Part shown: piece by piece, positions 1-64,000 of the stretch
Layout of the letters: each line of letters starts with the position of its first letter
How positions within the stretch are numbered: the first letter of the stretch is position 1
DNA from: Acetobacter malorum
GTDB lineage: Bacteria; Pseudomonadota; Alphaproteobacteria; Acetobacterales; Acetobacteraceae
Assembly (NCBI RefSeq): GCF_001580615.1
Contig: NZ_LHZC01000042.1
Location: forward strand, 1 to 64,000
DNA: 64,000 nucleotides
Direction: 5' to 3'
The notes under the pieces: generated by a model
What the model was told of the DNA's origin: nothing
What the model saw: the letters and a program-made list of their open reading frames with translations, nothing else
Databases searched by the model: none
Made by a program: the position numbers and the translations under genes

Positions 1-42
1 TCCAGAGGAAGCTGCCAACCGTGATCTCGTCCGGTGAAGCGG

Positions 43-71
43 TTTCTATGCCATCGACCCCAACCCGTCAA
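43..71 (-). promoter_or_regulatory. Candidate strong promoter reading out of the window to the left
   Basis: On the minus strand TTGACG (66-71) is followed after exactly 17 bases by TAGAAA (43-48). AT-rich DNA lies just upstream (72-115), as an UP element would. A near-consensus -35 with an AT-rich upstream tract is typical of rRNA or other highly expressed promoters, but the transcribed gene lies outside the window, so this is inference. Confidence 0.35.
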
Positions 72-321
72 CACTATCCAGACCAAAAACTTTAAAAAAG
101 TTCGTCTTAATTTTTAGACCGGGCCAGAACCCTAGTTTTCCGCCAGTTTTCAACGGGATAGCAGTTTTACCCTCCTGCCGAATCACCTCTAAACCTTAAC
201 GGAATCGTTTTTGAGAGTGGCCTGCAGGATGAGAGCACCTGATTAAAAGGGATAACGCCCCTCCCCTTAAAAGGATGCCAGCCTCAAGGCTCTATTTCCC
301 GCCTGATCTCCGCCTTACAAA

Positions 322-360
322 TGCAAAACCCCCGGCGTCTGCGACGCCGGGGGTTTTGCA
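322..360 (-). terminator. Strong hairpin terminator after the NodT-type efflux gene
   Basis: A perfect palindrome has 18-base arms (322-339 and 343-360) around a 3-base loop. It has a GC-rich core and A4/T4 flanks, so it can act in both directions. It sits 22 bases past the stop of the minus-strand efflux lipoprotein gene. Confidence 0.85.
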
Positions 361-381
361 GCACACTGATACAGTAGGCTT

Positions 382-1926
382 TTAGCTGTGCTGTGTCGTC
401 TTGGGTGTGGTTTTGCTGCCCTCGGGGTAGGTCGTCTCCCAACCACCGCCCAGCGCATTATAGAGGCGCACCAGATTATCCGAGATGACCGCCGTGCTAT
501 CTGCCAGTTGTGTCTGAGACGACAACAGGCGGCGCTCTGTGTCCAGCACCTGCAGGAAGCTTTGCATCCCGTGGCGATACTGATCCTGCGCCAGCTGCCA
601 GGATCGCTGGTCCGCCGCTACCTGTGCCTTTAGGCTGAGGTTCCGCTTCTGCTCGGCCTCATAGGCTGTCAGAGCGTTATCCACCTCGCTCCATGCCTTA
701 AGCACAGTCTTCCGATATCGGAGCGCTGCTGTTTTCTGAGACGCCTTCTTCATTTCAAGCTGACCGGTCAGACGACCACCCTGAAAGATAGGCAGCGAAA
801 TAGACGGGCCCACATTCCATGTCCGCGCACTCCAGAACCCAAGGTCCCGGAAAGAGAAGGACTGGAAGCCAAACCCGGCATCAATGGTCACTTTAGGATA
901 GAAGTCCGCTTCTGCCTGACCGACTTCCGCCGTGGCAGCATGCAGTTCAGCATCCGCTTCCCTGATATCCGGGCGTCTGCGTGCCAGCTCAGACGGTAAC
1001 CCCACCGGCACAGCTGCCGGAACCAAAGGAATAGAGGCCGTCTGCGTCAGTTCCGCATTCAGGCCACCGGGAGGCGCGCCCATCAGCAGATTGATAGCGT
1101 TAATCTGCATGGCAATCCGCTGCTCAAACTGCGGGATGCTGGAATTGGTGCTTTCCACCTGGGAACGTGCACTCTCCACATCCAGTTCACTCACCAGTCC
1201 ACTTTTATAACGGGCGCTGCTGAGCTTGAGCATCTGCGTAGCGGCATCACGGTTAGCGATGGTGATGCGCAACTGCTCCTGAAGGCCACGCAGTTCCATA
1301 TAGTCGCGCGCCAGTTCAGCCTGACGGGCGATCAGGATACCGCGGCGTTCTTCCATAGAGGCCGTCAGATAAGCCTTGGCGGCTTCATACTGCCGCCGGA
1401 CACGGCCCCACAGATCGACCTCCCAGCTTGCCTGAAGGCCATCCTGCCACTGGTTGAGCAAAGGAATGGAAACATTGGCGGACTGTGAGGACAGAAGTGC
1501 GCCCATCCCTTCCGGTGCATTCTGACCAATCCGCTCTACAATGCGGCTGAGCTGTTTACTGCTATACTGCGCGCGCTTGTAAGAGCCTGAGGCCGCAAGA
1601 TCCGGGAATCGCTCAGCGCCGGCAATCAGCAACTGCCCACGGCTGACGGCGAGTTGTTCTGTTGCCTGCAGCACATCAAGGTTTTCCGAGGCCAGACGTT
1701 TTTCAAGAGACGTCAGTTCCGGGTCCTGAAAGACCGACCACCATTCCGGGTCAGGCGCCTGTGTGCTAGGCACACTCAGAACACGGGAAGCCCCTTCAAG
1801 TTTGGCATGCTGCCATTCTGCCGGGGTCCATGTGGCTGGCTTTTTGTAATCCGGGCCTACCATGCACCCACCCAGCGCTAAAGCCAGAACTATGGTGCCT
1901 GCCCCCGACACATACCGTTTCGCCAC
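382..1926 (-). CDS. RND-type efflux outer membrane lipoprotein, NodT/OprM family
   Basis: This is the outer-membrane channel component of a tripartite efflux pump, which lets substrates leave through a TolC-like trimeric tunnel. The protein starts with a short basic stretch and a hydrophobic signal ending in the lipobox ALALGGC, giving lipid-modified Cys21 followed by VGPDYKKP, the hallmark of the family. I place the start at GTG 1926 because AGGAG lies just upstream. The in-frame ATG at 1998 would add 24 unlikely residues and would run through the operator palindrome at 1975-1995. The gene stands alone without inner-membrane or adaptor partners. It is divergent from a TetR regulator that probably controls it. 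Confidence 0.88.
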   Translation of the reverse strand: MAKRYVSGAGTIVLALALGGCMVGPDYKKPATWTPAEWQHAKLEGASRVLSVPSTQAPDPEWWSVFQDPELTSLEKRLASENLDVLQATEQLAVSRGQLLIAGAERFPDLAASGSYKRAQYSSKQLSRIVERIGQNAPEGMGALLSSQSANVSIPLLNQWQDGLQASWEVDLWGRVRRQYEAAKAYLTASMEERRGILIARQAELARDYMELRGLQEQLRITIANRDAATQMLKLSSARYKSGLVSELDVESARSQVESTNSSIPQFEQRIAMQINAINLLMGAPPGGLNAELTQTASIPLVPAAVPVGLPSELARRRPDIREADAELHAATAEVGQAEADFYPKVTIDAGFGFQSFSFRDLGFWSARTWNVGPSISLPIFQGGRLTGQLEMKKASQKTAALRYRKTVLKAWSEVDNALTAYEAEQKRNLSLKAQVAADQRSWQLAQDQYRHGMQSFLQVLDTERRLLSSQTQLADSTAVISDNLVRLYNALGGGWETTYPEGSKTTPKTTQHS

Positions 1927-1974
1927 CTGATCGCTCCTAACGAAAGTCCGTATTCTTACTACCCGGTTCTTGCA

Positions 1975-1995
1975 CTGACCGACCGGTTCGGTCAG
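1975..1995. promoter_or_regulatory. Palindromic operator, probable TetR-family binding site
   Basis: CTGACCGA (1975-1982) and TCGGTCAG (1988-1995) form a perfect 8-base inverted repeat around a 5-base spacer. It lies between the divergent efflux gene (start 1926) and the TetR gene (start 2058). TetR-family proteins commonly bind such short palindromes in the divergent promoter they control, so autoregulation plus repression of the efflux gene is likely. Binding is inferred. Confidence 0.7.
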
Positions 1996-2057
1996 CATGC
2001 CAAACTATCGTTTTTCAATGTTGCGTCAATCATCATACTTGGGAATAACACCACACA

Positions 2058-2729
2058 ATGTCTGCCTCCCCTTCTAAGCCCGTGATGGTGACCCACCTCT
2101 GCACCGGGGAATCTGAGGCCAAGCGCCAGCAGATTCTGACCGGAGCAAAAGCTGTTTTTGCAGCCCATGGCTTTGAAGGCGCCAGTATGTCCGCCATTGC
2201 GCGTGAGGCAGGCGTTTCCAAGGGCACGCTGTATAATTACTTTGCCAACAAGTGCGATCTGTTTGCCGCCTTTGTGGAAAAGAACTGCCGGGAAAAACTC
2301 GAGGTTCTGGCCCCGGTGCAGAAATTAAGCCTGTCCCCGGAAAAGACGCTGACGGCTCTGGCCCGGGAGATTATCAGGCTGATCATCTCACCAGAAAGCC
2401 TGATGCTCTATCGGATTATTGTCTCCGAAGCGCCGCATTTCCCGCATCTGGCCACAACCTTCTGGCAAAGTGGCCCCAAAAGGGCGATTGAAACCCTGTC
2501 TGGCTGGATTGAAGGACAGGTGGCGCAGGGCACACTGAACGTGGATGACCCTGTTTTTGCTGCGGAGCAGTTCTTCTCACTCTGCCAGACGCGCATTGCG
2601 CACCGGAAACGCTTCAATATGCCGTTTGATAATGAAGCTGAAGACGAAGAGAAGGTCATTAACTCTGCCGTTCGCATGTTTCTGGCAGCTTATGGCGTCA
2701 AGCCTTCTGAAGCCTCCGCAGCGGACTGA
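2058..2729 (+). CDS. TetR/AcrR family transcriptional regulator
   Basis: The 223-residue protein has the usual TetR layout. An N-terminal helix-turn-helix at about residues 22-70 includes GVSKGTLYNYF, the recognition helix motif, and is followed by an all-helical ligand and dimerisation domain. It is divergent from the NodT-type efflux gene, with a palindrome between them, so it most likely represses that gene and itself until a toxic ligand binds. The ligand cannot be told from sequence. No clear ribosome binding site precedes ATG 2058, and ATG 2082 is an alternative start. A bidirectional terminator follows. Confidence 0.88.
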   Translation: MSASPSKPVMVTHLCTGESEAKRQQILTGAKAVFAAHGFEGASMSAIAREAGVSKGTLYNYFANKCDLFAAFVEKNCREKLEVLAPVQKLSLSPEKTLTALAREIIRLIISPESLMLYRIIVSEAPHFPHLATTFWQSGPKRAIETLSGWIEGQVAQGTLNVDDPVFAAEQFFSLCQTRIAHRKRFNMPFDNEAEDEEKVINSAVRMFLAAYGVKPSEASAAD

Positions 2730-2755
2730 AACCCTTACCGTTTCTCAAAAAACAA

Positions 2756-2792
2756 AAAGCCTGTGTGCTCTGGGTAAGAGCGCACAGGCTTT
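2756..2792. terminator. Bidirectional terminator between tetR and etfA
   Basis: The arms AAAGCCTGTGTGCTCT and AGAGCGCACAGGCTTT pair with one G-T wobble around a 5-base loop. On the minus strand the stem is followed by a T-rich tail, so it is a good terminator for the etf genes. It can also end the convergent tetR transcript. Confidence 0.8.
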
Positions 2793-2834
2793 AAGCCGTA
2801 ACGGCCCGGAAATCCGGGCCGCAGAAACGATAGG

Positions 2835-3758
2835 TTAATTCAGCGCCTCGGTCAGAGCAGGCACGATCTCGAACAGATCCCCCACAATGCCGTAATCGGC
2901 GACCTGGAAGATCGGAGCTTCCGGATCTTTGTTGACGGCCACAATCACGCGGCTGTCTTTCATACCGGCCAGATGCTGGATCGCGCCGGAAATACCGAAT
3001 GCCAGATAGAGTTCCGGCGCCACGATCTTGCCGGTCTGCCCGACCTGGAATTCGTTCGGCACAAAGCCCGAATCCACAGCTGCACGGGATGCGCCGATAG
3101 CAGCGCCCAGCTTGTCGGCCAGCGGTTCCAGAACGTGGAACTTTTCTTCGCTCTGAAGGCCACGGCCACCGGAGACAACCACGCGGGCAGATTCCAGTTC
3201 CGGACGCTCGGAATCGGACAGGTAAACTGCCACAAATTCAGAAACATTCGGGTTGGTTGCTGGCGCAACCGTTTCAATCGGAGCGGAGCCGCCTTCTGCC
3301 GGAGCGGCATCAAACGCAGAACCACGCACCGTCAGAACCTTTTTGGCATCGAACGAGCGCACGGTCGCCAGAGCGTTCCCTGCATAGATCGGGCGCACGA
3401 AGGTTTCGGCGTCCACAATGCTGACCACTTCCGGGATCGGCTGCACGTCCAGCAGAGCAGCAGCACGCGGCAGCACGTTTTTGCCTACGGCGCTGGCAGC
3501 GGCAATAATCTGGTCATACCCGCCAGCGAGCGAGACAATCAGAGCAGCCAGCGGCTCAGCCAGTTCATGCGCATACTGTGCATCGGCAGCATGCAGAACC
3601 TTGGTAACACCCGGGATAGCGGCTGCGGCCTGCGCCACGGCGGCATCACCCGCCACCAGCACATGCACGTCACCCAGCTGAGAGGCGGCGGTTACGGCAG
3701 AAAGGGCAGACTTTCTGATCCGGCCCTCTTCATGATCGAGAAGAACAAGAGCGGTCAT
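2835..3758 (-). CDS. etfA: Electron transfer flavoprotein alpha subunit
   Basis: EtfA carries the FAD of the soluble ETF heterodimer, which collects electrons from acyl-CoA and other flavin dehydrogenases. The 307-residue length is normal. The C-terminal FAD domain is well conserved: [13 protein letters not shown], then [18 protein letters not shown] near residues 265-290. AAAGGTGATC is a good ribosome binding site before the start. The gene lies 2 bases after etfB and is clearly co-transcribed with it. ETF-QO, the membrane acceptor, is encoded next upstream. Confidence 0.96.
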
Positions 3759-3760
3759 AA

Positions 3761-4510
3761 TCAGATCACCTTTGCTTCGTTACGCAGTTTTTCAACCAGT
3801 TCACCCACGGAGCCAACCTTCACACCAGCCTGACGCTGCTCCGGTTCCGCTACGGACACCACAGTGAGGCGACGGGTCATGTCCACGCCGAGGTCTTCAG
3901 CCTTCAGCGTTTCCGTCGGCTTTTTGCGGGCCTTCATGATGTTGGGCAGAGAGGCATAGCGCGGTTCGTTCAGGCGCAGATCCGCCGTGACGACTGCCGG
4001 CAGAGCCAAAGAGACATCTTCCGTGCCGCCATCGATTTCACGGCTGACCTTCACGCGGCCATCCGCAACTTCGACCTTACCGGCAAACGTGCCCTGCCCC
4101 CAGCCGAGCAGACCAGCCAGCATCTGGCCGGTTGCGTTCATGTCATCATCAATGGCCTGCTTGCCAAGAATGAACAGACCCGGCTGTTCTTTCTCGTTAA
4201 TGGCCTTCAGCACCTTGGCGACTGCCAGAGGTTCCGGGCTTTCTTCAGACAGAACCAGAATGGCGCGGTCTGCGCCCATGGCCATGGCGGTCCGCAGCGT
4301 GTCCTGTGCCTGCTGCACCCCGATGGAGACAACGACAACTTCAGACGCAACGCCCTTTTCCTTGAGACGCACTGCTTCTTCCACAGCAATCTCATCAAAG
4401 GGGTTCATCGACATCTTGACGCCAGTGGTTTCAACACCGCTGCCGTCCGCCTTAACACGCGGTTTGATGTTGTAATCAACAACCCGCTTTACAGGTACTA
4501 CAATCTTCAT
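3761..4510 (-). CDS. etfB: Electron transfer flavoprotein beta subunit
   Basis: EtfB binds AMP and provides the recognition loop that docks ETF onto partner dehydrogenases. The 249-residue protein starts [14 protein letters not shown], as expected, and carries the ETF-beta signature with [14 protein letters not shown] near residues 190-205, including the Leu of the docking loop. It is followed by etfA after 2 bases and preceded by the ETF-QO gene 62 bases away on the same strand. All three probably serve one pathway, fatty-acid or amino-acid dehydrogenation feeding ubiquinone. Confidence 0.96.
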
Positions 4511-4572
4511 GGCTTCTTTCGCTTGCAGACGCAGGATCGTTCAAACGTTGCTTACCGTACTTTGCAACAAAA

Positions 4573-6210
4573 TCACATACCAGCAGGATAATTAGGACCG
4601 CCGCCGCCTTCGGGCACAGTCCAGTCAATATTCTGGGTTGGATCCTTGATGTCACAGGTTTTGCAATGCACGCAGTTCTGCGCGTTAATTTGCAGAGCCG
4701 GCGCTGTGGCTTCATCCACCACTTCATACACGCCAGCAGGGCAATAACGGGCTTCCGGTGCACGGAACACATCCCAGTTAATCGTTTTCCACAGGGAGGG
4801 ATTGCGCAGGCGCAGATGCACCGGCTGATCTTCCTCATGGTTGGTGGCGGACAGGAAGACGGAAGACAGACGGTCAAACGTCAGCGTGCCATCCGGTTTG
4901 GGATAGTTCGGCTTTTCACACAGGGCCGCGGCTTTCAGGGTTTCGTTGTCCTGATGCCTGAAATGCAGCGTCCACGGTGCGCGGCCACGCAGAAGCATGG
5001 CGTCCAGCGCGGCATAGACTGCCCCGCCCTTCATACCGAAATGCGCGAAAGCCGGACGCACATTACGGGCGGTGCGCAGTTCTTCCCACAGCCAGCTGTC
5101 TTTAACACGCTGTGTGTAGGAGCCGGGTTCAACCCGGTCTGTCTCAATGGCTTCAACCACCGCTTCTGCTGCCAGCATACCGGACTTCATGGCCGTATGC
5201 GTGCCCTTGATTTTGGGCATGTTCAGGAAGCCTGCGGAATCACCAATCAGAGCGCCACCGGGGAAGGTCAGACGCGGGATGGCCTGCAGGCCGCCTTCTG
5301 ACAGAGCGCGTGCGCCGTAGCTGACGCGACGACCGCCTTCCAGATGCTTGCGGAACGCCGGATGCAGTTTAAGGCGCTGCATTTCGTCGAACGGGGAAAG
5401 CCATGTGTTGGGATAGTCCAGCCCGACCACAAAGCCGTAGGACACCAGGTTTTCACCAAAGTGGTAAAGCCAGGCGCCGCCATAGGTGTTGTCATCCAGC
5501 GGCCAGCCAAAGCTGTGCTGCACCAGACCGGGGCGATGGTTTTCCGCCGGAATTTCCCAGACTTCCTTGATCCCCAGCCCGTAGGTCTGCGGGTCCACGC
5601 CTTTGCGCAGGTCGTAATGCTCCATGACCTGCTTGGTCAGGGAGCCACGGCAACCTTCTGCAAACAGCGTATAACGGCCGCGCAGTTCCATACCCGGCTG
5701 GTAATTGGGGCCTTCTGCGCCGTCTTTGGTAATGCCCATATCCCCGGTGGCCACACCAACCACGCGGTTGTCTTCAATGAGGACTTCAGCGCCCGCAAAG
5801 CCGGGGTAGATTTCCACACCCAGCTCTTCAGCCTGCGTGGCCAGCCAGCGGCAGACTTCACCCAGACTGACAATATAATTGCCGTGATTAGCCATGTGCG
5901 GCATCAGGCGGTCCAGCATGGGCACGCGCAGGCTGCGGGTTTCGGTCAGATAGAGCATCTCTTCTGACGTCACCGGTGTGTTCAGCGGTGCACCGCGGTC
6001 CTGCCAGTCTGGCAGAAGCTCAGCCAGAGCCCGTGGCTCAATGACAGCACCGGAGACGATATGCGCCCCGATTTCGCTGCCTTTTTCAATCAGACAGACG
6101 CTTGTTTCCGGTGAAAGCTGGCGCAGGCGAATAGCCGCAGCCAACCCGGCTGGCCCGCCGCCAACTATGACGACATCAAACTCCATCGACTCACGCACAG
6201 ATTCACTCAT
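4573..6210 (-). CDS. Electron transfer flavoprotein-ubiquinone oxidoreductase
   Basis: This inner-membrane-associated enzyme oxidises reduced ETF and passes electrons to ubiquinone. The 545-residue protein begins with an FAD Rossmann motif (VVIVGGGPAGLAAA, residues 14-27). It ends in a 4Fe-4S ferredoxin-like domain with Cys490, Cys513, Cys516 and Cys519 (CVHCKTC). Length and domain order match the whole family. The neighbouring etfB-etfA encode its electron donor, so the full ETF-to-quinone route is present in one locus. GAACGGGA precedes the ATG as a modest ribosome binding site. Confidence 0.96.
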   Translation of the reverse strand: MSESVRESMEFDVVIVGGGPAGLAAAIRLRQLSPETSVCLIEKGSEIGAHIVSGAVIEPRALAELLPDWQDRGAPLNTPVTSEEMLYLTETRSLRVPMLDRLMPHMANHGNYIVSLGEVCRWLATQAEELGVEIYPGFAGAEVLIEDNRVVGVATGDMGITKDGAEGPNYQPGMELRGRYTLFAEGCRGSLTKQVMEHYDLRKGVDPQTYGLGIKEVWEIPAENHRPGLVQHSFGWPLDDNTYGGAWLYHFGENLVSYGFVVGLDYPNTWLSPFDEMQRLKLHPAFRKHLEGGRRVSYGARALSEGGLQAIPRLTFPGGALIGDSAGFLNMPKIKGTHTAMKSGMLAAEAVVEAIETDRVEPGSYTQRVKDSWLWEELRTARNVRPAFAHFGMKGGAVYAALDAMLLRGRAPWTLHFRHQDNETLKAAALCEKPNYPKPDGTLTFDRLSSVFLSATNHEEDQPVHLRLRNPSLWKTINWDVFRAPEARYCPAGVYEVVDEATAPALQINAQNCVHCKTCDIKDPTQNIDWTVPEGGGGPNYPAGM

Positions 6211-6303
6211 TCCCGTTCACAGCCCCCGTTGAGATCTCGGCGAGGCCTTCCTAAAGCCGATTTAACGCGGAATTGCAAAAAAACAGCCGTAGCAGACCCC
6301 GGA

Positions 6304-6358
6304 TTCTGCCTGAAAATCCGTGTCTGAAGCCTTATTTTCAGTTTTCTTTCAGGCAGAA
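6304..6358. repeat. 12-base perfect inverted repeat at the end of the oxygenase gene
   Basis: TTCTGCCTGAAA (6304-6315) and TTTCAGGCAGAA (6347-6358) are perfect complements around a 31-base loop. The right arm overlaps the last codons of the minus-strand oxygenase gene. No T tract follows in the minus direction, so it is a possible 3' stabilising hairpin or weak terminator between this gene and ETF-QO. Confidence 0.5.
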
Positions 6359-7008
6359 GCCACTGGCACACGCGGTCCAAAGGCCAGCTCATGCACCGCA
6401 CGCCATGCTGGGTCGACAAAATTGACGATCAGCGTGCGGCGGGTGCCCTCAATAGGACGCTTAACAAAGCCATGCCATGTCTTGTCAGACGGAATGAACA
6501 AGACACCGGAATTGAACGCGCCAGACGCCCGCGTCACGGACTTGCCGTCCGGCGTCATGAGGTCCGTGCCCCATGCATGGTCTTTATCGTTTGTGGACAG
6601 AGAGATCAGCAGGGTGAGTCTCTTCGCACCAATATCGGTGTGCGGTTCCAGCCAGAAGCCATCTGTGTCCAGACACAGTTCCAGCCGCAGGGCGGAGTCG
6701 TCCAGCTCTGCACCACAAACATCCTTGAAGACTTTACGCGCGGCTTCGCTATCCAGCAGGTGCGCCATCCGGTCCAGCCGCGCATCCTGCGCGCGGGTTG
6801 CTGGATCCACAAAGACGCGGAACTTGTTACGGGTCTCACGACGGCCGCCGACATCACCCGCCCGCGCTTCATCACCCGGTTCCCATTCCAGCAAGGCGTC
6901 ACAGGCGTCTGGTTCCAGAACGGACTCCAGCATCCAGTGCGTAAACGGGACCTGTGCAGGCTGCATGGTAGCCAGCTTTTCTGTCAAAGCGGGGGCGTCA
7001 GAACGCAT
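6349..7008 (-). CDS. 2-oxoglutarate/Fe(II)-dependent oxygenase family protein
   Basis: The 219-residue protein has the double-stranded beta-helix metal site of 2OG-Fe(II) oxygenases: His123 and Asp125 in EPHTDIGAK, the distal His179 in KTWHGF, and an Arg near 190 (TRRTLIVNF) that would bind 2-oxoglutarate. It resembles small prolyl-hydroxylase-like or SM-20-like bacterial proteins, but the substrate is unknown. AAGGACAG is a good ribosome binding site. It precedes the ETF-QO gene by about 140 bases on the same strand, and no functional link to ETF is evident. Confidence 0.75.
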   Translation of the reverse strand: MRSDAPALTEKLATMQPAQVPFTHWMLESVLEPDACDALLEWEPGDEARAGDVGGRRETRNKFRVFVDPATRAQDARLDRMAHLLDSEAARKVFKDVCGAELDDSALRLELCLDTDGFWLEPHTDIGAKRLTLLISLSTNDKDHAWGTDLMTPDGKSVTRASGAFNSGVLFIPSDKTWHGFVKRPIEGTRRTLIVNFVDPAWRAVHELAFGPRVPVASA

Positions 7009-7158
7009 CTGTTCTGTCCTTCAGCTGTGATGCGGGTTCCTGCCCTTAAGAAGAATACCGTTCTTTTTTATGGCATCCGGGCGGGGAAAGTTCTCTCTCC
7101 ATGCGCCAAAACACGCGCACGATCAACTGATGCCTCAACGGGTAAAGCCCGTGAAGGT

Positions 7159-8538
7159 TCAGAGTGCCGTGGCAAAACGGGGCTGAGGAGCGCCTCCCGG
7201 CATGGCGGAAGACAGGATCTGGCGGTGCGTATCAAACACGGCAGCCACATTCCGAAGGAAAGGCCGCCCTGCTTCTGTCACCCGCACGCAGCCACCTTCC
7301 ATCTGCACGAATCCATCCTGCACAAATGGCTTCAAAGCAGCATGTTCTACCGAAAAATCATGCCCGGCGGCGGGGCCAGCCTGAAGGTCCACCTGCATAG
7401 TGCACATCAGTTCTTCAATCAGACCGCCGCGCAGTTTGTCTTCTGCCGTGCGGGCCACGCCGCGGGCAACCGGCAGACCATCCTGATCTGCCAGAGCACG
7501 GACATACGGAGCAACTGCCGTGATGTTCTGCGTATAGCCATCCGGCAGCATGGAAATGGCGGAGGCCCCCATTCCCAGCAGCACGGTGGACGAATCGGTT
7601 GTGTAACCCTGAAAATTCCGGCGGAGCGTGCCCGCCTGCGCGGCCTGAACCAGAGTATCATCCGGCAGAGCGTAATGGTCGAGCCCGATGGCCACGTATC
7701 CTTCCGCACACAAAACCTCTTCAATACGGGCGCGCTGACGCAGGCGCTCGACGGGCGGCGGCAGAGCGTCTTCGGGAATCAGGCGCTGGCGCTTCTGCTT
7801 CCACGGCACATGCGCATAGCCAAACACTGCCAGACGGCTGGACCGCAGAGATGCGATTTTACGCGCCGTGGCGGCAACACTCTCTTCCGTCTGATACGGC
7901 AGGCCATAAATCAGATCGACATTCACGCCGGACACACCGGCGGCGCGCACGGCATCAATGCAGGCTTCGGTCTGGGCAAAGGACTGATGGCGGCCACAGG
8001 CCTCCTGCACCTTTTCTTCCAGATCCTGCACACCAAGGCTGATACGCGTAAAACCGAGATCACCCAGCAGTTGCGGATACCCTGCGGGGACATGACGGGG
8101 GTCGAGTTCCATCGCCAGTTCGGCGTCCGGCTCAATCCGGAAAAACTGACGCACGCTACGCATGACCTGCCGGAGCGAGGCCGCAGGCAGCGTGGAGGGC
8201 GTCCCGCCCCCAAACTGGAGATGCTTGACTGACCGCTGCGGACCCACAAGCGCCACAACACGGCGCAGTTCCTCACGCAGCAAATCTCCGTAGGCCATAC
8301 GCCCGTCTTCATGGCGCATGACGGATGTATTGCACCCGCAGAAGCGGCACAGTTCATCACAAAACGGAACATGGAAATAAAGAGAAACCGGCGCATCCGC
8401 CGGGAGGGCGCGCAGCCATTGTTCGGCCTGCGCAGGCCCGACTGCATCCGTAAAGCTGGCTGCAGTCGGGTAGCTGGTGTAGCGCGGCAGGTTCCCGCCG
8501 TAACGGAGAACCAGATCAGATAAGGATACCGCGCTCAT
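7159..8538 (-). CDS. hemN: Oxygen-independent coproporphyrinogen III oxidase
   Basis: HemN is a radical-SAM enzyme that converts coproporphyrinogen III to protoporphyrinogen IX without oxygen, a heme step needed under low oxygen. The 459-residue protein has the cluster motif C-x3-C-x2-C at Cys60, Cys64 and Cys67 (PFCDELCRFCGC) and the N-terminal HemN signature RYTSYPTA. I start it at ATG 8538. A longer reading frame upstream would only overlap ompW. It lies 4 bases downstream of the ompW stop, so the two are probably one transcript controlled by the FNR box upstream of ompW. Confidence 0.95.
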   Translation of the reverse strand: MSAVSLSDLVLRYGGNLPRYTSYPTAASFTDAVGPAQAEQWLRALPADAPVSLYFHVPFCDELCRFCGCNTSVMRHEDGRMAYGDLLREELRRVVALVGPQRSVKHLQFGGGTPSTLPAASLRQVMRSVRQFFRIEPDAELAMELDPRHVPAGYPQLLGDLGFTRISLGVQDLEEKVQEACGRHQSFAQTEACIDAVRAAGVSGVNVDLIYGLPYQTEESVAATARKIASLRSSRLAVFGYAHVPWKQKRQRLIPEDALPPPVERLRQRARIEEVLCAEGYVAIGLDHYALPDDTLVQAAQAGTLRRNFQGYTTDSSTVLLGMGASAISMLPDGYTQNITAVAPYVRALADQDGLPVARGVARTAEDKLRGGLIEELMCTMQVDLQAGPAAGHDFSVEHAALKPFVQDGFVQMEGGCVRVTEAGRPFLRNVAAVFDTHRQILSSAMPGGAPQPRFATAL

Positions 8539-8542
8539 ACCA

Positions 8543-9382
8543 TTAGAACCGGTAAGCGATACCAGCGGAGACCACGGTCGGGTCCAGAGATTCATGCGCA
8601 CGGACACGCAGCGTTTCTGCAGGGTTCTGAGCCCAAGCATGCATACGCACAAACACCTGCTTGACGTCTGCGTTGAAGAACCAGTTGCCAACCAGCTGAT
8701 AGTCAAAGCCAGCGTTCACAGCCGGACCACCGGTAAAGCCGGAGTTCAGCTTGGTCAGGCCCAGCGGGCTGCCTGCGTTAGCGTGCATGCTGTGGAACCA
8801 CATTGCCGTAACACCCACACCCACATACGGGTTGAAGCGCTTATGCGGACGGAAATGCCAAGCGAAGGTCAGCGTGGGCGGCAGCACCCAGGCACTCCCG
8901 ACGTCCAGCTTGCGCGGGCCACCCAGAGACGGAACATCGCTGCCCAGAGCAGCCACTTCGTGACGGGTGCTGGTGGCAATCAGGTCAACAGAGATGTTGT
9001 CCGTCAGGAAGTATTCCAGCGTCAGCTCAGGCATCGCCTGGTTGGTGGTGGACAGGTGCGTGTTGCGCAGGGGGATGGTCGTGCCACCAGCATGCAGAGC
9101 CACGTTGCTATCACGGTCCTGCGGCAGAACGCCCACGCCGGACAGGCGGATCATGAAGTCACCCTTGCCCAGACCGATCTTGGTGCTGGCGCAGGTTTCA
9201 AAAATCCCGCAATGGCCGCCACCCGGACGCGGAGCAGCCGGAATTTTGCTCATGACCGGAGCATTCACATAGGTTGCGTTCGGGGATGCCGGAGCAACAA
9301 CCTGTGCCTGAGCGGCGGCCGTGCCGGAAATCGCAGCCACACCCGCCGCAAGGGCTGTAAATAAGGAACGAAGCTTGACCAT
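8543..9382 (-). CDS. ompW: OmpW family outer membrane protein
   Basis: The 279-residue protein has a clear signal peptide (about residues 1-27, ending AAAQAQ). A beta-barrel of the OmpW type follows, with the ending SAGIAYRF, an aromatic C-terminus used for outer-membrane insertion. OmpW proteins form narrow channels for small hydrophobic compounds and are often FNR-controlled. Here an FNR-box-like sequence lies about 75 bases upstream of the start, and hemN follows after 4 bases. It is somewhat longer than enteric OmpW because of an N-terminal extension of about 60 residues. Confidence 0.88.
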   Translation of the reverse strand: MVKLRSLFTALAAGVAAISGTAAAQAQVVAPASPNATYVNAPVMSKIPAAPRPGGGHCGIFETCASTKIGLGKGDFMIRLSGVGVLPQDRDSNVALHAGGTTIPLRNTHLSTTNQAMPELTLEYFLTDNISVDLIATSTRHEVAALGSDVPSLGGPRKLDVGSAWVLPPTLTFAWHFRPHKRFNPYVGVGVTAMWFHSMHANAGSPLGLTKLNSGFTGGPAVNAGFDYQLVGNWFFNADVKQVFVRMHAWAQNPAETLRVRAHESLDPTVVSAGIAYRF

Positions 9383-9451
9383 ACCTGTTACTCTTCCAAC
9401 TGCGCTGTAAGTTTATGAGACGGGAGAAATCACGCGCAGAGGTCGGTCACC

Positions 9452-9465
9452 ATGATTTAGATCAA
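9452..9465. promoter_or_regulatory. FNR-box-like site upstream of ompW-hemN
   Basis: ATGATTTAGATCAA matches the FNR consensus TTGAT-N4-ATCAA at nine of ten fixed positions. It lies 70-83 bases upstream of the ompW ATG, consistent with an activator site at a promoter just downstream. Binding by the adjacent FNR-type protein is inferred. Confidence 0.7.
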
Positions 9466-9574
9466 ACCCACACCATGATGGGTCGAAGAGTGTGTTATTT
9501 AAACCACAGCGCACAACACAACTCTGATATTCGTTTAAAACATCCTTGCGGGTAGAGATTTTCGAGAGCTGTCG

Positions 9575-9588
9575 TTGATTTATATCAA
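9575..9588. promoter_or_regulatory. Perfect FNR box upstream of the FNR-type gene
   Basis: TTGATTTATATCAA fits TTGAT-N4-ATCAA perfectly, and the palindrome extends one base further on each side. It lies about 100 to 140 bases upstream of the two possible starts of the regulator gene. Autoregulation is the natural reading, although it could also affect the divergent ompW. Confidence 0.82.
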
Positions 9589-9683
9589 CAATAACCTAAT
9601 ATTTACGAAAGATTTCCCTGACACAGGCTTTTCCGGATCCTCCTCGCATCCGCAAGAGTCGGCTTTGCCGGACCCATACCTTC

Positions 9684-10463
9684 ATGCCGCCTGCTCCCCA
9701 TTCACGGACACAGTCCATGCCTCTCAGGCGCAGGTTTACGCCTGAAGCCAGGACTGACGTGCATCGTTGTCTTGTCTGTGAAATTCGGGAACACAGCGTG
9801 TGCAACGGTATTGATGACACCGAGCTGGCCATTCTCGCACAAGCCTCAAAACGGCTGACACTGCCGCCCGGCACAGCGATGATTGAAGAAGGCACCCCCG
9901 CACTGTCCTTCTTCAACGTGACATCCGGGACAGTTAAACTCTTCAAATCCCTTCCGGATGGCCGCCGCCAGATTACAGGTTTTGCAGATGTCGGGCACTT
10001 TCTCGGTCTGACCACAGCCAAGACCTATTCCTTTGGGGCGGAGACAGTGGATACCGTGCAGGTCTGCCGTTTTCTGCGCCCTCAGCTGGAAACCTTGCTG
10101 ACGGATTACCCGCAGTTTGAACGCCGACTGCTGGATGAAGTAACGGACGAACTGGCGGAAGCACAGGAACAAATGCTCCTGCTGGGCCGCAAGACAGCAC
10201 GTGAGCGCGTCGCCAGTTTTCTGTTAAACCGCATGATACCGCCGGCCCCTGCCGGACAGGGCAAGACCGAAGGCTGTCTGGTCTCTCTCCCCATGACGCG
10301 GGTCGATATTGCGGATTATCTGGGCCTGACCATTGAAACCGTGAGCCGCACCATAAGCGCCCTCCGGCGCGAGCAGACCATTACCGGCACCGATAATCAC
10401 GGGATCCGGGTTCTCTCCGTCACCCGCCTGCGGGACCTCGCCTCAGGGCAGGATAGTCGCTAA
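9684..10463 (+). CDS. FNR/FnrN-type oxygen-sensing Crp-family regulator
   Basis: This Crp/Fnr-family regulator probably senses oxygen through a 4Fe-4S cluster. Cys29, Cys32 and Cys40 form C-x2-C-x7-C, the spacing of rhizobial FnrN proteins, and Cys128 is the expected central ligand. A cyclic-nucleotide-like beta-roll spans about 45-150. A C-terminal winged helix carries E218-x2-S221-R222 in IETVSRT, the FNR-type recognition residues that read TTGAT. Two matching boxes lie upstream. The start is uncertain: ATG 9684 or ATG 9717, both with weak ribosome binding sites. Its 3' end overlaps the convergent efflux gene by 21 bases. Confidence 0.9.
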   Translation: MPPAPHSRTQSMPLRRRFTPEARTDVHRCLVCEIREHSVCNGIDDTELAILAQASKRLTLPPGTAMIEEGTPALSFFNVTSGTVKLFKSLPDGRRQITGFADVGHFLGLTTAKTYSFGAETVDTVQVCRFLRPQLETLLTDYPQFERRLLDEVTDELAEAQEQMLLLGRKTARERVASFLLNRMIPPAPAGQGKTEGCLVSLPMTRVDIADYLGLTIETVSRTISALRREQTITGTDNHGIRVLSVTRLRDLASGQDSR

Positions 10464-11981
10464 CCCTTTATCCGGATGCCAGGACGGCGTGCGCGGCGCG
10501 TCTGGCTCCTTGCTGTTCCACCAGCCACCACCCAAAGCCTGAAATAGCGCAACCGTATCCGACAATCTGTCCGCTCTGGCCTGTGCCAGAGCCAGCTGGG
10601 CCTGAAGCTGGGTCTGCTGCGCCTGAAGCATCGCGACCTCACTCACATCTCCCAGCCGATACTGCGCCTGCGCAATATGCCAGCTCTCTGCGGCTGCGGT
10701 TGCAGCGGAGGCATTAGCGCCTAAGGCCGTAGCATCGGAGCGGATAGCAGTGAGCGTATCCGCCACATCCTGCAAAGCCGCGATAATGGTTGTGCGATAA
10801 TCTGCTGCCGCCTGATCATACTGTGCGCGGGCCGCATGCTCCTGATGCCGCAGCAGACCGCCATCAAACAGCGGCTGGGTAATCATGGCAGCAATTTCCC
10901 ACTGCCCGAATCCCGGAGAGGCCATCTGCGCGATGGACGCCGCAGCAAAACCCGGCGTTGCCCCAAGCTGCACATTGGGCAGACGGTTTGCGACTGCGAC
11001 GCCAACCTGCGCACAGGCGGCATGCCAGTTGGCCTGTGCCGTGCGGATATCCGGGCGCTGCTCAATCAGGCGCGCAGGCAGGCTGACCGGCAAATCAACC
11101 GGCAGGCTCAGACTCTCCAGCGTGAAGCTCGGCTCCGGCGCATCGGGCGCATCCCCCACCAGAGCCGCAATAAGGTGCTTTTGCTGCTCCAGTTGCTTTT
11201 GCAAGGGGGCCAGAGTGGCTTCGTTTTGCGCCAGAGAGGCACGCTGCATGGCTACATCATTGCGGGAAAACTGCCCGACCTGTTCCTGCCGTTCGGCCGA
11301 GGCCAGCAAGGTGCGCTGCAACGCTACAAGAGACTGCGTGGCCTCCAGCTGCGCATTGAGCGCTGCGTAATCAATCGCCGCCTGCACAACGGAAGAGGTG
11401 AGCGTCAGATAGACCGCTTCCAGCTGGTCTCGCTGGGCATCACGCAGGGCTTTTGCGGCTTCCACTCCACGCCGCACCCCGCCCCACAAATCCGGCACAT
11501 AGGAAATATTCAGCTGCGCCGTGTGCACGGTGTAAAGCCACGCGTTGCTGTTCGGCACTGGTGAGTATGTGCGGGAGGTCTTGTTGCGTGTCGGGTTAAA
11601 GCTGCCGGAAACAGACGGATACAGCGCGCTCTGCTGGGCCAGACGGTTTTCATTAGCGGCTGAAAGCGCGTCCCGCGCGGATTCCAGAGAGGGATTCTGG
11701 TCCAGCGCACGCCGCACCAGCCTGTCCAGATCTGGCGAATGGAACAGTGCCCACCATTGCGGCGGAATATCCTGCCCCGGGTGGAACACCTGCACCACGC
11801 TCTGCGGGCCGGCCGCGGCAGCTTCGGCTGAGCCAGCCACAGGCTGCGTGCTGCTGCCCTTCCCCGCCTGTCCATACTCGGTGGGGGCTGGCGGCGCGGG
11901 TTTTTTAAAGTCTGGCCCTACGGCGCACCCACTCAAAGCCAGAGCAGTAGCGGCCCAGAGCATCAGTTTGTTTGGCATCAT
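10443..11981 (-). CDS. RND efflux outer membrane lipoprotein, NodT family
   Basis: This is the outer-membrane channel of the tripartite efflux system encoded by the three overlapping genes here. A signal peptide ends in the lipobox ALSGC (Cys19), followed by VGPDFKKP. Two OEP repeats with long coiled-coil helices fill the 512 residues. It overlaps the RND pump gene by 4 bases (ATGA), so translation is probably coupled. It is the second NodT-type protein in the window. The other, at 382-1926, has no partner genes. Its 3' end overlaps the convergent FNR-type gene. Confidence 0.93.
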   Translation of the reverse strand: MMPNKLMLWAATALALSGCAVGPDFKKPAPPAPTEYGQAGKGSSTQPVAGSAEAAAAGPQSVVQVFHPGQDIPPQWWALFHSPDLDRLVRRALDQNPSLESARDALSAANENRLAQQSALYPSVSGSFNPTRNKTSRTYSPVPNSNAWLYTVHTAQLNISYVPDLWGGVRRGVEAAKALRDAQRDQLEAVYLTLTSSVVQAAIDYAALNAQLEATQSLVALQRTLLASAERQEQVGQFSRNDVAMQRASLAQNEATLAPLQKQLEQQKHLIAALVGDAPDAPEPSFTLESLSLPVDLPVSLPARLIEQRPDIRTAQANWHAACAQVGVAVANRLPNVQLGATPGFAAASIAQMASPGFGQWEIAAMITQPLFDGGLLRHQEHAARAQYDQAAADYRTTIIAALQDVADTLTAIRSDATALGANASAATAAAESWHIAQAQYRLGDVSEVAMLQAQQTQLQAQLALAQARADRLSDTVALFQALGGGWWNSKEPDAPRTPSWHPDKGLATILP

Positions 11982-14900
11982 GGCGCAGGCTCCCGTGCAG
12001 CTGCCCGGCGCTCACACCACGCTTCCAGCTCGTAATAGAATGTCGGCAGAATAAACAGCGTCAGAATCGTCGCGATCCCCAGACCGCCGACCACCACGGT
12101 CGCCAGACCGCGCTGCACGTCCGTACCAATGCCGGTTGCCATAGCGGCGGGCAGCATGCCCATGCTGGCGACGGTGGCTGTCATCAACACAGGGCGAAAG
12201 CGTTCCCCCGCCCCTTCCAGCACGGCATCATACAACGGCACACCCTGTGACCGATGCCGGTTGATGTTGGAAATCATGATGATCCCGTTCTGCACCGCCA
12301 CACCAAACAGCGCGATAAAACCAACGGCGGTCGCCACATTCAGGGTTTCCCCCCGGACCTGCAGCGCGACCAAACCACCCAGCAGGGCCAGCGGCACCAC
12401 AGCCAGAATCAGCACGGCCTGCCGCAGAACGCGGAATTCCGCAAACAGCAGAACCAGCATGACAATCAGCATGATACCCAGCGCCACACTCAGGCGCGCC
12501 TGTGCGCGTTGCTGCTGCTCAAACGCGCCAGCCCATTGCAGACGATACCGGCTGGTATCGAAATGCACCTGTTCGGCAATTTTCTTCTGCGCTTCCGCCA
12601 TATAGTCGGACAGGGGCCGCTTGCCGTTATCCACCCGCAGCGTGATCTGCCGTTCCGTCATTTCATGCGAGATTGTGCCTTCACCCGTTTTCAGGCTGAT
12701 TTGGGCAACCATCTCAAGCGGGATTTGCGCGCCATTGGCCGCCGTCAGCGGGAGATGCGCCAGAGAGCGCAAATTGCTGACCGTGGCCGGGGGCACGCGT
12801 ACCGTCATATTGTAGGTACGGTCTGCAATATAGATCTGGGACACCGGGCCATCGCCAATGGCGTTGCCCACCACGGCCATGATGTCCGCCACGGAAATAC
12901 CGTAACGGGCTGCCGCGGGCCGATCCGCCACAATGTTGAGTTCCGGAATTTCCGGCTCCTGAAAAACAGACGCTTCGGTCGTGCCCTTCACGGTTTTCAG
13001 AACATCGACAATCTGGTTACCAATCCGCCGGATTTCCCGTGCATCATTGCCATAAACGCGCAGGACCAGCGCGGAATGTGCGCCGCCGACCTGATCGTTC
13101 ATGCCATCGGCAATTGGCTGGCTGATGCCAAAATCAATACCCGGAATTTTCGCCAGACGCTCATGCAGTTTGGCGACAAACTGGGCCTTTGTCTCACCAT
13201 GCGGCCAGGTGTTGTACGGCTTGAGGCCTACTGGCACTTCGATGTGTGACGGCGTCCACGGGTCCGTGCCGGAATCATTCCGGCCTAACTGGGTTACGGC
13301 GTAAGAGGTTTCCGGAAACGTATAGATGGCGTGGCGCACTTCATCCGCCATGGCCCCGGCTTTCTCCAGTGAGAGGCCGGAGGGCAGCTGAACCTGGAGC
13401 CACAACGCGCCCTCATCCATTTCCGGCAGGAACTCACGCCCGGTATGCATGCCCAGCACGACCACCAGCACAAAAGCAATCACGGCACCAATATAGGCCA
13501 GAAGCGGACGGCGCATGGCATGGGCCAGACCGTCATGGTACAGGTGGTGCAGCTTTTCCAGCGGCTTGTTATGGAAAATCTTGTGCGGCTTACGCATGGC
13601 CAGAAAGGCAAGCGATGGCGTGAGCACAATAGCGCTGAGCAGCGCACCCAGCAGTGCAAAACTGACGGTAAAGGCCATAGGCCGGAACAGCCGCCCCTCT
13701 GCGCCTTCAAACGCAAAAAGCGGGCTGTAGGCGACAATAATCACTAGCGTGGAAAACACGATCGCCCGGCCGACATGTTTTGTCAGCCCTTCCACATCCT
13801 CCAGAGACATGGTGCGGCCCGGTTCCGCTTCCCGCAGGCGCAGGATGGATTCCGTCACCACAATCGCGCCGTCCACGATCACCCCGAAGTCAATCGCCCC
13901 GAGGGAGAACAGGTTGGCCGGCATACCGAGCAGACTCATGATGAGAAAGACCGTCGCCAGCGCCAGCGGAATGGTTACCGCCGCCACCAGCGCACTGCGC
14001 GGGCTGCCAAGGAAGAGGATGAGGATGACAAAAACCAGCCCCACCCCTTCCAGCACCGTGTGGGTAACTTTCTCCGTGGTGGCATTCACCAGATTGTCAC
14101 GGTCAATATAGGGCACAATCCGCACACCCTGCGGTTCCAGCTGCTTTTGCAGTTGCGCCACGCGGGCATGCAGCAGGTTCAGCACCTTCGAGGCGTTCTC
14201 GCCCGAGACCATGCTGACAATGCCCTCAATGGTATCCGGGTTTCCGTTTTTCCCCAGAATCCCTTCCCGCACCTGATGCCCAAGCTGCATCCGTCCCAGT
14301 TCCCGCAGGAAGACCGGGGTGCCGTCATGCTGGGTTACGGGGATATCGCCCATTTCCTTCAGCGAGTGGATCATGCCCATGCCGCGCACAATGTAGGACT
14401 GCTCGCCCCGCGCCACGCGGCCACCGCCAGCATTGATGCTGCTGTTGGTAATGGCCGTCAAAACATCATTCACCCCCACGTGGAAGCGGGAGAGCGCGGC
14501 CGGGTCCAGAAGCAACTGATATTCCCGCGTAAAGCCGCCGAAGTTGTTGATGGCCGCCACGCCCTGCACTTTTGTCAGAGCCGGCACCACAATCCAGCGC
14601 TGAATTTCAGAGAGCTGCATCAGATTCTGGCGGTCTGATTCCAGCGTATAGCGGTAAATTTCACCCGATGGGCTGGTGACAGGCCCAAGGCTGGCCGTCA
14701 CCCCCGGCGGCAGCGTGACCTGCGCCAGTTGCTCCGTCACACGCTGGCGGGCGGCGTAAACATTCACGCCATCCCGAAAAATCAGATTGATGAGCGAGAG
14801 GCCAAACGTGCTGCTGGAACGGCTGTTGGCCAGCCCCGGCGTGGCCGCAAGCTGGCGCTCAAGCGGAATGGTGATCAGCTGTTCTACTTCCTCCGCAGCC

Positions 14901-15067
14901 AGCCCTGAGCTTTGGGTGGTGACCTGAACGGACACGGCCCCAAGGTCGGGATAGGCTTCAACCGGAAGATCTTTCCACGCCCAGCCGCCCCACAGAGCCA
15001 GCACAGCCATCGCCACAAAAACAATACGGCGCTCCCGCAGGCAGGCCGCAATAATCCGCTCAATCAT
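11978..15067 (-). CDS. Heavy-metal-type RND efflux pump (CzcA/CusA family)
   Basis: This 1029-residue inner-membrane proton-driven pump has the RND layout of 12 membrane segments and two large periplasmic loops. TM4 reads DFGVIVDGAIVVTES near residues 393-407, so Asp393, Asp399 and Glu406 match the proton-relay acids of CzcA. This places it with heavy-metal (HME) rather than drug (HAE) pumps. The usual VEN ending is TES here. Divalent cations such as Zn, Co, Cd or Ni are likely substrates, but the metal cannot be fixed from sequence. It overlaps the adaptor gene by 8 bases and the channel gene by 4. Confidence 0.9.
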   Translation of the reverse strand: MIERIIAACLRERRIVFVAMAVLALWGGWAWKDLPVEAYPDLGAVSVQVTTQSSGLAAEEVEQLITIPLERQLAATPGLANSRSSSTFGLSLINLIFRDGVNVYAARQRVTEQLAQVTLPPGVTASLGPVTSPSGEIYRYTLESDRQNLMQLSEIQRWIVVPALTKVQGVAAINNFGGFTREYQLLLDPAALSRFHVGVNDVLTAITNSSINAGGGRVARGEQSYIVRGMGMIHSLKEMGDIPVTQHDGTPVFLRELGRMQLGHQVREGILGKNGNPDTIEGIVSMVSGENASKVLNLLHARVAQLQKQLEPQGVRIVPYIDRDNLVNATTEKVTHTVLEGVGLVFVILILFLGSPRSALVAAVTIPLALATVFLIMSLLGMPANLFSLGAIDFGVIVDGAIVVTESILRLREAEPGRTMSLEDVEGLTKHVGRAIVFSTLVIIVAYSPLFAFEGAEGRLFRPMAFTVSFALLGALLSAIVLTPSLAFLAMRKPHKIFHNKPLEKLHHLYHDGLAHAMRRPLLAYIGAVIAFVLVVVLGMHTGREFLPEMDEGALWLQVQLPSGLSLEKAGAMADEVRHAIYTFPETSYAVTQLGRNDSGTDPWTPSHIEVPVGLKPYNTWPHGETKAQFVAKLHERLAKIPGIDFGISQPIADGMNDQVGGAHSALVLRVYGNDAREIRRIGNQIVDVLKTVKGTTEASVFQEPEIPELNIVADRPAAARYGISVADIMAVVGNAIGDGPVSQIYIADRTYNMTVRVPPATVSNLRSLAHLPLTAANGAQIPLEMVAQISLKTGEGTISHEMTERQITLRVDNGKRPLSDYMAEAQKKIAEQVHFDTSRYRLQWAGAFEQQQRAQARLSVALGIMLIVMLVLLFAEFRVLRQAVLILAVVPLALLGGLVALQVRGETLNVATAVGFIALFGVAVQNGIIMISNINRHRSQGVPLYDAVLEGAGERFRPVLMTATVASMGMLPAAMATGIGTDVQRGLATVVVGGLGIATILTLFILPTFYYELEAWCERRAAAREPAP

Positions 15068-16202
15068 CGTTCAGCAAAACCCCACCGCGCGTCACGATGC
15101 GGTCTCCGGCACTCAGGCCGCTCAGAACCCGTGTGTCTTCACCTTCGTCGTAGGAAATGCCGACCTTGCGCCGCTTGAACGTCCAGGGCGCGGTTTCCAC
15201 AAACACGGTCACGTTGTCATTATTCATCAGCAGGGCCGACTGCGGCACCATCAGGCCCGGTGGCTGCTTGAGCTGAATATTAACCGTTGCGAACATGTTG
15301 GGATGCAAATCTTCATCCGGGTTGGGCAGTGGGATCATGGCACGCAGGCGCCGGGTTTCTGGCCGCAAATCCGGCTCCACCGTGGCGATTTCCCCATACA
15401 GCACGACCCCGTCCCGCGCGGGCAGCGTGAGGGAAACGGACTGGCCGATATGGATCTGGTCCACATCGGCTTCCGGCACATCCGCTACGGCCCAGATTTC
15501 TGAGAGGTCTTCCACGCTCAGCAAGGGGGCCGTAATGTCGGTCACGTTCTGGCCGGGAGCCATGCTGACAGCAGACACCACCCCATCCACCGGGGAGCGC
15601 AGGATCAGTTTGCCGCCTGCCACCGCGTTATCATCAAACGAGGCCAGACGATCCTGCGCGCGGCGTTCCTCCGCCTGTGCCTGCACCAACGCAGCACGGG
15701 CGGCCTCAACATCCCGCGTCGCAGCACCACCGGCCTGCTTGACCTGCTGGGCGCGCGCCATCGCAGCCTGCGCCATCACCAGCCCGGCGCGTGCTTTTTC
15801 TTCATCCGTAGTGGCTTGCGCCGTATCCCCGGCAAGCAGCGTCGCCAGTGGCTGCCCGTGCTTTACATGCTGACCCGGCACGACATTCAACGCCATGATG
15901 CGCCCGGTGACGGGTGCCAGAATGGGCACCTGCCGGGCAGGTTCCGTTACAATGGCACCGGGGACAGACAGGGTATCCTTCGGGACAACAACCTGTACGG
16001 CCTCAACCTCCAGCCGCTTCCGCAGGGGCGAGCCCTCCGGCACGGTCCGGCTGCCATCCTGCCCTACGATAAGCGGTGTTTTCTCCGCCCATGCCGGGGC
16101 ATTTGCCAGACACAGGACAGCACAAAGAAGGCCAAACACGCCACGACCCGCACGCAGTTGCGTGGCAAACACCCGTCCGGCTCGCATCACGCAACCCTGC
16201 AC
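15060..16202 (-). CDS. RND efflux periplasmic adaptor subunit (CzcB/CusB-like)
   Basis: The membrane-fusion protein joins the inner-membrane pump to the outer-membrane channel. The 380-residue protein has a signal region ending LANAPAWA, then a barrel-sandwich (lipoyl-like) half PVTGRIMALNVVPGQHVKHG, an alpha-helical hairpin (about 125-190), the second barrel half and a beta-barrel domain. No His-rich metal-binding N-terminal extension is visible. It is the first gene of the efflux operon. The start may be ATG 16187 (six residues in) rather than 16202. Confidence 0.92.
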   Translation of the reverse strand: MQGCVMRAGRVFATQLRAGRGVFGLLCAVLCLANAPAWAEKTPLIVGQDGSRTVPEGSPLRKRLEVEAVQVVVPKDTLSVPGAIVTEPARQVPILAPVTGRIMALNVVPGQHVKHGQPLATLLAGDTAQATTDEEKARAGLVMAQAAMARAQQVKQAGGAATRDVEAARAALVQAQAEERRAQDRLASFDDNAVAGGKLILRSPVDGVVSAVSMAPGQNVTDITAPLLSVEDLSEIWAVADVPEADVDQIHIGQSVSLTLPARDGVVLYGEIATVEPDLRPETRRLRAMIPLPNPDEDLHPNMFATVNIQLKQPPGLMVPQSALLMNNDNVTVFVETAPWTFKRRKVGISYDEGEDTRVLSGLSAGDRIVTRGGVLLNDD

Positions 16203-16545
16203 GGCAGATCAGAAAAATGAGTGAGTGTCATCGGGCGGATCGCTCCCACTTTATGAATTACGCAGGAGATACCCGCTCAGGACCTAAGCAAACAAGCCCC
16301 GAGGCTGGAGCATAGCTTCATTGCATTTGACGCATTAAGCTGATCTCGCTGAAAATTTCATCCATAAATATCAAATGTAATTAAAATTTTACCCTGTTTA
16401 CTGAGCTTCAAAGGTCGTCCACGGCCAGTTTTTACACTTTTAAGAAATAATACCAGCCTGACGACATAAAAAACGCTGGCCCTTTGCAGAGCCAGCGTTT
16501 TGCGAGACCGAACTTTATGCCCGGTTTTAGACCATGACCATTGTC
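16203..16545. other. Intergenic region upstream of the metal efflux operon
   Basis: About 340 bases between the divergently placed efflux operon promoter and the end of the protease gene. The stretch 16320-16470 is AT-rich and probably holds the efflux promoter. I cannot define an operator, and no metal-responsive regulator gene is adjacent. The terminator of the protease gene lies at 16470-16501. Confidence 0.5.
16470..16501 (-). terminator. Terminator after the DegP-type protease gene
   Basis: AAAACGCTGGC and GCCAGCGTTTT are perfect 11-base arms around a 10-base loop. In the minus direction the stem is followed by a T run, which gives a typical rho-independent terminator 45 bases past the protease stop. 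Confidence 0.85.
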
Positions 16546-18129
16546 TTACTGGTCGTCGTCATCCCCACCGTTAGAAGAAGATGAGTCAGAGCCATCTCCC
16601 GTGCCATCCGGGGAAATGGCGATGAACAGAGACTGCCCATCCCGCAGCACACGGAGAAGAACCGGCTTTTTAGCCGCCAGCGCCCCACGCACAGCCGTAA
16701 CTGCGGCCCGAGGGGAATCGACGGTCTGGTTGCTGACGGACTGGATCACATCACCGGGGCGAATACCGGCCTGATCCGCCGGGGAACCGGGCTGCACATC
16801 ATTCACCACCACGCCATGCACATCACTGCCCAAACCAAGCTGGCGACGGATATCGCCACTCAGCGGCGTGAGGGACACACCCAGATGCTGGCCGGAGGAC
16901 GCGGTGCCCTCAATGCCACCATCGTTGGAGGCTTTGGCGAGGTTGCCGATCTTGACCGTCAGCGTCTGCGGTTTCCCGCCACGCAGGTAGCCAATTTTAG
17001 CGTCTGTGCCCGGAGCAACGGAAGCAACACGCACTGCCAGATCATGCGGAGAGGCGACTTTCTGACCATTGAAATCGGTCACAACGTCTTCCGCCTTCAG
17101 GCCAGCCTTTTCTGCCGGGCTGTCCGGGCTGGTGCTGGCCACCAGCGCACCGGCAGGCGGCGCGCCGGGAGCTGGCGTCGGCATGTTCAGAGCTTTTGCC
17201 ATAGCCGGGGAAATGACCTGAGCATTCACGCCCAGATACCCACGGACCACGTGGCCGGTCTTGCGCAGCTGGTCTGTCACGCTGCGCACGGTGTCAGACG
17301 GAATAGCAAAGCCGATACCAATGGACCCACCACCGGAGGGAGAGAGAATGGCGGTATTAACGCCCACCACTTTGCCATCCTGCGTGAACAGCGGGCCACC
17401 GGAGTTACCGCGATTGATCGGCGCATCAATCTGAATGAAGTTGTCGTACGGCCCTTCGTTAATGTCACGCCCACGGGCGGACACGATCCCGGCGGTGACG
17501 GTACCACCCAGACCATATGGGTTGCCTACGGCGACAACCCATTCACCGGGCTGCACATCGTCAGATTCGCCCAGTTCAATAAAGGGCAGCTTCTGAGTAG
17601 ACGTGACTTTCAGAAGGGCCAGATCCGTCTTGCCATCACGGCCAATAATCTTGGCGGGCAGCGTGGTGCCATCATCCAGCGTGACGGTGACCTTGGTAGC
17701 CCCTTTCACCACATGGTTGTTGGTCACCACATACCCATCGGCAGAGATCAGAAAGCCAGACCCGCGGGCTTCAATCTGCTGGCGGGACTGCTGGGGCGCC
17801 ATCTGGAACGGGAAGGGAAAAGGAAAGGGCATGCCGCCCATACCGCCCATTCCCCCCATGCCGCCGCCTTCACCCTCAACAGCATCAGCCTTGATCATGG
17901 AGGTAATGGAAACAACGGCAGGTTTGACCTGTTTGACCAGATTCACAAAGTTTGGAAGCGTCTGGACAGGGCTGCTCGGCTTGATGGCTCCGGCATCCTC
18001 AGCATAGGCAGCGTGGAGGCCAACCGGCCCTGTGCCCATCGTCCCTACAAAGGCTGCACCAGCCAGAAGGGCCAGAAGTGTCTTGCGGCTAGTCCGCCCG
18101 AAAAACTTGGATACAGATTTTTCCGACAT
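16546..18129 (-). CDS. DegP/HtrA-type periplasmic serine protease (Do family)
   Basis: Do-family proteases degrade or refold damaged envelope proteins. The 527-residue protein has a signal sequence and the trypsin-like triad His139 (TNNHVV), Asp169 (KTDLALL) and Ser243 (GNSGGP). Two PDZ domains follow, each with a carboxylate-binding loop. Between the signal and protease domain there is an odd low-complexity run of Gly-Gly-Met repeats followed by Pro-Phe repeats (about residues 88-108). The C-terminus is Ser/Asp-rich and acidic. I choose ATG 18129 over the GTG one codon upstream. A terminator follows. Confidence 0.93.
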   Translation of the reverse strand: MSEKSVSKFFGRTSRKTLLALLAGAAFVGTMGTGPVGLHAAYAEDAGAIKPSSPVQTLPNFVNLVKQVKPAVVSITSMIKADAVEGEGGGMGGMGGMGGMPFPFPFPFQMAPQQSRQQIEARGSGFLISADGYVVTNNHVVKGATKVTVTLDDGTTLPAKIIGRDGKTDLALLKVTSTQKLPFIELGESDDVQPGEWVVAVGNPYGLGGTVTAGIVSARGRDINEGPYDNFIQIDAPINRGNSGGPLFTQDGKVVGVNTAILSPSGGGSIGIGFAIPSDTVRSVTDQLRKTGHVVRGYLGVNAQVISPAMAKALNMPTPAPGAPPAGALVASTSPDSPAEKAGLKAEDVVTDFNGQKVASPHDLAVRVASVAPGTDAKIGYLRGGKPQTLTVKIGNLAKASNDGGIEGTASSGQHLGVSLTPLSGDIRRQLGLGSDVHGVVVNDVQPGSPADQAGIRPGDVIQSVSNQTVDSPRAAVTAVRGALAAKKPVLLRVLRDGQSLFIAISPDGTGDGSDSSSSNGGDDDDQ

Positions 18130-18308
18130 CACGATTCCGACTGTTCCCTTAAACTCTTGCCAACAGGGTCAATCCCCGCCGGGGCGCATGATTCAGACCA
18201 TCAGGCCAGATATCATACGCTTCTGCGGTTAACATGGTTCCTTGATAACAAAAACAAAAGGTCGCCCGGCAGGAACATCCTCACTTATTCATACTCTTGT
18301 AACAGGCA

Positions 18309-18782
18309 TCAGGATGCGGAAGAGGTCTCGCTTTCCCGCTCCCGCAGCGTCTGGAAAAAGGTTTTGAGCAACGCGGCAGAGTCGCGCTCCCGCACGCCGC
18401 CAATAATTTCCGGCCTGTGCAACGCCTCGGCGCGAAACGGCAGACGCGGCCCATGCTCCACGCCACCGCCTTTTGGATCATACGCCCCAAACAGCACCCG
18501 CCCGACGCGGAAATGCGCCAGAGCCGCGGCACACATGGGGCATGGTTCCAGCGTGACAACCAGCGTACAATCCGCCAGCCGTTTCCCGTCCCGCGCCGCG
18601 GTTGCTGCGCGCATCACCAGCATTTCCGCATGGGCGGATGGGTCATGCAACTCTTCAACACGGTTGCCCGCCTGTGCCAGCACGGCACCATCCGGCCCCA
18701 GCAAGACCGCGCCGACAGGAACTTCCCCTCTTTGCGCTGCGTTCTGCGCCTCGCAAAGTGCTAGTTCCATCCCGTTTTTCAT
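18309..18782 (-). CDS. tadA: tRNA-specific adenosine deaminase
   Basis: TadA deaminates the wobble adenosine of tRNA-Arg(ACG) to inosine. The 157-residue protein has the zinc site of the cytidine-deaminase fold: His51 and catalytic Glu53 (HAEM), then Cys81 and Cys84 in PCPMC. Gly-rich VPVGAVLLGPDG near residues 21-32 is typical. No good ribosome binding site precedes the start. It is followed on the same strand by the protease gene about 180 bases away and appears to be monocistronic. Confidence 0.93.
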   Translation of the reverse strand: MKNGMELALCEAQNAAQRGEVPVGAVLLGPDGAVLAQAGNRVEELHDPSAHAEMLVMRAATAARDGKRLADCTLVVTLEPCPMCAAALAHFRVGRVLFGAYDPKGGGVEHGPRLPFRAEALHRPEIIGGVRERDSAALLKTFFQTLRERESETSSAS

Positions 18783-19060
18783 CGGTACATGCCTCTTTCC
18801 GCTCCTGTTGGCCGTGCTGCAAACCGGCTTAGTCTTTCTGTTAAAAGGAGAAACTCACCAAATATTTCAAGCCTCACTCACCGTTCGCCAAAATCCGTCT
18901 TTTTGCCTTATTTCAAACGGTCGTTTTTCCTTGCAAAAGTGCGATCTTCTCTGTCATCATGCCTTATAGATGCCACGATCTGTTCTGTAACAGACGTCTG
19001 CCTCATACCATGTTGTCAGGTCATTCTGCCCTGACCCAGATAGCGGAAAGGATTAGTACA
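18783..19060. other. Intergenic region upstream of tadA
   Basis: About 280 bases, with an AT-rich stretch at 18840-18950. It should hold the tadA promoter and any promoter for the small gene at 19061. I see no repeat or clear operator. Confidence 0.4.
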
Positions 19061-19189
19061 ATGCACAGTCTGTCTCTCATCCTCGCCGCCGCTGCCATCG
19101 GCCTCGGCCTTGCCGTTGTAGACCGGACGGGGAATGAACCGGCAGCAGCCTCTTCCCACGTCCAGCGGGTTTCTCTGCTTCCGGGTTGA
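19061..19189 (+). CDS. Small hydrophobic peptide, 42 residues, unknown function
   Basis: A 42-codon frame starts at ATG 19061. It is preceded by a good ribosome binding site GGAAAGGA (19045-19052) at 8-base spacing. Residues 3-19 (SLSLILAAAAIGLGLAV) are a hydrophobic segment that could be a membrane anchor or signal peptide, and a short polar tail follows. I do not recognise a family. The translation signal is better than chance, but a peptide this short could be a leader or spurious. Confidence 0.4.
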   Translation: MHSLSLILAAAAIGLGLAVVDRTGNEPAAASSHVQRVSLLPG

Positions 19190-19309
19190 TGTCTGCGGAC
19201 TTTCTGCCGTTTTCAGAAGACGTTTGTGTTTATCCCCGTGCAAACCGTCGCAGGGTGTGGCACCTGATACGCTCCATCCGGCTTTTTCTGAAAAAAGACA
19301 CCCGAGTTC

Positions 19310-20038
19310 ATGACTGCACGCCGCCCTATTATCGGCATTACGCTTGACCATGAGGCGGGCGGACCAGACCGCTATTCCCGATTCCCCTGGTATGCCCTGC
19401 GGGAAAACTATATGTCCGCCGTTGCGACGGCGGGCGGTTTGCCATTGGCTCTGCCGCTTTTCCCGCAGCTTGCCTCCGAGTATCTCGACCAGATTGACGG
19501 ACTGCTGATCACCGGCGGCGCGTTTGATATTGACCCGGCTCTGTATGGTGAGGCCGAGCGCCACAGCAGCGTGACCCTCCGCCCGGTCCGCACGCAAGCC
19601 GAGCAGGCCTATCTGGCCGCGGCCATGCAGCGTAAAATGCCGGTTCTGGGCATTTGTGGCGGCATGCAGCTTCTGGCCGTAGCCCTTGGTGGCACGCTGA
19701 TCCAGCATATCCCCGACTCCTTCCCCTCAGCCCTCCCGCACGAGCAACCTAATCCGCGTGACGAAGCCAGCCATGCAGTGCATCTGGAGCCGGAGACACT
19801 GCTGGCGCGCTGCGTGGGGCGGCCGCGCATGGCCGTTAATTCTTCCCATCATCAGGCCGTGCGCACACCCGGACGCGGGATTATCAATGCCGTGGCAGAA
19901 GATGGACTGATTGAAGGGGTGGAAGACCCCACCCTTCCGTTTTGCCTTGGGGTGCAATGGCATCCGGAATTTGGCATAGACCCGGGTGACCGGAGCATTT
20001 TTAGCGCCTTTGTACGGGCAGCAGGAGAACAAGAGTGA
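19310..20038 (+). CDS. Class I glutamine amidotransferase-like hydrolase (peptidase C26, PuuD-like)
   Basis: The 242-residue protein has the gamma-glutamyl-hydrolase fold. The nucleophile is Cys116 in GICGGMQ, and the His218/Glu220 pair lies in VQWHPEF. Relatives such as PuuD cleave gamma-glutamyl-GABA in putrescine breakdown, but no other putrescine genes are nearby, so the substrate is open. The 3' end overlaps the rluB start by 4 bases (GTGA), suggesting coupled translation with the RNA-modification genes downstream. Confidence 0.85.
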   Translation: MTARRPIIGITLDHEAGGPDRYSRFPWYALRENYMSAVATAGGLPLALPLFPQLASEYLDQIDGLLITGGAFDIDPALYGEAERHSSVTLRPVRTQAEQAYLAAAMQRKMPVLGICGGMQLLAVALGGTLIQHIPDSFPSALPHEQPNPRDEASHAVHLEPETLLARCVGRPRMAVNSSHHQAVRTPGRGIINAVAEDGLIEGVEDPTLPFCLGVQWHPEFGIDPGDRSIFSAFVRAAGEQE

Positions 20039-20793
20039 CGCAGGAAACGCGTGGAGAACGCATCGCCAAATGGCTGGGCCGAACCGGTGTTGCCAGCCGG
20101 CGTGATGCCGAGCGGATGGTTGAAGAAGGACGGGTGAAGCTGAATAATCAGCCCGTTACGCATCCCGCCACGTTTGTCACTTCCGACGATATTGTGCAGG
20201 TGGACGGCAAGATTGTGGACCAGCCCCAGCGCACCCGCCTGTGGCGTTACCACAAGCCGGACGGACTGGTGACGACGCATAAGGACCCGGAAGGCCGCCC
20301 GACTGTTTTTGCCTCGCTGCCGGAAGGCATGCCGCGCGTCATCAGCGTGGGGCGACTGGATCTGAACAGTGAAGGCCTGCTGCTGCTGACCAATGATGGC
20401 GAACTGGCCCGGCGGCTGGAACTGCCCAACAACGGCTGGCTGCGGCGCTACCGGGTGCGCGTATTTGGCGTGGTGGATGAAGCCCGTCTGGCGTCCCTCG
20501 CCAAAGGCAGCGTGTTCGAGGGCGTGCGGTATGGGCCGATTGAAGCCGGTCTCGATTCCCGCAAGGGCGACAACGCCTGGCTGACCGTGTCCCTGCGTGA
20601 AGGCAAGAACCGCGAAATTCGTAAGGTGATGATGGGCCTGAACCTGCATGTCAGCCGCCTGATTCGCACCAGCTATGGCCCCTTCCAGCTCGGCACCCTG
20701 CAGCGGGGCGAACTGGAAGAAGTGCCCGGCAAGACCCTGCGTGAGCAGATGCCCAGAGCACCAGAGAAACCTGCTGGCAAGAAGGCCCGCTAA
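20035..20793 (+). CDS. rluB: 23S rRNA pseudouridine synthase, RluB/RsuA family
   Basis: The 252-residue enzyme isomerises uridine in rRNA. An N-terminal S4 RNA-binding domain (about residues 7-55, with GVASRRDAERMVEEGRV) is followed by the catalytic domain carrying GRLDLNSEG at 106-114, where Asp109 is the nucleophile. The RluB/E/F/RsuA branch is clear, and RluB is the most likely member. The start is GTG at 20035 with AGGAG upstream, overlapping the amidotransferase stop. rsmD follows after 2 bases, so the three genes form an operon. Confidence 0.87.
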   Translation: MTQETRGERIAKWLGRTGVASRRDAERMVEEGRVKLNNQPVTHPATFVTSDDIVQVDGKIVDQPQRTRLWRYHKPDGLVTTHKDPEGRPTVFASLPEGMPRVISVGRLDLNSEGLLLLTNDGELARRLELPNNGWLRRYRVRVFGVVDEARLASLAKGSVFEGVRYGPIEAGLDSRKGDNAWLTVSLREGKNREIRKVMMGLNLHVSRLIRTSYGPFQLGTLQRGELEEVPGKTLREQMPRAPEKPAGKKAR

Positions 20794-20795
20794 TT

Positions 20796-21431
20796 ATGCG
20801 GATTATTGCAGGGGCCCGCAAAGGCCGGATGCTGGCGGCTCCATCCGGCACCACAACCCGCCCTACGGCGGACCGGGTGCGGCAGGCGTTATTCGACATC
20901 CTGCTTCATGCCCCATGGGGCGGCCCGGACCTGCTGACCAACGCGCGCGTGCTGGATGTGTTTGCAGGCACGGGCGCACTCGGGCTGGAAGCGCTCTCAC
21001 GCGGGGCAGAACAGGCCACGTTTTTTGAGAATGACCGCGCGGCCCTTTCCGCCCTGCGCACCAATATTGCAGGCTGCAAATGGGAAGACCGGAGCAAGGT
21101 CATCCCCCGGGATGTCACCAAACCCACGCGCGCTCCGGCTCCCTGCTCTCTGCTGTTTCTGGACCCGCCCTACCGGCAGGATCTGCCAGCCCGCACGCTG
21201 GCCGCCCTGCATGCACAGGGATGGATTGCCCCCGGCGCCATTGCGGTGATTGAAACCGCTGCGCAGGAACCGCTGCCGCTACTGCAGAAAAATGCGGACG
21301 GCACGACACTCCTGCCGGAAGACGCGCCTATCAGCGATGAGGAAGAAGCACCGCCTCTCCCGGCCTACGCTGGCACATTGCTGGCGGAACGTCGGCATGG
21401 GGCAGCGCGTCTTACTGTCTGGCAACTGTAA
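20796..21431 (+). CDS. rsmD: 16S rRNA (guanine966-N2)-methyltransferase
   Basis: RsmD methylates G966 of 16S rRNA in the small subunit. The 211-residue protein has the SAM-binding motif DVFAGTGALG (54-63) and the catalytic DPPY (123-126) typical of N2-guanine methyltransferases. The N-terminus MRIIAG and TRPTADRVRQALF match RsmD closely. It lies 2 bases after rluB, so both rRNA modifiers are translated from one message. Confidence 0.94.
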   Translation: MRIIAGARKGRMLAAPSGTTTRPTADRVRQALFDILLHAPWGGPDLLTNARVLDVFAGTGALGLEALSRGAEQATFFENDRAALSALRTNIAGCKWEDRSKVIPRDVTKPTRAPAPCSLLFLDPPYRQDLPARTLAALHAQGWIAPGAIAVIETAAQEPLPLLQKNADGTTLLPEDAPISDEEEAPPLPAYAGTLLAERRHGAARLTVWQL

Positions 21432-21495
21432 GCGCGGGCAAAAGCCGTCCGGGTCCTGCGGGTGCTATGCGCCGCAGGGACCATTTTACAGATTA

Positions 21496-21510
21496 GAACC
21501 AACGGAGAAC
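21496..21510. promoter_or_regulatory. LexA-like SOS box upstream of ssb
   Basis: GAAC (21496-21499), seven bases, then GAAC (21507-21510) matches the direct-repeat LexA box GTTC-N7-GTTC known for Alphaproteobacteria, read on the other strand. It lies 72 bases upstream of the ssb ATG, a suitable position for LexA control of ssb. No lexA gene is in the window. Confidence 0.65.
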
Positions 21511-21581
21511 TGGCGGGCAGCGCAGGAGTGCGCTACACGGGCTGGATACTCTTTTTATTGTTTTAGAAAACGGGGTCATTG

Positions 21582-22178
21582 ATGGCTGGCAGCGTCAACA
21601 AGGTTATTCTGGTGGGCAATCTGGGCAAAGACCCGGAAGTCCGCACCAGCCAGAGCGGCATGAAAATTGTCTCTTTTTCTGTCGCCACCAGTGACACATG
21701 GAATGACCGCGCCTCCGGTGAACGCCGGGAACGGACGGAATGGCACCGTGTGGTCATTTTCAATGATCGTCTGGCTGACGTCGCAGAACGCTTCCTGCGC
21801 AAAGGCCGCAAGGTCTATCTGGAAGGCGCTTTGCAGACCCGCAAATGGACCGACCAGTCCGGGCAGGAACGCTACACGACCGAAGTGATTGTTGAGCGGT
21901 TCCGTGGGGAACTGGTTCTGCTCGACAGCCGCAGCGGCGGTGAGGGTGAAGAATCCGGCGGCTTTGGTGGCGGCAACAGCAGCTACGGCGGCGGGAATAG
22001 TGGTGGCGGTTACGGCGGCGGAAGCGGCGGTGGCTATGGTGGTGGCAATCAGGGCGGCGACTTTGGCGGCTCTTCCGCACCGCGCCAGAACGCTCCGGCC
22101 CGTGGACCGGGCGGCGGCAATGCTGGCGGCTGGGATGCCCCCGGCAACAGTGATCTGGACGACGAAATCCCGTTCTAA
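21582..22178 (+). CDS. ssb: Single-stranded DNA-binding protein
   Basis: SSB coats single-stranded DNA in replication, repair and recombination. The protein begins [20 protein letters not shown], the OB-fold start, and residues 1-110 form the DNA-binding domain. A long Gly/Ser/Tyr-rich linker (about 120-165) follows, and the acidic tip DLDDEIPF recruits partner proteins. The start is ATG 21582, although a TTG lies one codon upstream. A LexA-like box 72 bases upstream suggests DNA-damage induction. Confidence 0.97.
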
Positions 22179-22204
22179 TCGGCCTATGGGTCTGACAGTC
22201 CCTC

Positions 22205-22223
22205 CCCCGGCCCTTTGCCGGGG
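22205..22223 (+). terminator. GC-rich hairpin after ssb
   Basis: CCCCGGC and GCCGGGG pair around a 5-base loop, 26 bases past the ssb stop. No T tract follows, so it is a weak or factor-assisted terminator before the ligase gene. Confidence 0.4.
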
Positions 22224-22256
22224 TGATGCGGTCTGTCTCAACGGGATTTTTCCGTA

Positions 22257-23573
22257 ATGACACCTGCATCTTCTGTTCCCCGCTCCTCCGGTCGCCTTGC
22301 TGCGGCTCTGACGCTGTGCGGAACAGGGTGCACCTTTCTTCTCCCTTTCCTATTTTTTTACAGTCGCGCACTGAGCGATGTAGCGGCGACCGTTATCGCC
22401 TGCCTGTTCCTGCTCTACTCCGCTCTGCAAAAAGACTGGGCGTGGATACGCAAGGACTGGCTCCGCCCGGCAGCCGTGTTCTGCGGGCTTTGCCTGATCT
22501 CCTCCCTTCATATCGGCCTGAAAGGCGCCTGGGTTCAGGCGTTATGTCTGCCGCGCCTCTTCCTGCTGGCTGCGGCCATGGAAAGCTGGATTCTGGTATC
22601 GGCCTCACGCCGCCGGGCGCTGGCTTCCATTTTATTCGTGCTGGCCTTCTGGCTGATTGGCCAGTGCTGGAAACAGTATCTGACCGGCACCAACCTGCTG
22701 GGCTATCCCCCTGCGGATGATGGTGCTCTGACGGGCCCCTTCGTGAAGCCACGCGCCGGATTCACGCTGCTCATGCTCTTTTTCCCGGCCCTGATGCCGG
22801 TTGTTTTGCAGGCATTTTACAGCAAGCGTCTGCGCCCATGGATTGGCGGCGTGGCCCTGCTGGTGCTGAGCGTGACAACCATGGTGCTGATTGGCCAGCG
22901 GATGAGCAATGTGCTGCTCCTGTTCGGCCTGATGCTGACGGCCCTGATGATTCCCCGCTTTCGCATACCTTTTGCCCTGATTGTGGTAGGCGGTGCCGGG
23001 CTGGTGGCCAGTCTTCCGACCATCTCGCCGCGGACCTATGCCAAGCTGGTGCTCAAATTCTCCAACCAGTTGCACCATTTTACCCAAAGCGATTACGGCA
23101 AGCTGTATCGCACCGCTGTGACCATGATTGTCTCCCACCCATGGCTAGGGCTGGGCATGGATGGCTTCAGAAACTTCTGCCACACCCCGCTCCATACCGA
23201 TGCCCTGACGGGCTTCGGCCTGCCTCCGCTGGACAGTGACACGGCACAGGGCTGCAACATCCACCCGCATAATTACTATCTGCAAATTGCCACCACGGCA
23301 GGCCTGCCGGGGCTGGTGGCGTTTGCATGGATGCTCTTCTGCTGGGTGCGCACCGGCCTGCGCGCCCTCTCCCCCGTCCGGAACCCGCAGCAGGCTATGC
23401 TGTTTGTCATGTGCTGCGTGCTGATCTGGCCAGTCGCCTCTACCAGCGCCCTGTTCTCCTTCCCCACCGCAGGGTGGTTTTTCCTGTTTGCCGGCTGGCT
23501 TCTGGCTGCCTCGGAGCCCATCAGCTCACCCGACCAGAGCAGCGCTGCCGCATCACTTTTTAAGAAAATCTAA
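22257..23573 (+). CDS. O-antigen ligase / Wzy-C family membrane protein
   Basis: The 438-residue protein is rich in hydrophobic segments, about ten to twelve predicted membrane spans. It carries the Wzy_C motif WLGLGMDGFRN followed by HPHNYYLQ (336-343) in a periplasmic loop. That motif is shared by WaaL-type ligases, which attach O-polysaccharide to lipid A-core, and by related polymerases. The exact role cannot be decided from sequence alone. The gene stands between ssb and dksA, away from the rhamnose genes at 34 kb, but it could use the same surface polysaccharide. Confidence 0.8.
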   Translation: MTPASSVPRSSGRLAAALTLCGTGCTFLLPFLFFYSRALSDVAATVIACLFLLYSALQKDWAWIRKDWLRPAAVFCGLCLISSLHIGLKGAWVQALCLPRLFLLAAAMESWILVSASRRRALASILFVLAFWLIGQCWKQYLTGTNLLGYPPADDGALTGPFVKPRAGFTLLMLFFPALMPVVLQAFYSKRLRPWIGGVALLVLSVTTMVLIGQRMSNVLLLFGLMLTALMIPRFRIPFALIVVGGAGLVASLPTISPRTYAKLVLKFSNQLHHFTQSDYGKLYRTAVTMIVSHPWLGLGMDGFRNFCHTPLHTDALTGFGLPPLDSDTAQGCNIHPHNYYLQIATTAGLPGLVAFAWMLFCWVRTGLRALSPVRNPQQAMLFVMCCVLIWPVASTSALFSFPTAGWFFLFAGWLLAASEPISSPDQSSAAASLFKKI

Positions 23574-23762
23574 ATATTTCCTTTTATTAGCAGCCTGTCC
23601 GCATACTATTTCTTGGGCATAGTCAGCTGCCTGCATGCCTATGCTGTCCTTTTTCTACCTCTAAAATCTCATAATGTTCTTGGCGTTCGGAGTGCACACC
23701 GCTATAAGCCGCGTCATTCTTTCAAGGCAGGTGTCCTGTCATTGCAAAGGCTGACAACTGAC

Positions 23763-24176
23763 ATGATTACTCTACCGCCAGACTATCGCCCGTCAGACAA
23801 TGAAGAGTTCATGAACCCTCTTCAGACGGAATATTTCAGACAGAAACTCCTGAAGTGGCGTGCTGAACTCCTGAAAGAAGCCGGGGATACGCTTGCCAGC
23901 CTTTCTGAAGGCGGCATCCATGAGGCTGACATCACTGACCGTGCCAGTGTGGAGACGGACCGTGCGCTGGAACTGCGCACGCGTGACCGTGCCCGTAAGC
24001 TGATCGGCAAGATCAACCTTGCCCTTCAGCGCATTGAGAACGGCTCCTACGGCTATTGTGAGGAAACGGGTGAGCCGATCACCCTGCGTCGTCTGGAAGC
24101 GCGCCCGATTGCGACCCTGTCCATCGAGGCGCAGGAACAGCATGAACGGATGGAAAAAACCCATCGTGACGATTAA
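23763..24176 (+). CDS. dksA: RNA polymerase-binding transcription factor DksA
   Basis: DksA binds in the RNA polymerase secondary channel and with ppGpp adjusts rRNA and amino-acid gene transcription. The 137-residue protein has the N-terminal segment, the coiled coil with tip acids Asp56 and Asp59 (EADITDRAS), and the globular zinc-finger region. Only one of the four finger cysteines remains: Cys99, with the others replaced by Thr102, Ser120 and Ala123. Reduced-Cys DksA proteins of this type occur in Alphaproteobacteria. I start at ATG 23763, since a longer frame upstream has no family support. tRNA-Thr follows. Confidence 0.93.
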   Translation: MITLPPDYRPSDNEEFMNPLQTEYFRQKLLKWRAELLKEAGDTLASLSEGGIHEADITDRASVETDRALELRTRDRARKLIGKINLALQRIENGSYGYCEETGEPITLRRLEARPIATLSIEAQEQHERMEKTHRDD

Positions 24177-24195
24177 TTCCGCTTTTTAAGCGGAA
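24177..24195 (+). terminator. Hairpin directly after the dksA stop codon
   Basis: TTCCGCTT and AAGCGGAA pair perfectly around TTT, beginning at the base after the dksA stop. There is no downstream T run, so it may act as a 3' stabiliser or weak terminator. Confidence 0.5.
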
Positions 24196-24203
24196 ACAGA
24201 CTT

Positions 24204-24235
24204 GCGGCGTTCGGCGTGAACAGCTAGAACGCCGC
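24204..24235. repeat. 9-base inverted repeat just before tRNA-Thr
   Basis: GCGGCGTTC (24204-24212) and GAACGCCGC (24227-24235) are perfect complements around a 14-base loop. The repeat ends 6 bases before the tRNA. It could end dksA transcription or be a processing signal in a dksA-tRNA message. Confidence 0.45.
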
Positions 24236-24241
24236 CAGCGG

Positions 24242-24316
<75 letters not shown>

Positions 24317-24511
24317 CGATTTTCCCCGCCTTTTTATAATCCCGCTATTTTCCCTTCCAGTGCCATCCGGCTTGGAAATGGGATTTGGGATCAGCGGTGG
24401 AATTAAGGCCGCCAGCAAGGCTGGCTTTCTGTTCCCGGCAGACCTTTGCCGACAGATCGGCTTCCCAAATATATTCAAAAAGCGTGAGGCCACGCACCCC
24501 GTGGGTAAACC

Positions 24512-24584
24512 TGTGGATAACGGGTGCAACCTCGGTGCACGACTCAGAAAACCAGTAAAAAGCGACTCCAGAGGCTGTGGATAA
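24512..24584. promoter_or_regulatory. Pair of perfect DnaA boxes
   Basis: TGTGGATAA occurs at 24512-24520 and again at 24576-24584. Both are exact complements of the DnaA box TTATCCACA, in the same orientation and 64 bases apart. No other exact copy was noticed in the window. The function (origin, DnaA titration or DnaA-controlled transcription) is unknown. Confidence 0.5.
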
Positions 24585-24691
24585 TTAATGGGACTCCCCC
24601 CTGAGCCTTAGGGACAACCGCCGGTTTCGTGCACATCAGGTCGGGTTGATAAGCTTTTTATCCCTACGCGCGCACTCTGCGAGCAACTGAT

Positions 24692-24724
24692 AAAAAAAAG
24701 GGGGCTGAATAACAGCCCCCCTTT
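24692..24724 (-). terminator. Terminator after the Gly-rich lipoprotein gene
   Basis: GGGGGCTG and CAGCCCCC pair around a 5-base loop. In the minus direction the stem is followed by eight T residues, a classic rho-independent terminator 30 bases past the stop. Confidence 0.88.
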
Positions 24725-24754
24725 CCCATCAGCCTGATCAGACTTCATTCGGTC

Positions 24755-25168
24755 TCAGCGGCCCGGACCTCCGGGTTTTCCGCCACCACCGGGGCCTCCA
24801 TGGCCCCCATGGCCGCCCCCACCGGGACCACCGCCTCCTGGACCGCCTCCGGGGCCGTGTCCCCCACCGCCGGGACGTCCACCGCCACCCGGGCCGGGCG
24901 GGCGAGGCATACCGCCGCCGCCGCCCGGTCGGCCACCGGGGCGTGGCGCCATGCCGGGGCGGCTACCACCGGGGAACGGGCGGGCACGCCGGTCGGCATA
25001 GCCCCAGCGCGGGCCGGAGCCATAGCCGTAATACTCATCATAGCCGCCGTAAGAGGGGCTATAGCCGTTATAGTCATACCCTCCGCCATACACCGGGCCT
25101 GCACAGCCAGCGAGTGTGCCGACCAGCATCATCCCCACACAGCCTAAAATCAGAGGGGTACGTTTCAT
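24755..25168 (-). CDS. Gly/Pro-rich lipoprotein of unknown function
   Basis: The 137-residue protein has a lipoprotein signal ending LAGC (Cys22), so it should be anchored in the envelope. Residues 28-55 are rich in Tyr and Gly. From about residue 60 to the end the protein is almost entirely Gly and Pro, with scattered His and Arg (GGGGHGPGG-type repeats). No enzyme motif is visible. AGGAGAGAGCCGC provides a ribosome binding site, and a strong terminator follows. Opposite-strand frames stay open here only because of the GGN codons. It lies 41 bases downstream of tyrS on the same strand. Confidence 0.75.
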   Translation of the reverse strand: MKRTPLILGCVGMMLVGTLAGCAGPVYGGGYDYNGYSPSYGGYDEYYGYGSGPRWGYADRRARPFPGGSRPGMAPRPGGRPGGGGGMPRPPGPGGGGRPGGGGHGPGGGPGGGGPGGGGHGGHGGPGGGGKPGGPGR

Positions 25169-25209
25169 GCGGCTCTCTCCTGTCGCCTTAGTTCCTTTAG
25201 GAGCACTAA

Positions 25210-26469
25210 CTACGCAACTTTGACCAGAACATGGTGCTTCTTGCCAGAAGACAAGCGAATGGCACCCTCCACCATGTCTTTTTCTGAAATCACGCCGTTT
25301 TCATCCTGCACCACGGCGTTATTCACACGCGCCCCGCCACCGCGCACCAGCCGACGTGCTTCACCGTTGGTTTTGGCCAGACCAGCTTCCACAAACAGGC
25401 GGAACACCGGTACGCCTTCCGCCAGCAGGGTCTGCGGCACGGTATGCACGGGCAGATCTGCCGCAGCCACCTTGCCTTCTTCAAACGTCTGGCGGGCCGC
25501 TTCCGCAGCGGCCTGAGCCGCTTCGCGCCCATGGCACAGGGCTGTGGCTTCTGTGGCCAGAATTTTCTTGGCTTCGTTAATTTCTGCGCCCTGCAGGGCT
25601 TCCAGCCGCGCGCATTCATCCAGCGGCAGATCGGTAAACAGACGCAGGAAACGCCCCACATCGGCATCTTCCGTGTTGCGCCAGAACTGCCAGTAATCAA
25701 ACACCGGCAGGCGCTTTTCGGACAGCCAGACGGCGCCATTGGCCGTCTTGCCCATTTTGGCGCCGGAAGAGGTCGTCAGCAGCGGGGTGGTCAGGCCCAT
25801 CACGCTTTTCTGGTCCGTGCGGCGCACAAGATCCACACCGGAGACAATATTGCCCCACTGGTCAGACCCACCAAGCTGAAGCGTCACCCCATGGCGGCGG
25901 TTCAATTCCCGGAAGTCGTAGGACTGGAGAATGGAGTAGTTGAATTCCAGAAAAGTCAGGCCCTGCTCACGGTCCAGACGGTTCTTGACGGAATCGAAGG
26001 ACAGCATGCGATTGATGGAGAAATGCACCCCGACATCACGCAGCAGGTCGATATAGGCCAGCTTGTCCAGCCACTCGGCATTGTTGGCCAGAATGGCTTC
26101 AGACGCGCCCCCACCAAAGGTGAGGAACTGGCGCAGGCAGCCTTCAATCCCTGCCAGATTGGTGCCTATGGTCTCTTCCGTCATCAGCCTGCGGGCTTCC
26201 TCACGGAAAGACGGGTCACCAATTCTGGCCGTGCCGCCACCCACCAGAGCCACCGGACGATGGCCGTGCTTTTGCAGCAGGCGCAGCATCATAATCTGGA
26301 TCAGGCTGCCCACATGCAGGCTGTCCGCAGTCGGGTCAAAGCCGATATAGGCTGCAACAGAGCCCTTCGCCATCGCTTCATCCAGCGCCACGGAGTCCGT
26401 GCACTGAAAAATGAAGCCACGCGCAGCGGCCTCCTGCATGAAGGAACTCTGAAACCCGTTTTCGACCAT
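25210..26469 (-). CDS. tyrS: Tyrosyl-tRNA synthetase
   Basis: TyrS charges tRNA-Tyr with tyrosine. The 419-residue class I synthetase has the HIGH-type motif HVGS at 52-55 ([10 protein letters not shown]), the KMSKS-type loop KMGKT at 238-242, and a C-terminal S4 RNA-binding domain (about 350-410, [15 protein letters not shown]). AAAGAGA precedes the start. The length is normal. The Gly-rich lipoprotein gene follows on the same strand. Confidence 0.97.
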
Positions 26470-26641
26470 TCTCTTTAATTCCTGTTTACGCCTCTGCCTG
26501 CCGCCGGAGCAGGGTTCGGCCGTCGCTCTAGCATGAGCGCCAGCCCGGCAGAACCTTTTCCCGCGTCAGATCTCCGGCCCCCTCGCCTGCGGACAGCCGG
26601 AGTGAACTCTCTGTATGCTTTGTCTGTCAGTGCTGCGGTTG

Positions 26642-28099
26642 TCAGGCCGTACCGCCAACCGTCAGGCCCGTCATTTTCAGGGTCGGCTGGCCAACCCCAA
26701 CCGGCACGCCCTGCCCGGCCTTGCCGCAGGTGCCAATGCCCGGGTCCAGTTCCATGTCTTTACCAATCATGGAAACATGCGTCATGGCATCCGCACCGTT
26801 GCCGATCAGCGTCGCCCCTTTGACGGGCGCGGTGATCTTGCCGTCTTCGACCAGATAGGCCTCGGATGCCGAGAACACGAACTTGCCGGACGTGATATCC
26901 ACCTGCCCGCCGCCAAAATGCACCGCATACAGGCCGCGCTTCATGGAACTAATCATATCTTCTGTAGAAGCCTGACCGGGCAGCATGAGCGTGTTGGTCA
27001 TGCGCGGCAGCGGCATATGTGCGTAGGACTGGCGACGACCGTTGCCGGTCGGGGCCACACCCATCAGGCGCGCGTTCAGACGGTCCTGCAGGTAGCCTTT
27101 CAGAATCCCATCTTCAATCAATGTGGTCCGGCCTGTGGGAGTGCCTTCATCATCAATGGTCAGGCTCCCGCGACGGTCCGGGAGTGAGCCATCATCAATT
27201 ACCGTGACACCCGGAGCCGCAACGCGCGTGCCCATGCGCCCCGCAAAAACGGATGTGCCTTTGCGGTTGAAGTCGCCTTCCAGCCCGTGCCCAACGGCTT
27301 CATGCAGCAGAATGCCGGGCCAGCCTGCGCCGAGCACAACTTCCATCTCCCCCGCAGGCGCAGGGCGTGCCTCCAGAGCGATCAGCGCCTGCCGCAGCGC
27401 TTCATGCACAGCGCCCTGCCATGTTTCTGCTTCCAGCAGGCGGTTGATTTCATACCGGCCACCCAGACCGTGGCTGCCGCTTTCACGCTTGCCGTCCTGC
27501 TCCACCACCACTGAGACGTTCAGCCGCACCAGCGGGCGCAGATCGGCCACTCGTGCGCCGTCGGCCCGGATAATCTGCACCGCCTGCCATTCGCCAGAAA
27601 GAGACGCCATAACCTGCACCACGCGGCTATCCTTGCCACGCGCGTAAGCATCAATCTGGGTCAGCAGGCCAGAGCGGGCCGCAAAATCCGTCTCGCCTAG
27701 CGGATTGGCATCCGTATAGAGGCGGCGGTTAGTGGAACGCGGCGCATCGGACATTGTGCCGGACCGACCGCCACGCACCGCACTCACCGCATCACCAGCG
27801 CGGGCCAGAGCAGAGCGGCTTAAATCATCGGAATGAGCAAAACCGGTTTCTTCCCCCAGCACGGCCCGCAGGCCAAACCCGCTGCTGGTGTCAAACGAGG
27901 CTGAGCGGATAACGCCGTCATCCAGCGCAATGCCTTCACTTTCCCGATATTCCAGAAACAGTTCGCCATCGTCCATCCCGTCCAGCGCCTTGCGGGTCAA
28001 GGCTTCTGCATCGGCACGGTCCAGCAGGGCTCCGGGTCTGTCAAAAAACATCTGGTCTGTAACCGCCAGAGCGCCAGGGCTTGAAGGAATGGATGACAT
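26642..28099 (-). CDS. tldD: TldD metalloprotease subunit
   Basis: TldD pairs with TldE/PmbA to form a zinc protease that trims unfolded or modified peptides such as microcin precursors. The 485-residue protein carries the metal motif HEAVGHGLEGD in its C-terminal half (His, Glu, His). The start is ATG 28099 with CAGGAG upstream. A longer upstream frame is not supported. The TldE/PmbA partner is not in the window. The gene is divergent from the trehalase gene. Confidence 0.95.
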   Translation of the reverse strand: MSSIPSSPGALAVTDQMFFDRPGALLDRADAEALTRKALDGMDDGELFLEYRESEGIALDDGVIRSASFDTSSGFGLRAVLGEETGFAHSDDLSRSALARAGDAVSAVRGGRSGTMSDAPRSTNRRLYTDANPLGETDFAARSGLLTQIDAYARGKDSRVVQVMASLSGEWQAVQIIRADGARVADLRPLVRLNVSVVVEQDGKRESGSHGLGGRYEINRLLEAETWQGAVHEALRQALIALEARPAPAGEMEVVLGAGWPGILLHEAVGHGLEGDFNRKGTSVFAGRMGTRVAAPGVTVIDDGSLPDRRGSLTIDDEGTPTGRTTLIEDGILKGYLQDRLNARLMGVAPTGNGRRQSYAHMPLPRMTNTLMLPGQASTEDMISSMKRGLYAVHFGGGQVDITSGKFVFSASEAYLVEDGKITAPVKGATLIGNGADAMTHVSMIGKDMELDPGIGTCGKAGQGVPVGVGQPTLKMTGLTVGGTA

Positions 28100-28324
28100 G
28101 GACGAAACTCCTGACAGGACTAAGGCTCCGGGTAGCGGGTTCTCCCGGCAGAGCGGCCAAAGCATAAACAGTTAAGTGCTACCGCAAAACCCGCAAGGGG
28201 TTTGATCGTTTCTGTTTGATGACCAGATACGAGTCCTGACGCTTTTTCAGGACCCTTGCCAGACTGACCGCTGTGGCTCTCCCTTGGTGCCCCGGCGTTC
28301 CGCCGCAGCCAGAGGAAAGACATT

Positions 28325-30805
<2,481 letters not shown>

Positions 30806-30877
30806 AGCAGGTTTTGTTGGAAAAGCGGTCTTAAGGGCCAGAGATTACCTCCAGCCCGAACGAGACTGCCTAAATCC

Positions 30878-31573
30878 TCAGATACCGGGCAGTTCGTTCA
30901 CGGTGACAACACGCCAGCCCTCATCCAGCCTTTCCAGAATAGTCAGGGAAAGGTTCTGGATGGAGAAATGCAGGGCGGTCTCCGGGTGAACACGCAGCGC
31001 ATGCGCCAGAGCGGCGCGAATAGCCCCGCCGTGGCTAACGGCGACGATATTCTGCCCTTCATAGGCTTCGGCCAGACGGTCCAGCGTCACGCCTACGCGC
31101 CCGCATACATCCAGCATACTCTCCCCACCCGGCGGGCATTCCGTGGCCGAGATGGACCAGAAAGGATGCGGGGCCAGACGCAGATGCTGCGGTAATTCCT
31201 GATGCGGCATGTTGTGCCACTCACCGAGGTTCTGCTCGATTAGAGCAGGTTCCACATCCATCGGCACCGGACCGTAACCCGCTTCCTGAATAGCCTCAGC
31301 AGTGCGCCGTGTGCGGGAAAGGGGGCTGACAAGCCAATGCGCCTCACGCGGCAGACGAGCGGCCAAAGCTTCATACATCGGCCGTTGCGCAATCAGGCTA
31401 TCCGGGCAGAGGGGGACATCCAGCGCCCCATAAAGCCGGAGGCGGGCATTCTGCTCGACCAGCGCATGGCGAATCAGCCAGAACCGCGTAATGCCGGGCG
31501 CAAGTTGCGGCGTGTCGAGAAAATTACCCTGATTGATCTGCTGGGCGGCGGGACGTGTGAGGCTGACGGTCAT
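30878..31573 (-). CDS. Histidine phosphatase family protein
   Basis: The protein (231 residues from ATG 31573) belongs to the phosphoglycerate-mutase-like superfamily. It has catalytic His36 in RHALVEQ (the usual RHG is RHA here) and the second His in AVSHGGAIRA. Relatives include alpha-ribazole phosphatase and sugar phosphatases, so the substrate is unknown. I prefer ATG 31573 to the longer frame because the large PLP-fold gene ends at 31590. It follows that gene by 16 bases on the same strand, so the two probably act together. Confidence 0.8.
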   Translation of the reverse strand: MTVSLTRPAAQQINQGNFLDTPQLAPGITRFWLIRHALVEQNARLRLYGALDVPLCPDSLIAQRPMYEALAARLPREAHWLVSPLSRTRRTAEAIQEAGYGPVPMDVEPALIEQNLGEWHNMPHQELPQHLRLAPHPFWSISATECPPGGESMLDVCGRVGVTLDRLAEAYEGQNIVAVSHGGAIRAALAHALRVHPETALHFSIQNLSLTILERLDEGWRVVTVNELPGI

Positions 31574-31589
31574 GGACTCTGTTGTGCTG

Positions 31590-33806
31590 TCAGGGACCGC
31601 CCAACGCAAGAGCAGAAATGGAACGTCGCAGTGCGTCCGCTTTCTGCTCGTCTGTTACGCCTTCTTTCACAGGACGTTCTGACCAGTGAGACTCGTCCGC
31701 CGTGTCCTCCGGTTCCCAGCGCGGCGCATAGGAGGGCAGCGGGTCTGCCTGCGCAATGGTCTTCCAATGCATCAGAATCAGACTAATTTTTTCCAGAACC
31801 CGGAGCGCATCCTGAATTTCCCGCGTCATGCGGGCGGTAGCGTCCAGACCTTCATGAGACGGTTCGCCCGACACAAGGCGTGCCCCCGCGGATAATCTGA
31901 GGGCTCCTACAAGCCCTCCGGCGGCCTGCGCATACGGAATTGGGACAGGCTGGCCGATATGGCAGAGCAGCGCGGCAAGCGCCTTTTTTTCTTGTGGGAC
32001 GTAGGGCGAAAGATCGGCATTGAGCCACTGATAGAGCTTGCGACATCGTTCCAGATCTAGTGGGGGTAGGCCCTCTGTTCTCTCAGGAGCCCTTACCAGA
32101 AAGGACAGAATTGTTTGCTGACGGTCCCAGTCATGCGGCAAAGCATCCCGCTGCGGAGCGGGCTGAGGCAGAAACGCAAGGTCGGTATTGGCTTCGATTC
32201 CTCGCCTGACGGCAGCCAGAAAACCCTGCAACCGTTCCGCCACAACGACAGAGGGAATCGCCCCGAGAGCAGCCATTTCAGCCTGTGCTGCTCGCCAGCG
32301 CAGCAGCAATCCGTGATTAAATCCGGACGCCAGACCACGGCAAGCGGGGCTGGCCGGCCATTCACACTGGTTGGCGTAGGCCGCGAGGCCTTCAGGCAAT
32401 AGCCCCTGATCCAAGCGGGCCTTCCAGCAGTCCGGCAGCAGGAGCGCCCCGCAGAACGGAGGGCCGGTGAAAAATTTGGACCCCGTCACCATCACCGCCC
32501 AGCCACGGGCCAGATAGGCCTGAACACGCTCCGGCATCAGCCGGGCCTGACAGGCATCCACCACCACATCCAGCTGCCCCGGATATTGGTCACACAGTGC
32601 TTCAAGAGCTTTCAGGTTGGGTGCCAGGAGGCCAGTTTTGGACAGATCCAGCACATGCAGCAGCACGCGTCGCCCTTTTACCAACTGGTCCTGAATGTCT
32701 TTCTGACACGCGGCCGTCACCTCGGCCTCTGGCCGCAACTGGCCCTCGGCATCCCGCAAAGGCAGATCAACACAGATCGTATCATCCGGGAATCCGGCTA
32801 CAAGCTCCCCTTTACAGACGGACGCCCCCAATGCTGTTTCCTGCGCAAAATGCCAGCCGTGGGAGGCCAGCGGCACACCGCTGCCCGTTTCTTCCGGTGC
32901 TGTCAGAACAGTTGTAACCGGCTGCCCCGGCAAGGTGGACAGCGCCAGCACAGCCAGCGCCGCATCCGTGCCCGAAGAGGCCAGCAAGACATGATCCTCC
33001 CCCGGCAGCCCAAACCAGCCCGCCAGAAAATGGCGGACATCCAGAGCCAGCGCCTGCAAGGCCTGAGGGGCCTTACCCTCAAGAACAGCGCGAGCCAGCT
33101 TCACCCGTGCCAGTTCTCCGCCGGTAAAGCCTCGCTCTGAGAGAGAAGAGGCTGTGGAAGACGCAAAGGTTACCGCCCAGGGGCGAGGCCGGTGCGAACA
33201 ACCGTAATGATTGAGGCCCGTGCGCACATCAATATTCAGCCGGGCATCACCCCCTTCCGCCATCAGGGCTTCAACGGGGCCGATCAGCGGCCAGGCCTGC
33301 ACAAGCCACGCGTAAAGCTCATCCCAAAGAGCGCTATCGTCCGCTCCTTTACCCGGAGCACTAACAAGGGGGCGCAAAGCCGCAAAAAGCTGAGGCAAAT
33401 CTTCTCGGATGGGTGGGTGTGCGCTGGCAAGCGTCCGGACCCATCGCTCGGGAGCGGGTAAATCCGCTGGCGCATCCAGCATCCAGAACCGGGCTGCCGT
33501 TCTGGCGGCGGAGAAGGAAATTTTTAGCGCCTGAAGGAGGTCCGGCTCCTGCGCGTCTGACAAAACCGCCAGTTCCAGCGCATGACGCAAATGAAACGCC
33601 ACGACCCGACGTTCTCCCAGACACGGCGCCCCCAGAACAGTCTGCCCCCCAGGGCGGACATGGAAAGGATGGGCCACGGCCGGGTCCAGCATAATCCGGC
33701 ATTGTGTTGCCAGCAGCCGCAGCTCCGGGCGGTCCAGCACATGCAGCAAGGTTTCCGTCAGGTTTCTGGCAAACATTTTTCCGCTTTCAACTCCCTGACG
33801 AACCAT
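31590..33806 (-). CDS. Large PLP-dependent (fold type I, class V-like) protein of unknown function
   Basis: The protein is 738 residues from ATG 33806. An upstream in-frame start would run into rmlB. The core resembles aminotransferase class V/cysteine desulfurase folds: SSGTDAAL (277-284) for phosphate binding, Asp417 in VVVDACQ for the PLP ring nitrogen, and the probable Schiff-base Lys444 in TGSKFF. About 190 extra N-terminal residues and about 170 C-terminal residues have no family I know. The reaction is unknown. The histidine phosphatase gene follows closely. The start could also be ATG 33776. Confidence 0.7.
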   Translation of the reverse strand: MVRQGVESGKMFARNLTETLLHVLDRPELRLLATQCRIMLDPAVAHPFHVRPGGQTVLGAPCLGERRVVAFHLRHALELAVLSDAQEPDLLQALKISFSAARTAARFWMLDAPADLPAPERWVRTLASAHPPIREDLPQLFAALRPLVSAPGKGADDSALWDELYAWLVQAWPLIGPVEALMAEGGDARLNIDVRTGLNHYGCSHRPRPWAVTFASSTASSLSERGFTGGELARVKLARAVLEGKAPQALQALALDVRHFLAGWFGLPGEDHVLLASSGTDAALAVLALSTLPGQPVTTVLTAPEETGSGVPLASHGWHFAQETALGASVCKGELVAGFPDDTICVDLPLRDAEGQLRPEAEVTAACQKDIQDQLVKGRRVLLHVLDLSKTGLLAPNLKALEALCDQYPGQLDVVVDACQARLMPERVQAYLARGWAVMVTGSKFFTGPPFCGALLLPDCWKARLDQGLLPEGLAAYANQCEWPASPACRGLASGFNHGLLLRWRAAQAEMAALGAIPSVVVAERLQGFLAAVRRGIEANTDLAFLPQPAPQRDALPHDWDRQQTILSFLVRAPERTEGLPPLDLERCRKLYQWLNADLSPYVPQEKKALAALLCHIGQPVPIPYAQAAGGLVGALRLSAGARLVSGEPSHEGLDATARMTREIQDALRVLEKISLILMHWKTIAQADPLPSYAPRWEPEDTADESHWSERPVKEGVTDEQKADALRRSISALALGGP

Positions 33807-33960
33807 GCTCTCTGACTGCCTATAGGCTTGTTTTTCATACAGCCAAGCATAAGAAAATCGCAAATCTGCCAAGATTGCTGGCGAAGACTGTACTTCTGAG
33901 CTATGCCCAAAGACTGGTGATTTTAATCGTTTGTTTCGGTCCACAGAATACGGAATACCA

Positions 33961-35019
33961 ATGCGTATCTTATTGACAGGCGGGTGCGGATTTATCGGAT
34001 CCGCAGTGATCCGCCATATTATTCGGGACACCAGTCATTCTGTCCTGAATGTTGATTGCATGACTTATGCGGCCTCTGAAGAAACCGTGGAAGACGCAGC
34101 CGCCAGCGGGCGCTACGAATTTGCACGGGCCAATATCGTCAATGGCAGCGAACTCAGTCGCCTGTTTGAAACGTTCCGTCCGCAGGCGGTCATGCATCTG
34201 GCAGCAGAAAGCCATGTGGACCGTTCCATTGATGGGCCCGGCGTGTTCATTCAGACCAACGTAGTCGGCACCTATTCCCTGCTGGAAGCAGCCCGCAAAT
34301 ATTGGCTGACGCTAGACAAGGCTGACCGCGCCGCCTTCCGCTTCCATCATATCTCCACTGATGAAGTTTTCGGGGCGCTGGAACCGAACGATCCGCCCTT
34401 TACCGAAACCACCCCGTATGACCCGCGCAGCCCGTATTCTGCCAGCAAGGCGTCGTCCGACCATCTGGTGCGCGCCTGGTACCATACCTATGGCCTGCCC
34501 ACGTTTGTCACCAACACGACCAACAATTACGGCATCTGGCACTTCCCGGAAAAACTGATCCCGCTCATCACCATCAACGCTATCGAAGGCAAGGATCTGC
34601 CTGTGTATGGCGATGGCAAGAACGTGCGCGACTGGCTGTTTGTGGAAGACCACGCCGAAGCACTGGTCAAGGCTGTTGAAACAGGCGTGCCGGGTGAGAC
34701 TTACGCCATTGGTGCCCGCCAGCCGCGCACCAATCTTCAGGTAGTGGAAACCATCTGTAATGTTCTGGACGAACTGGTTCCGGACCCGGCCGGCCCGCGC
34801 AGCCGTCTGATCCGTTTTGTGACAGACCGGCCCGGCCATGATTTCCGTTACGAAATTGACCCCTCCCACGCTGAAAAAGCGCTGGACTGGAAAGCAAAGC
34901 ATACTTTTGAAACCGGCATTCGCCGCACTGTTCAATGGTATCTGGACAACCGCGACTGGTGGGAAGGCATCCGCGCCCGCCGTTACACAGGCAACCGACT
35001 GGGAAGCACCGTAGAATGA
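33961..35019 (+). CDS. rmlB: dTDP-glucose 4,6-dehydratase
   Basis: This is the second step of dTDP-L-rhamnose synthesis: NAD-dependent conversion of dTDP-glucose to the 4-keto-6-deoxy sugar. The 352-residue SDR protein has the nucleotide motif TGGCGFIGS at residues 6-14, the dehydratase signature HISTDEVFG, and [11 protein letters not shown] with the catalytic Tyr and Lys. I start at ATG 33961, where the family begins. The stop overlaps rmlA by 4 bases (ATGA). It is the first gene of the rmlBACD operon. Confidence 0.97.
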
Positions 35020-35927
35020 CACAGAAACCTGCAATTCAGACAAAAATGAAGGGTATTCTGCTGGCCGGTGGTTCCGGAACGCGCCTGTACCCCATGACGC
35101 TGGCGGCCAGCAAACAGCTTCTGCCGGTCTATGACAAACCGATGGTCTATTATCCGCTTTCCACGCTGATGCTGGCGGGTATTCGGGATATCATGATCAT
35201 CAGCACCCCGAACGATCTTCCGCAGTTCAAACGCCTTCTGGGCGATGGTTCCCAGTTTGGGGTGACCTTCGAATATCGTGCCCAGCCCTCTCCTGACGGC
35301 ATTCCGCAGGCGTTCCTGATTGCGGAAGACTGGCTGGACAACTCCCCCTGTGCGCTCGCACTGGGTGACAACCTGATTTTTGCCGATCATCTGAGTGCTG
35401 CCCTGCAGTCCGCTGCCGTGCGCCCGACTGGTGCAACCGTGTTTGCGTATCAGGTCCGTGACCCGGAACGCTATGGGGTAGTGTCTTTTGATGAAACAGG
35501 CCGTGCTCTGAGCATTGTTGAAAAGCCGAAAGAGCCCGTGTCGAACTGGGCTGTGACCGGCCTGTATTTCTATGACAACCGCGTGCTGGACTTTGCAAAA
35601 CGCGTGAAGCCCTCCCCACGCGGTGAGCTGGAAATTACAGACCTCAACCGGTTCTATCTGGAAGAAGGCAGCCTGCATGTGGACCGTCTGGGCCGTGGCT
35701 GTGCCTGGCTGGATGCTGGCATTCCGGACAGCCTGATGGAAGCCGGGCAGTTTGTGCACACCATTCAGGCGCGTCAGGGCATGCTGGTTGGCTCTCCGGC
35801 GGAAGTCGCCTACCGGCTTGGCTTCATTGATGCGGACCAGCTCCGCGCGCACGCCTCCCGCATGGGAAAAACAGAACTGGGGCGGCTCCTGATGCAGGTT
35901 GCCAATACGGTTCAGCCAACAAGCTGA
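35016..35927 (+). CDS. rmlA: Glucose-1-phosphate thymidylyltransferase
   Basis: RmlA makes dTDP-glucose from glucose-1-phosphate and dTTP, the entry to the rhamnose pathway. The 303-residue protein has the nucleotidyltransferase signature [13 protein letters not shown], the [11 protein letters not shown] motif and ALGDNLIF. The start ATG 35016 overlaps the rmlB stop, and ATG 35046 is another candidate with about ten fewer residues. Feedback inhibition by dTDP-rhamnose is a known property of the family. Confidence 0.97.
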
Positions 35928-35973
35928 ACCCCCTCTTCTTTTTCTGACCATTTGCAGACAGGAGCTTTCTTTC

Positions 35974-36531
35974 ATGAAAGTCGAACGCCTTGCCATTGAG
36001 GACGTGATTCTGGTCACGCCCCCGCGCTTTCAGGACAACCGTGGGTTTTTCTCCGAAACCTACAATATTGACCGGATGCGGGACGCAGGCATTACCGAAC
36101 CCTTCGTGCAGGATAACCAGAGCCTTTCTCGCCAAAAGGGCGTGATCCGCGGCCTGCACTGCCAGCTGGCGCCTTACGCGCAAGGCAAGCTGGTCCGATG
36201 CACCAAAGGCGCAATCTGGGATGTGGCTGTGGATGCCCGGACCGGCTCCCCCACCTATGGCAAATGGGTTGCGGCTGAACTGTCTGAAGAAAATTGGTCA
36301 CAGCTGTGGATTCCGCCCGGTTTCCTGCATGGCTTCTGCACACTGACAGAAGATGCGGAAGTGCAGTACAAATGCACTGGCCTGTATAACAAAGCCTCTG
36401 AGCGCGCCGTGATCTGGAATAGCAAAGAGCTGGCCATTGACTGGCCCATTAAGACAGAAGACGCCGTTCTTTCTGAAAAAGATCTGGAAGCCCCGGAATT
36501 TTCTGCCGCCAAAGGCTGGTTTCATCTGTAA
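35974..36531 (+). CDS. rmlC: dTDP-4-dehydrorhamnose 3,5-epimerase
   Basis: RmlC epimerises C3 and C5 of the dTDP-4-keto-6-deoxy-glucose intermediate. The 185-residue cupin has PRFQDNRGFFSETYN near the N-terminus and IRGLHCQ containing the catalytic His. Later it has WIPPGFLHGF, typical of the family. The start at ATG 35974 has CAGGAG upstream. It lies 46 bases after rmlA in the rmlBACD operon. Confidence 0.97.
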   Translation: MKVERLAIEDVILVTPPRFQDNRGFFSETYNIDRMRDAGITEPFVQDNQSLSRQKGVIRGLHCQLAPYAQGKLVRCTKGAIWDVAVDARTGSPTYGKWVAAELSEENWSQLWIPPGFLHGFCTLTEDAEVQYKCTGLYNKASERAVIWNSKELAIDWPIKTEDAVLSEKDLEAPEFSAAKGWFHL

Positions 36532-36546
36532 TCAGGAGCAGACCTC

Positions 36547-37452
36547 ATGAGTCGTCTTGCACAAAACGGTGGTCCCATTCTGGTTACGGGTGGCAAAGGC
36601 CAGCTGGCAACCTCTCTGGTTAATCTGGGTGGCCCGCGCATTCGCTGCGTTGGCCGGCCTGACTTTGACTTCGACCAGCCCGAAACCCTTGCTGCCACAC
36701 TGGATGCCATCAAGCCGGTCGCCGTGGTGAATGCCGCGGCCTGGACGGCGGTTGACCTTGCGGAAACTGAGGCCGAAGGGGCTGCCCGCGCCAATGCCAC
36801 CGGGCCGGAAGAACTGGCCCGCCTGTGTGCCCAGCGCGGTATTCCACTGATCCAGGTCTCCACGGACTATGTGTTCTCTGGAGACAAAGGCTCGCCGTAT
36901 GTGGAGACAGACCCGGTTTCACCCGAGACTGTCTATGGCCGCACCAAGGCGGACGGTGAGAGCAAGACGCTGGCCGCCAACCCCAAAACCATCGTGCTGC
37001 GCACGTCATGGGTTTACTCAGCACATGGGAAAAACTTTGTGCGCACCATGCTCAATGCCGGCGCTAAAAACCCGGCTCTGAAAGTGGTTGGGGATCAGAA
37101 AGGCAATCCGACCAGTTCAGATGATCTGGCTGAGGCAATCCTCTCCATTCTCGCCGTTGTCGAAAAAGACGGCTGGAAAGATGCGTTCGCTGGCATTTAC
37201 CATGCCTGCGGCACGGGAGAGACAACCTGGCACGGTCTGGCTGTTACAGCCCTGCAGGATGCGGCAACCCACGGCCAGAAAATGCCGGAAGTGACTGCCA
37301 TCCGCACGGAAGACTGGCCGACCCCCGCAAAGCGTCCGGCTGATTCCCGTATGGACAACAGCAAACTGACGCACGTTTTCGGCGTTACAATGCCTGCATG
37401 GCAGGACAGTGTGCGGAAAACGGTTGATCAGATTTTTGCACAGTCTGCGTAA
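36547..37452 (+). CDS. rmlD: dTDP-4-dehydrorhamnose reductase
   Basis: RmlD reduces dTDP-4-keto-L-rhamnose to dTDP-L-rhamnose with NAD(P)H. The 301-residue SDR protein has GGKGQLATSL near the N-terminus, VSTDYVFSGDKGSPY, and the catalytic YGRTKADGE with Tyr and Lys. CAGGAG precedes the ATG. It is the fourth gene of the operon, followed by the family 2 glycosyltransferase. The rmlB, A, C and D products together supply activated rhamnose for surface polysaccharide. Confidence 0.97.
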   Translation: MSRLAQNGGPILVTGGKGQLATSLVNLGGPRIRCVGRPDFDFDQPETLAATLDAIKPVAVVNAAAWTAVDLAETEAEGAARANATGPEELARLCAQRGIPLIQVSTDYVFSGDKGSPYVETDPVSPETVYGRTKADGESKTLAANPKTIVLRTSWVYSAHGKNFVRTMLNAGAKNPALKVVGDQKGNPTSSDDLAEAILSILAVVEKDGWKDAFAGIYHACGTGETTWHGLAVTALQDAATHGQKMPEVTAIRTEDWPTPAKRPADSRMDNSKLTHVFGVTMPAWQDSVRKTVDQIFAQSA

Positions 37453-37572
37453 AAACCTCTGCAAAGCTGTTTGGAACGGTCTGAAATTTGACAGATTTTC
37501 CAGGCAGCTTTGCCGCACGCGCAATCGGGAGGCATTTCCTATCCCGTAGGATCTGAAGGAAGAGCATCACAG

Positions 37573-38562
37573 GTGCAGGAGACCAGCCAGCACACTCTTA
37601 TAAACCGCCAGACGATTTCTCTGGACGGTGGCTCTTCTGTTGCCATTCTTCTGTCTCTTTATAATGCTGTCCCGTATTTACAGCAGCAGCTGAACTCGCT
37701 CCTGCAGCAAACCCGCCCTGACTGGACTTTATATTGGCGGGATGATGGCTCTACCGATACCAGCCTGACCATCATGCACCAGTTTGCCCAACAGGTTGGC
37801 AAAGAGCGCTGCGTGGAAGTCATGCCGCGCAATGGAGAGCATCTCGGGGTCACAGCCTCCTACGCCACACTGCTGGCCCACACGCCCCCCACCCTTTCTG
37901 TCGCGTTTTGTGATCAGGACGACGTCTGGTTTCCCGACAAACTGGAACGTGGTCTGCGCGCTCTGGCTACGGTGCCAGAATCTACGCCAGCCCTGTACTG
38001 CACACGCCAGACCCTGACGGACAAAAACCTGCGTCCGACCGGCCTGTCTCCCGAATTGCCGGACACAACCGGCTTTTTGCCCGCCATGACGCAGAATATC
38101 GCGACAGGCTGCACCCTTATGCTGTCTCCTGCGGCCTGTGCCTTGCTCCGCAAAGCCATGCCCGCCCCCACCTTTCTGCTGCATGACTGGTGGGCTTACC
38201 TGATGGTGAGTGGCGCAGGCGGACGCATCCTGACGGATAATCAGCCGTCTCTGTTCTATCGCCAGCACGAAAAAAATGCCGTGGGAGCCCGCAGCCAGTT
38301 CCTGCACCGCGCGCTGGCCGCGCTGAAGCGTGGTCCGACGGCGTTCATGAATATCTTCCGGGCTAATACGCTGTATCTGCTCAACCGGCAGAGCCTGCTC
38401 ACGCCGGACGCCGTTAGCGCTCTGCGTCTGCTGCGCAAAGCGCAGAAACCCGGTTGGGGAGGAGCACTTTCCCGAGTCTCCCTCATGCATCGCCTGAAGC
38501 AGCTCAGAAGGCATAAAAAGCTCGAACAACTGGTTTTCCGGGTCTGGTTTTTACTGGGATAA
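37573..38562 (+). CDS. Family 2 glycosyltransferase, probable rhamnosyltransferase
   Basis: The protein (329 residues from GTG 37573) has the GT-A fold of GT2 enzymes. It has the nucleotide-binding Asp pair in WRDDGSTD, the FCDQDDVW metal-binding segment, and a charged C-terminal region. It follows the rml operon on the same strand and may use dTDP-rhamnose, but the acceptor and sugar are inferred only. I choose GTG 37573 because GAAGGAAGAG lies upstream. A TTG at 37510 would add 21 residues. Confidence 0.8.
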   Translation: MQETSQHTLINRQTISLDGGSSVAILLSLYNAVPYLQQQLNSLLQQTRPDWTLYWRDDGSTDTSLTIMHQFAQQVGKERCVEVMPRNGEHLGVTASYATLLAHTPPTLSVAFCDQDDVWFPDKLERGLRALATVPESTPALYCTRQTLTDKNLRPTGLSPELPDTTGFLPAMTQNIATGCTLMLSPAACALLRKAMPAPTFLLHDWWAYLMVSGAGGRILTDNQPSLFYRQHEKNAVGARSQFLHRALAALKRGPTAFMNIFRANTLYLLNRQSLLTPDAVSALRLLRKAQKPGWGGALSRVSLMHRLKQLRRHKKLEQLVFRVWFLLG

Positions 38563-38717
38563 GCTTTTGTTCCCGCGTTTTGCGCAAAGACTCGCCTCCC
38601 AACCTTCTTTACGACACCAGTTCAGGCTAGGTTACGGACTGTTTCAGCCCGAAACAGCATCATCAACTATCCGTCGCCGGTCTCCCTTTTCAGCCAGAGA
38701 AGGGTACGGGCGGCCTT

Positions 38718-41330
38718 TTGGAGTCAGGATCCAGGCCCTTGGCGCGCGTGAGCCACTCAAGATCTTCCGATTACGTCCCCTCCCCTTACAAAAGCGCGTT
38801 TCGTCTGCGCCTTGAAGAAGGCGGGGGAATTTTGCTGTGCCTGCTCGCCTGCGTCTTGCTGGTCGCACTGGTTACGTACAACCCGAACGATCCCTCCTTT
38901 AATACCGCAACCGGCCAGCCGCCCACCAATCTGCTGGGTATGACCGGGGCTGTGCTGTCTGACACCCTGCTACAGGGAATCGGACTAGCTGCGGTTCTGC
39001 CTTCCCTGATTCTGGTGGCCTGGGGCTGGCGTTTCCTAAGCCATCGTCTGCTGGGGCATGAAGCACCAATGGTGTTCGCCCTGCGCGTGGTGGCGCTGAT
39101 CTGCCTGCTGCCGGTTGCCGGGGCTCTCCTTGCCGCCATTCCGCTCCTGTTTACCGCCCTACCCCCCATCCACTGGCCGACACAGGCTGGAATTGGTGGG
39201 GGCATCGGCTTTTCCATTGCCCAGACATCCCTCTCCGCTGGCACGGCGGCCATTGGCCCGGCTGGTGGCATGGTAATCTGGATTCTCGGTAGCCTGCTCG
39301 CCATTCTGCTCACAGCGCTCTGCACAGGCCTGCGGCGTGAAGAATGGCTGACGCTCTGGCGCGGGATGATGGTGCTCTTTCGCCTGCCCGGCCAGCTTGG
39401 CATGCGCTTTGTGCGCTACTACGCCAGCCGTAAACCCCAGACAGCCGAAGTCTCCGGCCCGCTGGGAGGCTATGCGAGCGGAGAAGAAACGACCTGCGCC
39501 AAAGGCAGCGGTGGATCTGCGCACAGCCTGTTTCAGGATGATGAGGACGAGGAAGATATCCCCGTCTCGACCCGAGCGGGAAATGCAGGCCCTGCGGCTT
39601 ATGCTCCTGAACCGGAAGAATCTGCTCCAGCTCAGACCACAGCGCCTGTGCGGGAAGAACCTGCTGCTGCCTCCGGCCTGACTCTGGAGCCTGCCCCCTC
39701 TCCGGCCCCCGCGCAGGGCCGGAATGGTCTTCTGGGCCGGTTGTTTACCGGCAAGGATGCAGCGACCTCCGGTAGCCCCGCCAAAGCGGCGAAAGCCTCT
39801 TCCGCCCCGACCCGGAAGGGTGGCTGGGAACTCCCGCCGCTGGAACTGCTGAAACCCGCTCCGGCCCGCACACAACATGGCCCCTCGGAAGAGGACCTCA
39901 CCAAAACAGCGCGCCAGCTGGAACAGGTGCTGTGTGATTACGGCGTGCAGGGCACGATTGTTGGTATGAGCGCGGGTCCGGTCGTCACGCTCTATGAGCT
40001 GGAGCCCGCAGCCGGTATCCGTTCTGCTCGCGTGATTGGTCTGGCGGATGACGTCGCGCGCTCCCTTTCCGTGCTGAGTGTCCGTATTGCGACCGTCCCC
40101 GGTCGTAATGTGATCGGTATTGAAGTGCCGAACAAAAAGCGGGAAACGGTTTATTTGTCCGAGCTGCTCAATCAGCCGGACTGGCGGGAAGACCCGGCCC
40201 ATCTCTCTCTCGCACTTGGTAAGGATATTGAGGGCGAACCCGTCTTCAGTGACCTCGCCCGTATGCCGCATCTGCTGGTGGCCGGCACCACCGGGTCCGG
40301 TAAATCGGTTGGCGTTAACGCCATGATTCTCTCGCTACTCTACCGACTTTCCCCGGATGAGTGCCGCCTGATCATGATCGACCCCAAGGTGCTGGAACTC
40401 TCCATTTATGATGGCATTCCGCACCTGCTGACCCCGGTTGTGACAGAACCGCCGAAAGCCGTGAACGCCCTGAAATGGGTTGTGCGGGAAATGGACCGCC
40501 GTTACCGCACCATGGCGCATCTGCAGGTGCGTAACATTGCAGGCTACAACGCCCGTGCGGCAGAAGCCCGCGCGGATGGGGAAGTGGTTGTCCGCCGTGT
40601 GCAGACCGGGTTTGACCCGGAGACTGGGAATCCGGTGTTTGAGGAACAGTCCGTCACACTGGACCCGATGCCCTATATCGTCGTGATTATCGACGAGGTG
40701 GCCGACCTGATGATGACCGCTGGTAAGGAAATTGACGCCTGTGTGCAGCGTCTGGCCCAGAAGGCCCGTGCAGCGGGTATCCATGTGGTCATGGCGACAC
40801 AGCGCCCCTCCGTGGACGTTATTACCGGCACCATTAAAGCCAACTTCCCAACCCGTATTTCCTTCCAGGTGATCAGCAAGTTCGACAGCCGCACCATTCT
40901 GGGTGAACAGGGCGCCGAACAGCTTCTCGGGCAGGGTGATATGCTGTTTATGCAGGGTGGCGGCCGCATTACCCGCGTGCATGGTCCGTTTGTGGCCGAT
41001 AACGAGGTCGAGCAGGTCGTCAACTTCCTGAAGGAACAGGGCGAGCCGATTTATGATGACGACGTTCTGTCCGAACCGGTGGAAGAAGCCCCGGCCAGCA
41101 GCGGCAAATCCGGCGGCGGCGATAACGGCGAATCCGACATGTATGATGAAGCCGTGGCCATTGTGACGCGGGAAGGTAAGGCTTCGACCTCCTTCGTGCA
41201 GCGGCACCTGTCCATTGGCTACAACCGCGCTGCCAAGCTGATTGAGCAGATGGAGCGTGAAGGCATTATCAGCCGCGCCGACCATGTGGGTCGCCGCAAG
41301 GTGCTGACTGGCCCCAACCGCGAGGAATGA
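38718..41330 (+). CDS. ftsK: DNA translocase FtsK
   Basis: FtsK anchors to the division septum and pumps DNA so that chromosome dimers are resolved. The 870-residue protein has four or five N-terminal membrane segments (about 35-200) and a linker rich in Glu, Pro and Ala (about 245-390). The RecA-like motor carries Walker A GTTGSGKS (523-530), and a C-terminal gamma winged-helix domain reads DNA polarity sequences. The start is uncertain: TTG 38718, or GTG 38748 ten codons in, both with weak ribosome binding sites. The stop overlaps the next gene by 4 bases. Confidence 0.95.
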   Translation: MESGSRPLARVSHSRSSDYVPSPYKSAFRLRLEEGGGILLCLLACVLLVALVTYNPNDPSFNTATGQPPTNLLGMTGAVLSDTLLQGIGLAAVLPSLILVAWGWRFLSHRLLGHEAPMVFALRVVALICLLPVAGALLAAIPLLFTALPPIHWPTQAGIGGGIGFSIAQTSLSAGTAAIGPAGGMVIWILGSLLAILLTALCTGLRREEWLTLWRGMMVLFRLPGQLGMRFVRYYASRKPQTAEVSGPLGGYASGEETTCAKGSGGSAHSLFQDDEDEEDIPVSTRAGNAGPAAYAPEPEESAPAQTTAPVREEPAAASGLTLEPAPSPAPAQGRNGLLGRLFTGKDAATSGSPAKAAKASSAPTRKGGWELPPLELLKPAPARTQHGPSEEDLTKTARQLEQVLCDYGVQGTIVGMSAGPVVTLYELEPAAGIRSARVIGLADDVARSLSVLSVRIATVPGRNVIGIEVPNKKRETVYLSELLNQPDWREDPAHLSLALGKDIEGEPVFSDLARMPHLLVAGTTGSGKSVGVNAMILSLLYRLSPDECRLIMIDPKVLELSIYDGIPHLLTPVVTEPPKAVNALKWVVREMDRRYRTMAHLQVRNIAGYNARAAEARADGEVVVRRVQTGFDPETGNPVFEEQSVTLDPMPYIVVIIDEVADLMMTAGKEIDACVQRLAQKARAAGIHVVMATQRPSVDVITGTIKANFPTRISFQVISKFDSRTILGEQGAEQLLGQGDMLFMQGGGRITRVHGPFVADNEVEQVVNFLKEQGEPIYDDDVLSEPVEEAPASSGKSGGGDNGESDMYDEAVAIVTREGKASTSFVQRHLSIGYNRAAKLIEQMEREGIISRADHVGRRKVLTGPNREE

Positions 41331-41998
41331 GCAAACCCCTCCCCTGCCCTTTCCGGCTCAGCGTGCTGTATCAGGATCAGCATGTGGTGATTCTGGATAA
41401 ACCTGCCGGTGTGCCCGTGCATGCCGGGCCAAAGGGTGGGCCTTGCGTGGAAGACTGTTTTCCCCTGCTCTCCCGCCGCAAGGACGGGCCTTGGCTGGCA
41501 CATCGGCTGGATGCGGAAACCTCCGGCTGTCTGGCCATTGCCCTGCGCAAGCAGCCCCTTTTGGCCATGCAAAAAGCCTTTACCGACAAGACCGCGCGTA
41601 AAACCTACTGGGCCGTTGTGGAGGGGGGACCGGACGCAGAGCGGGGTGAAATCTCCCTGCCTCTGACCAAAAAAACGGCTCCGTCTGGCTGGAGCATGGT
41701 CACCGCTTCGGATGGCGCCCCGGCCCGCACCGACTGGCGTGTGCTGGGACGTGGCGAGGGGCTATGCTGGCTGGAACTCTCTTTGCACACAGGACGCACG
41801 CATCAGGCCCGCGTGCATTGCGCCGCCATGGGCTGGCCGATTCTGGGGGATACGCTCTACGGGCACCCTCACCCGGAAGGGCTGCACCTGCTGGCCCGCA
41901 GTCTGACGCTGCCACTTACGCCGCCCGTTGCCGCCACAGCGCCGCCCCGCGAAGGCATGGAAGCCGCACTCCGGGCTTGCGGGTGGCAGGGTATCTAA
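41327..41998 (+). CDS. RluA-family RNA pseudouridine synthase
   Basis: The 223-residue enzyme isomerises uridine in rRNA or tRNA. The catalytic motif HRLDAETSG places the nucleophilic Asp at residue 62. An N-terminal S4 domain is absent, so it belongs to the short RluA/TruC-like forms. It overlaps the ftsK stop by 4 bases (ATGA) and is probably translated with it. The target base cannot be assigned from sequence. Confidence 0.88.
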   Translation: MSKPLPCPFRLSVLYQDQHVVILDKPAGVPVHAGPKGGPCVEDCFPLLSRRKDGPWLAHRLDAETSGCLAIALRKQPLLAMQKAFTDKTARKTYWAVVEGGPDAERGEISLPLTKKTAPSGWSMVTASDGAPARTDWRVLGRGEGLCWLELSLHTGRTHQARVHCAAMGWPILGDTLYGHPHPEGLHLLARSLTLPLTPPVAATAPPREGMEAALRACGWQGI

Positions 41999-42048
41999 GG
42001 CCTGAAAAACACTCTTCTAAGCGAATAACGTTCCTGAAAGGGCGGTCG

Positions 42049-43233
42049 TCAGGCCCGGAACAGTCCTTTCCAGCGCCATTCCCGCACAATGTCTTCATGC
42101 AGGAGGCGGCGTTTTTCCCGCATGGTAGCGGCATCAAACAACCGGGCACGGGCACGGCCAGCCTGCCCTGCTTCCGCTCGTAGGGCTGGCGAGGTGATGA
42201 GGCGTTCCAGAACATCGGCCAGATCGTTCGGTTCATCCGGGTCCGCATACAATCCGGCATCCCCGACTACATCCGGCAGACCGCCCCGATGCGAGGCCAC
42301 AACGGCTGCTCCGCATCCCATCGCTTCCAGAGCTGCCATACCAAACGGTTCCGGCCAGCGGCTGGGCACCGCCACCACGGCGGCCCAACTCATGGCCTGC
42401 ATCACAGCCTCATGCGGCTGATAGCCGCGCAGCACCACACCGGCCTGTTCAGCCTGCGGACGCAAAGCGTTGAGAAACGGAGTCTCTGGCGAGTCGGGGC
42501 CGAAGCGATCAGCGCCAATCATCTCAGCGCGCCAGCCTGCATGCCGGGGCAGAACGCGGGCGCAGGCCGCCACAAAAGCATCGGCCCCTTTATCCGCCAC
42601 AATGCGCCCGGCAAACAGCAGCACCGGGTCTCGCTGTTCCGCTGGCGGCGGTAAGGCAGAAAGATCCAGACTATTAGGCAGCACCCGCACGCAGGAGGTG
42701 ACACCCGGACTGATAAAGCGCCCACGCACCCATTCTGAGACCGCGACCACCGCCACAGCCTGCCCCAGATGCTCACGCTCTGCCGCTGTACGGGCGCGCC
42801 GCATGCCACACGGGTCATTATGCAGCACCAGCACAATCGGCAGGCCGGGGCAGGCTTTGCGCAGAGCCAGAGCAACATCAGGCCGGTTATGGACTTCAAT
42901 CAGATCAGGCCGGACAGACCGGGCCACACGCGCAACGCCCGCCGCATAACGCTGAATGCGACTGAAAGGCCGAAAGACTGGCACCACAGGCACAAACCGC
43001 ACCCCGGCAAAGGGCTGCCCAACAGGCGGAAGCCCGACGACAGTTTCCGCACTCCCCGCCATGCGCCGCACCAGCAGCGCAATGGCCCCGGCCTCACCGG
43101 GTGCGAAACGTTCTCTCGGAGTCAGCACCGTCAGAACGCGCAAGGCTGAATGTGGGCCTTGCGCGCCTCGTTCTTCGGCAACTTCGGTCGGTGTGGGAGC
43201 CGTTGGCGAGCCCTCGCCGGGAAGCGCCGTCAT
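42049..43233 (-). CDS. Group 1 (GT4) glycosyltransferase
   Basis: The 394-residue protein has a GT-B fold of the GT4 family. EPFGMAALEAMGCGAAVVAS contains the E-x7-E motif that binds the donor nucleotide sugar, and the N-terminal half has HNRPDVALALRK-type acceptor-domain helices. It could add a sugar to lipopolysaccharide or exopolysaccharide, but the donor is unknown. The N-terminal 30 residues look disordered and may not belong to the domain. It lies about 30 bases downstream of the GST gene on the same strand. Confidence 0.85.
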   Translation of the reverse strand: MTALPGEGSPTAPTPTEVAEERGAQGPHSALRVLTVLTPRERFAPGEAGAIALLVRRMAGSAETVVGLPPVGQPFAGVRFVPVVPVFRPFSRIQRYAAGVARVARSVRPDLIEVHNRPDVALALRKACPGLPIVLVLHNDPCGMRRARTAAEREHLGQAVAVVAVSEWVRGRFISPGVTSCVRVLPNSLDLSALPPPAEQRDPVLLFAGRIVADKGADAFVAACARVLPRHAGWRAEMIGADRFGPDSPETPFLNALRPQAEQAGVVLRGYQPHEAVMQAMSWAAVVAVPSRWPEPFGMAALEAMGCGAAVVASHRGGLPDVVGDAGLYADPDEPNDLADVLERLITSPALRAEAGQAGRARARLFDAATMREKRRLLHEDIVREWRWKGLFRA

Positions 43234-43266
43234 ATCTGGCAGAACATCACAGAAAAACGAGCCCGA

Positions 43267-43938
43267 TCAGGCCAGAGATTCATAAACGTCCAGATACCAG
43301 TCTGTGGGTTCCTGCGCAGCCTGATCGTACCAGTCCTGCATCAACGGATGCTGGCGCACGGCCGCCATATACTGGCGGGAAACATCAGAAAGACCGGGCA
43401 CATCGTAGGACAGAAATCGCGCCACAATGGGGGCATACATGGCATCGGCATTGCCAAACTCTGCCCCAAAGAGGAATGCGCCATCCTGCCCAAAACGTGT
43501 GCGGGCATCGGTCCAGAGGGCATCAATACGGGCGATGTCTTTCAACACGTCCTCATCAAACCCCGCAGCCGGCGGACGCTTATCGCGGCCCAGATTCATG
43601 GGCAGAGCAGCCCGCACAGCGCGGAAACCGGAATGCATTTCAGCAGAAATGGAGCGCGCAACCGCGCGGGCACAACGGTCAGCAGGCCAGAGATCGGGGT
43701 CCTGTTCCGCACAATATTCCGCAATAGAGAGCGAGTCCCACACCACGGCACCATGATGTTCCAGATACGGTACGCAGCCGTTGGGAGAGAGCGTTTTGAG
43801 TGCTGTCGTCTTGCCGCCACCGGCCAGAGGGATGACATCAATATCGACATTCAGCCCGGCCAGCCGGACCGAAAGCCAGCCCCGCAGAGACCATGAAGAA
43901 TAGCGCTGCGTTCCAATAACCAGCCGTCCGTCTGCCAT
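43267..43938 (-). CDS. Glutathione S-transferase family protein
   Basis: The 223-residue protein has an N-terminal thioredoxin-fold domain (about residues 5-80), with WSLRGW holding the usual active-site Ser/Tyr region and the conserved VPYLEHHG cis-Pro segment. An all-helical C-terminal domain follows. Specific activity cannot be told from sequence; such proteins may be detoxifying, isomerase or reductase. AAGGAGAG is a good ribosome binding site. It lies 12 bases downstream of mnmA and is probably in the same transcript. Confidence 0.85.
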   Translation of the reverse strand: MADGRLVIGTQRYSSWSLRGWLSVRLAGLNVDIDVIPLAGGGKTTALKTLSPNGCVPYLEHHGAVVWDSLSIAEYCAEQDPDLWPADRCARAVARSISAEMHSGFRAVRAALPMNLGRDKRPPAAGFDEDVLKDIARIDALWTDARTRFGQDGAFLFGAEFGNADAMYAPIVARFLSYDVPGLSDVSRQYMAAVRQHPLMQDWYDQAAQEPTDWYLDVYESLA

Positions 43939-43950
43939 CTTTTCTCTCCT

Positions 43951-45033
43951 TCAGGCCGCCGACGTTGCCTCCGCCCGGCGAATAAAGCCGCCGCCCAGAA
44001 TGCGGCTGCCATCATAAAACACACAGGCCTGACCGGGGGCGGGCATGGCGGGTTCTTCCAGCAGAACAGTCGCACCCTCCGCAGTCGGCACCACACGGGC
44101 CGGGCGGGGCTCTTCCCGCGCACGCATCTGCACGCGGCAGACCAGCCCTTCCGGCGGAGCGTCTACCAGCCAGTTCACATCCCGCACGGAAAGGGTGCTG
44201 ACGTAAGATCCCTCACGCGGGCCAATCACCACGCGCTTGCGGCCCGGTTCCACACCGACAACCATCTGACGCTCACCATCCAGCCGGGCCGCGTTACCCA
44301 GCCGTTTGCTCTGGCCAACGGTAAAACGCATCACGCCTTCATGCTGGCCAACAACACGGCCGGCGCTATCCACAATCTCGCCGGGGCCAGCCATTTCGGG
44401 GTGCATTTTTTCCACGAGGTCCACATAGGACCCATCGCTGACAAAGCAGAGATCCTGACTGTCCGGCTTACCCGCCACAACCAGTCCGAAGCGCTCAGCT
44501 TCCTCACGCACAGCGGCCTTGTCCGGCATGTCGCCCAGCGGGAAACGCAGGAAATCCAGCTGTTCCCGCGTGGTGGCAAACAGGAACCAGGACTGGTCCC
44601 GCGCCTCATCAACCGGGCGGTGCAGTTCTGCCCCGTTCGGGCCTTCCACACGGCGCACATAGTGGCCGGTGGCCATGGCGTCGGCCCCGATTTCCTTCGC
44701 CAGCCCCAACAGGTCGGTAAATTTCACGCCCTGATTACAGGCCACGCAGGGGACCGGGGTTTCACCGGCTGCATAGGCATCGGCAAACCGCTCGATCACG
44801 CTGTCCTTAAACCGGCGTTCCGCATCAATCACATAATGCGGGAATCCCAGACGGTCGGCCACGGCACGGGCATCACGGATGTCCTGCCCGGCACAGCATG
44901 CGCCTTTTTTGGCCGCACCGCGGGAATCATAAAGCTGAAGGGTCGCTCCGATTACCTCGTGCCCTTCTGCCTGAAGGCGGGCGGCAACCACGGAACTGTC
45001 CACCCCCCCGGACATGGCCACAAGAATGCGCAT
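43951..45033 (-). CDS. mnmA: tRNA-specific 2-thiouridylase MnmA
   Basis: MnmA places sulfur at C2 of the wobble uridine of tRNA-Lys, tRNA-Glu and tRNA-Gln, using ATP and a persulfide relay. The 360-residue protein has the PP-loop SGGVDSS (8-14). The likely nucleophile Cys99 (in VACNQGVKF) and persulfide Cys196 (DSQDLCFV) match the MnmA pair. AAAGGGGA precedes the start. The gene follows a 2Fe-2S ferredoxin and two cysteine desulfurases on the same strand, which may supply its sulfur. Confidence 0.96.
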   Translation of the reverse strand: MRILVAMSGGVDSSVVAARLQAEGHEVIGATLQLYDSRGAAKKGACCAGQDIRDARAVADRLGFPHYVIDAERRFKDSVIERFADAYAAGETPVPCVACNQGVKFTDLLGLAKEIGADAMATGHYVRRVEGPNGAELHRPVDEARDQSWFLFATTREQLDFLRFPLGDMPDKAAVREEAERFGLVVAGKPDSQDLCFVSDGSYVDLVEKMHPEMAGPGEIVDSAGRVVGQHEGVMRFTVGQSKRLGNAARLDGERQMVVGVEPGRKRVVIGPREGSYVSTLSVRDVNWLVDAPPEGLVCRVQMRAREEPRPARVVPTAEGATVLLEEPAMPAPGQACVFYDGSRILGGGFIRRAEATSAA

Positions 45034-45065
45034 CGGCGCGTCCCCTTTTTATCTGTAAACGGTGT

Positions 45066-45380
45066 TCAGGCCGTGCGCGGCAGGCGCACAACCAGACCAT
45101 CCAGTGCTTCAGTCATGACAATCTGGCACCCAAGGCGGGACGTCTTTTCCAGACCAAAGGCCAGATCCAGCATATCTTCTTCATCATCCGTGGCGGCAGC
45201 CAGTTTCGGCGCCCAGGACGGGTCTACAACCACATGGCAGGTTGCGCAGGCCAGAGAGCCTTCACAGGCCCCTTCAAGATCAATGCCATGCTTGTGGGCA
45301 ATTTCAAGCACAGAAAGGCCGAGCGGCGCATCAACCGTGCGTTCGGTTCCGTCCTGTTCAACAAACGTCATCTGGGGCAT
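45066..45380 (-). CDS. 2Fe-2S ferredoxin (FdxB/ISC-type)
   Basis: The 104-residue protein carries the plant/vertebrate-type 2Fe-2S cluster site, with Cys39, Cys45 and Cys48 ([10 protein letters not shown]) and a fourth Cys at 85 (RLGCQIV). It has the acidic middle segment [10 protein letters not shown]. This type transfers electrons in Fe-S cluster assembly, and its position next to two cysteine desulfurases and mnmA fits that. AGGA with a rather long gap precedes the start. The upstream desulfurase stop lies only 7 bases away. Confidence 0.93.
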
Positions 45381-45387
45381 TCGTTTT

Positions 45388-46551
45388 TTATCCTGCCAAG
45401 GCTGTCTTTGTCATGGCGGCCTGCACCAGCCTGTCCGCCGCGCGCTCCGCCTCGGCGGCTGAGGTAAAACGTCCGGGGGAGAGACGCAAGCTTCTTCCGG
45501 CCTCATCCCGCCCCAGACCCATGGCCTCCAGCACATAAGACGGGGCGATTTCCGCCGAAGAACAGGCCGAGCCCAGAGACACAGCCAGCCCCGGCATGGC
45601 GGCAATCACCTCCAGCGCCTTTAGGCCTTCCGGCAGACGCAGACTAAATAAACCCGGCAAACGAGGTGCAGCGGCGGCATTGACCACGACCCCCGGCAGG
45701 CTGCGTTTCACGCGCGCCAGAAACACGTCCCGCAGATGCTCAAGATGGGCAGCATCTTTCGGCCCTTCTTCCCGCGCAATCCGGCAGGCCTCCCCGAATC
45801 CAGCCAGCAAAAAGCCCGGCAATGTGCCGGACCGCAGCCCGCGCTCCTGCCCTCCGCCAGAAAACAGAGGGTGCAACCGCACCCGTGGACGGCGGCGGAC
45901 AAACAGCGCCCCGGCCCCTTTGGGACCGTAGAGTTTGTGCGAGGAAATAGACCCCAGAGCCAGACCCATTCGCCGCACATCGACCGGAATTTTCCCCGCT
46001 GCCTGCGCAAGGTCCGAATGCAGCAAGGCTCCGGCCTGCTCCACCAGCGGGGCGAGTGTTGCCAAATCCTGCAACACACCCGTCTCATTATTCGCCGCCA
46101 TGATGGAAACCAGAGCAGTTGGCACCTCAAGCGCCTTTTGCAAAACAGCCGGGTCCAGCAGTCCGTTGGCGTCCACAGGCAGAATAACCGGCTCAAATCC
46201 TTCCTGAGCCAAGTCCCGCACGCTTTCCAGAACGCATTTATGTTCGGTAGCCACGGTAATCACGCGGCGGCGCGGGCTGCCCTGTGCGGCCAGATGGCGT
46301 GCAGCCCCTTTGATGGCCAGATTATTGGCCTCGGTCGCGCCGGATGTGAAAATAATCTCACGCGGGTCGGCCCCAATGAGGGCAGCAACTTCTGCGCGTG
46401 CCGTTTCCACCAGCGCCGCAGCCCTCTGGCCCGAAGCGTGGGTGCTGCTGTGCGGATTCCCGTTCTCTTCTTCAAGAGCGGTTAGCATCACGGCCCGCAC
46501 GCGGGGGTCACACGGGGTGGTCGCCGCATGATCGAAATAAAGCTCGTCCAT
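45388..46551 (-). CDS. Cysteine desulfurase, copy 1 (NifS/IscS-like)
   Basis: This PLP enzyme removes sulfur from cysteine as a persulfide for Fe-S clusters or tRNA thiolation. The 387-residue protein has the PLP lysine Lys206 in [13 protein letters not shown] and the sulfur-accepting Cys330 in GSACSS. I start at ATG 46551 because GGGGAGGAC lies upstream. The longer frame would overlap the upstream desulfurase. It is followed by a ferredoxin gene after 7 bases. It is paralogous to the next gene upstream. Confidence 0.93.
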
Positions 46552-46567
46552 GTCCTCCCCTTTTTGG

Positions 46568-47716
46568 TTAGCCCGCAATGGTCGGGGCAGCACTTTGCGC
46601 CATGGCCCCATAAGCCCGGATAAACTGATTTATGTCGTCTTCCGTCACATTCCAGGGCAGGGACACACGAATGGCCTGCGCCGCAAGATCCCCAAGTCCC
46701 ATGGCGTCCAGCACATGAGAGGCCGCAACCTTGCCGGATGAGCAGGCAGACCCAGCAGACACACACACGCCATCCAGATCCAGCCGCATCAACTGTCCCT
46801 GCGCCCTGCGCCCCGGCAAGGACAGATTGGTGGTGTTAGCCAACCGGGGTGCATCACCGCCATTCACCACAGCACCTGCGGCAACCGCCGCCTCTTCCAG
46901 CTTATCCCGCAACGCTGCAAGCAGCTGAGCAGGCTGAGCCAGAGACGCCTGCAAGGCTGCCGTCAGCCCCGCCAGTGCTGGCAATGGCGGCGTACCGCCA
47001 CGGCGGCCCTGCTCCTGTCCGCCCCCTTCAAACAACGGGTCCAGACGCGCGGGAGCCGGACCTCGCAACAGCAAAGCCCCAGCACCTTTGGGGCCACCCA
47101 TTTTGTGGCCAGACAGAGCAAGGCTATCCATGCCCATCTCTTCAACACACAACGCCATGCGGCCTGCGGCCTGCACGGCATCCACATGCACATGCGCGCC
47201 ATGGATTCGGCAAAGGCGCACAATCTCCGCCATGGGGTGCAGAACACCCGTCTCGTTATTGGCCAGCATCAGACAGACAAAGGCGGACGGGCCGTCCTGC
47301 GCGAGTTCGGCTTCCAGCACATCCAGTCGCACCTGACCGGCAGCGTCCACGGGCAGCCACGCCAGCGGCGCGCCTGCTGGCACGCCCTTGCGCACGGCAT
47401 CATGTTCCGTCTGCCCGACCAGAAAGCGCCTGCCCTGCCCCAGCCCGTGCATGGCCAGAACATTGGCCTCCGTTCCACCAGAGGTGAAAATACAATTCAG
47501 CGGGGCCACACCAAGGGTTTTTGCAACCTGATCCCGCGCGTCTTCCAGCACGGCCCGCGCCATGCGCCCGGCCCGATGGACGGAGGAGGGATTGCCTGTC
47601 AGATCAGCCGCTGCAAGCATGGCCTCGCGCGCTTCCGGCCGGAGCGGTTCCGTCGCGTTGGCATCCAGATAAATCCTACGCGGCGTCTCACTCCCGCTGC
47701 GCGTCCAGAGACTCAT
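46568..47716 (-). CDS. Cysteine desulfurase, copy 2 (NifS-like)
   Basis: This 382-residue protein is another class V PLP enzyme, with Lys205 in SGHKMGGPKGAGA and the catalytic Cys325 in GSACSSGK. Its N-terminus (YLDANATEPLRPEA) differs from copy 1 (DHAATTPCD), so the pair is diverged rather than a recent duplication. The start ATG 47716 has AGAGGAGC upstream. It is first in a set with copy 1 (16-base gap), ferredoxin, mnmA and GST. The two copies may divide work between clusters and tRNA sulfur. Confidence 0.93.
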   Translation of the reverse strand: MSLWTRSGSETPRRIYLDANATEPLRPEAREAMLAAADLTGNPSSVHRAGRMARAVLEDARDQVAKTLGVAPLNCIFTSGGTEANVLAMHGLGQGRRFLVGQTEHDAVRKGVPAGAPLAWLPVDAAGQVRLDVLEAELAQDGPSAFVCLMLANNETGVLHPMAEIVRLCRIHGAHVHVDAVQAAGRMALCVEEMGMDSLALSGHKMGGPKGAGALLLRGPAPARLDPLFEGGGQEQGRRGGTPPLPALAGLTAALQASLAQPAQLLAALRDKLEEAAVAAGAVVNGGDAPRLANTTNLSLPGRRAQGQLMRLDLDGVCVSAGSACSSGKVAASHVLDAMGLGDLAAQAIRVSLPWNVTEDDINQFIRAYGAMAQSAAPTIAG

Positions 47717-48210
47717 ACTCTGCTCCTCTTTCCGGCCAGTTGCCGCTGCCCGATTGCCTTCACTTGTCCGTGCGTTCCCCTGCAAGGGGCACAAAACAGC
47801 CATTAGAACGATTTATGTGGAAATTATGATTGCACACCCCTTATAGAAGGGCACATGGTCGTTACCATACAGTGCAGCAAGGTGGGCCAGCATGGAGAGT
47901 CTGTTTTCCGGTGTCTTTGGTGGCCACAAGACAACACAGGAGCAGTATGCCCCTGCCAGCGACAAGGTCAATCTCAGATTTTGCGCCTCACCCCTTTTCC
48001 TGCCTCCTGCATGATACCATGTCCATAACAGACCTTTCTCAGCCGCGTCTTTCCTGCATGCGGCGGTGGGTGGCCTGTTTTACGAATGTTTTGCGGGCCG
48101 CCTGACCCGCCCGCACCGGCTTGTAGCGTGGCATCGCCGCCTGCCGGAGCATCTGCCAAACCGGGATGCGTCATGCCCACGGACGCATTTCAAAACAATG
48201 CGGAACCCGA
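47717..48210. other. Divergent intergenic region upstream of the desulfurase operon
   Basis: About 490 bases between the desulfurase copy 2 start and the alpha/beta hydrolase start. It should hold divergent promoters and is somewhat AT-rich near 47800-47870. A 52-codon open frame (47947-48105) has an AGGAG 4 bases before its ATG but no recognisable protein features. No IscR-like gene is present. Confidence 0.4.
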
Positions 48211-48876
48211 ATGCCTGAGGTTATGTTTGCCGGCCCGGACGGGCGTCTTGAAGGGCGTTACCACCATTCCAACCAGCCCAATGCCCCCTTAGCACTGGTG
48301 CTGCACCCGCACCCGCTGCATGGCGGCACAATGAACAACCGCATTACCTACGCTATGTACCGGTCCTTTGAAAAAATGGGCTTTTCGGTCATGCGCTACA
48401 ACTCCCGTGGTGTCGGGCGGTCTCAGGGCCGGTATGACGGTGGGATTGGTGAAATTTCCGATGCCGCCGCCGCTCTGGACTGGATGCAGATGGTCAACCC
48501 GAATGCCAGCGGTCTGTGGATTGCGGGCTATTCCTTCGGGGCTTTTGTGGGCATGCAGTTGCTGATGCGCCGTCCGGAAATTACCGGCTGGATCAGCGTC
48601 GCACCCCCGGCCACCTATTATGATTTTGGTTTTCTGGCACCGTGCCCCTGTGGCGGCCTGATGATTGCAGGCGGCAAGGATGACATGGCTCCGGAACCGG
48701 CCATTCACAAACTGGTGGATAAGCTGAACACCCAGAAGGGTGTGACGGTCGACTACCGCGTGTTCCCCGATGCAGACCATATCTTTGCCAAACAGGCAGA
48801 CAAGGTGACGGCTGCTCTGGAAGACCATGTGACGACAGCCATGGCACACCGCAACATGCCGCTGGCTGCTGACTGA
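48211..48876 (+). CDS. Alpha/beta hydrolase family protein
   Basis: The 221-residue protein has an alpha/beta-hydrolase fold with the nucleophile elbow GYSFGAF (Ser108) and the oxyanion-like HPHPLHGG near residue 32. It also has FPDADHIF, whose His is the likely catalytic base. Proteins of this size and motif are usually small esterases or thioesterases of unknown substrate. The start is ATG 48211; a longer frame starting at 48166 is less convincing. It is divergent from the desulfurase operon. Confidence 0.8.
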   Translation: MPEVMFAGPDGRLEGRYHHSNQPNAPLALVLHPHPLHGGTMNNRITYAMYRSFEKMGFSVMRYNSRGVGRSQGRYDGGIGEISDAAAALDWMQMVNPNASGLWIAGYSFGAFVGMQLLMRRPEITGWISVAPPATYYDFGFLAPCPCGGLMIAGGKDDMAPEPAIHKLVDKLNTQKGVTVDYRVFPDADHIFAKQADKVTAALEDHVTTAMAHRNMPLAAD

Positions 48877-48889
48877 TTTCCTTATGCAT

Positions 48890-48957
48890 GGGGCAGAGTG
48901 TCCGCACATCTGCCCCTGCATACCGAACCACCGCCTAATAAAGGCGTGCAGTTCGGT
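48890..48957. terminator. Two hairpins between convergent hydrolase and trmJ genes
   Basis: GGGGCAGA (48890-48897) pairs with TCTGCCCC (48909-48916). Further on, ACCGAAC (48922-48928) pairs with GTTCGGT (48951-48957), with an inner CGCCT/AGGCG stem. Neither has a clear T run, but they separate two convergent genes and probably stop transcription or stabilise 3' ends. Confidence 0.5.
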
Positions 48958-48965
48958 CGTTTAGA

Positions 48966-49733
48966 TTACTTTCTGCGCGGATGCGCCAGTTCCCGCACCA
49001 CGCCATGCAGCGTGCGCAGCTCCTGCTCCGTAACTTCCCCACGCGTGAAAAAGTGCCGCAGATTGCGAACCATGCCGGGGCGCTTCTGCTCGTTATGCAG
49101 GAAGCCGCACTCGTCCAGCTCCCGAATCAGATGCCCCATAAAGTTTTCCAGCTCACCTTTGGTGGCCACATGGGTCTCGTTGGTCATGAGTTCACGCGGC
49201 GCGGTCTGATCTTCCGCCATCCACCATTCATACGCCATGATCATGACGGCCTGCGCCAGATTGAGCGACATGAAGGCCGGGTTTAGCGGATAGCGAATGA
49301 GCGCATCCGCCCGCGCCATATCCTCATTATCCAGCCCGGCACGTTCCGGCCCAAACAGCAGCCCGACTTTGAGGCCCCGATTGGTGGCCGCGCGCAATTC
49401 CGCTGCCCCACCGCGTGCCGTCATCACCGTTTTGACGATGTGGCGCGGACGCGGACAGGTGGCGAAAACGTGGTGCAGATCGGCAATAGCGTCATCCACG
49501 CTCTCATGCACCGTGGCTGCTTCCAGAATCCGGTCTGCGCCTGAGGCGGTGCGCCAGGCGCGGTCCTGCGGCCAGCCATCCCGCGGGCTGACCAGCCGGA
49601 GGTGAAACAGCCCACCATTGGCCATGGCCCGCGCGGTGGTGCCAATATTTTCCGCAAGCTGCGGACGCACCAGAATGACAACCGGCGTGTTGCCAACGGG
49701 CTCCAGCGGAGCCCCGCCGTCACGCCCGGTCAT
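48966..49733 (-). CDS. trmJ: tRNA (cytidine/uridine-2'-O-)-methyltransferase TrmJ
   Basis: TrmJ methylates the 2'-OH of position 32 in many tRNAs. The 255-residue SPOUT protein has VILVRPQLAENIGTTAR near the N-terminus, and GLLFGPERAGLDN and YPLNPAFMSLNLAQAV forming the trefoil-knot SAM site. A C-terminal extension fits TrmJ rather than TrmL. The start overlaps the cysS stop by 4 bases (ATGA), so the two genes are co-translated. Confidence 0.92.
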   Translation of the reverse strand: MTGRDGGAPLEPVGNTPVVILVRPQLAENIGTTARAMANGGLFHLRLVSPRDGWPQDRAWRTASGADRILEAATVHESVDDAIADLHHVFATCPRPRHIVKTVMTARGGAAELRAATNRGLKVGLLFGPERAGLDNEDMARADALIRYPLNPAFMSLNLAQAVMIMAYEWWMAEDQTAPRELMTNETHVATKGELENFMGHLIRELDECGFLHNEQKRPGMVRNLRHFFTRGEVTEQELRTLHGVVRELAHPRRK

Positions 49734-51100
49734 GCCCGCCTCCAGATGGTGCCGTCTTTCGTATCTTCAAGCACAATCCCCTGCCCCTGTAGCTGGTCAC
49801 GCAAGGCATCCGCCTTTGCAAAATCGCGGGCCTTTTTGGCAGCTGCACGCTCGGCAATCAGGCCGTCGATTTCTGCATCTTCGTCAGAACTGTCGCCCTT
49901 GAACCATTTTTCAGGGTCTTCCTGCAAAAGCCCAAGCATACCCGCGCCAGCTTTCAGAGCCCCGGCGGCCTGTCTGTCACCCGCCAGCGCCTGACCGGCA
50001 AGAGCATGCAGTTCAGCAATGGCCATCGGCGTGTTCAGATCTTCCGCCAGCGCCTTCATGACGCCTTCCGACGGAGCAACCTCCGGCACAGGGCCTGCAG
50101 CCAGAGCGCGATAGAACCGGTCCAGCACCTTGCGGGATTCCTGCAAGCCAGCCTGCGTATAGTTCAGCGTAGAGCGGTAATGCGCCCCCAGCAGCAGCAG
50201 GCGGAGGGCCTCCGCCGGAGCCTGTTTCAGCACGTCCCGAATCGTCAGGAAGTTGCCGAGTGATTTCGACATCTTCTCGCCTTCAACGAGAAGCATGGCG
50301 TTATGCACCCAGTAATTGGCGAACTTACCCTGCGGGAAGCAGCACAGGCTCTGGGCGCGCTCATTCTCATGGTGGGGGAACAGGAGGTCCGACCCACCAC
50401 CGTGAATATCAAAGCTTTCACCCAGATAGCGGTGCGACATGGCCGAGCATTCAATATGCCAGCCCGGACGCCCGCGACCCCACGGGCTTTCCCAGCCCGG
50501 CTGATCTGCATCGGAGGGTTTCCAGAGCACAAAGTCACCCGGATTTTTCTTGTAGCCCGCTACTTCCACACGGGCACCAGCCACCAGATCTTCCGGGTCC
50601 CGGCCAGACAATGCGCCGTAAGACGGGAAAGACGCGACCGAGAACAGCACATGACCATCCGCCTCATAGGCGTGGCCGTTTTCAATCAGGCGGGCAATCA
50701 GCGCCTGCATTTCACCAATGTTATGCGTGGCGCGCGGTTCAATATCCGGCGGCAGCACGTTCATGGCGGCCAAATCCTGATGAAACTCTTCCGTGGTACG
50801 CTGCGTGAGGGAGCCAATATCTTCCCCATTGGCGCGGGCACGGGCGGTGATCTTATCATCCACATCCGTGATGTTGCGCACAAAGGTTACACGCGGATAG
50901 GCATGGCGCAGGAACCGCACCAGCACGTCAGCCGTCAGCATGGCGCGCAGGTTGCCAATATGGGCCAGATCATAGACCGTGGGTCCACAATAATAGACTT
51001 TCACATGCTCCGGATCGAGCGGCGTGAACGGCACGGTCGCGCGGCGCTGACTATCGTGCAGAGAGAGTGCTGGCAAAGATGCTGAGGCAGAGTGCGACAT
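49730..51100 (-). CDS. cysS: Cysteinyl-tRNA synthetase
   Basis: CysS charges tRNA-Cys. The 456-residue class I synthetase has the zinc ligand Cys38 and the HIGH motif HIGN at 47-50 in CGPTVYDLAHIGN, and the KMSKS loop KMSKSLGN further on. The length is normal. No strong ribosome binding site precedes ATG 51100. trmJ follows with a 4-base overlap. tRNA-Thr(TGT) lies just upstream on the opposite strand. Confidence 0.97.
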   Translation of the reverse strand: MSHSASASLPALSLHDSQRRATVPFTPLDPEHVKVYYCGPTVYDLAHIGNLRAMLTADVLVRFLRHAYPRVTFVRNITDVDDKITARARANGEDIGSLTQRTTEEFHQDLAAMNVLPPDIEPRATHNIGEMQALIARLIENGHAYEADGHVLFSVASFPSYGALSGRDPEDLVAGARVEVAGYKKNPGDFVLWKPSDADQPGWESPWGRGRPGWHIECSAMSHRYLGESFDIHGGGSDLLFPHHENERAQSLCCFPQGKFANYWVHNAMLLVEGEKMSKSLGNFLTIRDVLKQAPAEALRLLLLGAHYRSTLNYTQAGLQESRKVLDRFYRALAAGPVPEVAPSEGVMKALAEDLNTPMAIAELHALAGQALAGDRQAAGALKAGAGMLGLLQEDPEKWFKGDSSDEDAEIDGLIAERAAAKKARDFAKADALRDQLQGQGIVLEDTKDGTIWRRA

Positions 51101-51234
51101 AAGCGACTAGATGCGCCAGCGTGTGGTTCGATGCAATATCCGCACAACCAAAAAACTGCGGGAAGATCGAAAACCGGATCTTGACGCGCCGCGCGTTTTA
51201 CAGTTTTAATCCGCCCCTGCACGTAACGTGCTGT

Positions 51235-51309
51235 GCCCTTATAGCTCAGTGGTAGAGCAACCGCCTTGTAAGCGGTAGGTCTTCAGTTCAAATCTGAATG
51301 GGGGCACCA
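51235..51309 (+). tRNA. tRNA-Thr (anticodon TGT)
   Basis: The cloverleaf is complete. The acceptor stem GCCCTTA pairs with TGGGGGC using two G-U pairs. The D arm is TAGCTCAGTGGTAGAGCA. The anticodon stem ACCGC/GCGGT holds the loop CTTGTAA, with anticodon TGT reading ACA. The T arm TTCAG/CTGAA has the loop TTCAAAT, and CCA is encoded. It is the second threonine tRNA of the window. Confidence 0.96.
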
Positions 51310-51369
51310 TTCTTTCCTATTTTCAAAAAATGCTGTTTTGCCTGCTCTTAATGAGCCAGAGGCGCGCTT

Positions 51370-52719
51370 TTACGCGCCCGGTTTCCAGCCATCCTGTGTC
51401 AGCGCTACACCAGCCAGATACAGGCTGCCGCAAATCAGCACCCGGGCGGGTTTGCCGTCTGACTGGGCTTTGAGGCCTTCCAACGCTTTTACCAGTGTCG
51501 GGCCAACCTGTGCCTTGCCTGCTGAGGCCTCGACAATTGCTTCAACCGGCAAAGCCAGATGCTGCGTGGGTTCACTAATAGCCCACAGCGTGGTGGCGTA
51601 AGGCAGAACCGGGTTCAGAAAGCCCGTGGCATCCTTGGTTTGCTTCATGCCGACCAGCAGGTGCAGAGGCTCGTCGCCCCATTTCTGCAATTCCTGCGCC
51701 AGTGCATGACCCGCGCCGGGATTGTGCCCCCCATCCAGCCACAACTCCCATCCTGCAGGCAGGCTTTCCGCCAGTTTCCCGTGCAGACGCTGCATGCGTG
51801 CAGGCCACGAGACCTTGCCCACGCCCTGCCAGCCCGCATCCGGCACGCTCAGGCCAGAAACACGCAGAGCCTCCACCGCCAGACCAGCATTTTCCATCTG
51901 CCATGGGCCAGTAAGAGCAGGAGCCGGCAGCGTGAGCGTCCCTTGGGAATCGGTAAAAATCAGACTGCCCTCTGGCGCGGAAACACCCGCAGAAGCGGCA
52001 GCCGCAATCTGCCAGGCCTCACCACGACAGGCGAGCGGCGCGCCCACCTTGCGGGCTTCCGCTTCCAGCACATGCCGCACGGCATCCGGCTGCGCGCCGG
52101 TTACGGCAGGCACACCGGGTTTGAAAATGCCGGCTTTTTCAGCGGCAATCGCTTCCAGCGTGTTCCCCAGAAATGCTTCATGATCCATGGAAACAGAGGT
52201 GACGATGCAGGCAGCCGGGTGCTTAAGCACATTGGTGGCGTCACACCGGCCACCCAGACCAACCTCGATAATGGCTAATTCCGCCGGATGGCGCGAGAAC
52301 AGCAGGAAGCCCGCTGCCGTCAGCACCTCAAACACAGTGATAGGCGCGCCCGCGTTGACCTGCTCGATTTCTTCCAGTGTGGAGACCAGTTCGGCCTCGC
52401 TCACCAGCTTTCCGGCAATGCGGAACCGCTCCGTCACATCCACCAGATGGGGGGACGTCATCACATGCACGCGCCAGCCAGCCGCCTCGCCAATAGCGCG
52501 CAGCGTGGCGCAAGTGCTGCCTTTGCCGTTGGTGCCCGCCACATGGATAACGGGCGGCAATTTATCTTCCGGGTGGCCCAGCTTACCAAGCAGGGTTTCC
52601 AGCCGCCCGAGCGAGAGATCAATCAACGCCGGGTAAAGGCTGTTCAGCCGTTCCAAGACTTCTCCGGTACGGCCGGAAAACTCAGTCGTCGGCGCAGAGC
52701 CGCCAGAAGAGGATGTCAC
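51370..52719 (-). CDS. folC: Folylpolyglutamate synthase / dihydrofolate synthase
   Basis: FolC adds glutamate to dihydropteroate and to folates. The 449-residue Mur-ligase-fold protein has the ATP site HVAGTNGKGST (59-69) and GLGGRCDATNV with the Mur-type conserved region. The start is GTG 52719 with only a weak ribosome binding site. It lies 11 bases downstream of accD, an arrangement common in Proteobacteria. Confidence 0.94.
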   Translation of the reverse strand: MTSSSGGSAPTTEFSGRTGEVLERLNSLYPALIDLSLGRLETLLGKLGHPEDKLPPVIHVAGTNGKGSTCATLRAIGEAAGWRVHVMTSPHLVDVTERFRIAGKLVSEAELVSTLEEIEQVNAGAPITVFEVLTAAGFLLFSRHPAELAIIEVGLGGRCDATNVLKHPAACIVTSVSMDHEAFLGNTLEAIAAEKAGIFKPGVPAVTGAQPDAVRHVLEAEARKVGAPLACRGEAWQIAAAASAGVSAPEGSLIFTDSQGTLTLPAPALTGPWQMENAGLAVEALRVSGLSVPDAGWQGVGKVSWPARMQRLHGKLAESLPAGWELWLDGGHNPGAGHALAQELQKWGDEPLHLLVGMKQTKDATGFLNPVLPYATTLWAISEPTQHLALPVEAIVEASAGKAQVGPTLVKALEGLKAQSDGKPARVLICGSLYLAGVALTQDGWKPGA

Positions 52720-52730
52720 GCGCCAATCGC

Positions 52731-53660
52731 TCAGGCAGCCGGGGCCGCAGGAGCGGCGTCCGGTACAACCGTAGCGGCAGGCGTGGGCGCAACCTTATCA
52801 CCGTCCGGCGTAACAGGCGTGCGCATCAGCAAGCCAATGATCCGGGCCAGCGTTTCCCGCATATCTTTGCGCTTCACCACCATGTCCAGCATGCCGTGGT
52901 CCAGCAGATATTCAGACCGCTGGAAGCCTTCGGGCAGCTTTTCGCGCACCGTATCTTCAATCACGCGCGGGCCAGCAAAGCCGATAAGAGCATTGGGCTC
53001 GGCAATCTGCACATCGCCCAGCATAGCGAAGGAGGCCGTCACCCCACCCGTGGTCGGGTTGGTCAGCACCACAATATAAGGCAGGCCCGCTTCTTTGAGC
53101 ATCTGCACGCCAATGGTGGTGCGCGGCATCTGCATCAGGCTGATCGCACCTTCCTGCATACGCGCGCCGCCAGAGGCCGTGAAAATGACCAGAGGAGACT
53201 TCTGCAACACGGCCAGACGCGCGGCGGCCACAAAGCGCTCACCAAAGGCAGCGCCCATGGTGCCGGCCATGAATTCAAACGCCATGACACCCACAACGCT
53301 CGGGTGCCCGCCAATAGTGCCGTGGGCCACAATCAGGGATTCATCCAGCTGACTCTTGGCGCGGGCGTCTTTCAGGCGGTCGGTATATTTTTTCTGGTCA
53401 CGGAAGCCCAGCGGGTCCACCGGGGCAGGCGGCAGTTCGATCCGGGTGCATTCCCCGTTATCAAACGTCCACGCCAGACGGTCAGCCACCGGCGCTTTCA
53501 TGTGGTGCCCGCAATGGGGGCACACATTCAGGTTACGGTGCAGTTCCTTGGTCAGAACCATCTGACTGCAGGACTCGCAGTTGGTCCACAGATTATCCGG
53601 CACGTCACGACGCAGCAGGCCGCGAATTTTGGGACGGACGTATTCGGTGATCCAGCTCAT
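52731..53660 (-). CDS. accD: Acetyl-CoA carboxylase carboxyltransferase beta subunit
   Basis: AccD forms the carboxyltransferase with AccA and makes malonyl-CoA for fatty acids. The 309-residue protein has the N-terminal zinc ribbon with Cys28, Cys31, Cys47 and Cys50, then the crotonase-like fold with SGGARMQEG and TTGGVTASFAMLGD. The C-terminal 25 residues are Ala/Pro/Val-rich. folC follows after 11 bases, and trxA lies about 130 bases downstream of addA on the other side. Confidence 0.96.
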   Translation of the reverse strand: MSWITEYVRPKIRGLLRRDVPDNLWTNCESCSQMVLTKELHRNLNVCPHCGHHMKAPVADRLAWTFDNGECTRIELPPAPVDPLGFRDQKKYTDRLKDARAKSQLDESLIVAHGTIGGHPSVVGVMAFEFMAGTMGAAFGERFVAAARLAVLQKSPLVIFTASGGARMQEGAISLMQMPRTTIGVQMLKEAGLPYIVVLTNPTTGGVTASFAMLGDVQIAEPNALIGFAGPRVIEDTVREKLPEGFQRSEYLLDHGMLDMVVKRKDMRETLARIIGLLMRTPVTPDGDKVAPTPAATVVPDAAPAAPAA

Positions 53661-53766
53661 TTTGAACCCTGCAACTGCGATAAATCAAAAAATGGGAACA
53701 TAGCCCTGTTGCAGCGTGCCTTACGCTGCTTGCGCCGTCCTGCCAAGCATTATGGCCCGGCGGGAC

Positions 53767-53791
53767 GGCGCATCAGACTGGGAGATGCGCC
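53767..53791 (-). terminator. Hairpin directly after the trxA stop
   Basis: GGCGCATC (53767-53774) and GATGCGCC (53784-53791) pair perfectly around a 9-base loop, immediately past the trxA stop in the minus direction. No T run follows, so termination may be partial and accD could be reached by read-through. Confidence 0.5.
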
Positions 53792-54118
53792 TTACAGAGC
53801 GCCTTCAACCCAGGCTTTCAGCTGGCTTTTGGGCAGTGCGCCCACCTTGGTGTCCAGCACCTGACCATCACGCACCAGCATCAGGGTCGGGATGCTGCGC
53901 ACGCCGTAGGTGTTGGGGGAGACGGGGTTATCATCAATGTTGATCTTGGCCACCGTCAGCTTACCGGCAAAGTCCTTGCCGAGTTCTTCAAGCGCCGGGC
54001 CGATCATCTTGCACGGGCCGCACCACTCTGCCCAGAAATCAACCAGCACCAGACCAGAGGCCTTGAGCACATCGGCATCAAAGCTGGAATCTGTAACAGC
54101 ACGTGTATGTTCACTCAT
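53792..54118 (-). CDS. trxA: Thioredoxin
   Basis: This is a 108-residue cytoplasmic disulfide reductase with the active site WCGPC at Trp32-Cys36, the conserved cis-Pro region GVRSIPTLML, and a normal length. AAGGAAGAG is a strong ribosome binding site. It follows addA on the same strand, an arrangement seen across Alphaproteobacteria. A hairpin directly follows the stop. Confidence 0.97.
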   Translation of the reverse strand: MSEHTRAVTDSSFDADVLKASGLVLVDFWAEWCGPCKMIGPALEELGKDFAGKLTVAKINIDDNPVSPNTYGVRSIPTLMLVRDGQVLDTKVGALPKSQLKAWVEGAL

Positions 54119-54247
54119 GGATTATCTCTTCCTTGGTTTAAGGGACGGATCACGCAGGTGCGTCGTGCAGGGCCAAACCCAGCTGCGTGCAAACGGTTCC
54201 CCATCCACTTCTGTGTCTCTCTACACTTAAGGGGCCAGCGCATCCGG

Positions 54248-57200
54248 TCAAGATGCGCTGTAGGGGCCGCCCCCCGGTGCATGCAGATCCAGCAAGGCAT
54301 CGGGCAGCACATCCGCGCGCGGCCCTTCCGTCCAGACCAGCACACATCGCACCGGTTTATCGGGATACAACCCCTGCAACAAAGCCCGGTAGGCCGCCAT
54401 CTGGCGCAGATACAACACTGGTGTTGCCGCCACCGTGCGCGGCGTGTGCCGCCCGGTTTTGAAGTCACACACCAGCACCTTGTCCGGCAGCAGAATCATG
54501 CGGTCCACCTGCCCCACAATCACCTGCCCGCCTGCCACACCGGCCAGACGCTGCTCAGCCCGCGCCTGCGAGGAGAACAAGGGCGCCAGATCCGGCAACG
54601 CCAGTACGCTCAGCACCTGTTCAGCCAGAGCTTGCGCCTCATCAGGCTTCAACCCGCTGGCAGGCCGCCCCAGCCAGGCATAGGCCATCTCGGCCTGCTG
54701 CTCCGGTGAATAAGCAGGTAGATACTGTAAGAGAGCATGCACCAGCGTGCCGCGCCGGAAAGCGGCCTCACGCGCTGCAGCGGGCGTGACCGTAGCCACA
54801 TCCAGCGGAGAACGGACCGGGGGCAATGGCCCCAGCATGGCATCATCCGGGCGGCTGGGGGCCAGAGGCCGAGCCAATGGAGCATCCGGCACCGGCGGCG
54901 CGCCTTGCCATGTCGGGGCATGCCCCAGCCATGCAGGCAGAGCTGGCGGAGAGGCCGCAACCGGTAGCTGACTGGCTGACTGCTCTTGCAGGCTTTCTTT
55001 GAGGCCACGCGGCTGGGGCTTTTCCTCCAGAACCAGCATTTCGCCCGTCCAGCCGCCCGCATCCCACTCCTGCGGCACAGCACCGACGACTTCAAACCCC
55101 TTGCGGCACCGTTCATACCAGCTTTCAGGCGGCACCACGCGCCCCGGCTTCCAGCCACAGACCACCAGACGCTCTGCGGCACGCGTAAGCGCCACATAGA
55201 GCAGGCGGTTATATTCCTCGATCGCACTGGCCTGCATGGCCGCCCGCAATTTTTGCGTCACGCTTACGGCCAGCGCACCCCGTGGCACATAAAGCGGCAC
55301 GTCCAGCCCGGTTGGACCGTCCTTCACCCAGAACAGACGATCCTCAAACCGGGGTGTGCCCACCGTATCGGGCAGAATGACCAGCCGCGCCTGCAACCCC
55401 TTCGCCCCATGCGCGGTCATGACGCGCACAGCATCCCCCCCGGCTTCCGCTTCACGCTTTACCGTTTCTTCCGAATTGCGCAGCCAGTGCAGAAAGCCCT
55501 GCAAGGATGGCGGATGCATATCCTGATAGCGCAGAGCCGCCGAAAGCAGTTCATCAATCGACTCGGCAGCCTCCGGCCCCAGACGGGCCAGCAACCGTGC
55601 GCGACCACCGGAACGCCCCAGCGCCTCGGACAGCAGTTCATGCGGGGTCAGATAATCCACGCGCCGGAACAGGCCATCCAGCATCTGCCAGGCCTGCGTC
55701 CAGTCTGGCCGTTCCGTGTGATGCTCCCGCAAGGCGGACCAGAGCGGCTCCGCCTTACCGCGCCCGGTCGCCAGCACCATCAGGCTCTCATCGGAGAGGC
55801 CACCTAAAGGAGACGTCAGCACACACGCCAGCGTCAGATCATCCTGCGGCAGCAGCAGCGCTCCGCAGAGTGCCATCAGATCCTGCACAGCCAGCTGGTC
55901 AGCCAGCCCTGTGCGCACCAGAGTCGCAACCGGCACATTTTCCGTTTTCAGAGCACGAATCAGCGCCGTGACAAACGAGGACCGACGCGGCACCAGCACC
56001 AGCACATCACCCGGCGTCAGCGGTGCCGCGCCCTCTTCCGGGGGTGAGTTCAATTGCCGCGCAATAAAACGTGCCAGTGTATCAGCCAGTTTCTGCTGCG
56101 GGTTCTGGCGGGTGGTATTGGCGGTTGGGGGCTTCCACGGACTAAGGGCGTCTTCCTCATCCATCTGCGCCTCAGCCAGCGGCCACAGTTCCACGCGCCC
56201 CCCTTCGCCCGGTCGGGCCGTGAGGTGGCGCATGGCACGGCCATCTTCTTCCGCCACGCCTCGCGCCGCATCCGGCACGGAAAACACGGCATCCACCAAA
56301 GCAAGAACCGGAGCGGTGGAGCGGAAAGACACTGTCAGATCCGGCTCCTGCCAGGGCAGAGATGCAAAAGCCGCCCGGTTTTTAAATTCCCGCCGCCACA
56401 GACGGAAAGATTCCGGGTCGGCACCCTGAAAACCGTAGATAGACTGTTTATAATCGCCCACAGCAAAGACGGTGCGTGGCCCCTGCTCCCGCGTATGCGT
56501 GCCTTCACCCGCAAAAAATTCTGCTGTCAGATCCCCTGCAATACGCCACTGTTCTTGTGAGGTATCCTGCACCTCATCCAACAGCAGATGGTCAATCCCA
56601 CCATCCAGTTTATACAACACCCACGCAGCACCCGGTTGTTGCAAAAGACCAAGTGTACGACGGATAAGATCATCATACTCCACAAGGCCGCGCTGACTCT
56701 TGCGAATATCATACAAAGCCGCAACCGGAGCCGCTGTTTTCAACAACGCCAGACCAAGCCGTGCCAGCCGTCTGGCCCGCAAGGCTTCTTCCACTTCAAG
56801 AATTCGCGCAGCTTCCCGTTCAAGAGCCGTCGCCAGATCTGCGTAATCATTTGCAAGTTTGGTCGTAATCAAACCCCTTTTGCGGGGTTTTCCATCCTTT
56901 GTAAGCAGAGCATTCCGCCATACATCCCACTGCGCAGCCCGCTCCGCAGGCGGCAAAGCCAGCCAGTCCAGAAGACGATACGCCGTCGCCTTAACGGTCT
57001 CCGTCCCCTTTTCCACCAGTGTAGGAATATGCGCCCGCAAGCGCTCCTCACCCGGAAAATTCGTGCACGCGTCTTGAATTTGCGCAGCATCACTTCCCTT
57101 CAACGCCCCCTGCGGTAACCCTAACACGCGGCAAAGAATGGTAGGCAGCAGGGCTGGCAGCTTCAGCACCCGCTCCCGAATAGCTTCCGCCCGGGAATCA

Positions 57201-57847
57201 TGCCTGAGTGCGCCAACCAGATTAACGAAATCCCCGAGGCTGATCTGGCCGGCCAGAGGGGCAATGCTTTGTGTCGGGCTATTCCCCAGCACCGTTTCCA
57301 CACACCCCTGCAAGGCCAGCGTGGCATCGGTTTCTTCCATGACAGTGAAATGCGGGTTCATGGCTGCTTCCAGCGGGAAGCGCCGTAGCAGCGACTGACA
57401 GAAGGCGTGAATGGTGCCAATGCGCATCCCGCCCGGAAGATCCAGAACCTCTGCAAATAATGCCCGAGCTTGCCTGCGTGTTTCTGCAGTGCACGGAACA
57501 GATAATCCCTGCAATTCCTTGTTCAGGGCCTCATCCGGCAACGTCACCCAGCGGCCAAGGCGAGTCTGGAGCCGGATGGCCATTTCTGCGGCAGCGGCCT
57601 TGGTAAAGGTCAGGCACAAAATCCGGGCTGGGGGGCTGCCCGGCAAAACCTCTCCGCCTGCGGGATTGGAGCGTGGCAGCATCAGCCGAAGCAGACGGTC
57701 AATCAGCAGTTTGGTTTTACCACTCCCTGCGGACGCCGAGACAAAAACCGATGCCGTCGGGTCAGACGCCAGAGCCTGCTGACGGTTAGCCTGGTCAATC
57801 GCTTCAGAAAATGCAGGATTTTTTAACATACTTTGGCTGCCACTCAT
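54248..57847 (-). CDS. addA: Double-strand break repair helicase-nuclease AddA
   Basis: AddA is the UvrD-type helicase and 3'-5' nuclease subunit of the AddAB complex, which resects DNA ends for RecA (the alternative to RecBCD). The 1199-residue protein has Walker A SASAGSGKT (37-45), superfamily 1 helicase motifs (LDEVQDTS, VGDYKQSIYGFQGA), and the C-terminal nuclease motif VCDFKTGRH with its catalytic Asp and Lys. It overlaps addB by 4 bases (ATGA), so the subunits are made together. Confidence 0.96.
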   Translation of the reverse strand: MSGSQSMLKNPAFSEAIDQANRQQALASDPTASVFVSASAGSGKTKLLIDRLLRLMLPRSNPAGGEVLPGSPPARILCLTFTKAAAAEMAIRLQTRLGRWVTLPDEALNKELQGLSVPCTAETRRQARALFAEVLDLPGGMRIGTIHAFCQSLLRRFPLEAAMNPHFTVMEETDATLALQGCVETVLGNSPTQSIAPLAGQISLGDFVNLVGALRHDSRAEAIRERVLKLPALLPTILCRVLGLPQGALKGSDAAQIQDACTNFPGEERLRAHIPTLVEKGTETVKATAYRLLDWLALPPAERAAQWDVWRNALLTKDGKPRKRGLITTKLANDYADLATALEREAARILEVEEALRARRLARLGLALLKTAAPVAALYDIRKSQRGLVEYDDLIRRTLGLLQQPGAAWVLYKLDGGIDHLLLDEVQDTSQEQWRIAGDLTAEFFAGEGTHTREQGPRTVFAVGDYKQSIYGFQGADPESFRLWRREFKNRAAFASLPWQEPDLTVSFRSTAPVLALVDAVFSVPDAARGVAEEDGRAMRHLTARPGEGGRVELWPLAEAQMDEEDALSPWKPPTANTTRQNPQQKLADTLARFIARQLNSPPEEGAAPLTPGDVLVLVPRRSSFVTALIRALKTENVPVATLVRTGLADQLAVQDLMALCGALLLPQDDLTLACVLTSPLGGLSDESLMVLATGRGKAEPLWSALREHHTERPDWTQAWQMLDGLFRRVDYLTPHELLSEALGRSGGRARLLARLGPEAAESIDELLSAALRYQDMHPPSLQGFLHWLRNSEETVKREAEAGGDAVRVMTAHGAKGLQARLVILPDTVGTPRFEDRLFWVKDGPTGLDVPLYVPRGALAVSVTQKLRAAMQASAIEEYNRLLYVALTRAAERLVVCGWKPGRVVPPESWYERCRKGFEVVGAVPQEWDAGGWTGEMLVLEEKPQPRGLKESLQEQSASQLPVAASPPALPAWLGHAPTWQGAPPVPDAPLARPLAPSRPDDAMLGPLPPVRSPLDVATVTPAAAREAAFRRGTLVHALLQYLPAYSPEQQAEMAYAWLGRPASGLKPDEAQALAEQVLSVLALPDLAPLFSSQARAEQRLAGVAGGQVIVGQVDRMILLPDKVLVCDFKTGRHTPRTVAATPVLYLRQMAAYRALLQGLYPDKPVRCVLVWTEGPRADVLPDALLDLHAPGGGPYSAS

Positions 57848-60800
57848 GCCTCATCCTCCACCCGCGCCGTGTTCCACTCCGGCACCCGGGCCAGACGCGC
57901 GTAATCCGCAAAACGCGGTTCCCGACCGGGGTGTGGGTGCGACAGATAAGGTTGTGCCGGGTTGTCATACGCGCAGATACGGTCCCGCAGGCTCTGCCAT
58001 GTCTGCTCCGCCAAGGCCGTGAGAGAGGCCTCCCCTTCCGGCTTGATCGCCACTTCCTCACCAGGGTCAGCTCCCCCGGTCAGCCGCCAGTACACCAGAC
58101 CGGCAATATCCGCCGCACCGGGCAGACTGGAAAAGCCACCTCGCAAAATCATTGCAGCTTCCAGGGGTAATTGCGGACTCCAGCCGGAGCGCACATCCCG
58201 CACGGACGGCAGCGTGCCGGTTTTGTAGTCGCGCACAATCACGCGGCCTTCCGCATCGTAATCAATCCGGTCCGCACGCCCGACCAGCCGGAACGCGCCA
58301 TGCGGCGCATCCAGAATATCCACTTGTCCTCTGGATTCCGTGCGAATAGCAGCGGGCGTTCCCGTCCCCTCCCGCAAAGCCGATTCCGCATGCGCCACCC
58401 ATGAGGCAATACGCATCAGCCGGGGCTCCCACCATGCCTGCAACGCCGGACGCAGCGTGCGTTTAAGCAAGGCTTTCCGGAAAGCCTCCTGCAACCCGGC
58501 TTCCGCCTGCGGGGGCCATGTTATGCCATGCATCCGGAACCAGTCTTCCAGCGCATCATGCACAATCATCCCATAATCTGAGGCGTCAGCTGCTTCTTCC
58601 AGTTCCGGTAAAGGCTGAAGTTTCAAAACATGACGCGCGTAAATAGCGTACGGATCACGCATCCATGTCTCGATTTCCGTCACGCTCAACCGGCGAGGAC
58701 GCAAAGCAACTGGCGGTGTGGGCCGAGGCGGCGCGACAGGCTGCGCCGGGCCATCCGGCCGGTCCAGCACCTGCAACCAGTCCAGTGCAGGATGATGCGG
58801 AACAGCCAGACCACGCCCGGATAAAAACGCATCCAGACGAGAAATCCAGCGGGCCGGCACCACAGGTGCACCATCACGCCGACGCGGGCAGGACAGCACA
58901 ACCTCCCCCGCAGCAGCAGCACTGGCAAAAAAGTCATGCGCGGCCTGCCCTACTCCCTGTTCTGGCGAAGGCAGGCCGACGCGCTGGCGCATGGGGCGAC
59001 TCATCCACGGTCCGGCATCTGCCGCAGGGGGCCAGATATTTTCTGCAAGTCCACCCAGAACAACCACATCCGCCGTCTGCAATCGGGCTTCGAACAAACC
59101 CCAGATCAATACACGCGGATGCAGGGCAGCATGCTCCACCCCACGCCGCACGGCCACGCGATCTTCCGCCAGCACAGCGCTCAGCAATCCATCCAGCACA
59201 GCAGGTGGCTGCGGTGGCAGAACATCAGACGCCATCATCAGTTCCGTCAGGCGACCGGCCAGCAGGTTCCCCTCCTCTCCGCTCCACAACCGTTTTGCCG
59301 CGTCCTCATCTTCCGTTTTTACAAGCCGTTCGACAGCCTGAATCAAGGCGGCCAGCAAATCCGGCACGGGCTCCCGGTGACTGAAATCGGGCGTCTCGCC
59401 CGCTGGGCCGGGCTGAGCCTCAGTCTCTACCCTTTCCGGATCTCCATACGCTTCCGGGCCCAGATCATCTGTCAGCGGCGTTCCCTCTCCTGCACTGGCA
59501 ACCCAGCCATCCCACGGCAAAATCGGTTCCAGACAAAAAGCCAGACGATCCATAAAGGTTTCCAGAGGTTCTGGTCCGTAAGGACGGTCTGCCTCAGCCC
59601 CACCTTCTGCGCGCGCTGAGGCCCGCTCGTCTTTTGCATGGTCTTTAAGAACAGCTGTCACCGCCGTGCGCAATGCGGCAAATCCGGGCGGGGGAGCCGG
59701 ACCGCGCAACACCGTTCGTTCCAAAAGACGGGCTGAGGCACGGCACACGCCCATGGAAAGACCACATGCCACCAAAGGGTGTTTCAAAACAGATAAGACC
59801 GATACCGGAGAAAACCGGTTTTCGATCATCTGCGCAACAAGCCGCAGTAGCACGGCACCGGGTGTTTCAATAAGAGAGGCACCGGCACTATCATCCGCCA
59901 GCACGCCCCAACGGGCCAGTTCAGTCGCGACACGGGCTGCAAGCGCACGATCGGGCGTGACCAATGCCACCCGCTTACCGGGTGTTTCGACTACGTTGCG
60001 CAAAATCATCGCAATCGCCACAGCTTCTTCCTGCTGGTCTGCTGCGTCCAGCCGGGAAACCTGCGCCAGATTGGTAGGGCCGGCTTTTGCCCAGTCTTCC
60101 AGAGCTGAGGCTGGTAGCAACGCCCGGAAGAGCACCTGTGCCCGCTCTGGAAATCCTCCCTCAGCATCCCAGAGTTCAACATCTGCCCGCACCACATCCA
60201 GCGAGGCCAGAAGATAGCTGAGACCGGCCTGCGGATGACTATCCGGCAACTGCACAAACGTCTCTTCCGGCATCTCCAGATCCAGACCCGGCAGAATTAC
60301 GCGGCCACCCGGACACGCCATCACCGCCCGCAAGGCTTCCGCCGTTGCAGGCATGACATTGGTAAAACCTGCTGCCCAGACGGGTGTTGTATCCCCCCGT
60401 GCCGCCTGCTCCTCCCAAAGCCGCGCCTGCGCGCGGAGCAACGTGACCTGACGCGCGACCGGGTTCATCACCTGCTGGCTCGCCAGCCATTTCGGCCAGG
60501 CACGTGTCACAATTTCCAGAAACTTCAGGATAACCTGCCAGTGTTCCGCAAAGTTTTCCTGCACCGCCTCCGGCAGACGTGTCGGCAGATCGACATCCGC
60601 CCATTCAGCCTCATCCATCAGATCGGCTAAAGCTTTGGCCAGAGGCCACGCCTGATCCAGCGTGGGCCGGGTGCCAAATGCCCCTTCCGCCTGCAACACC
60701 AGCCGCGTCAGCACGGCAAGGCGCGTCATACCAGCAACCGCCGGGGGCAGGTCAAACCCGGCAGTGCCTCCCAGATCGGAAGACAACCCCAGTTCCGCTT

Positions 60801-61017
60801 CATCCAGCGCACTGATGGGCAGAATACGCGGCAGCAACATGGCGCGGCCATCCATCTGCCGCAGGAACGCTTCTGTCAGACCACGCGCAGCACGACGACC
60901 GGGGAGGATAATTGTCCCCTCTCCCACAGCCTCCGGGTCATGCCCGGCGGCCTGAAGCCAGCGCGCAGCAAGCTGGTCGAGAAACGGCAGATGCGCCGGA
61001 ATTGTCGCAAGGCTCAT
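57844..61017 (-). CDS. addB: Double-strand break repair protein AddB
   Basis: AddB is the partner subunit of AddAB, with an inactivated helicase-like N-terminus and a second nuclease domain. The 1057-residue protein begins with LPGRRAARGLTEAFLR in place of a working Walker A. It ends with the RecB-type nuclease motif VIVRDYKTGT. The alphaproteobacterial AddB form is recognised by length and by these motifs. No C-terminal iron-sulfur cysteine set is obvious. It overlaps addA and follows tsaE after 11 bases. Confidence 0.93.
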   Translation of the reverse strand: MSLATIPAHLPFLDQLAARWLQAAGHDPEAVGEGTIILPGRRAARGLTEAFLRQMDGRAMLLPRILPISALDEAELGLSSDLGGTAGFDLPPAVAGMTRLAVLTRLVLQAEGAFGTRPTLDQAWPLAKALADLMDEAEWADVDLPTRLPEAVQENFAEHWQVILKFLEIVTRAWPKWLASQQVMNPVARQVTLLRAQARLWEEQAARGDTTPVWAAGFTNVMPATAEALRAVMACPGGRVILPGLDLEMPEETFVQLPDSHPQAGLSYLLASLDVVRADVELWDAEGGFPERAQVLFRALLPASALEDWAKAGPTNLAQVSRLDAADQQEEAVAIAMILRNVVETPGKRVALVTPDRALAARVATELARWGVLADDSAGASLIETPGAVLLRLVAQMIENRFSPVSVLSVLKHPLVACGLSMGVCRASARLLERTVLRGPAPPPGFAALRTAVTAVLKDHAKDERASARAEGGAEADRPYGPEPLETFMDRLAFCLEPILPWDGWVASAGEGTPLTDDLGPEAYGDPERVETEAQPGPAGETPDFSHREPVPDLLAALIQAVERLVKTEDEDAAKRLWSGEEGNLLAGRLTELMMASDVLPPQPPAVLDGLLSAVLAEDRVAVRRGVEHAALHPRVLIWGLFEARLQTADVVVLGGLAENIWPPAADAGPWMSRPMRQRVGLPSPEQGVGQAAHDFFASAAAAGEVVLSCPRRRDGAPVVPARWISRLDAFLSGRGLAVPHHPALDWLQVLDRPDGPAQPVAPPRPTPPVALRPRRLSVTEIETWMRDPYAIYARHVLKLQPLPELEEAADASDYGMIVHDALEDWFRMHGITWPPQAEAGLQEAFRKALLKRTLRPALQAWWEPRLMRIASWVAHAESALREGTGTPAAIRTESRGQVDILDAPHGAFRLVGRADRIDYDAEGRVIVRDYKTGTLPSVRDVRSGWSPQLPLEAAMILRGGFSSLPGAADIAGLVYWRLTGGADPGEEVAIKPEGEASLTALAEQTWQSLRDRICAYDNPAQPYLSHPHPGREPRFADYARLARVPEWNTARVEDEA

Positions 61018-61028
61018 GGTAAAACCTT

Positions 61029-61499
61029 TCAGCCCGAAAAGCTGGCAGAGAGTACAGCACCATCCAGCCTGTCGCCCCAGCCGTGCAGATGCACTGTGCG
61101 CATACCATCAGCCCCGACCGTAAACGCAATATGCAGGGCCTCTGGGGGCGTCAGATCTTCCAGACGCTCCGGCCATTCCACCAGAACGACGCCGTCCCGC
61201 GCGTCCTCCCAGCCGAGTTCTTCCAGTTCGTCCGGGCCACCCAGACGCCAGAGATCAAAATGTGAGACGGTACAGGAAGGAGCCTGATAGGTTTGTACAA
61301 GAGTATAAGTAGGGCTGGGCACTTCCAGAGCGTCATCCCCGCAAAAGCAGCGCAGAAAGGCACGGGCAAAAACGCTTTTCCCAGCCCCTAACGGACCTGT
61401 GAGCAAAAGTGCGTCACCCGGTTGCGCCAAAACCGCCAGCGCACGGGCCAGTTGCTCTGTTGCCTGCTCATTTTTCAGAATTTTCTGTGTGTCTGTCAT
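61029..61499 (-). CDS. tsaE: tRNA threonylcarbamoyladenosine biosynthesis ATPase TsaE
   Basis: TsaE is the ATPase that regenerates the TsaB-TsaD complex in t6A37 synthesis. The 156-residue P-loop protein has Walker A GPLGAGKS (35-42) and the switch region SPTYTLVQTY, followed by HFDLWRLGGPDE. The start ATG 61499 has AGAGGGCGGG upstream; a longer frame would add 12 residues. It is first in the tsaE-addB-addA set, an arrangement found in Alphaproteobacteria. Confidence 0.95.
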   Translation of the reverse strand: MTDTQKILKNEQATEQLARALAVLAQPGDALLLTGPLGAGKSVFARAFLRCFCGDDALEVPSPTYTLVQTYQAPSCTVSHFDLWRLGGPDELEELGWEDARDGVVLVEWPERLEDLTPPEALHIAFTVGADGMRTVHLHGWGDRLDGAVLSASFSG

Positions 61500-61673
61500 C
61501 CCGCCCTCTGCACGACCTGCTCTTCTTCTCCTCACATATTACGGCGAGCGGGAAAAGACTGGTCACCGGGAAACGTGCCCAGACGCATGACCGCAGAAAT
61601 CAGAAAAACAGAAGTCTATTTATTATGATTAGGGATTTCTAAAGTCTCTTCGTATTTCTAAGGAGTATAATAA

Positions 61674-61817
61674 ATGTATTTTCAACGCATGTTATATTTT
61701 TTAGACGAGTTACAATCCAGTGCATTGAATAAAAATCTATTCATCACATCAACTTTAAAACAAACAATTTATTCATCTCTTTTTGTTTGTAATATTTATT
61801 TAATAAATGAGAAATGA
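61674..61817 (+). CDS. Small AT-rich ORF, 47 codons, unknown function
   Basis: A frame starts at ATG 61674 with AAGGAG (61660-61665) at 8-base spacing and runs 47 codons to TGA. The predicted peptide begins MYFQRMLYFLDELQ. It ends in a segment rich in Ile, Tyr, Leu and Phe with one Cys. Codon usage is AT-rich, unlike neighbouring genes. I do not recognise it. TATAAT at 61666-61671 lies between the ribosome site and the ATG, so part of this could be a promoter instead. Confidence 0.4.
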   Translation: MYFQRMLYFLDELQSSALNKNLFITSTLKQTIYSSLFVCNIYLINEK

Positions 61818-62047
61818 TTATGTTACTTTTGTGAGAAAATCACTTTTTGTTTTGTGTTCATAAAAAATTTACTCTTTCCCTGTAAGAGAATGAAAATCCG
61901 TTACGGCTAGTTTCAACCTATGATTGTTTTTATGGGGAGATGGCCAAAACATGCTCTGGTTGCATACCTTCCCTCATACCACACAAAATAAGATAAATTT
62001 CTGTTTATCTTTGGGATAAAAACACGTAAAAGTAGATTTATTGATAA

Positions 62048-62062
62048 TTAATACAACCTTAA
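62048..62062. promoter_or_regulatory. CtrA-type box upstream of the CtrA-like gene
   Basis: TTAA (62048-62051), seven bases, then TTAA (62059-62062) fits the CtrA recognition sequence TTAA-N7-TTAA. A candidate -10 GATAAT at 62043-62048 overlaps it, so bound regulator would block initiation there. Autorepression is the simplest reading. Confidence 0.65.
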
Positions 62063-62093
62063 GGTGTACCGCACTTTCTGTGGGGAGAACCCA

Positions 62094-62855
62094 ATGCGTA
62101 TCCTGTTTGCTGAAGACACCGCGACGTCAGCCCGTCAGCTCTTACCAATACTTAAAAAAGCAGGTCTTTCAGTAGACTTGGCGCGTTCTGGCAGAAACAC
62201 GATTGAAATGCTGCGAAACTATGATTACGGCATTGCGATCATTGACCTGCATCTACCCGATATGGATGGTTATAATGTCGTAAATTCCCTGCGATTATTA
62301 AAAATCCAGACGCCTGTCATCATTATTTCATCACTAGATCAGCCTGAGGCAAAAATCCGGGCTTTTTCTATGGGCGCAGATGATTACCTGACTAAGCCGT
62401 TTGATCCGGCAGAACTTGTCGCCCGCATTCAGGCCATTCTCCGCCGCTCCAGCGGGTTTGCGCATCCAGTCATTCAAGTTGCTGAACTCAAACTGGATCT
62501 GAACAGCCATACTGTGATGGTGCACGACCAGCCAGTGCATCTGACCTGCAAAGAATTTTCCATCCTTGAACTTCTGGTACTACGCAAAGGTGTTGCCCAG
62601 ACCAAGGAAACGTTCCTGAACCACCTCTACGGAGGCCGGGACGAGCCAGACATTAAAATTATTGATGTTTTTGTCTGTAAACTTCGTAAAAAACTTCAGG
62701 CAGCCGGTGCGTCAGATCACCTGATCTCTACAGTTTGGGGCAAGGGATATATTCTCAATGATCCCAAAGCTAAAATGCTTTCTCTGCCCCCTCAGCCAGC
62801 CATCCCGATGCCGGCCTCCATCCCAGAACAACATTTTCAGGCTGCCGGAGACTAA
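62094..62855 (+). CDS. CtrA/OmpR-family response regulator
   Basis: The 253-residue protein has a receiver domain with acidic pair Glu7 and Asp8, phospho-acceptor Asp51 (IIDLHLPDMDG) and Lys101 (LTKPF). A winged-helix domain with FLNHLYGG and KIIDVFVCKLRKKL is almost the same as the DNA-binding helices of CtrA, the cell-cycle regulator. The N-terminus (MRILFAEDTATSARQL) is more diverged than in CtrA. A Pro-rich tail of about 30 residues follows the DNA-binding domain, and the terminal Ala-Ala used for CtrA proteolysis is missing. It could be a CtrA paralogue. GGGGAG precedes the start. Confidence 0.88.
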   Translation: MRILFAEDTATSARQLLPILKKAGLSVDLARSGRNTIEMLRNYDYGIAIIDLHLPDMDGYNVVNSLRLLKIQTPVIIISSLDQPEAKIRAFSMGADDYLTKPFDPAELVARIQAILRRSSGFAHPVIQVAELKLDLNSHTVMVHDQPVHLTCKEFSILELLVLRKGVAQTKETFLNHLYGGRDEPDIKIIDVFVCKLRKKLQAAGASDHLISTVWGKGYILNDPKAKMLSLPPQPAIPMPASIPEQHFQAAGD

Positions 62856-62878
62856 ATTTTTTAAAATATTCTGAAATA

Positions 62879-63706
62879 TCAGGTTGTTTTATACCATCTG
62901 TGCGCATGCCATAGAGGACCCGCCCCGGCTCCAAAGCCCGGTGCTGTCAGGATCGCCTGCCGCACATAAAGACGGGCCTGCTCAACCGCCCGGCGTAGCG
63001 GGAGCTTTTGCGCCAGCCCGGTGGCCAGTGCACTGGCCAGTGTGCACCCCGTTCCATGCGTGTGCCGGGTAGCAATGCGGGTATCGCTAAATTCTGTGAA
63101 TCCACCGTCATCAAGCAAAACATCAATTAGGGTGTTGCCCGAGAGGTGGCCGCCTTTAACGAGCACGGCAGCCCCACTCATTTCCCGTAAAATCTGCGCA
63201 GCACGACGCATATCGTCTACTGATGAGAGGCTCATGCCCGTCAGCTTTTCAGCTTCCGGCAGATTAGGCGTCAGAACCGTTGCCAGCGGAAAAAGCTGTG
63301 TTTTCAGGCAGAGCAAAGCCTCCTCCGCCAGAAGACTGGCTCCCCCTTTTGCAACCATTACCGGATCTACAATAACCGGCAGATCGGCAACCTTGCGGCG
63401 GTAGGGGGAAATTTCTTCACATACACACTGAATTTCTGCAGCGCCCCCCAGCATACCGGTCTTGATGGCGTCAGCCCCCAGATCATCCAGAACGCTCCGA
63501 ATCTGCTGTCGCAAAAATTCAGGAGGCACCGGTAGAATAGCCTGCACCCCCTCCGTATTTTGAGCCGTCAGAGCCGTCAGGACCGTCATCGCGTAGCCAC
63601 CCAGCGCCGTTATCGTCTTGATATCGGCCTGAATCCCCGCACCACCACCAGAATCACTTCCGGCAATGGCAAGAATACGCGCTGGGTTTTTCTGTTCAGC
63701 TTCCAT
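62879..63706 (-). CDS. thiD: Hydroxymethylpyrimidine/phosphomethylpyrimidine kinase
   Basis: ThiD phosphorylates HMP and HMP-phosphate in thiamine synthesis. The 275-residue ribokinase-fold protein has SDSGGGAGIQADIKT near the N-terminus, and TGCTLASALATG with the anion-hole Gly/Cys near the end. The start ATG 63706 has TTGGAG upstream; the ORF could start four codons earlier at TTG. It follows glmM closely on the same strand. No TPP riboswitch is visible. Confidence 0.94.
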   Translation of the reverse strand: MEAEQKNPARILAIAGSDSGGGAGIQADIKTITALGGYAMTVLTALTAQNTEGVQAILPVPPEFLRQQIRSVLDDLGADAIKTGMLGGAAEIQCVCEEISPYRRKVADLPVIVDPVMVAKGGASLLAEEALLCLKTQLFPLATVLTPNLPEAEKLTGMSLSSVDDMRRAAQILREMSGAAVLVKGGHLSGNTLIDVLLDDGGFTEFSDTRIATRHTHGTGCTLASALATGLAQKLPLRRAVEQARLYVRQAILTAPGFGAGAGPLWHAHRWYKTT

Positions 63707-63729
63707 CACACGCTCCAAGGGCTGTCGCG

Positions 63730-64000
63730 TTACGCCGGGACGTTTACAGCCTCAAGTGCCGCGCACATCTGGTTGACAACGTCGTCCACCAGAGCCGCAT
63801 CTTCTGCTTCCGCCATCACACGCACCAGCGGCTCCGTGCCACTTTTGCGCAATACAAGGCGGCCACGACCAGCAAGCATCTTCTCCACATCTTTCTGCCT
63901 TGCCTGCACCACGTCTGCATCCAGCGGGCATGTGCCGCTAAAGCGCACGTTTTTCAGCTTTTGCGGAAAAGGTTTGAAGAGACGGCACACTTCACTGGCC
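63730..64000 (-). CDS. glmM: Phosphoglucosamine mutase, C-terminal part (cut by window edge)
   Basis: The last 90 residues of GlmM are in the window and the gene continues beyond the right edge. GlmM interconverts glucosamine-6-phosphate and glucosamine-1-phosphate for cell-wall precursors. The fragment has [19 protein letters not shown] and the family-typical phosphate-binding loop [13 protein letters not shown]. It is followed by thiD after 23 bases on the same strand. Confidence 0.93.

Follow-up and report, generated by a model that had tools for sequence, protein, structure and literature searches.

The minus strand of the window (the whole stretch of DNA analyzed here, 64,000 nucleotides of an Acetobacter malorum contig) carries a gene for a large PLP-fold protein, and this locus raises the question of what the protein does and which gene products it works with. 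The initial annotation had described an ORF of 738 residues at 31590-33806, which was confirmed from the ATG that it used. A later start is likelier, because the upstream ATG is common only to loci L002 and L003, and L004-L007 have no ATG near the start other than that of the second Met (33776), from which the protein has 728 aa. Residue numbers below count from the 728-aa start, and equal the earlier ones minus 10. The protein and its unnamed family are referred to as PLPX, and the two forms are as follows:

31590..33776, minus strand: 728-aa form of PLPX, a PLP protein with a class V fold that belongs to an unnamed family, read from the conserved Met
31590..33806, minus strand: long form of PLPX via the upstream ATG, 738 aa

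Sequence searches placed the protein in no characterised family, as had been proposed. The window protein (P0001) gave Pfam noise only, with LPD39 as the best hit (E 0.18), and no match at E<=1 in the NCBIfam and PDB sequence searches. None of 12 PLPX members (alignment A1) has a Pfam family below E 0.1, and PF00266 (Aminotran_5) gave no match at E<=1 for P0001 or for any of these 12. Profiles built from 12 and from 28 members found no solved relative in the PDB, the best E values being 1.3 and 0.19, respectively.

The class V-like PLP core that had been suggested is borne out by the AlphaFold model of PLPX (pLDDT 89.8 and pTM 0.89, from a 56-sequence alignment; the last ~40 residues have low model confidence) and by its structural matches. 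Lys444, Asp417, and SSGTDAAL are present as the initial annotation described them. The core and its residues are located as follows:

31761..33197, minus strand: class V PLP domain, comprising the large and the C-terminal small domain, residues ~194-672, matching C-DES 1elq
32964..32975, minus strand: SGTD motif, Ser268-Asp271, invariant in A1; in the wider alignment A5 SGT is invariant and the Asp variable
32556..32558, minus strand: Asp407 (previously Asp417), the expected pyridine-nitrogen partner, aligned with the Asp of SufS VDGAQ
32475..32477, minus strand: Lys434 (previously Lys444), the expected Schiff-base lysine, aligned with the Lys of SufS SGHK

In the VIA comparison, residues ~194-672 of the predicted model matched C-DES 1elq with Z 23.5 and rmsd 3.5 over 356 aligned residues at 15% identity, and the 50 entries listed matched with Z 21.5-23.5 over ~340-375 residues. 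Since the structural alignments extend as far as about residue 672 of the 728, the ~170 residues that had been counted as extra after the core are mostly the ordinary C-terminal small domain of class V proteins. One reading of this fold is that PLPX performs known class V biochemistry, for example that of C-S or sulfoxide lyases, and has diverged too far for the profiles. It is consistent with the cystine lyase C-DES as the best VIA match and with the high rank of entries named 'carbon sulfoxide lyase' (17-18% identity). However, the desulfurases NifS/SufS, AGT, and PhnW score within about 2 Z units of C-DES, and the ranking thus has no discriminating power. Foldseek ranks the matches differently, with tyrosine and aromatic decarboxylases first, and the structural neighbors of PLPX span lyases, desulfurases, aminotransferases, and decarboxylases. 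We consider a diverged enzyme with known class V chemistry rather unlikely.

The residues expected to serve PLP chemistry are strongly conserved. In an hhalign comparison with E. coli SufS, VDACQ (Asp407, Gln410) pairs with VDGAQ and TGSK (Lys434) pairs with SGHK; this alignment is a motif check only, because its overall probability is 1.6%, and it stops short of the loop before the C-terminal Arg on which desulfurases bear their catalytic Cys. SGT, Asp407, Gln410, Lys434, and a C-terminal Arg, which we take to be the substrate-carboxylate Arg of class V, are invariant in 28 diverse members (A5), down to ~26% identity. Such invariance argues against PLPX being a degenerate or non-catalytic class V protein with a regulatory or scaffold role, a reading with which the lack of a PF00266 match at E<=1 would agree and which we regard as the least probable of all, with hardly any weight.

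The part before the core, which had been described as about 190 residues of unplaced kind, is indeed a separate domain:

33243..33776, minus strand: N-terminal domain, residues 1-178 of the 728-aa form, a separate confident fold (pLDDT 91.7 when modeled alone)

Foldseek found no match to this domain at E<=0.001, with zinc metallopeptidases frequent in the weak list. The top entry of VIA-align was the HExxH domain of ChlB (8s5f; Z 7.3, 138 aligned residues; the next entry had Z 6.0), which is a weak match because best Z values of 7-8 are usual for models without a clear match. Arg64 and Glu68 are invariant in the 11 rows of alignment A8, where HExxH is absent, and in alignment A10 Glu68 is invariant and Arg64 nearly so; we infer that the two residues occupy the places of the two His of HExxH. 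At E<=1, none of 55 PLPX members matched TIGR04267 (alphaKG-HExxH), hhalign of the domain against the same family gave a probability <1%, and TIGR04267 was found in one of 32 PLPX-bearing genomes or records, there on a different contig. The domain was therefore rejected as a true HExxH domain, as the sequence profile and profile-profile tests both failed. The faintly zincin- or HExxH-like shape of the model, with the metal motif absent, is a lead only.

A PLPX relative is present in 35 of the 37 searched genomes of the window's genus (its own included), the best pieces being 42-100% identical. The nearest named relatives, at 80-93% identity, belong to Acetobacter species including cerevisiae, malorum, persici, orleanensis, and farinalis. 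Within the genus, the gene is split into two or three pieces in G002, G003, G005, and G010, and contains one in-frame TAG in G023 and G026; these broken genes could be large insertions, pseudogenes, or assembly errors. A scan of GTDB contigs confirmed 342 places encoding a relative; the best 80 of them, mainly from acetic acid bacteria, were kept and make up, together with the window, a set of 81 loci. PLPX was detected in 57 of 200 Acetobacteraceae genomes drawn, where diverged members may be missed because a single-protein query was used, and in at least 25 of 398 genomes drawn from the phylum (profile A1, two candidates scored per genome). A relative also occurs in 33 plasmid records, all from Rhizobium, Sinorhizobium, or Neorhizobium. 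Outside Acetobacteraceae, 24 loci were compared, comprising L125-L144 (20 of the 23 non-family genomes of the phylum draw) and the plasmid loci L021-L024. Most of these 24 members are without the N-terminal domain and their ORFs are mostly ~440-590 aa; the domain is present in two genomes of genus g225.

The gene that follows PLPX in the window, reported by the initial annotation as lying 16 bases downstream on the same strand, was confirmed as a histidine phosphatase:

30878..31573, minus strand: histidine phosphatase, branch 1, CobC-like, with a His_Phos_1 match, 16 bases from PLPX

Its match to Pfam His_Phos_1 (PF00300) has E 3.7e-45 and 154.4 bits (cut-off 21.7), and its best NCBIfam model is alpha-ribazole phosphatase CobC (TIGR03162), at 107.7 bits under the cut-off of 162.9. 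It had been suggested that the two proteins work as a unit and could make or process a phosphorylated amino compound. The neighborhood comparison confirms the adjacency but does not support the unit. The phosphatase gene comes immediately after PLPX, in the same orientation, in 78 of 81 loci (75 identified by clustering, and L053, L094, and L099 by tblastn), and one of the three misses, L104, ends with the contig, L075 and L089 being without the gene. On the other hand, none of the 24 loci outside Acetobacteraceae yielded the phosphatase. Among the 200 Acetobacteraceae genomes the phosphatase occurs in 174 (E<=1e-20), and its frequency is much the same whether PLPX is present (51 of 57) or absent (123 of 143; hand count). 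Where both are present, only 27 of the 51 cases are adjacent, with 18 on another contig and one ~57 kb off (hand count; five placements unlisted). Because of the genome tallies, the phosphatase was rejected as a dedicated PLPX partner; the enzyme is widespread in the family and neighbors PLPX in a single clade, without being a PLPX marker, and we hold the proposed unit to be very unlikely. In G061, a genome without PLPX, the phosphatase gene is divergent from a dTDP-glucose dehydratase gene (L164, 4444-6301). The window has the same layout with PLPX inserted, which would fit a gain or loss of PLPX at this place.

As for the other surroundings, an rfbB-rfbA-rfbC-rfbD-like dTDP-rhamnose operon, recognized by eye, is located at 33931-37452 on the plus strand, divergent from PLPX, and its first gene is found at the same place in 42 of the 81 loci. 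A trehalase-like ORF (28325-30805, plus strand; by eye) has a (Pro-Ala)n tract, which holds another frame open as a poly-Leu ORF (28572-29003). Genes of the FtsK, RluA, RsmD, TadA, DegP, ParA/B, and FolD types, seen by eye near PLPX in the acetic acid clade, were set aside as housekeeping-like.

Attention thereby shifts from the phosphatase to likelier partners, namely a PLP decarboxylase and, outside the acetic acid clade, an ATP-grasp-type ligase. The window's genome (G000) encodes a group II PLP decarboxylase in trans, at C55:14711-16171 (PF00282, E 5.8e-61). The subfamily, delimited at >=530 bits with the next scores <=310 and at most seven candidates scored per genome, was found in 70 of the 200 Acetobacteraceae genomes: in 54 of the 57 with PLPX against 16 of the 143 without it (Fisher 1.8e-30, kinship ignored). 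Counted by genus, the figures are 30 of 32 against 10 of 70 (5e-15, kinship again ignored). No PLPX was found in the 4-16 kb around the decarboxylase of the 16 decarboxylase-only genomes, and in the best 80 scan loci the flanks retrieved contain neither decarboxylase nor ligase. Among solved structures, those closest to the decarboxylase are tryptophan, DOPA, and tyrosine decarboxylases, which hints that it may act on an aromatic substrate. Against this hint, the best NCBIfam model of one member is 2,4-diaminobutyrate decarboxylase, at 179 of 900 bits and thus far under the cut-off.

Outside Acetobacteraceae, PLPX, the PF00282 decarboxylase, and an ATP-grasp-like ligase form a contiguous trio in 13 of the 24 loci, with Rhizobium tumorigenes as the named case and with three gene orders. 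Another ATP-grasp-type ligase is present near PLPX in six of the 24 (L133-L138), for which one representative per kind was profile-tested and the others were assigned by clustering. The arrangements are as follows:

L125, L127: ligase-PLPX-decarboxylase
L126, L129-L132: PLPX-ligase-decarboxylase
L128, L139-L141, L143, L144: decarboxylase-ligase-PLPX
L133: ATPgrasp_ST gene
L134, L135: decarboxylase and a cyanophycin-synthetase-like protein
L136-L138: divergent D-Ala-D-Ala-ligase-like gene

An NRPS/PKS is encoded directly upstream of PLPX in two further loci of the 24 (L022 and L023), and L198, outside this set, is a third case of PLPX after NRPS/PKS. L142 begins at a contig end, and no ligase, decarboxylase, or NRPS/PKS partner was seen beside PLPX in L024. 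In L021 (Neorhizobium; 6837-18077), a D-aminopeptidase, a D-alanine aminotransferase, and a peptide transporter are encoded beside PLPX, and this relative is perhaps catabolic in role. The NRPS/PKS gene of L022 and L023, from Rhizobium jaguaris and Sinorhizobium meliloti plasmids, is giant, with PLPX behind it at ~9000-10500; a phosphopantetheinyl transferase is found near PLPX in both loci, and a SagB-family dehydrogenase also in L023.

Two members of the trio ligase gave matches under the curated cut-offs to RimK-like (E 0.0065-0.07), GSH-S_ATP (E 0.0072), and TPR_20 (E 0.0021) families, with 16.2 bits for GSH-S_ATP (cut-off 23) and 15.9 bits for the RimK family (cut-off 143.4). The ligase profile A3 finds a solved RimK-type ligase at E 0.00036, and the annotations of its relatives name tetratricopeptide-repeat or RimK-family proteins. 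In Acetobacteraceae, the ligase does not clearly track PLPX, being found in 21 of 57 genomes with PLPX and 32 of 143 without it (p 0.05), a tally that leaves out six weak short hits (E 1e-4 to 1e-3), of which three came from genomes with PLPX. The window's genome lacks the ligase, though 23 of 41 genomes of the genus have it. PLPX adjoins the decarboxylase in the Acetobacteraceae loci L170 and L171 and the ligase in L172, and neither is beside it in L173-L176. A gene next to PLPX in L174 was considered as an ATP-grasp protein and rejected, as it matches no NCBIfam model and its product looks like a membrane protein.

Some of these loci suggest a more specific role, in which PLPX, the decarboxylase, and the ligase would be a cassette making a substituent that is placed on hook or filament proteins of the flagellum, or on the glycans of these proteins, with the TPR-like part of the ligase recognizing the flagellar protein. 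The trio lies in a flagellar hook/filament locus in two genera, and the decarboxylase-ligase pair does so in a third. In the five genomes of g134 (L126, L129-L132), FlgE-, FlgK-, and FlgL-type genes are followed by a gene for a 260-aa protein (no Pfam match, glycosyltransferase-like by eye), PLPX, the ligase, the decarboxylase, FlbT, and flagellin, the last gene being reached at least partly in all five. L141, from a different family and an unrelated genus, has flagellin and FliD upstream of decarboxylase-ligase-PLPX, and L205, an Acetobacteraceae locus without PLPX, has FlgE-, FlgK-, and FlgL-type genes and then decarboxylase-ligase. Of seven genomes inspected in the window's genus, three have the ligase beside FliF (L155), beside a chemotaxis receptor (L151), or ~2.3 kb from FliM (L152); L153, L154, and L157 have a glycosyltransferase neighbor of the ligase in common.

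However, 12 flagellar queries, which could miss remote homologues, gave no match in the seven other trio loci (L125, L127, L128, L139, L140, L143, and L144). By eye, no flagellar gene is beside the window's PLPX, and the ligase is missing from that genome. Komagataeibacter, a genus not known to be motile, retains PLPX according to the GTDB contig scan. The flagellar cassette is thus a promising lead in some lineages, but for that of the window it is unproven; we judge it unlikely, while placing it first among the alternatives. A broader version is improbable to about the same degree as the diverged class V enzyme: a widespread cassette, composed of a TPR/ATP-grasp-like ligase and two PLP enzymes, would make an amino-acid-derived substituent and amide-link it to flagellar proteins or glycans, and acetic acid bacteria would keep both PLP enzymes, one fused to the pseudo-HExxH domain, for a related surface or small-molecule modification.

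The explanation that we prefer, tentatively and at somewhat short of an even chance for family and pathway taken together, is that PLPX represents an undescribed family of fold-type-I PLP enzymes with a class V shape, and that these enzymes serve an amino-acid pathway in which amides are formed. PLPX would most likely transform an alpha-amino acid by elimination, transamination, or epimerisation, and together with the group II PLP decarboxylase it would supply an amino-acid-derived unit. In most other bacteria with PLPX, an NRPS or an ATP-grasp-type ligase would then join this unit into an amide. PLPX of acetic acid bacteria has an extra N-terminal domain, with the decarboxylase encoded elsewhere in the genome, and the phosphatase would be a neighbor with its own general job. 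The family, the predicted fold, the conserved PLP residues, and the genomic partners are what the data show, whereas the action on an alpha-amino acid, the order of the steps, and the amide product are what we infer. Literature searches, with most subscription journals outside their scope, found no paper for the PLPX-decarboxylase-ligase trio, for flagellin with ATP-grasp, or for acetic acid bacteria with class V aminotransferase. PLPX is encoded in almost every genome of the genus that was searched, on plasmids of Rhizobiaceae, and in further Pseudomonadota, and the members tested gave no match in Pfam or NCBIfam. Its ties to the decarboxylase, to ATP-grasp-type ligases, and to some flagellar filament loci turn a 'hypothetical protein' into a testable pathway.

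Compared with known systems, PLPX resembles the class V enzymes C-DES, SufS, AGT, and PhnW in fold, in the expected Schiff-base Lys, and in the Asp and Gln of VDxxQ. It differs from them in its identity of 10-17%, in having no PF00266 match, in the additional N-terminal domain, and in the family's own signatures (GGDxR...NxYG, SGT, SKT, TGSKF, and NxGLLLRW). The N-terminal domain recalls the alpha-ketoglutarate HExxH oxygenase domain (ChlB, TIGR04267) by a weak structural match only; unlike that domain, it has RxxxE and gave neither a profile nor a profile-profile match. The neighboring phosphatase is like branch 1 histidine phosphatases and CobC in its His_Phos_1 domain and best NCBIfam model, whereas it scores under the TIGR03162 cut-off and is not dedicated to PLPX. 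Finally, the arrangement is reminiscent of peptide pathways that combine a PLP enzyme with ATP-grasp ligases, such as those to phosphonoalamides (PMC11867202). The present genes may follow a similar logic, with the PLP enzyme providing an amino acid for the ligases to build into peptides. They differ in that a group II decarboxylase accompanies the PLP enzyme and the ligase.
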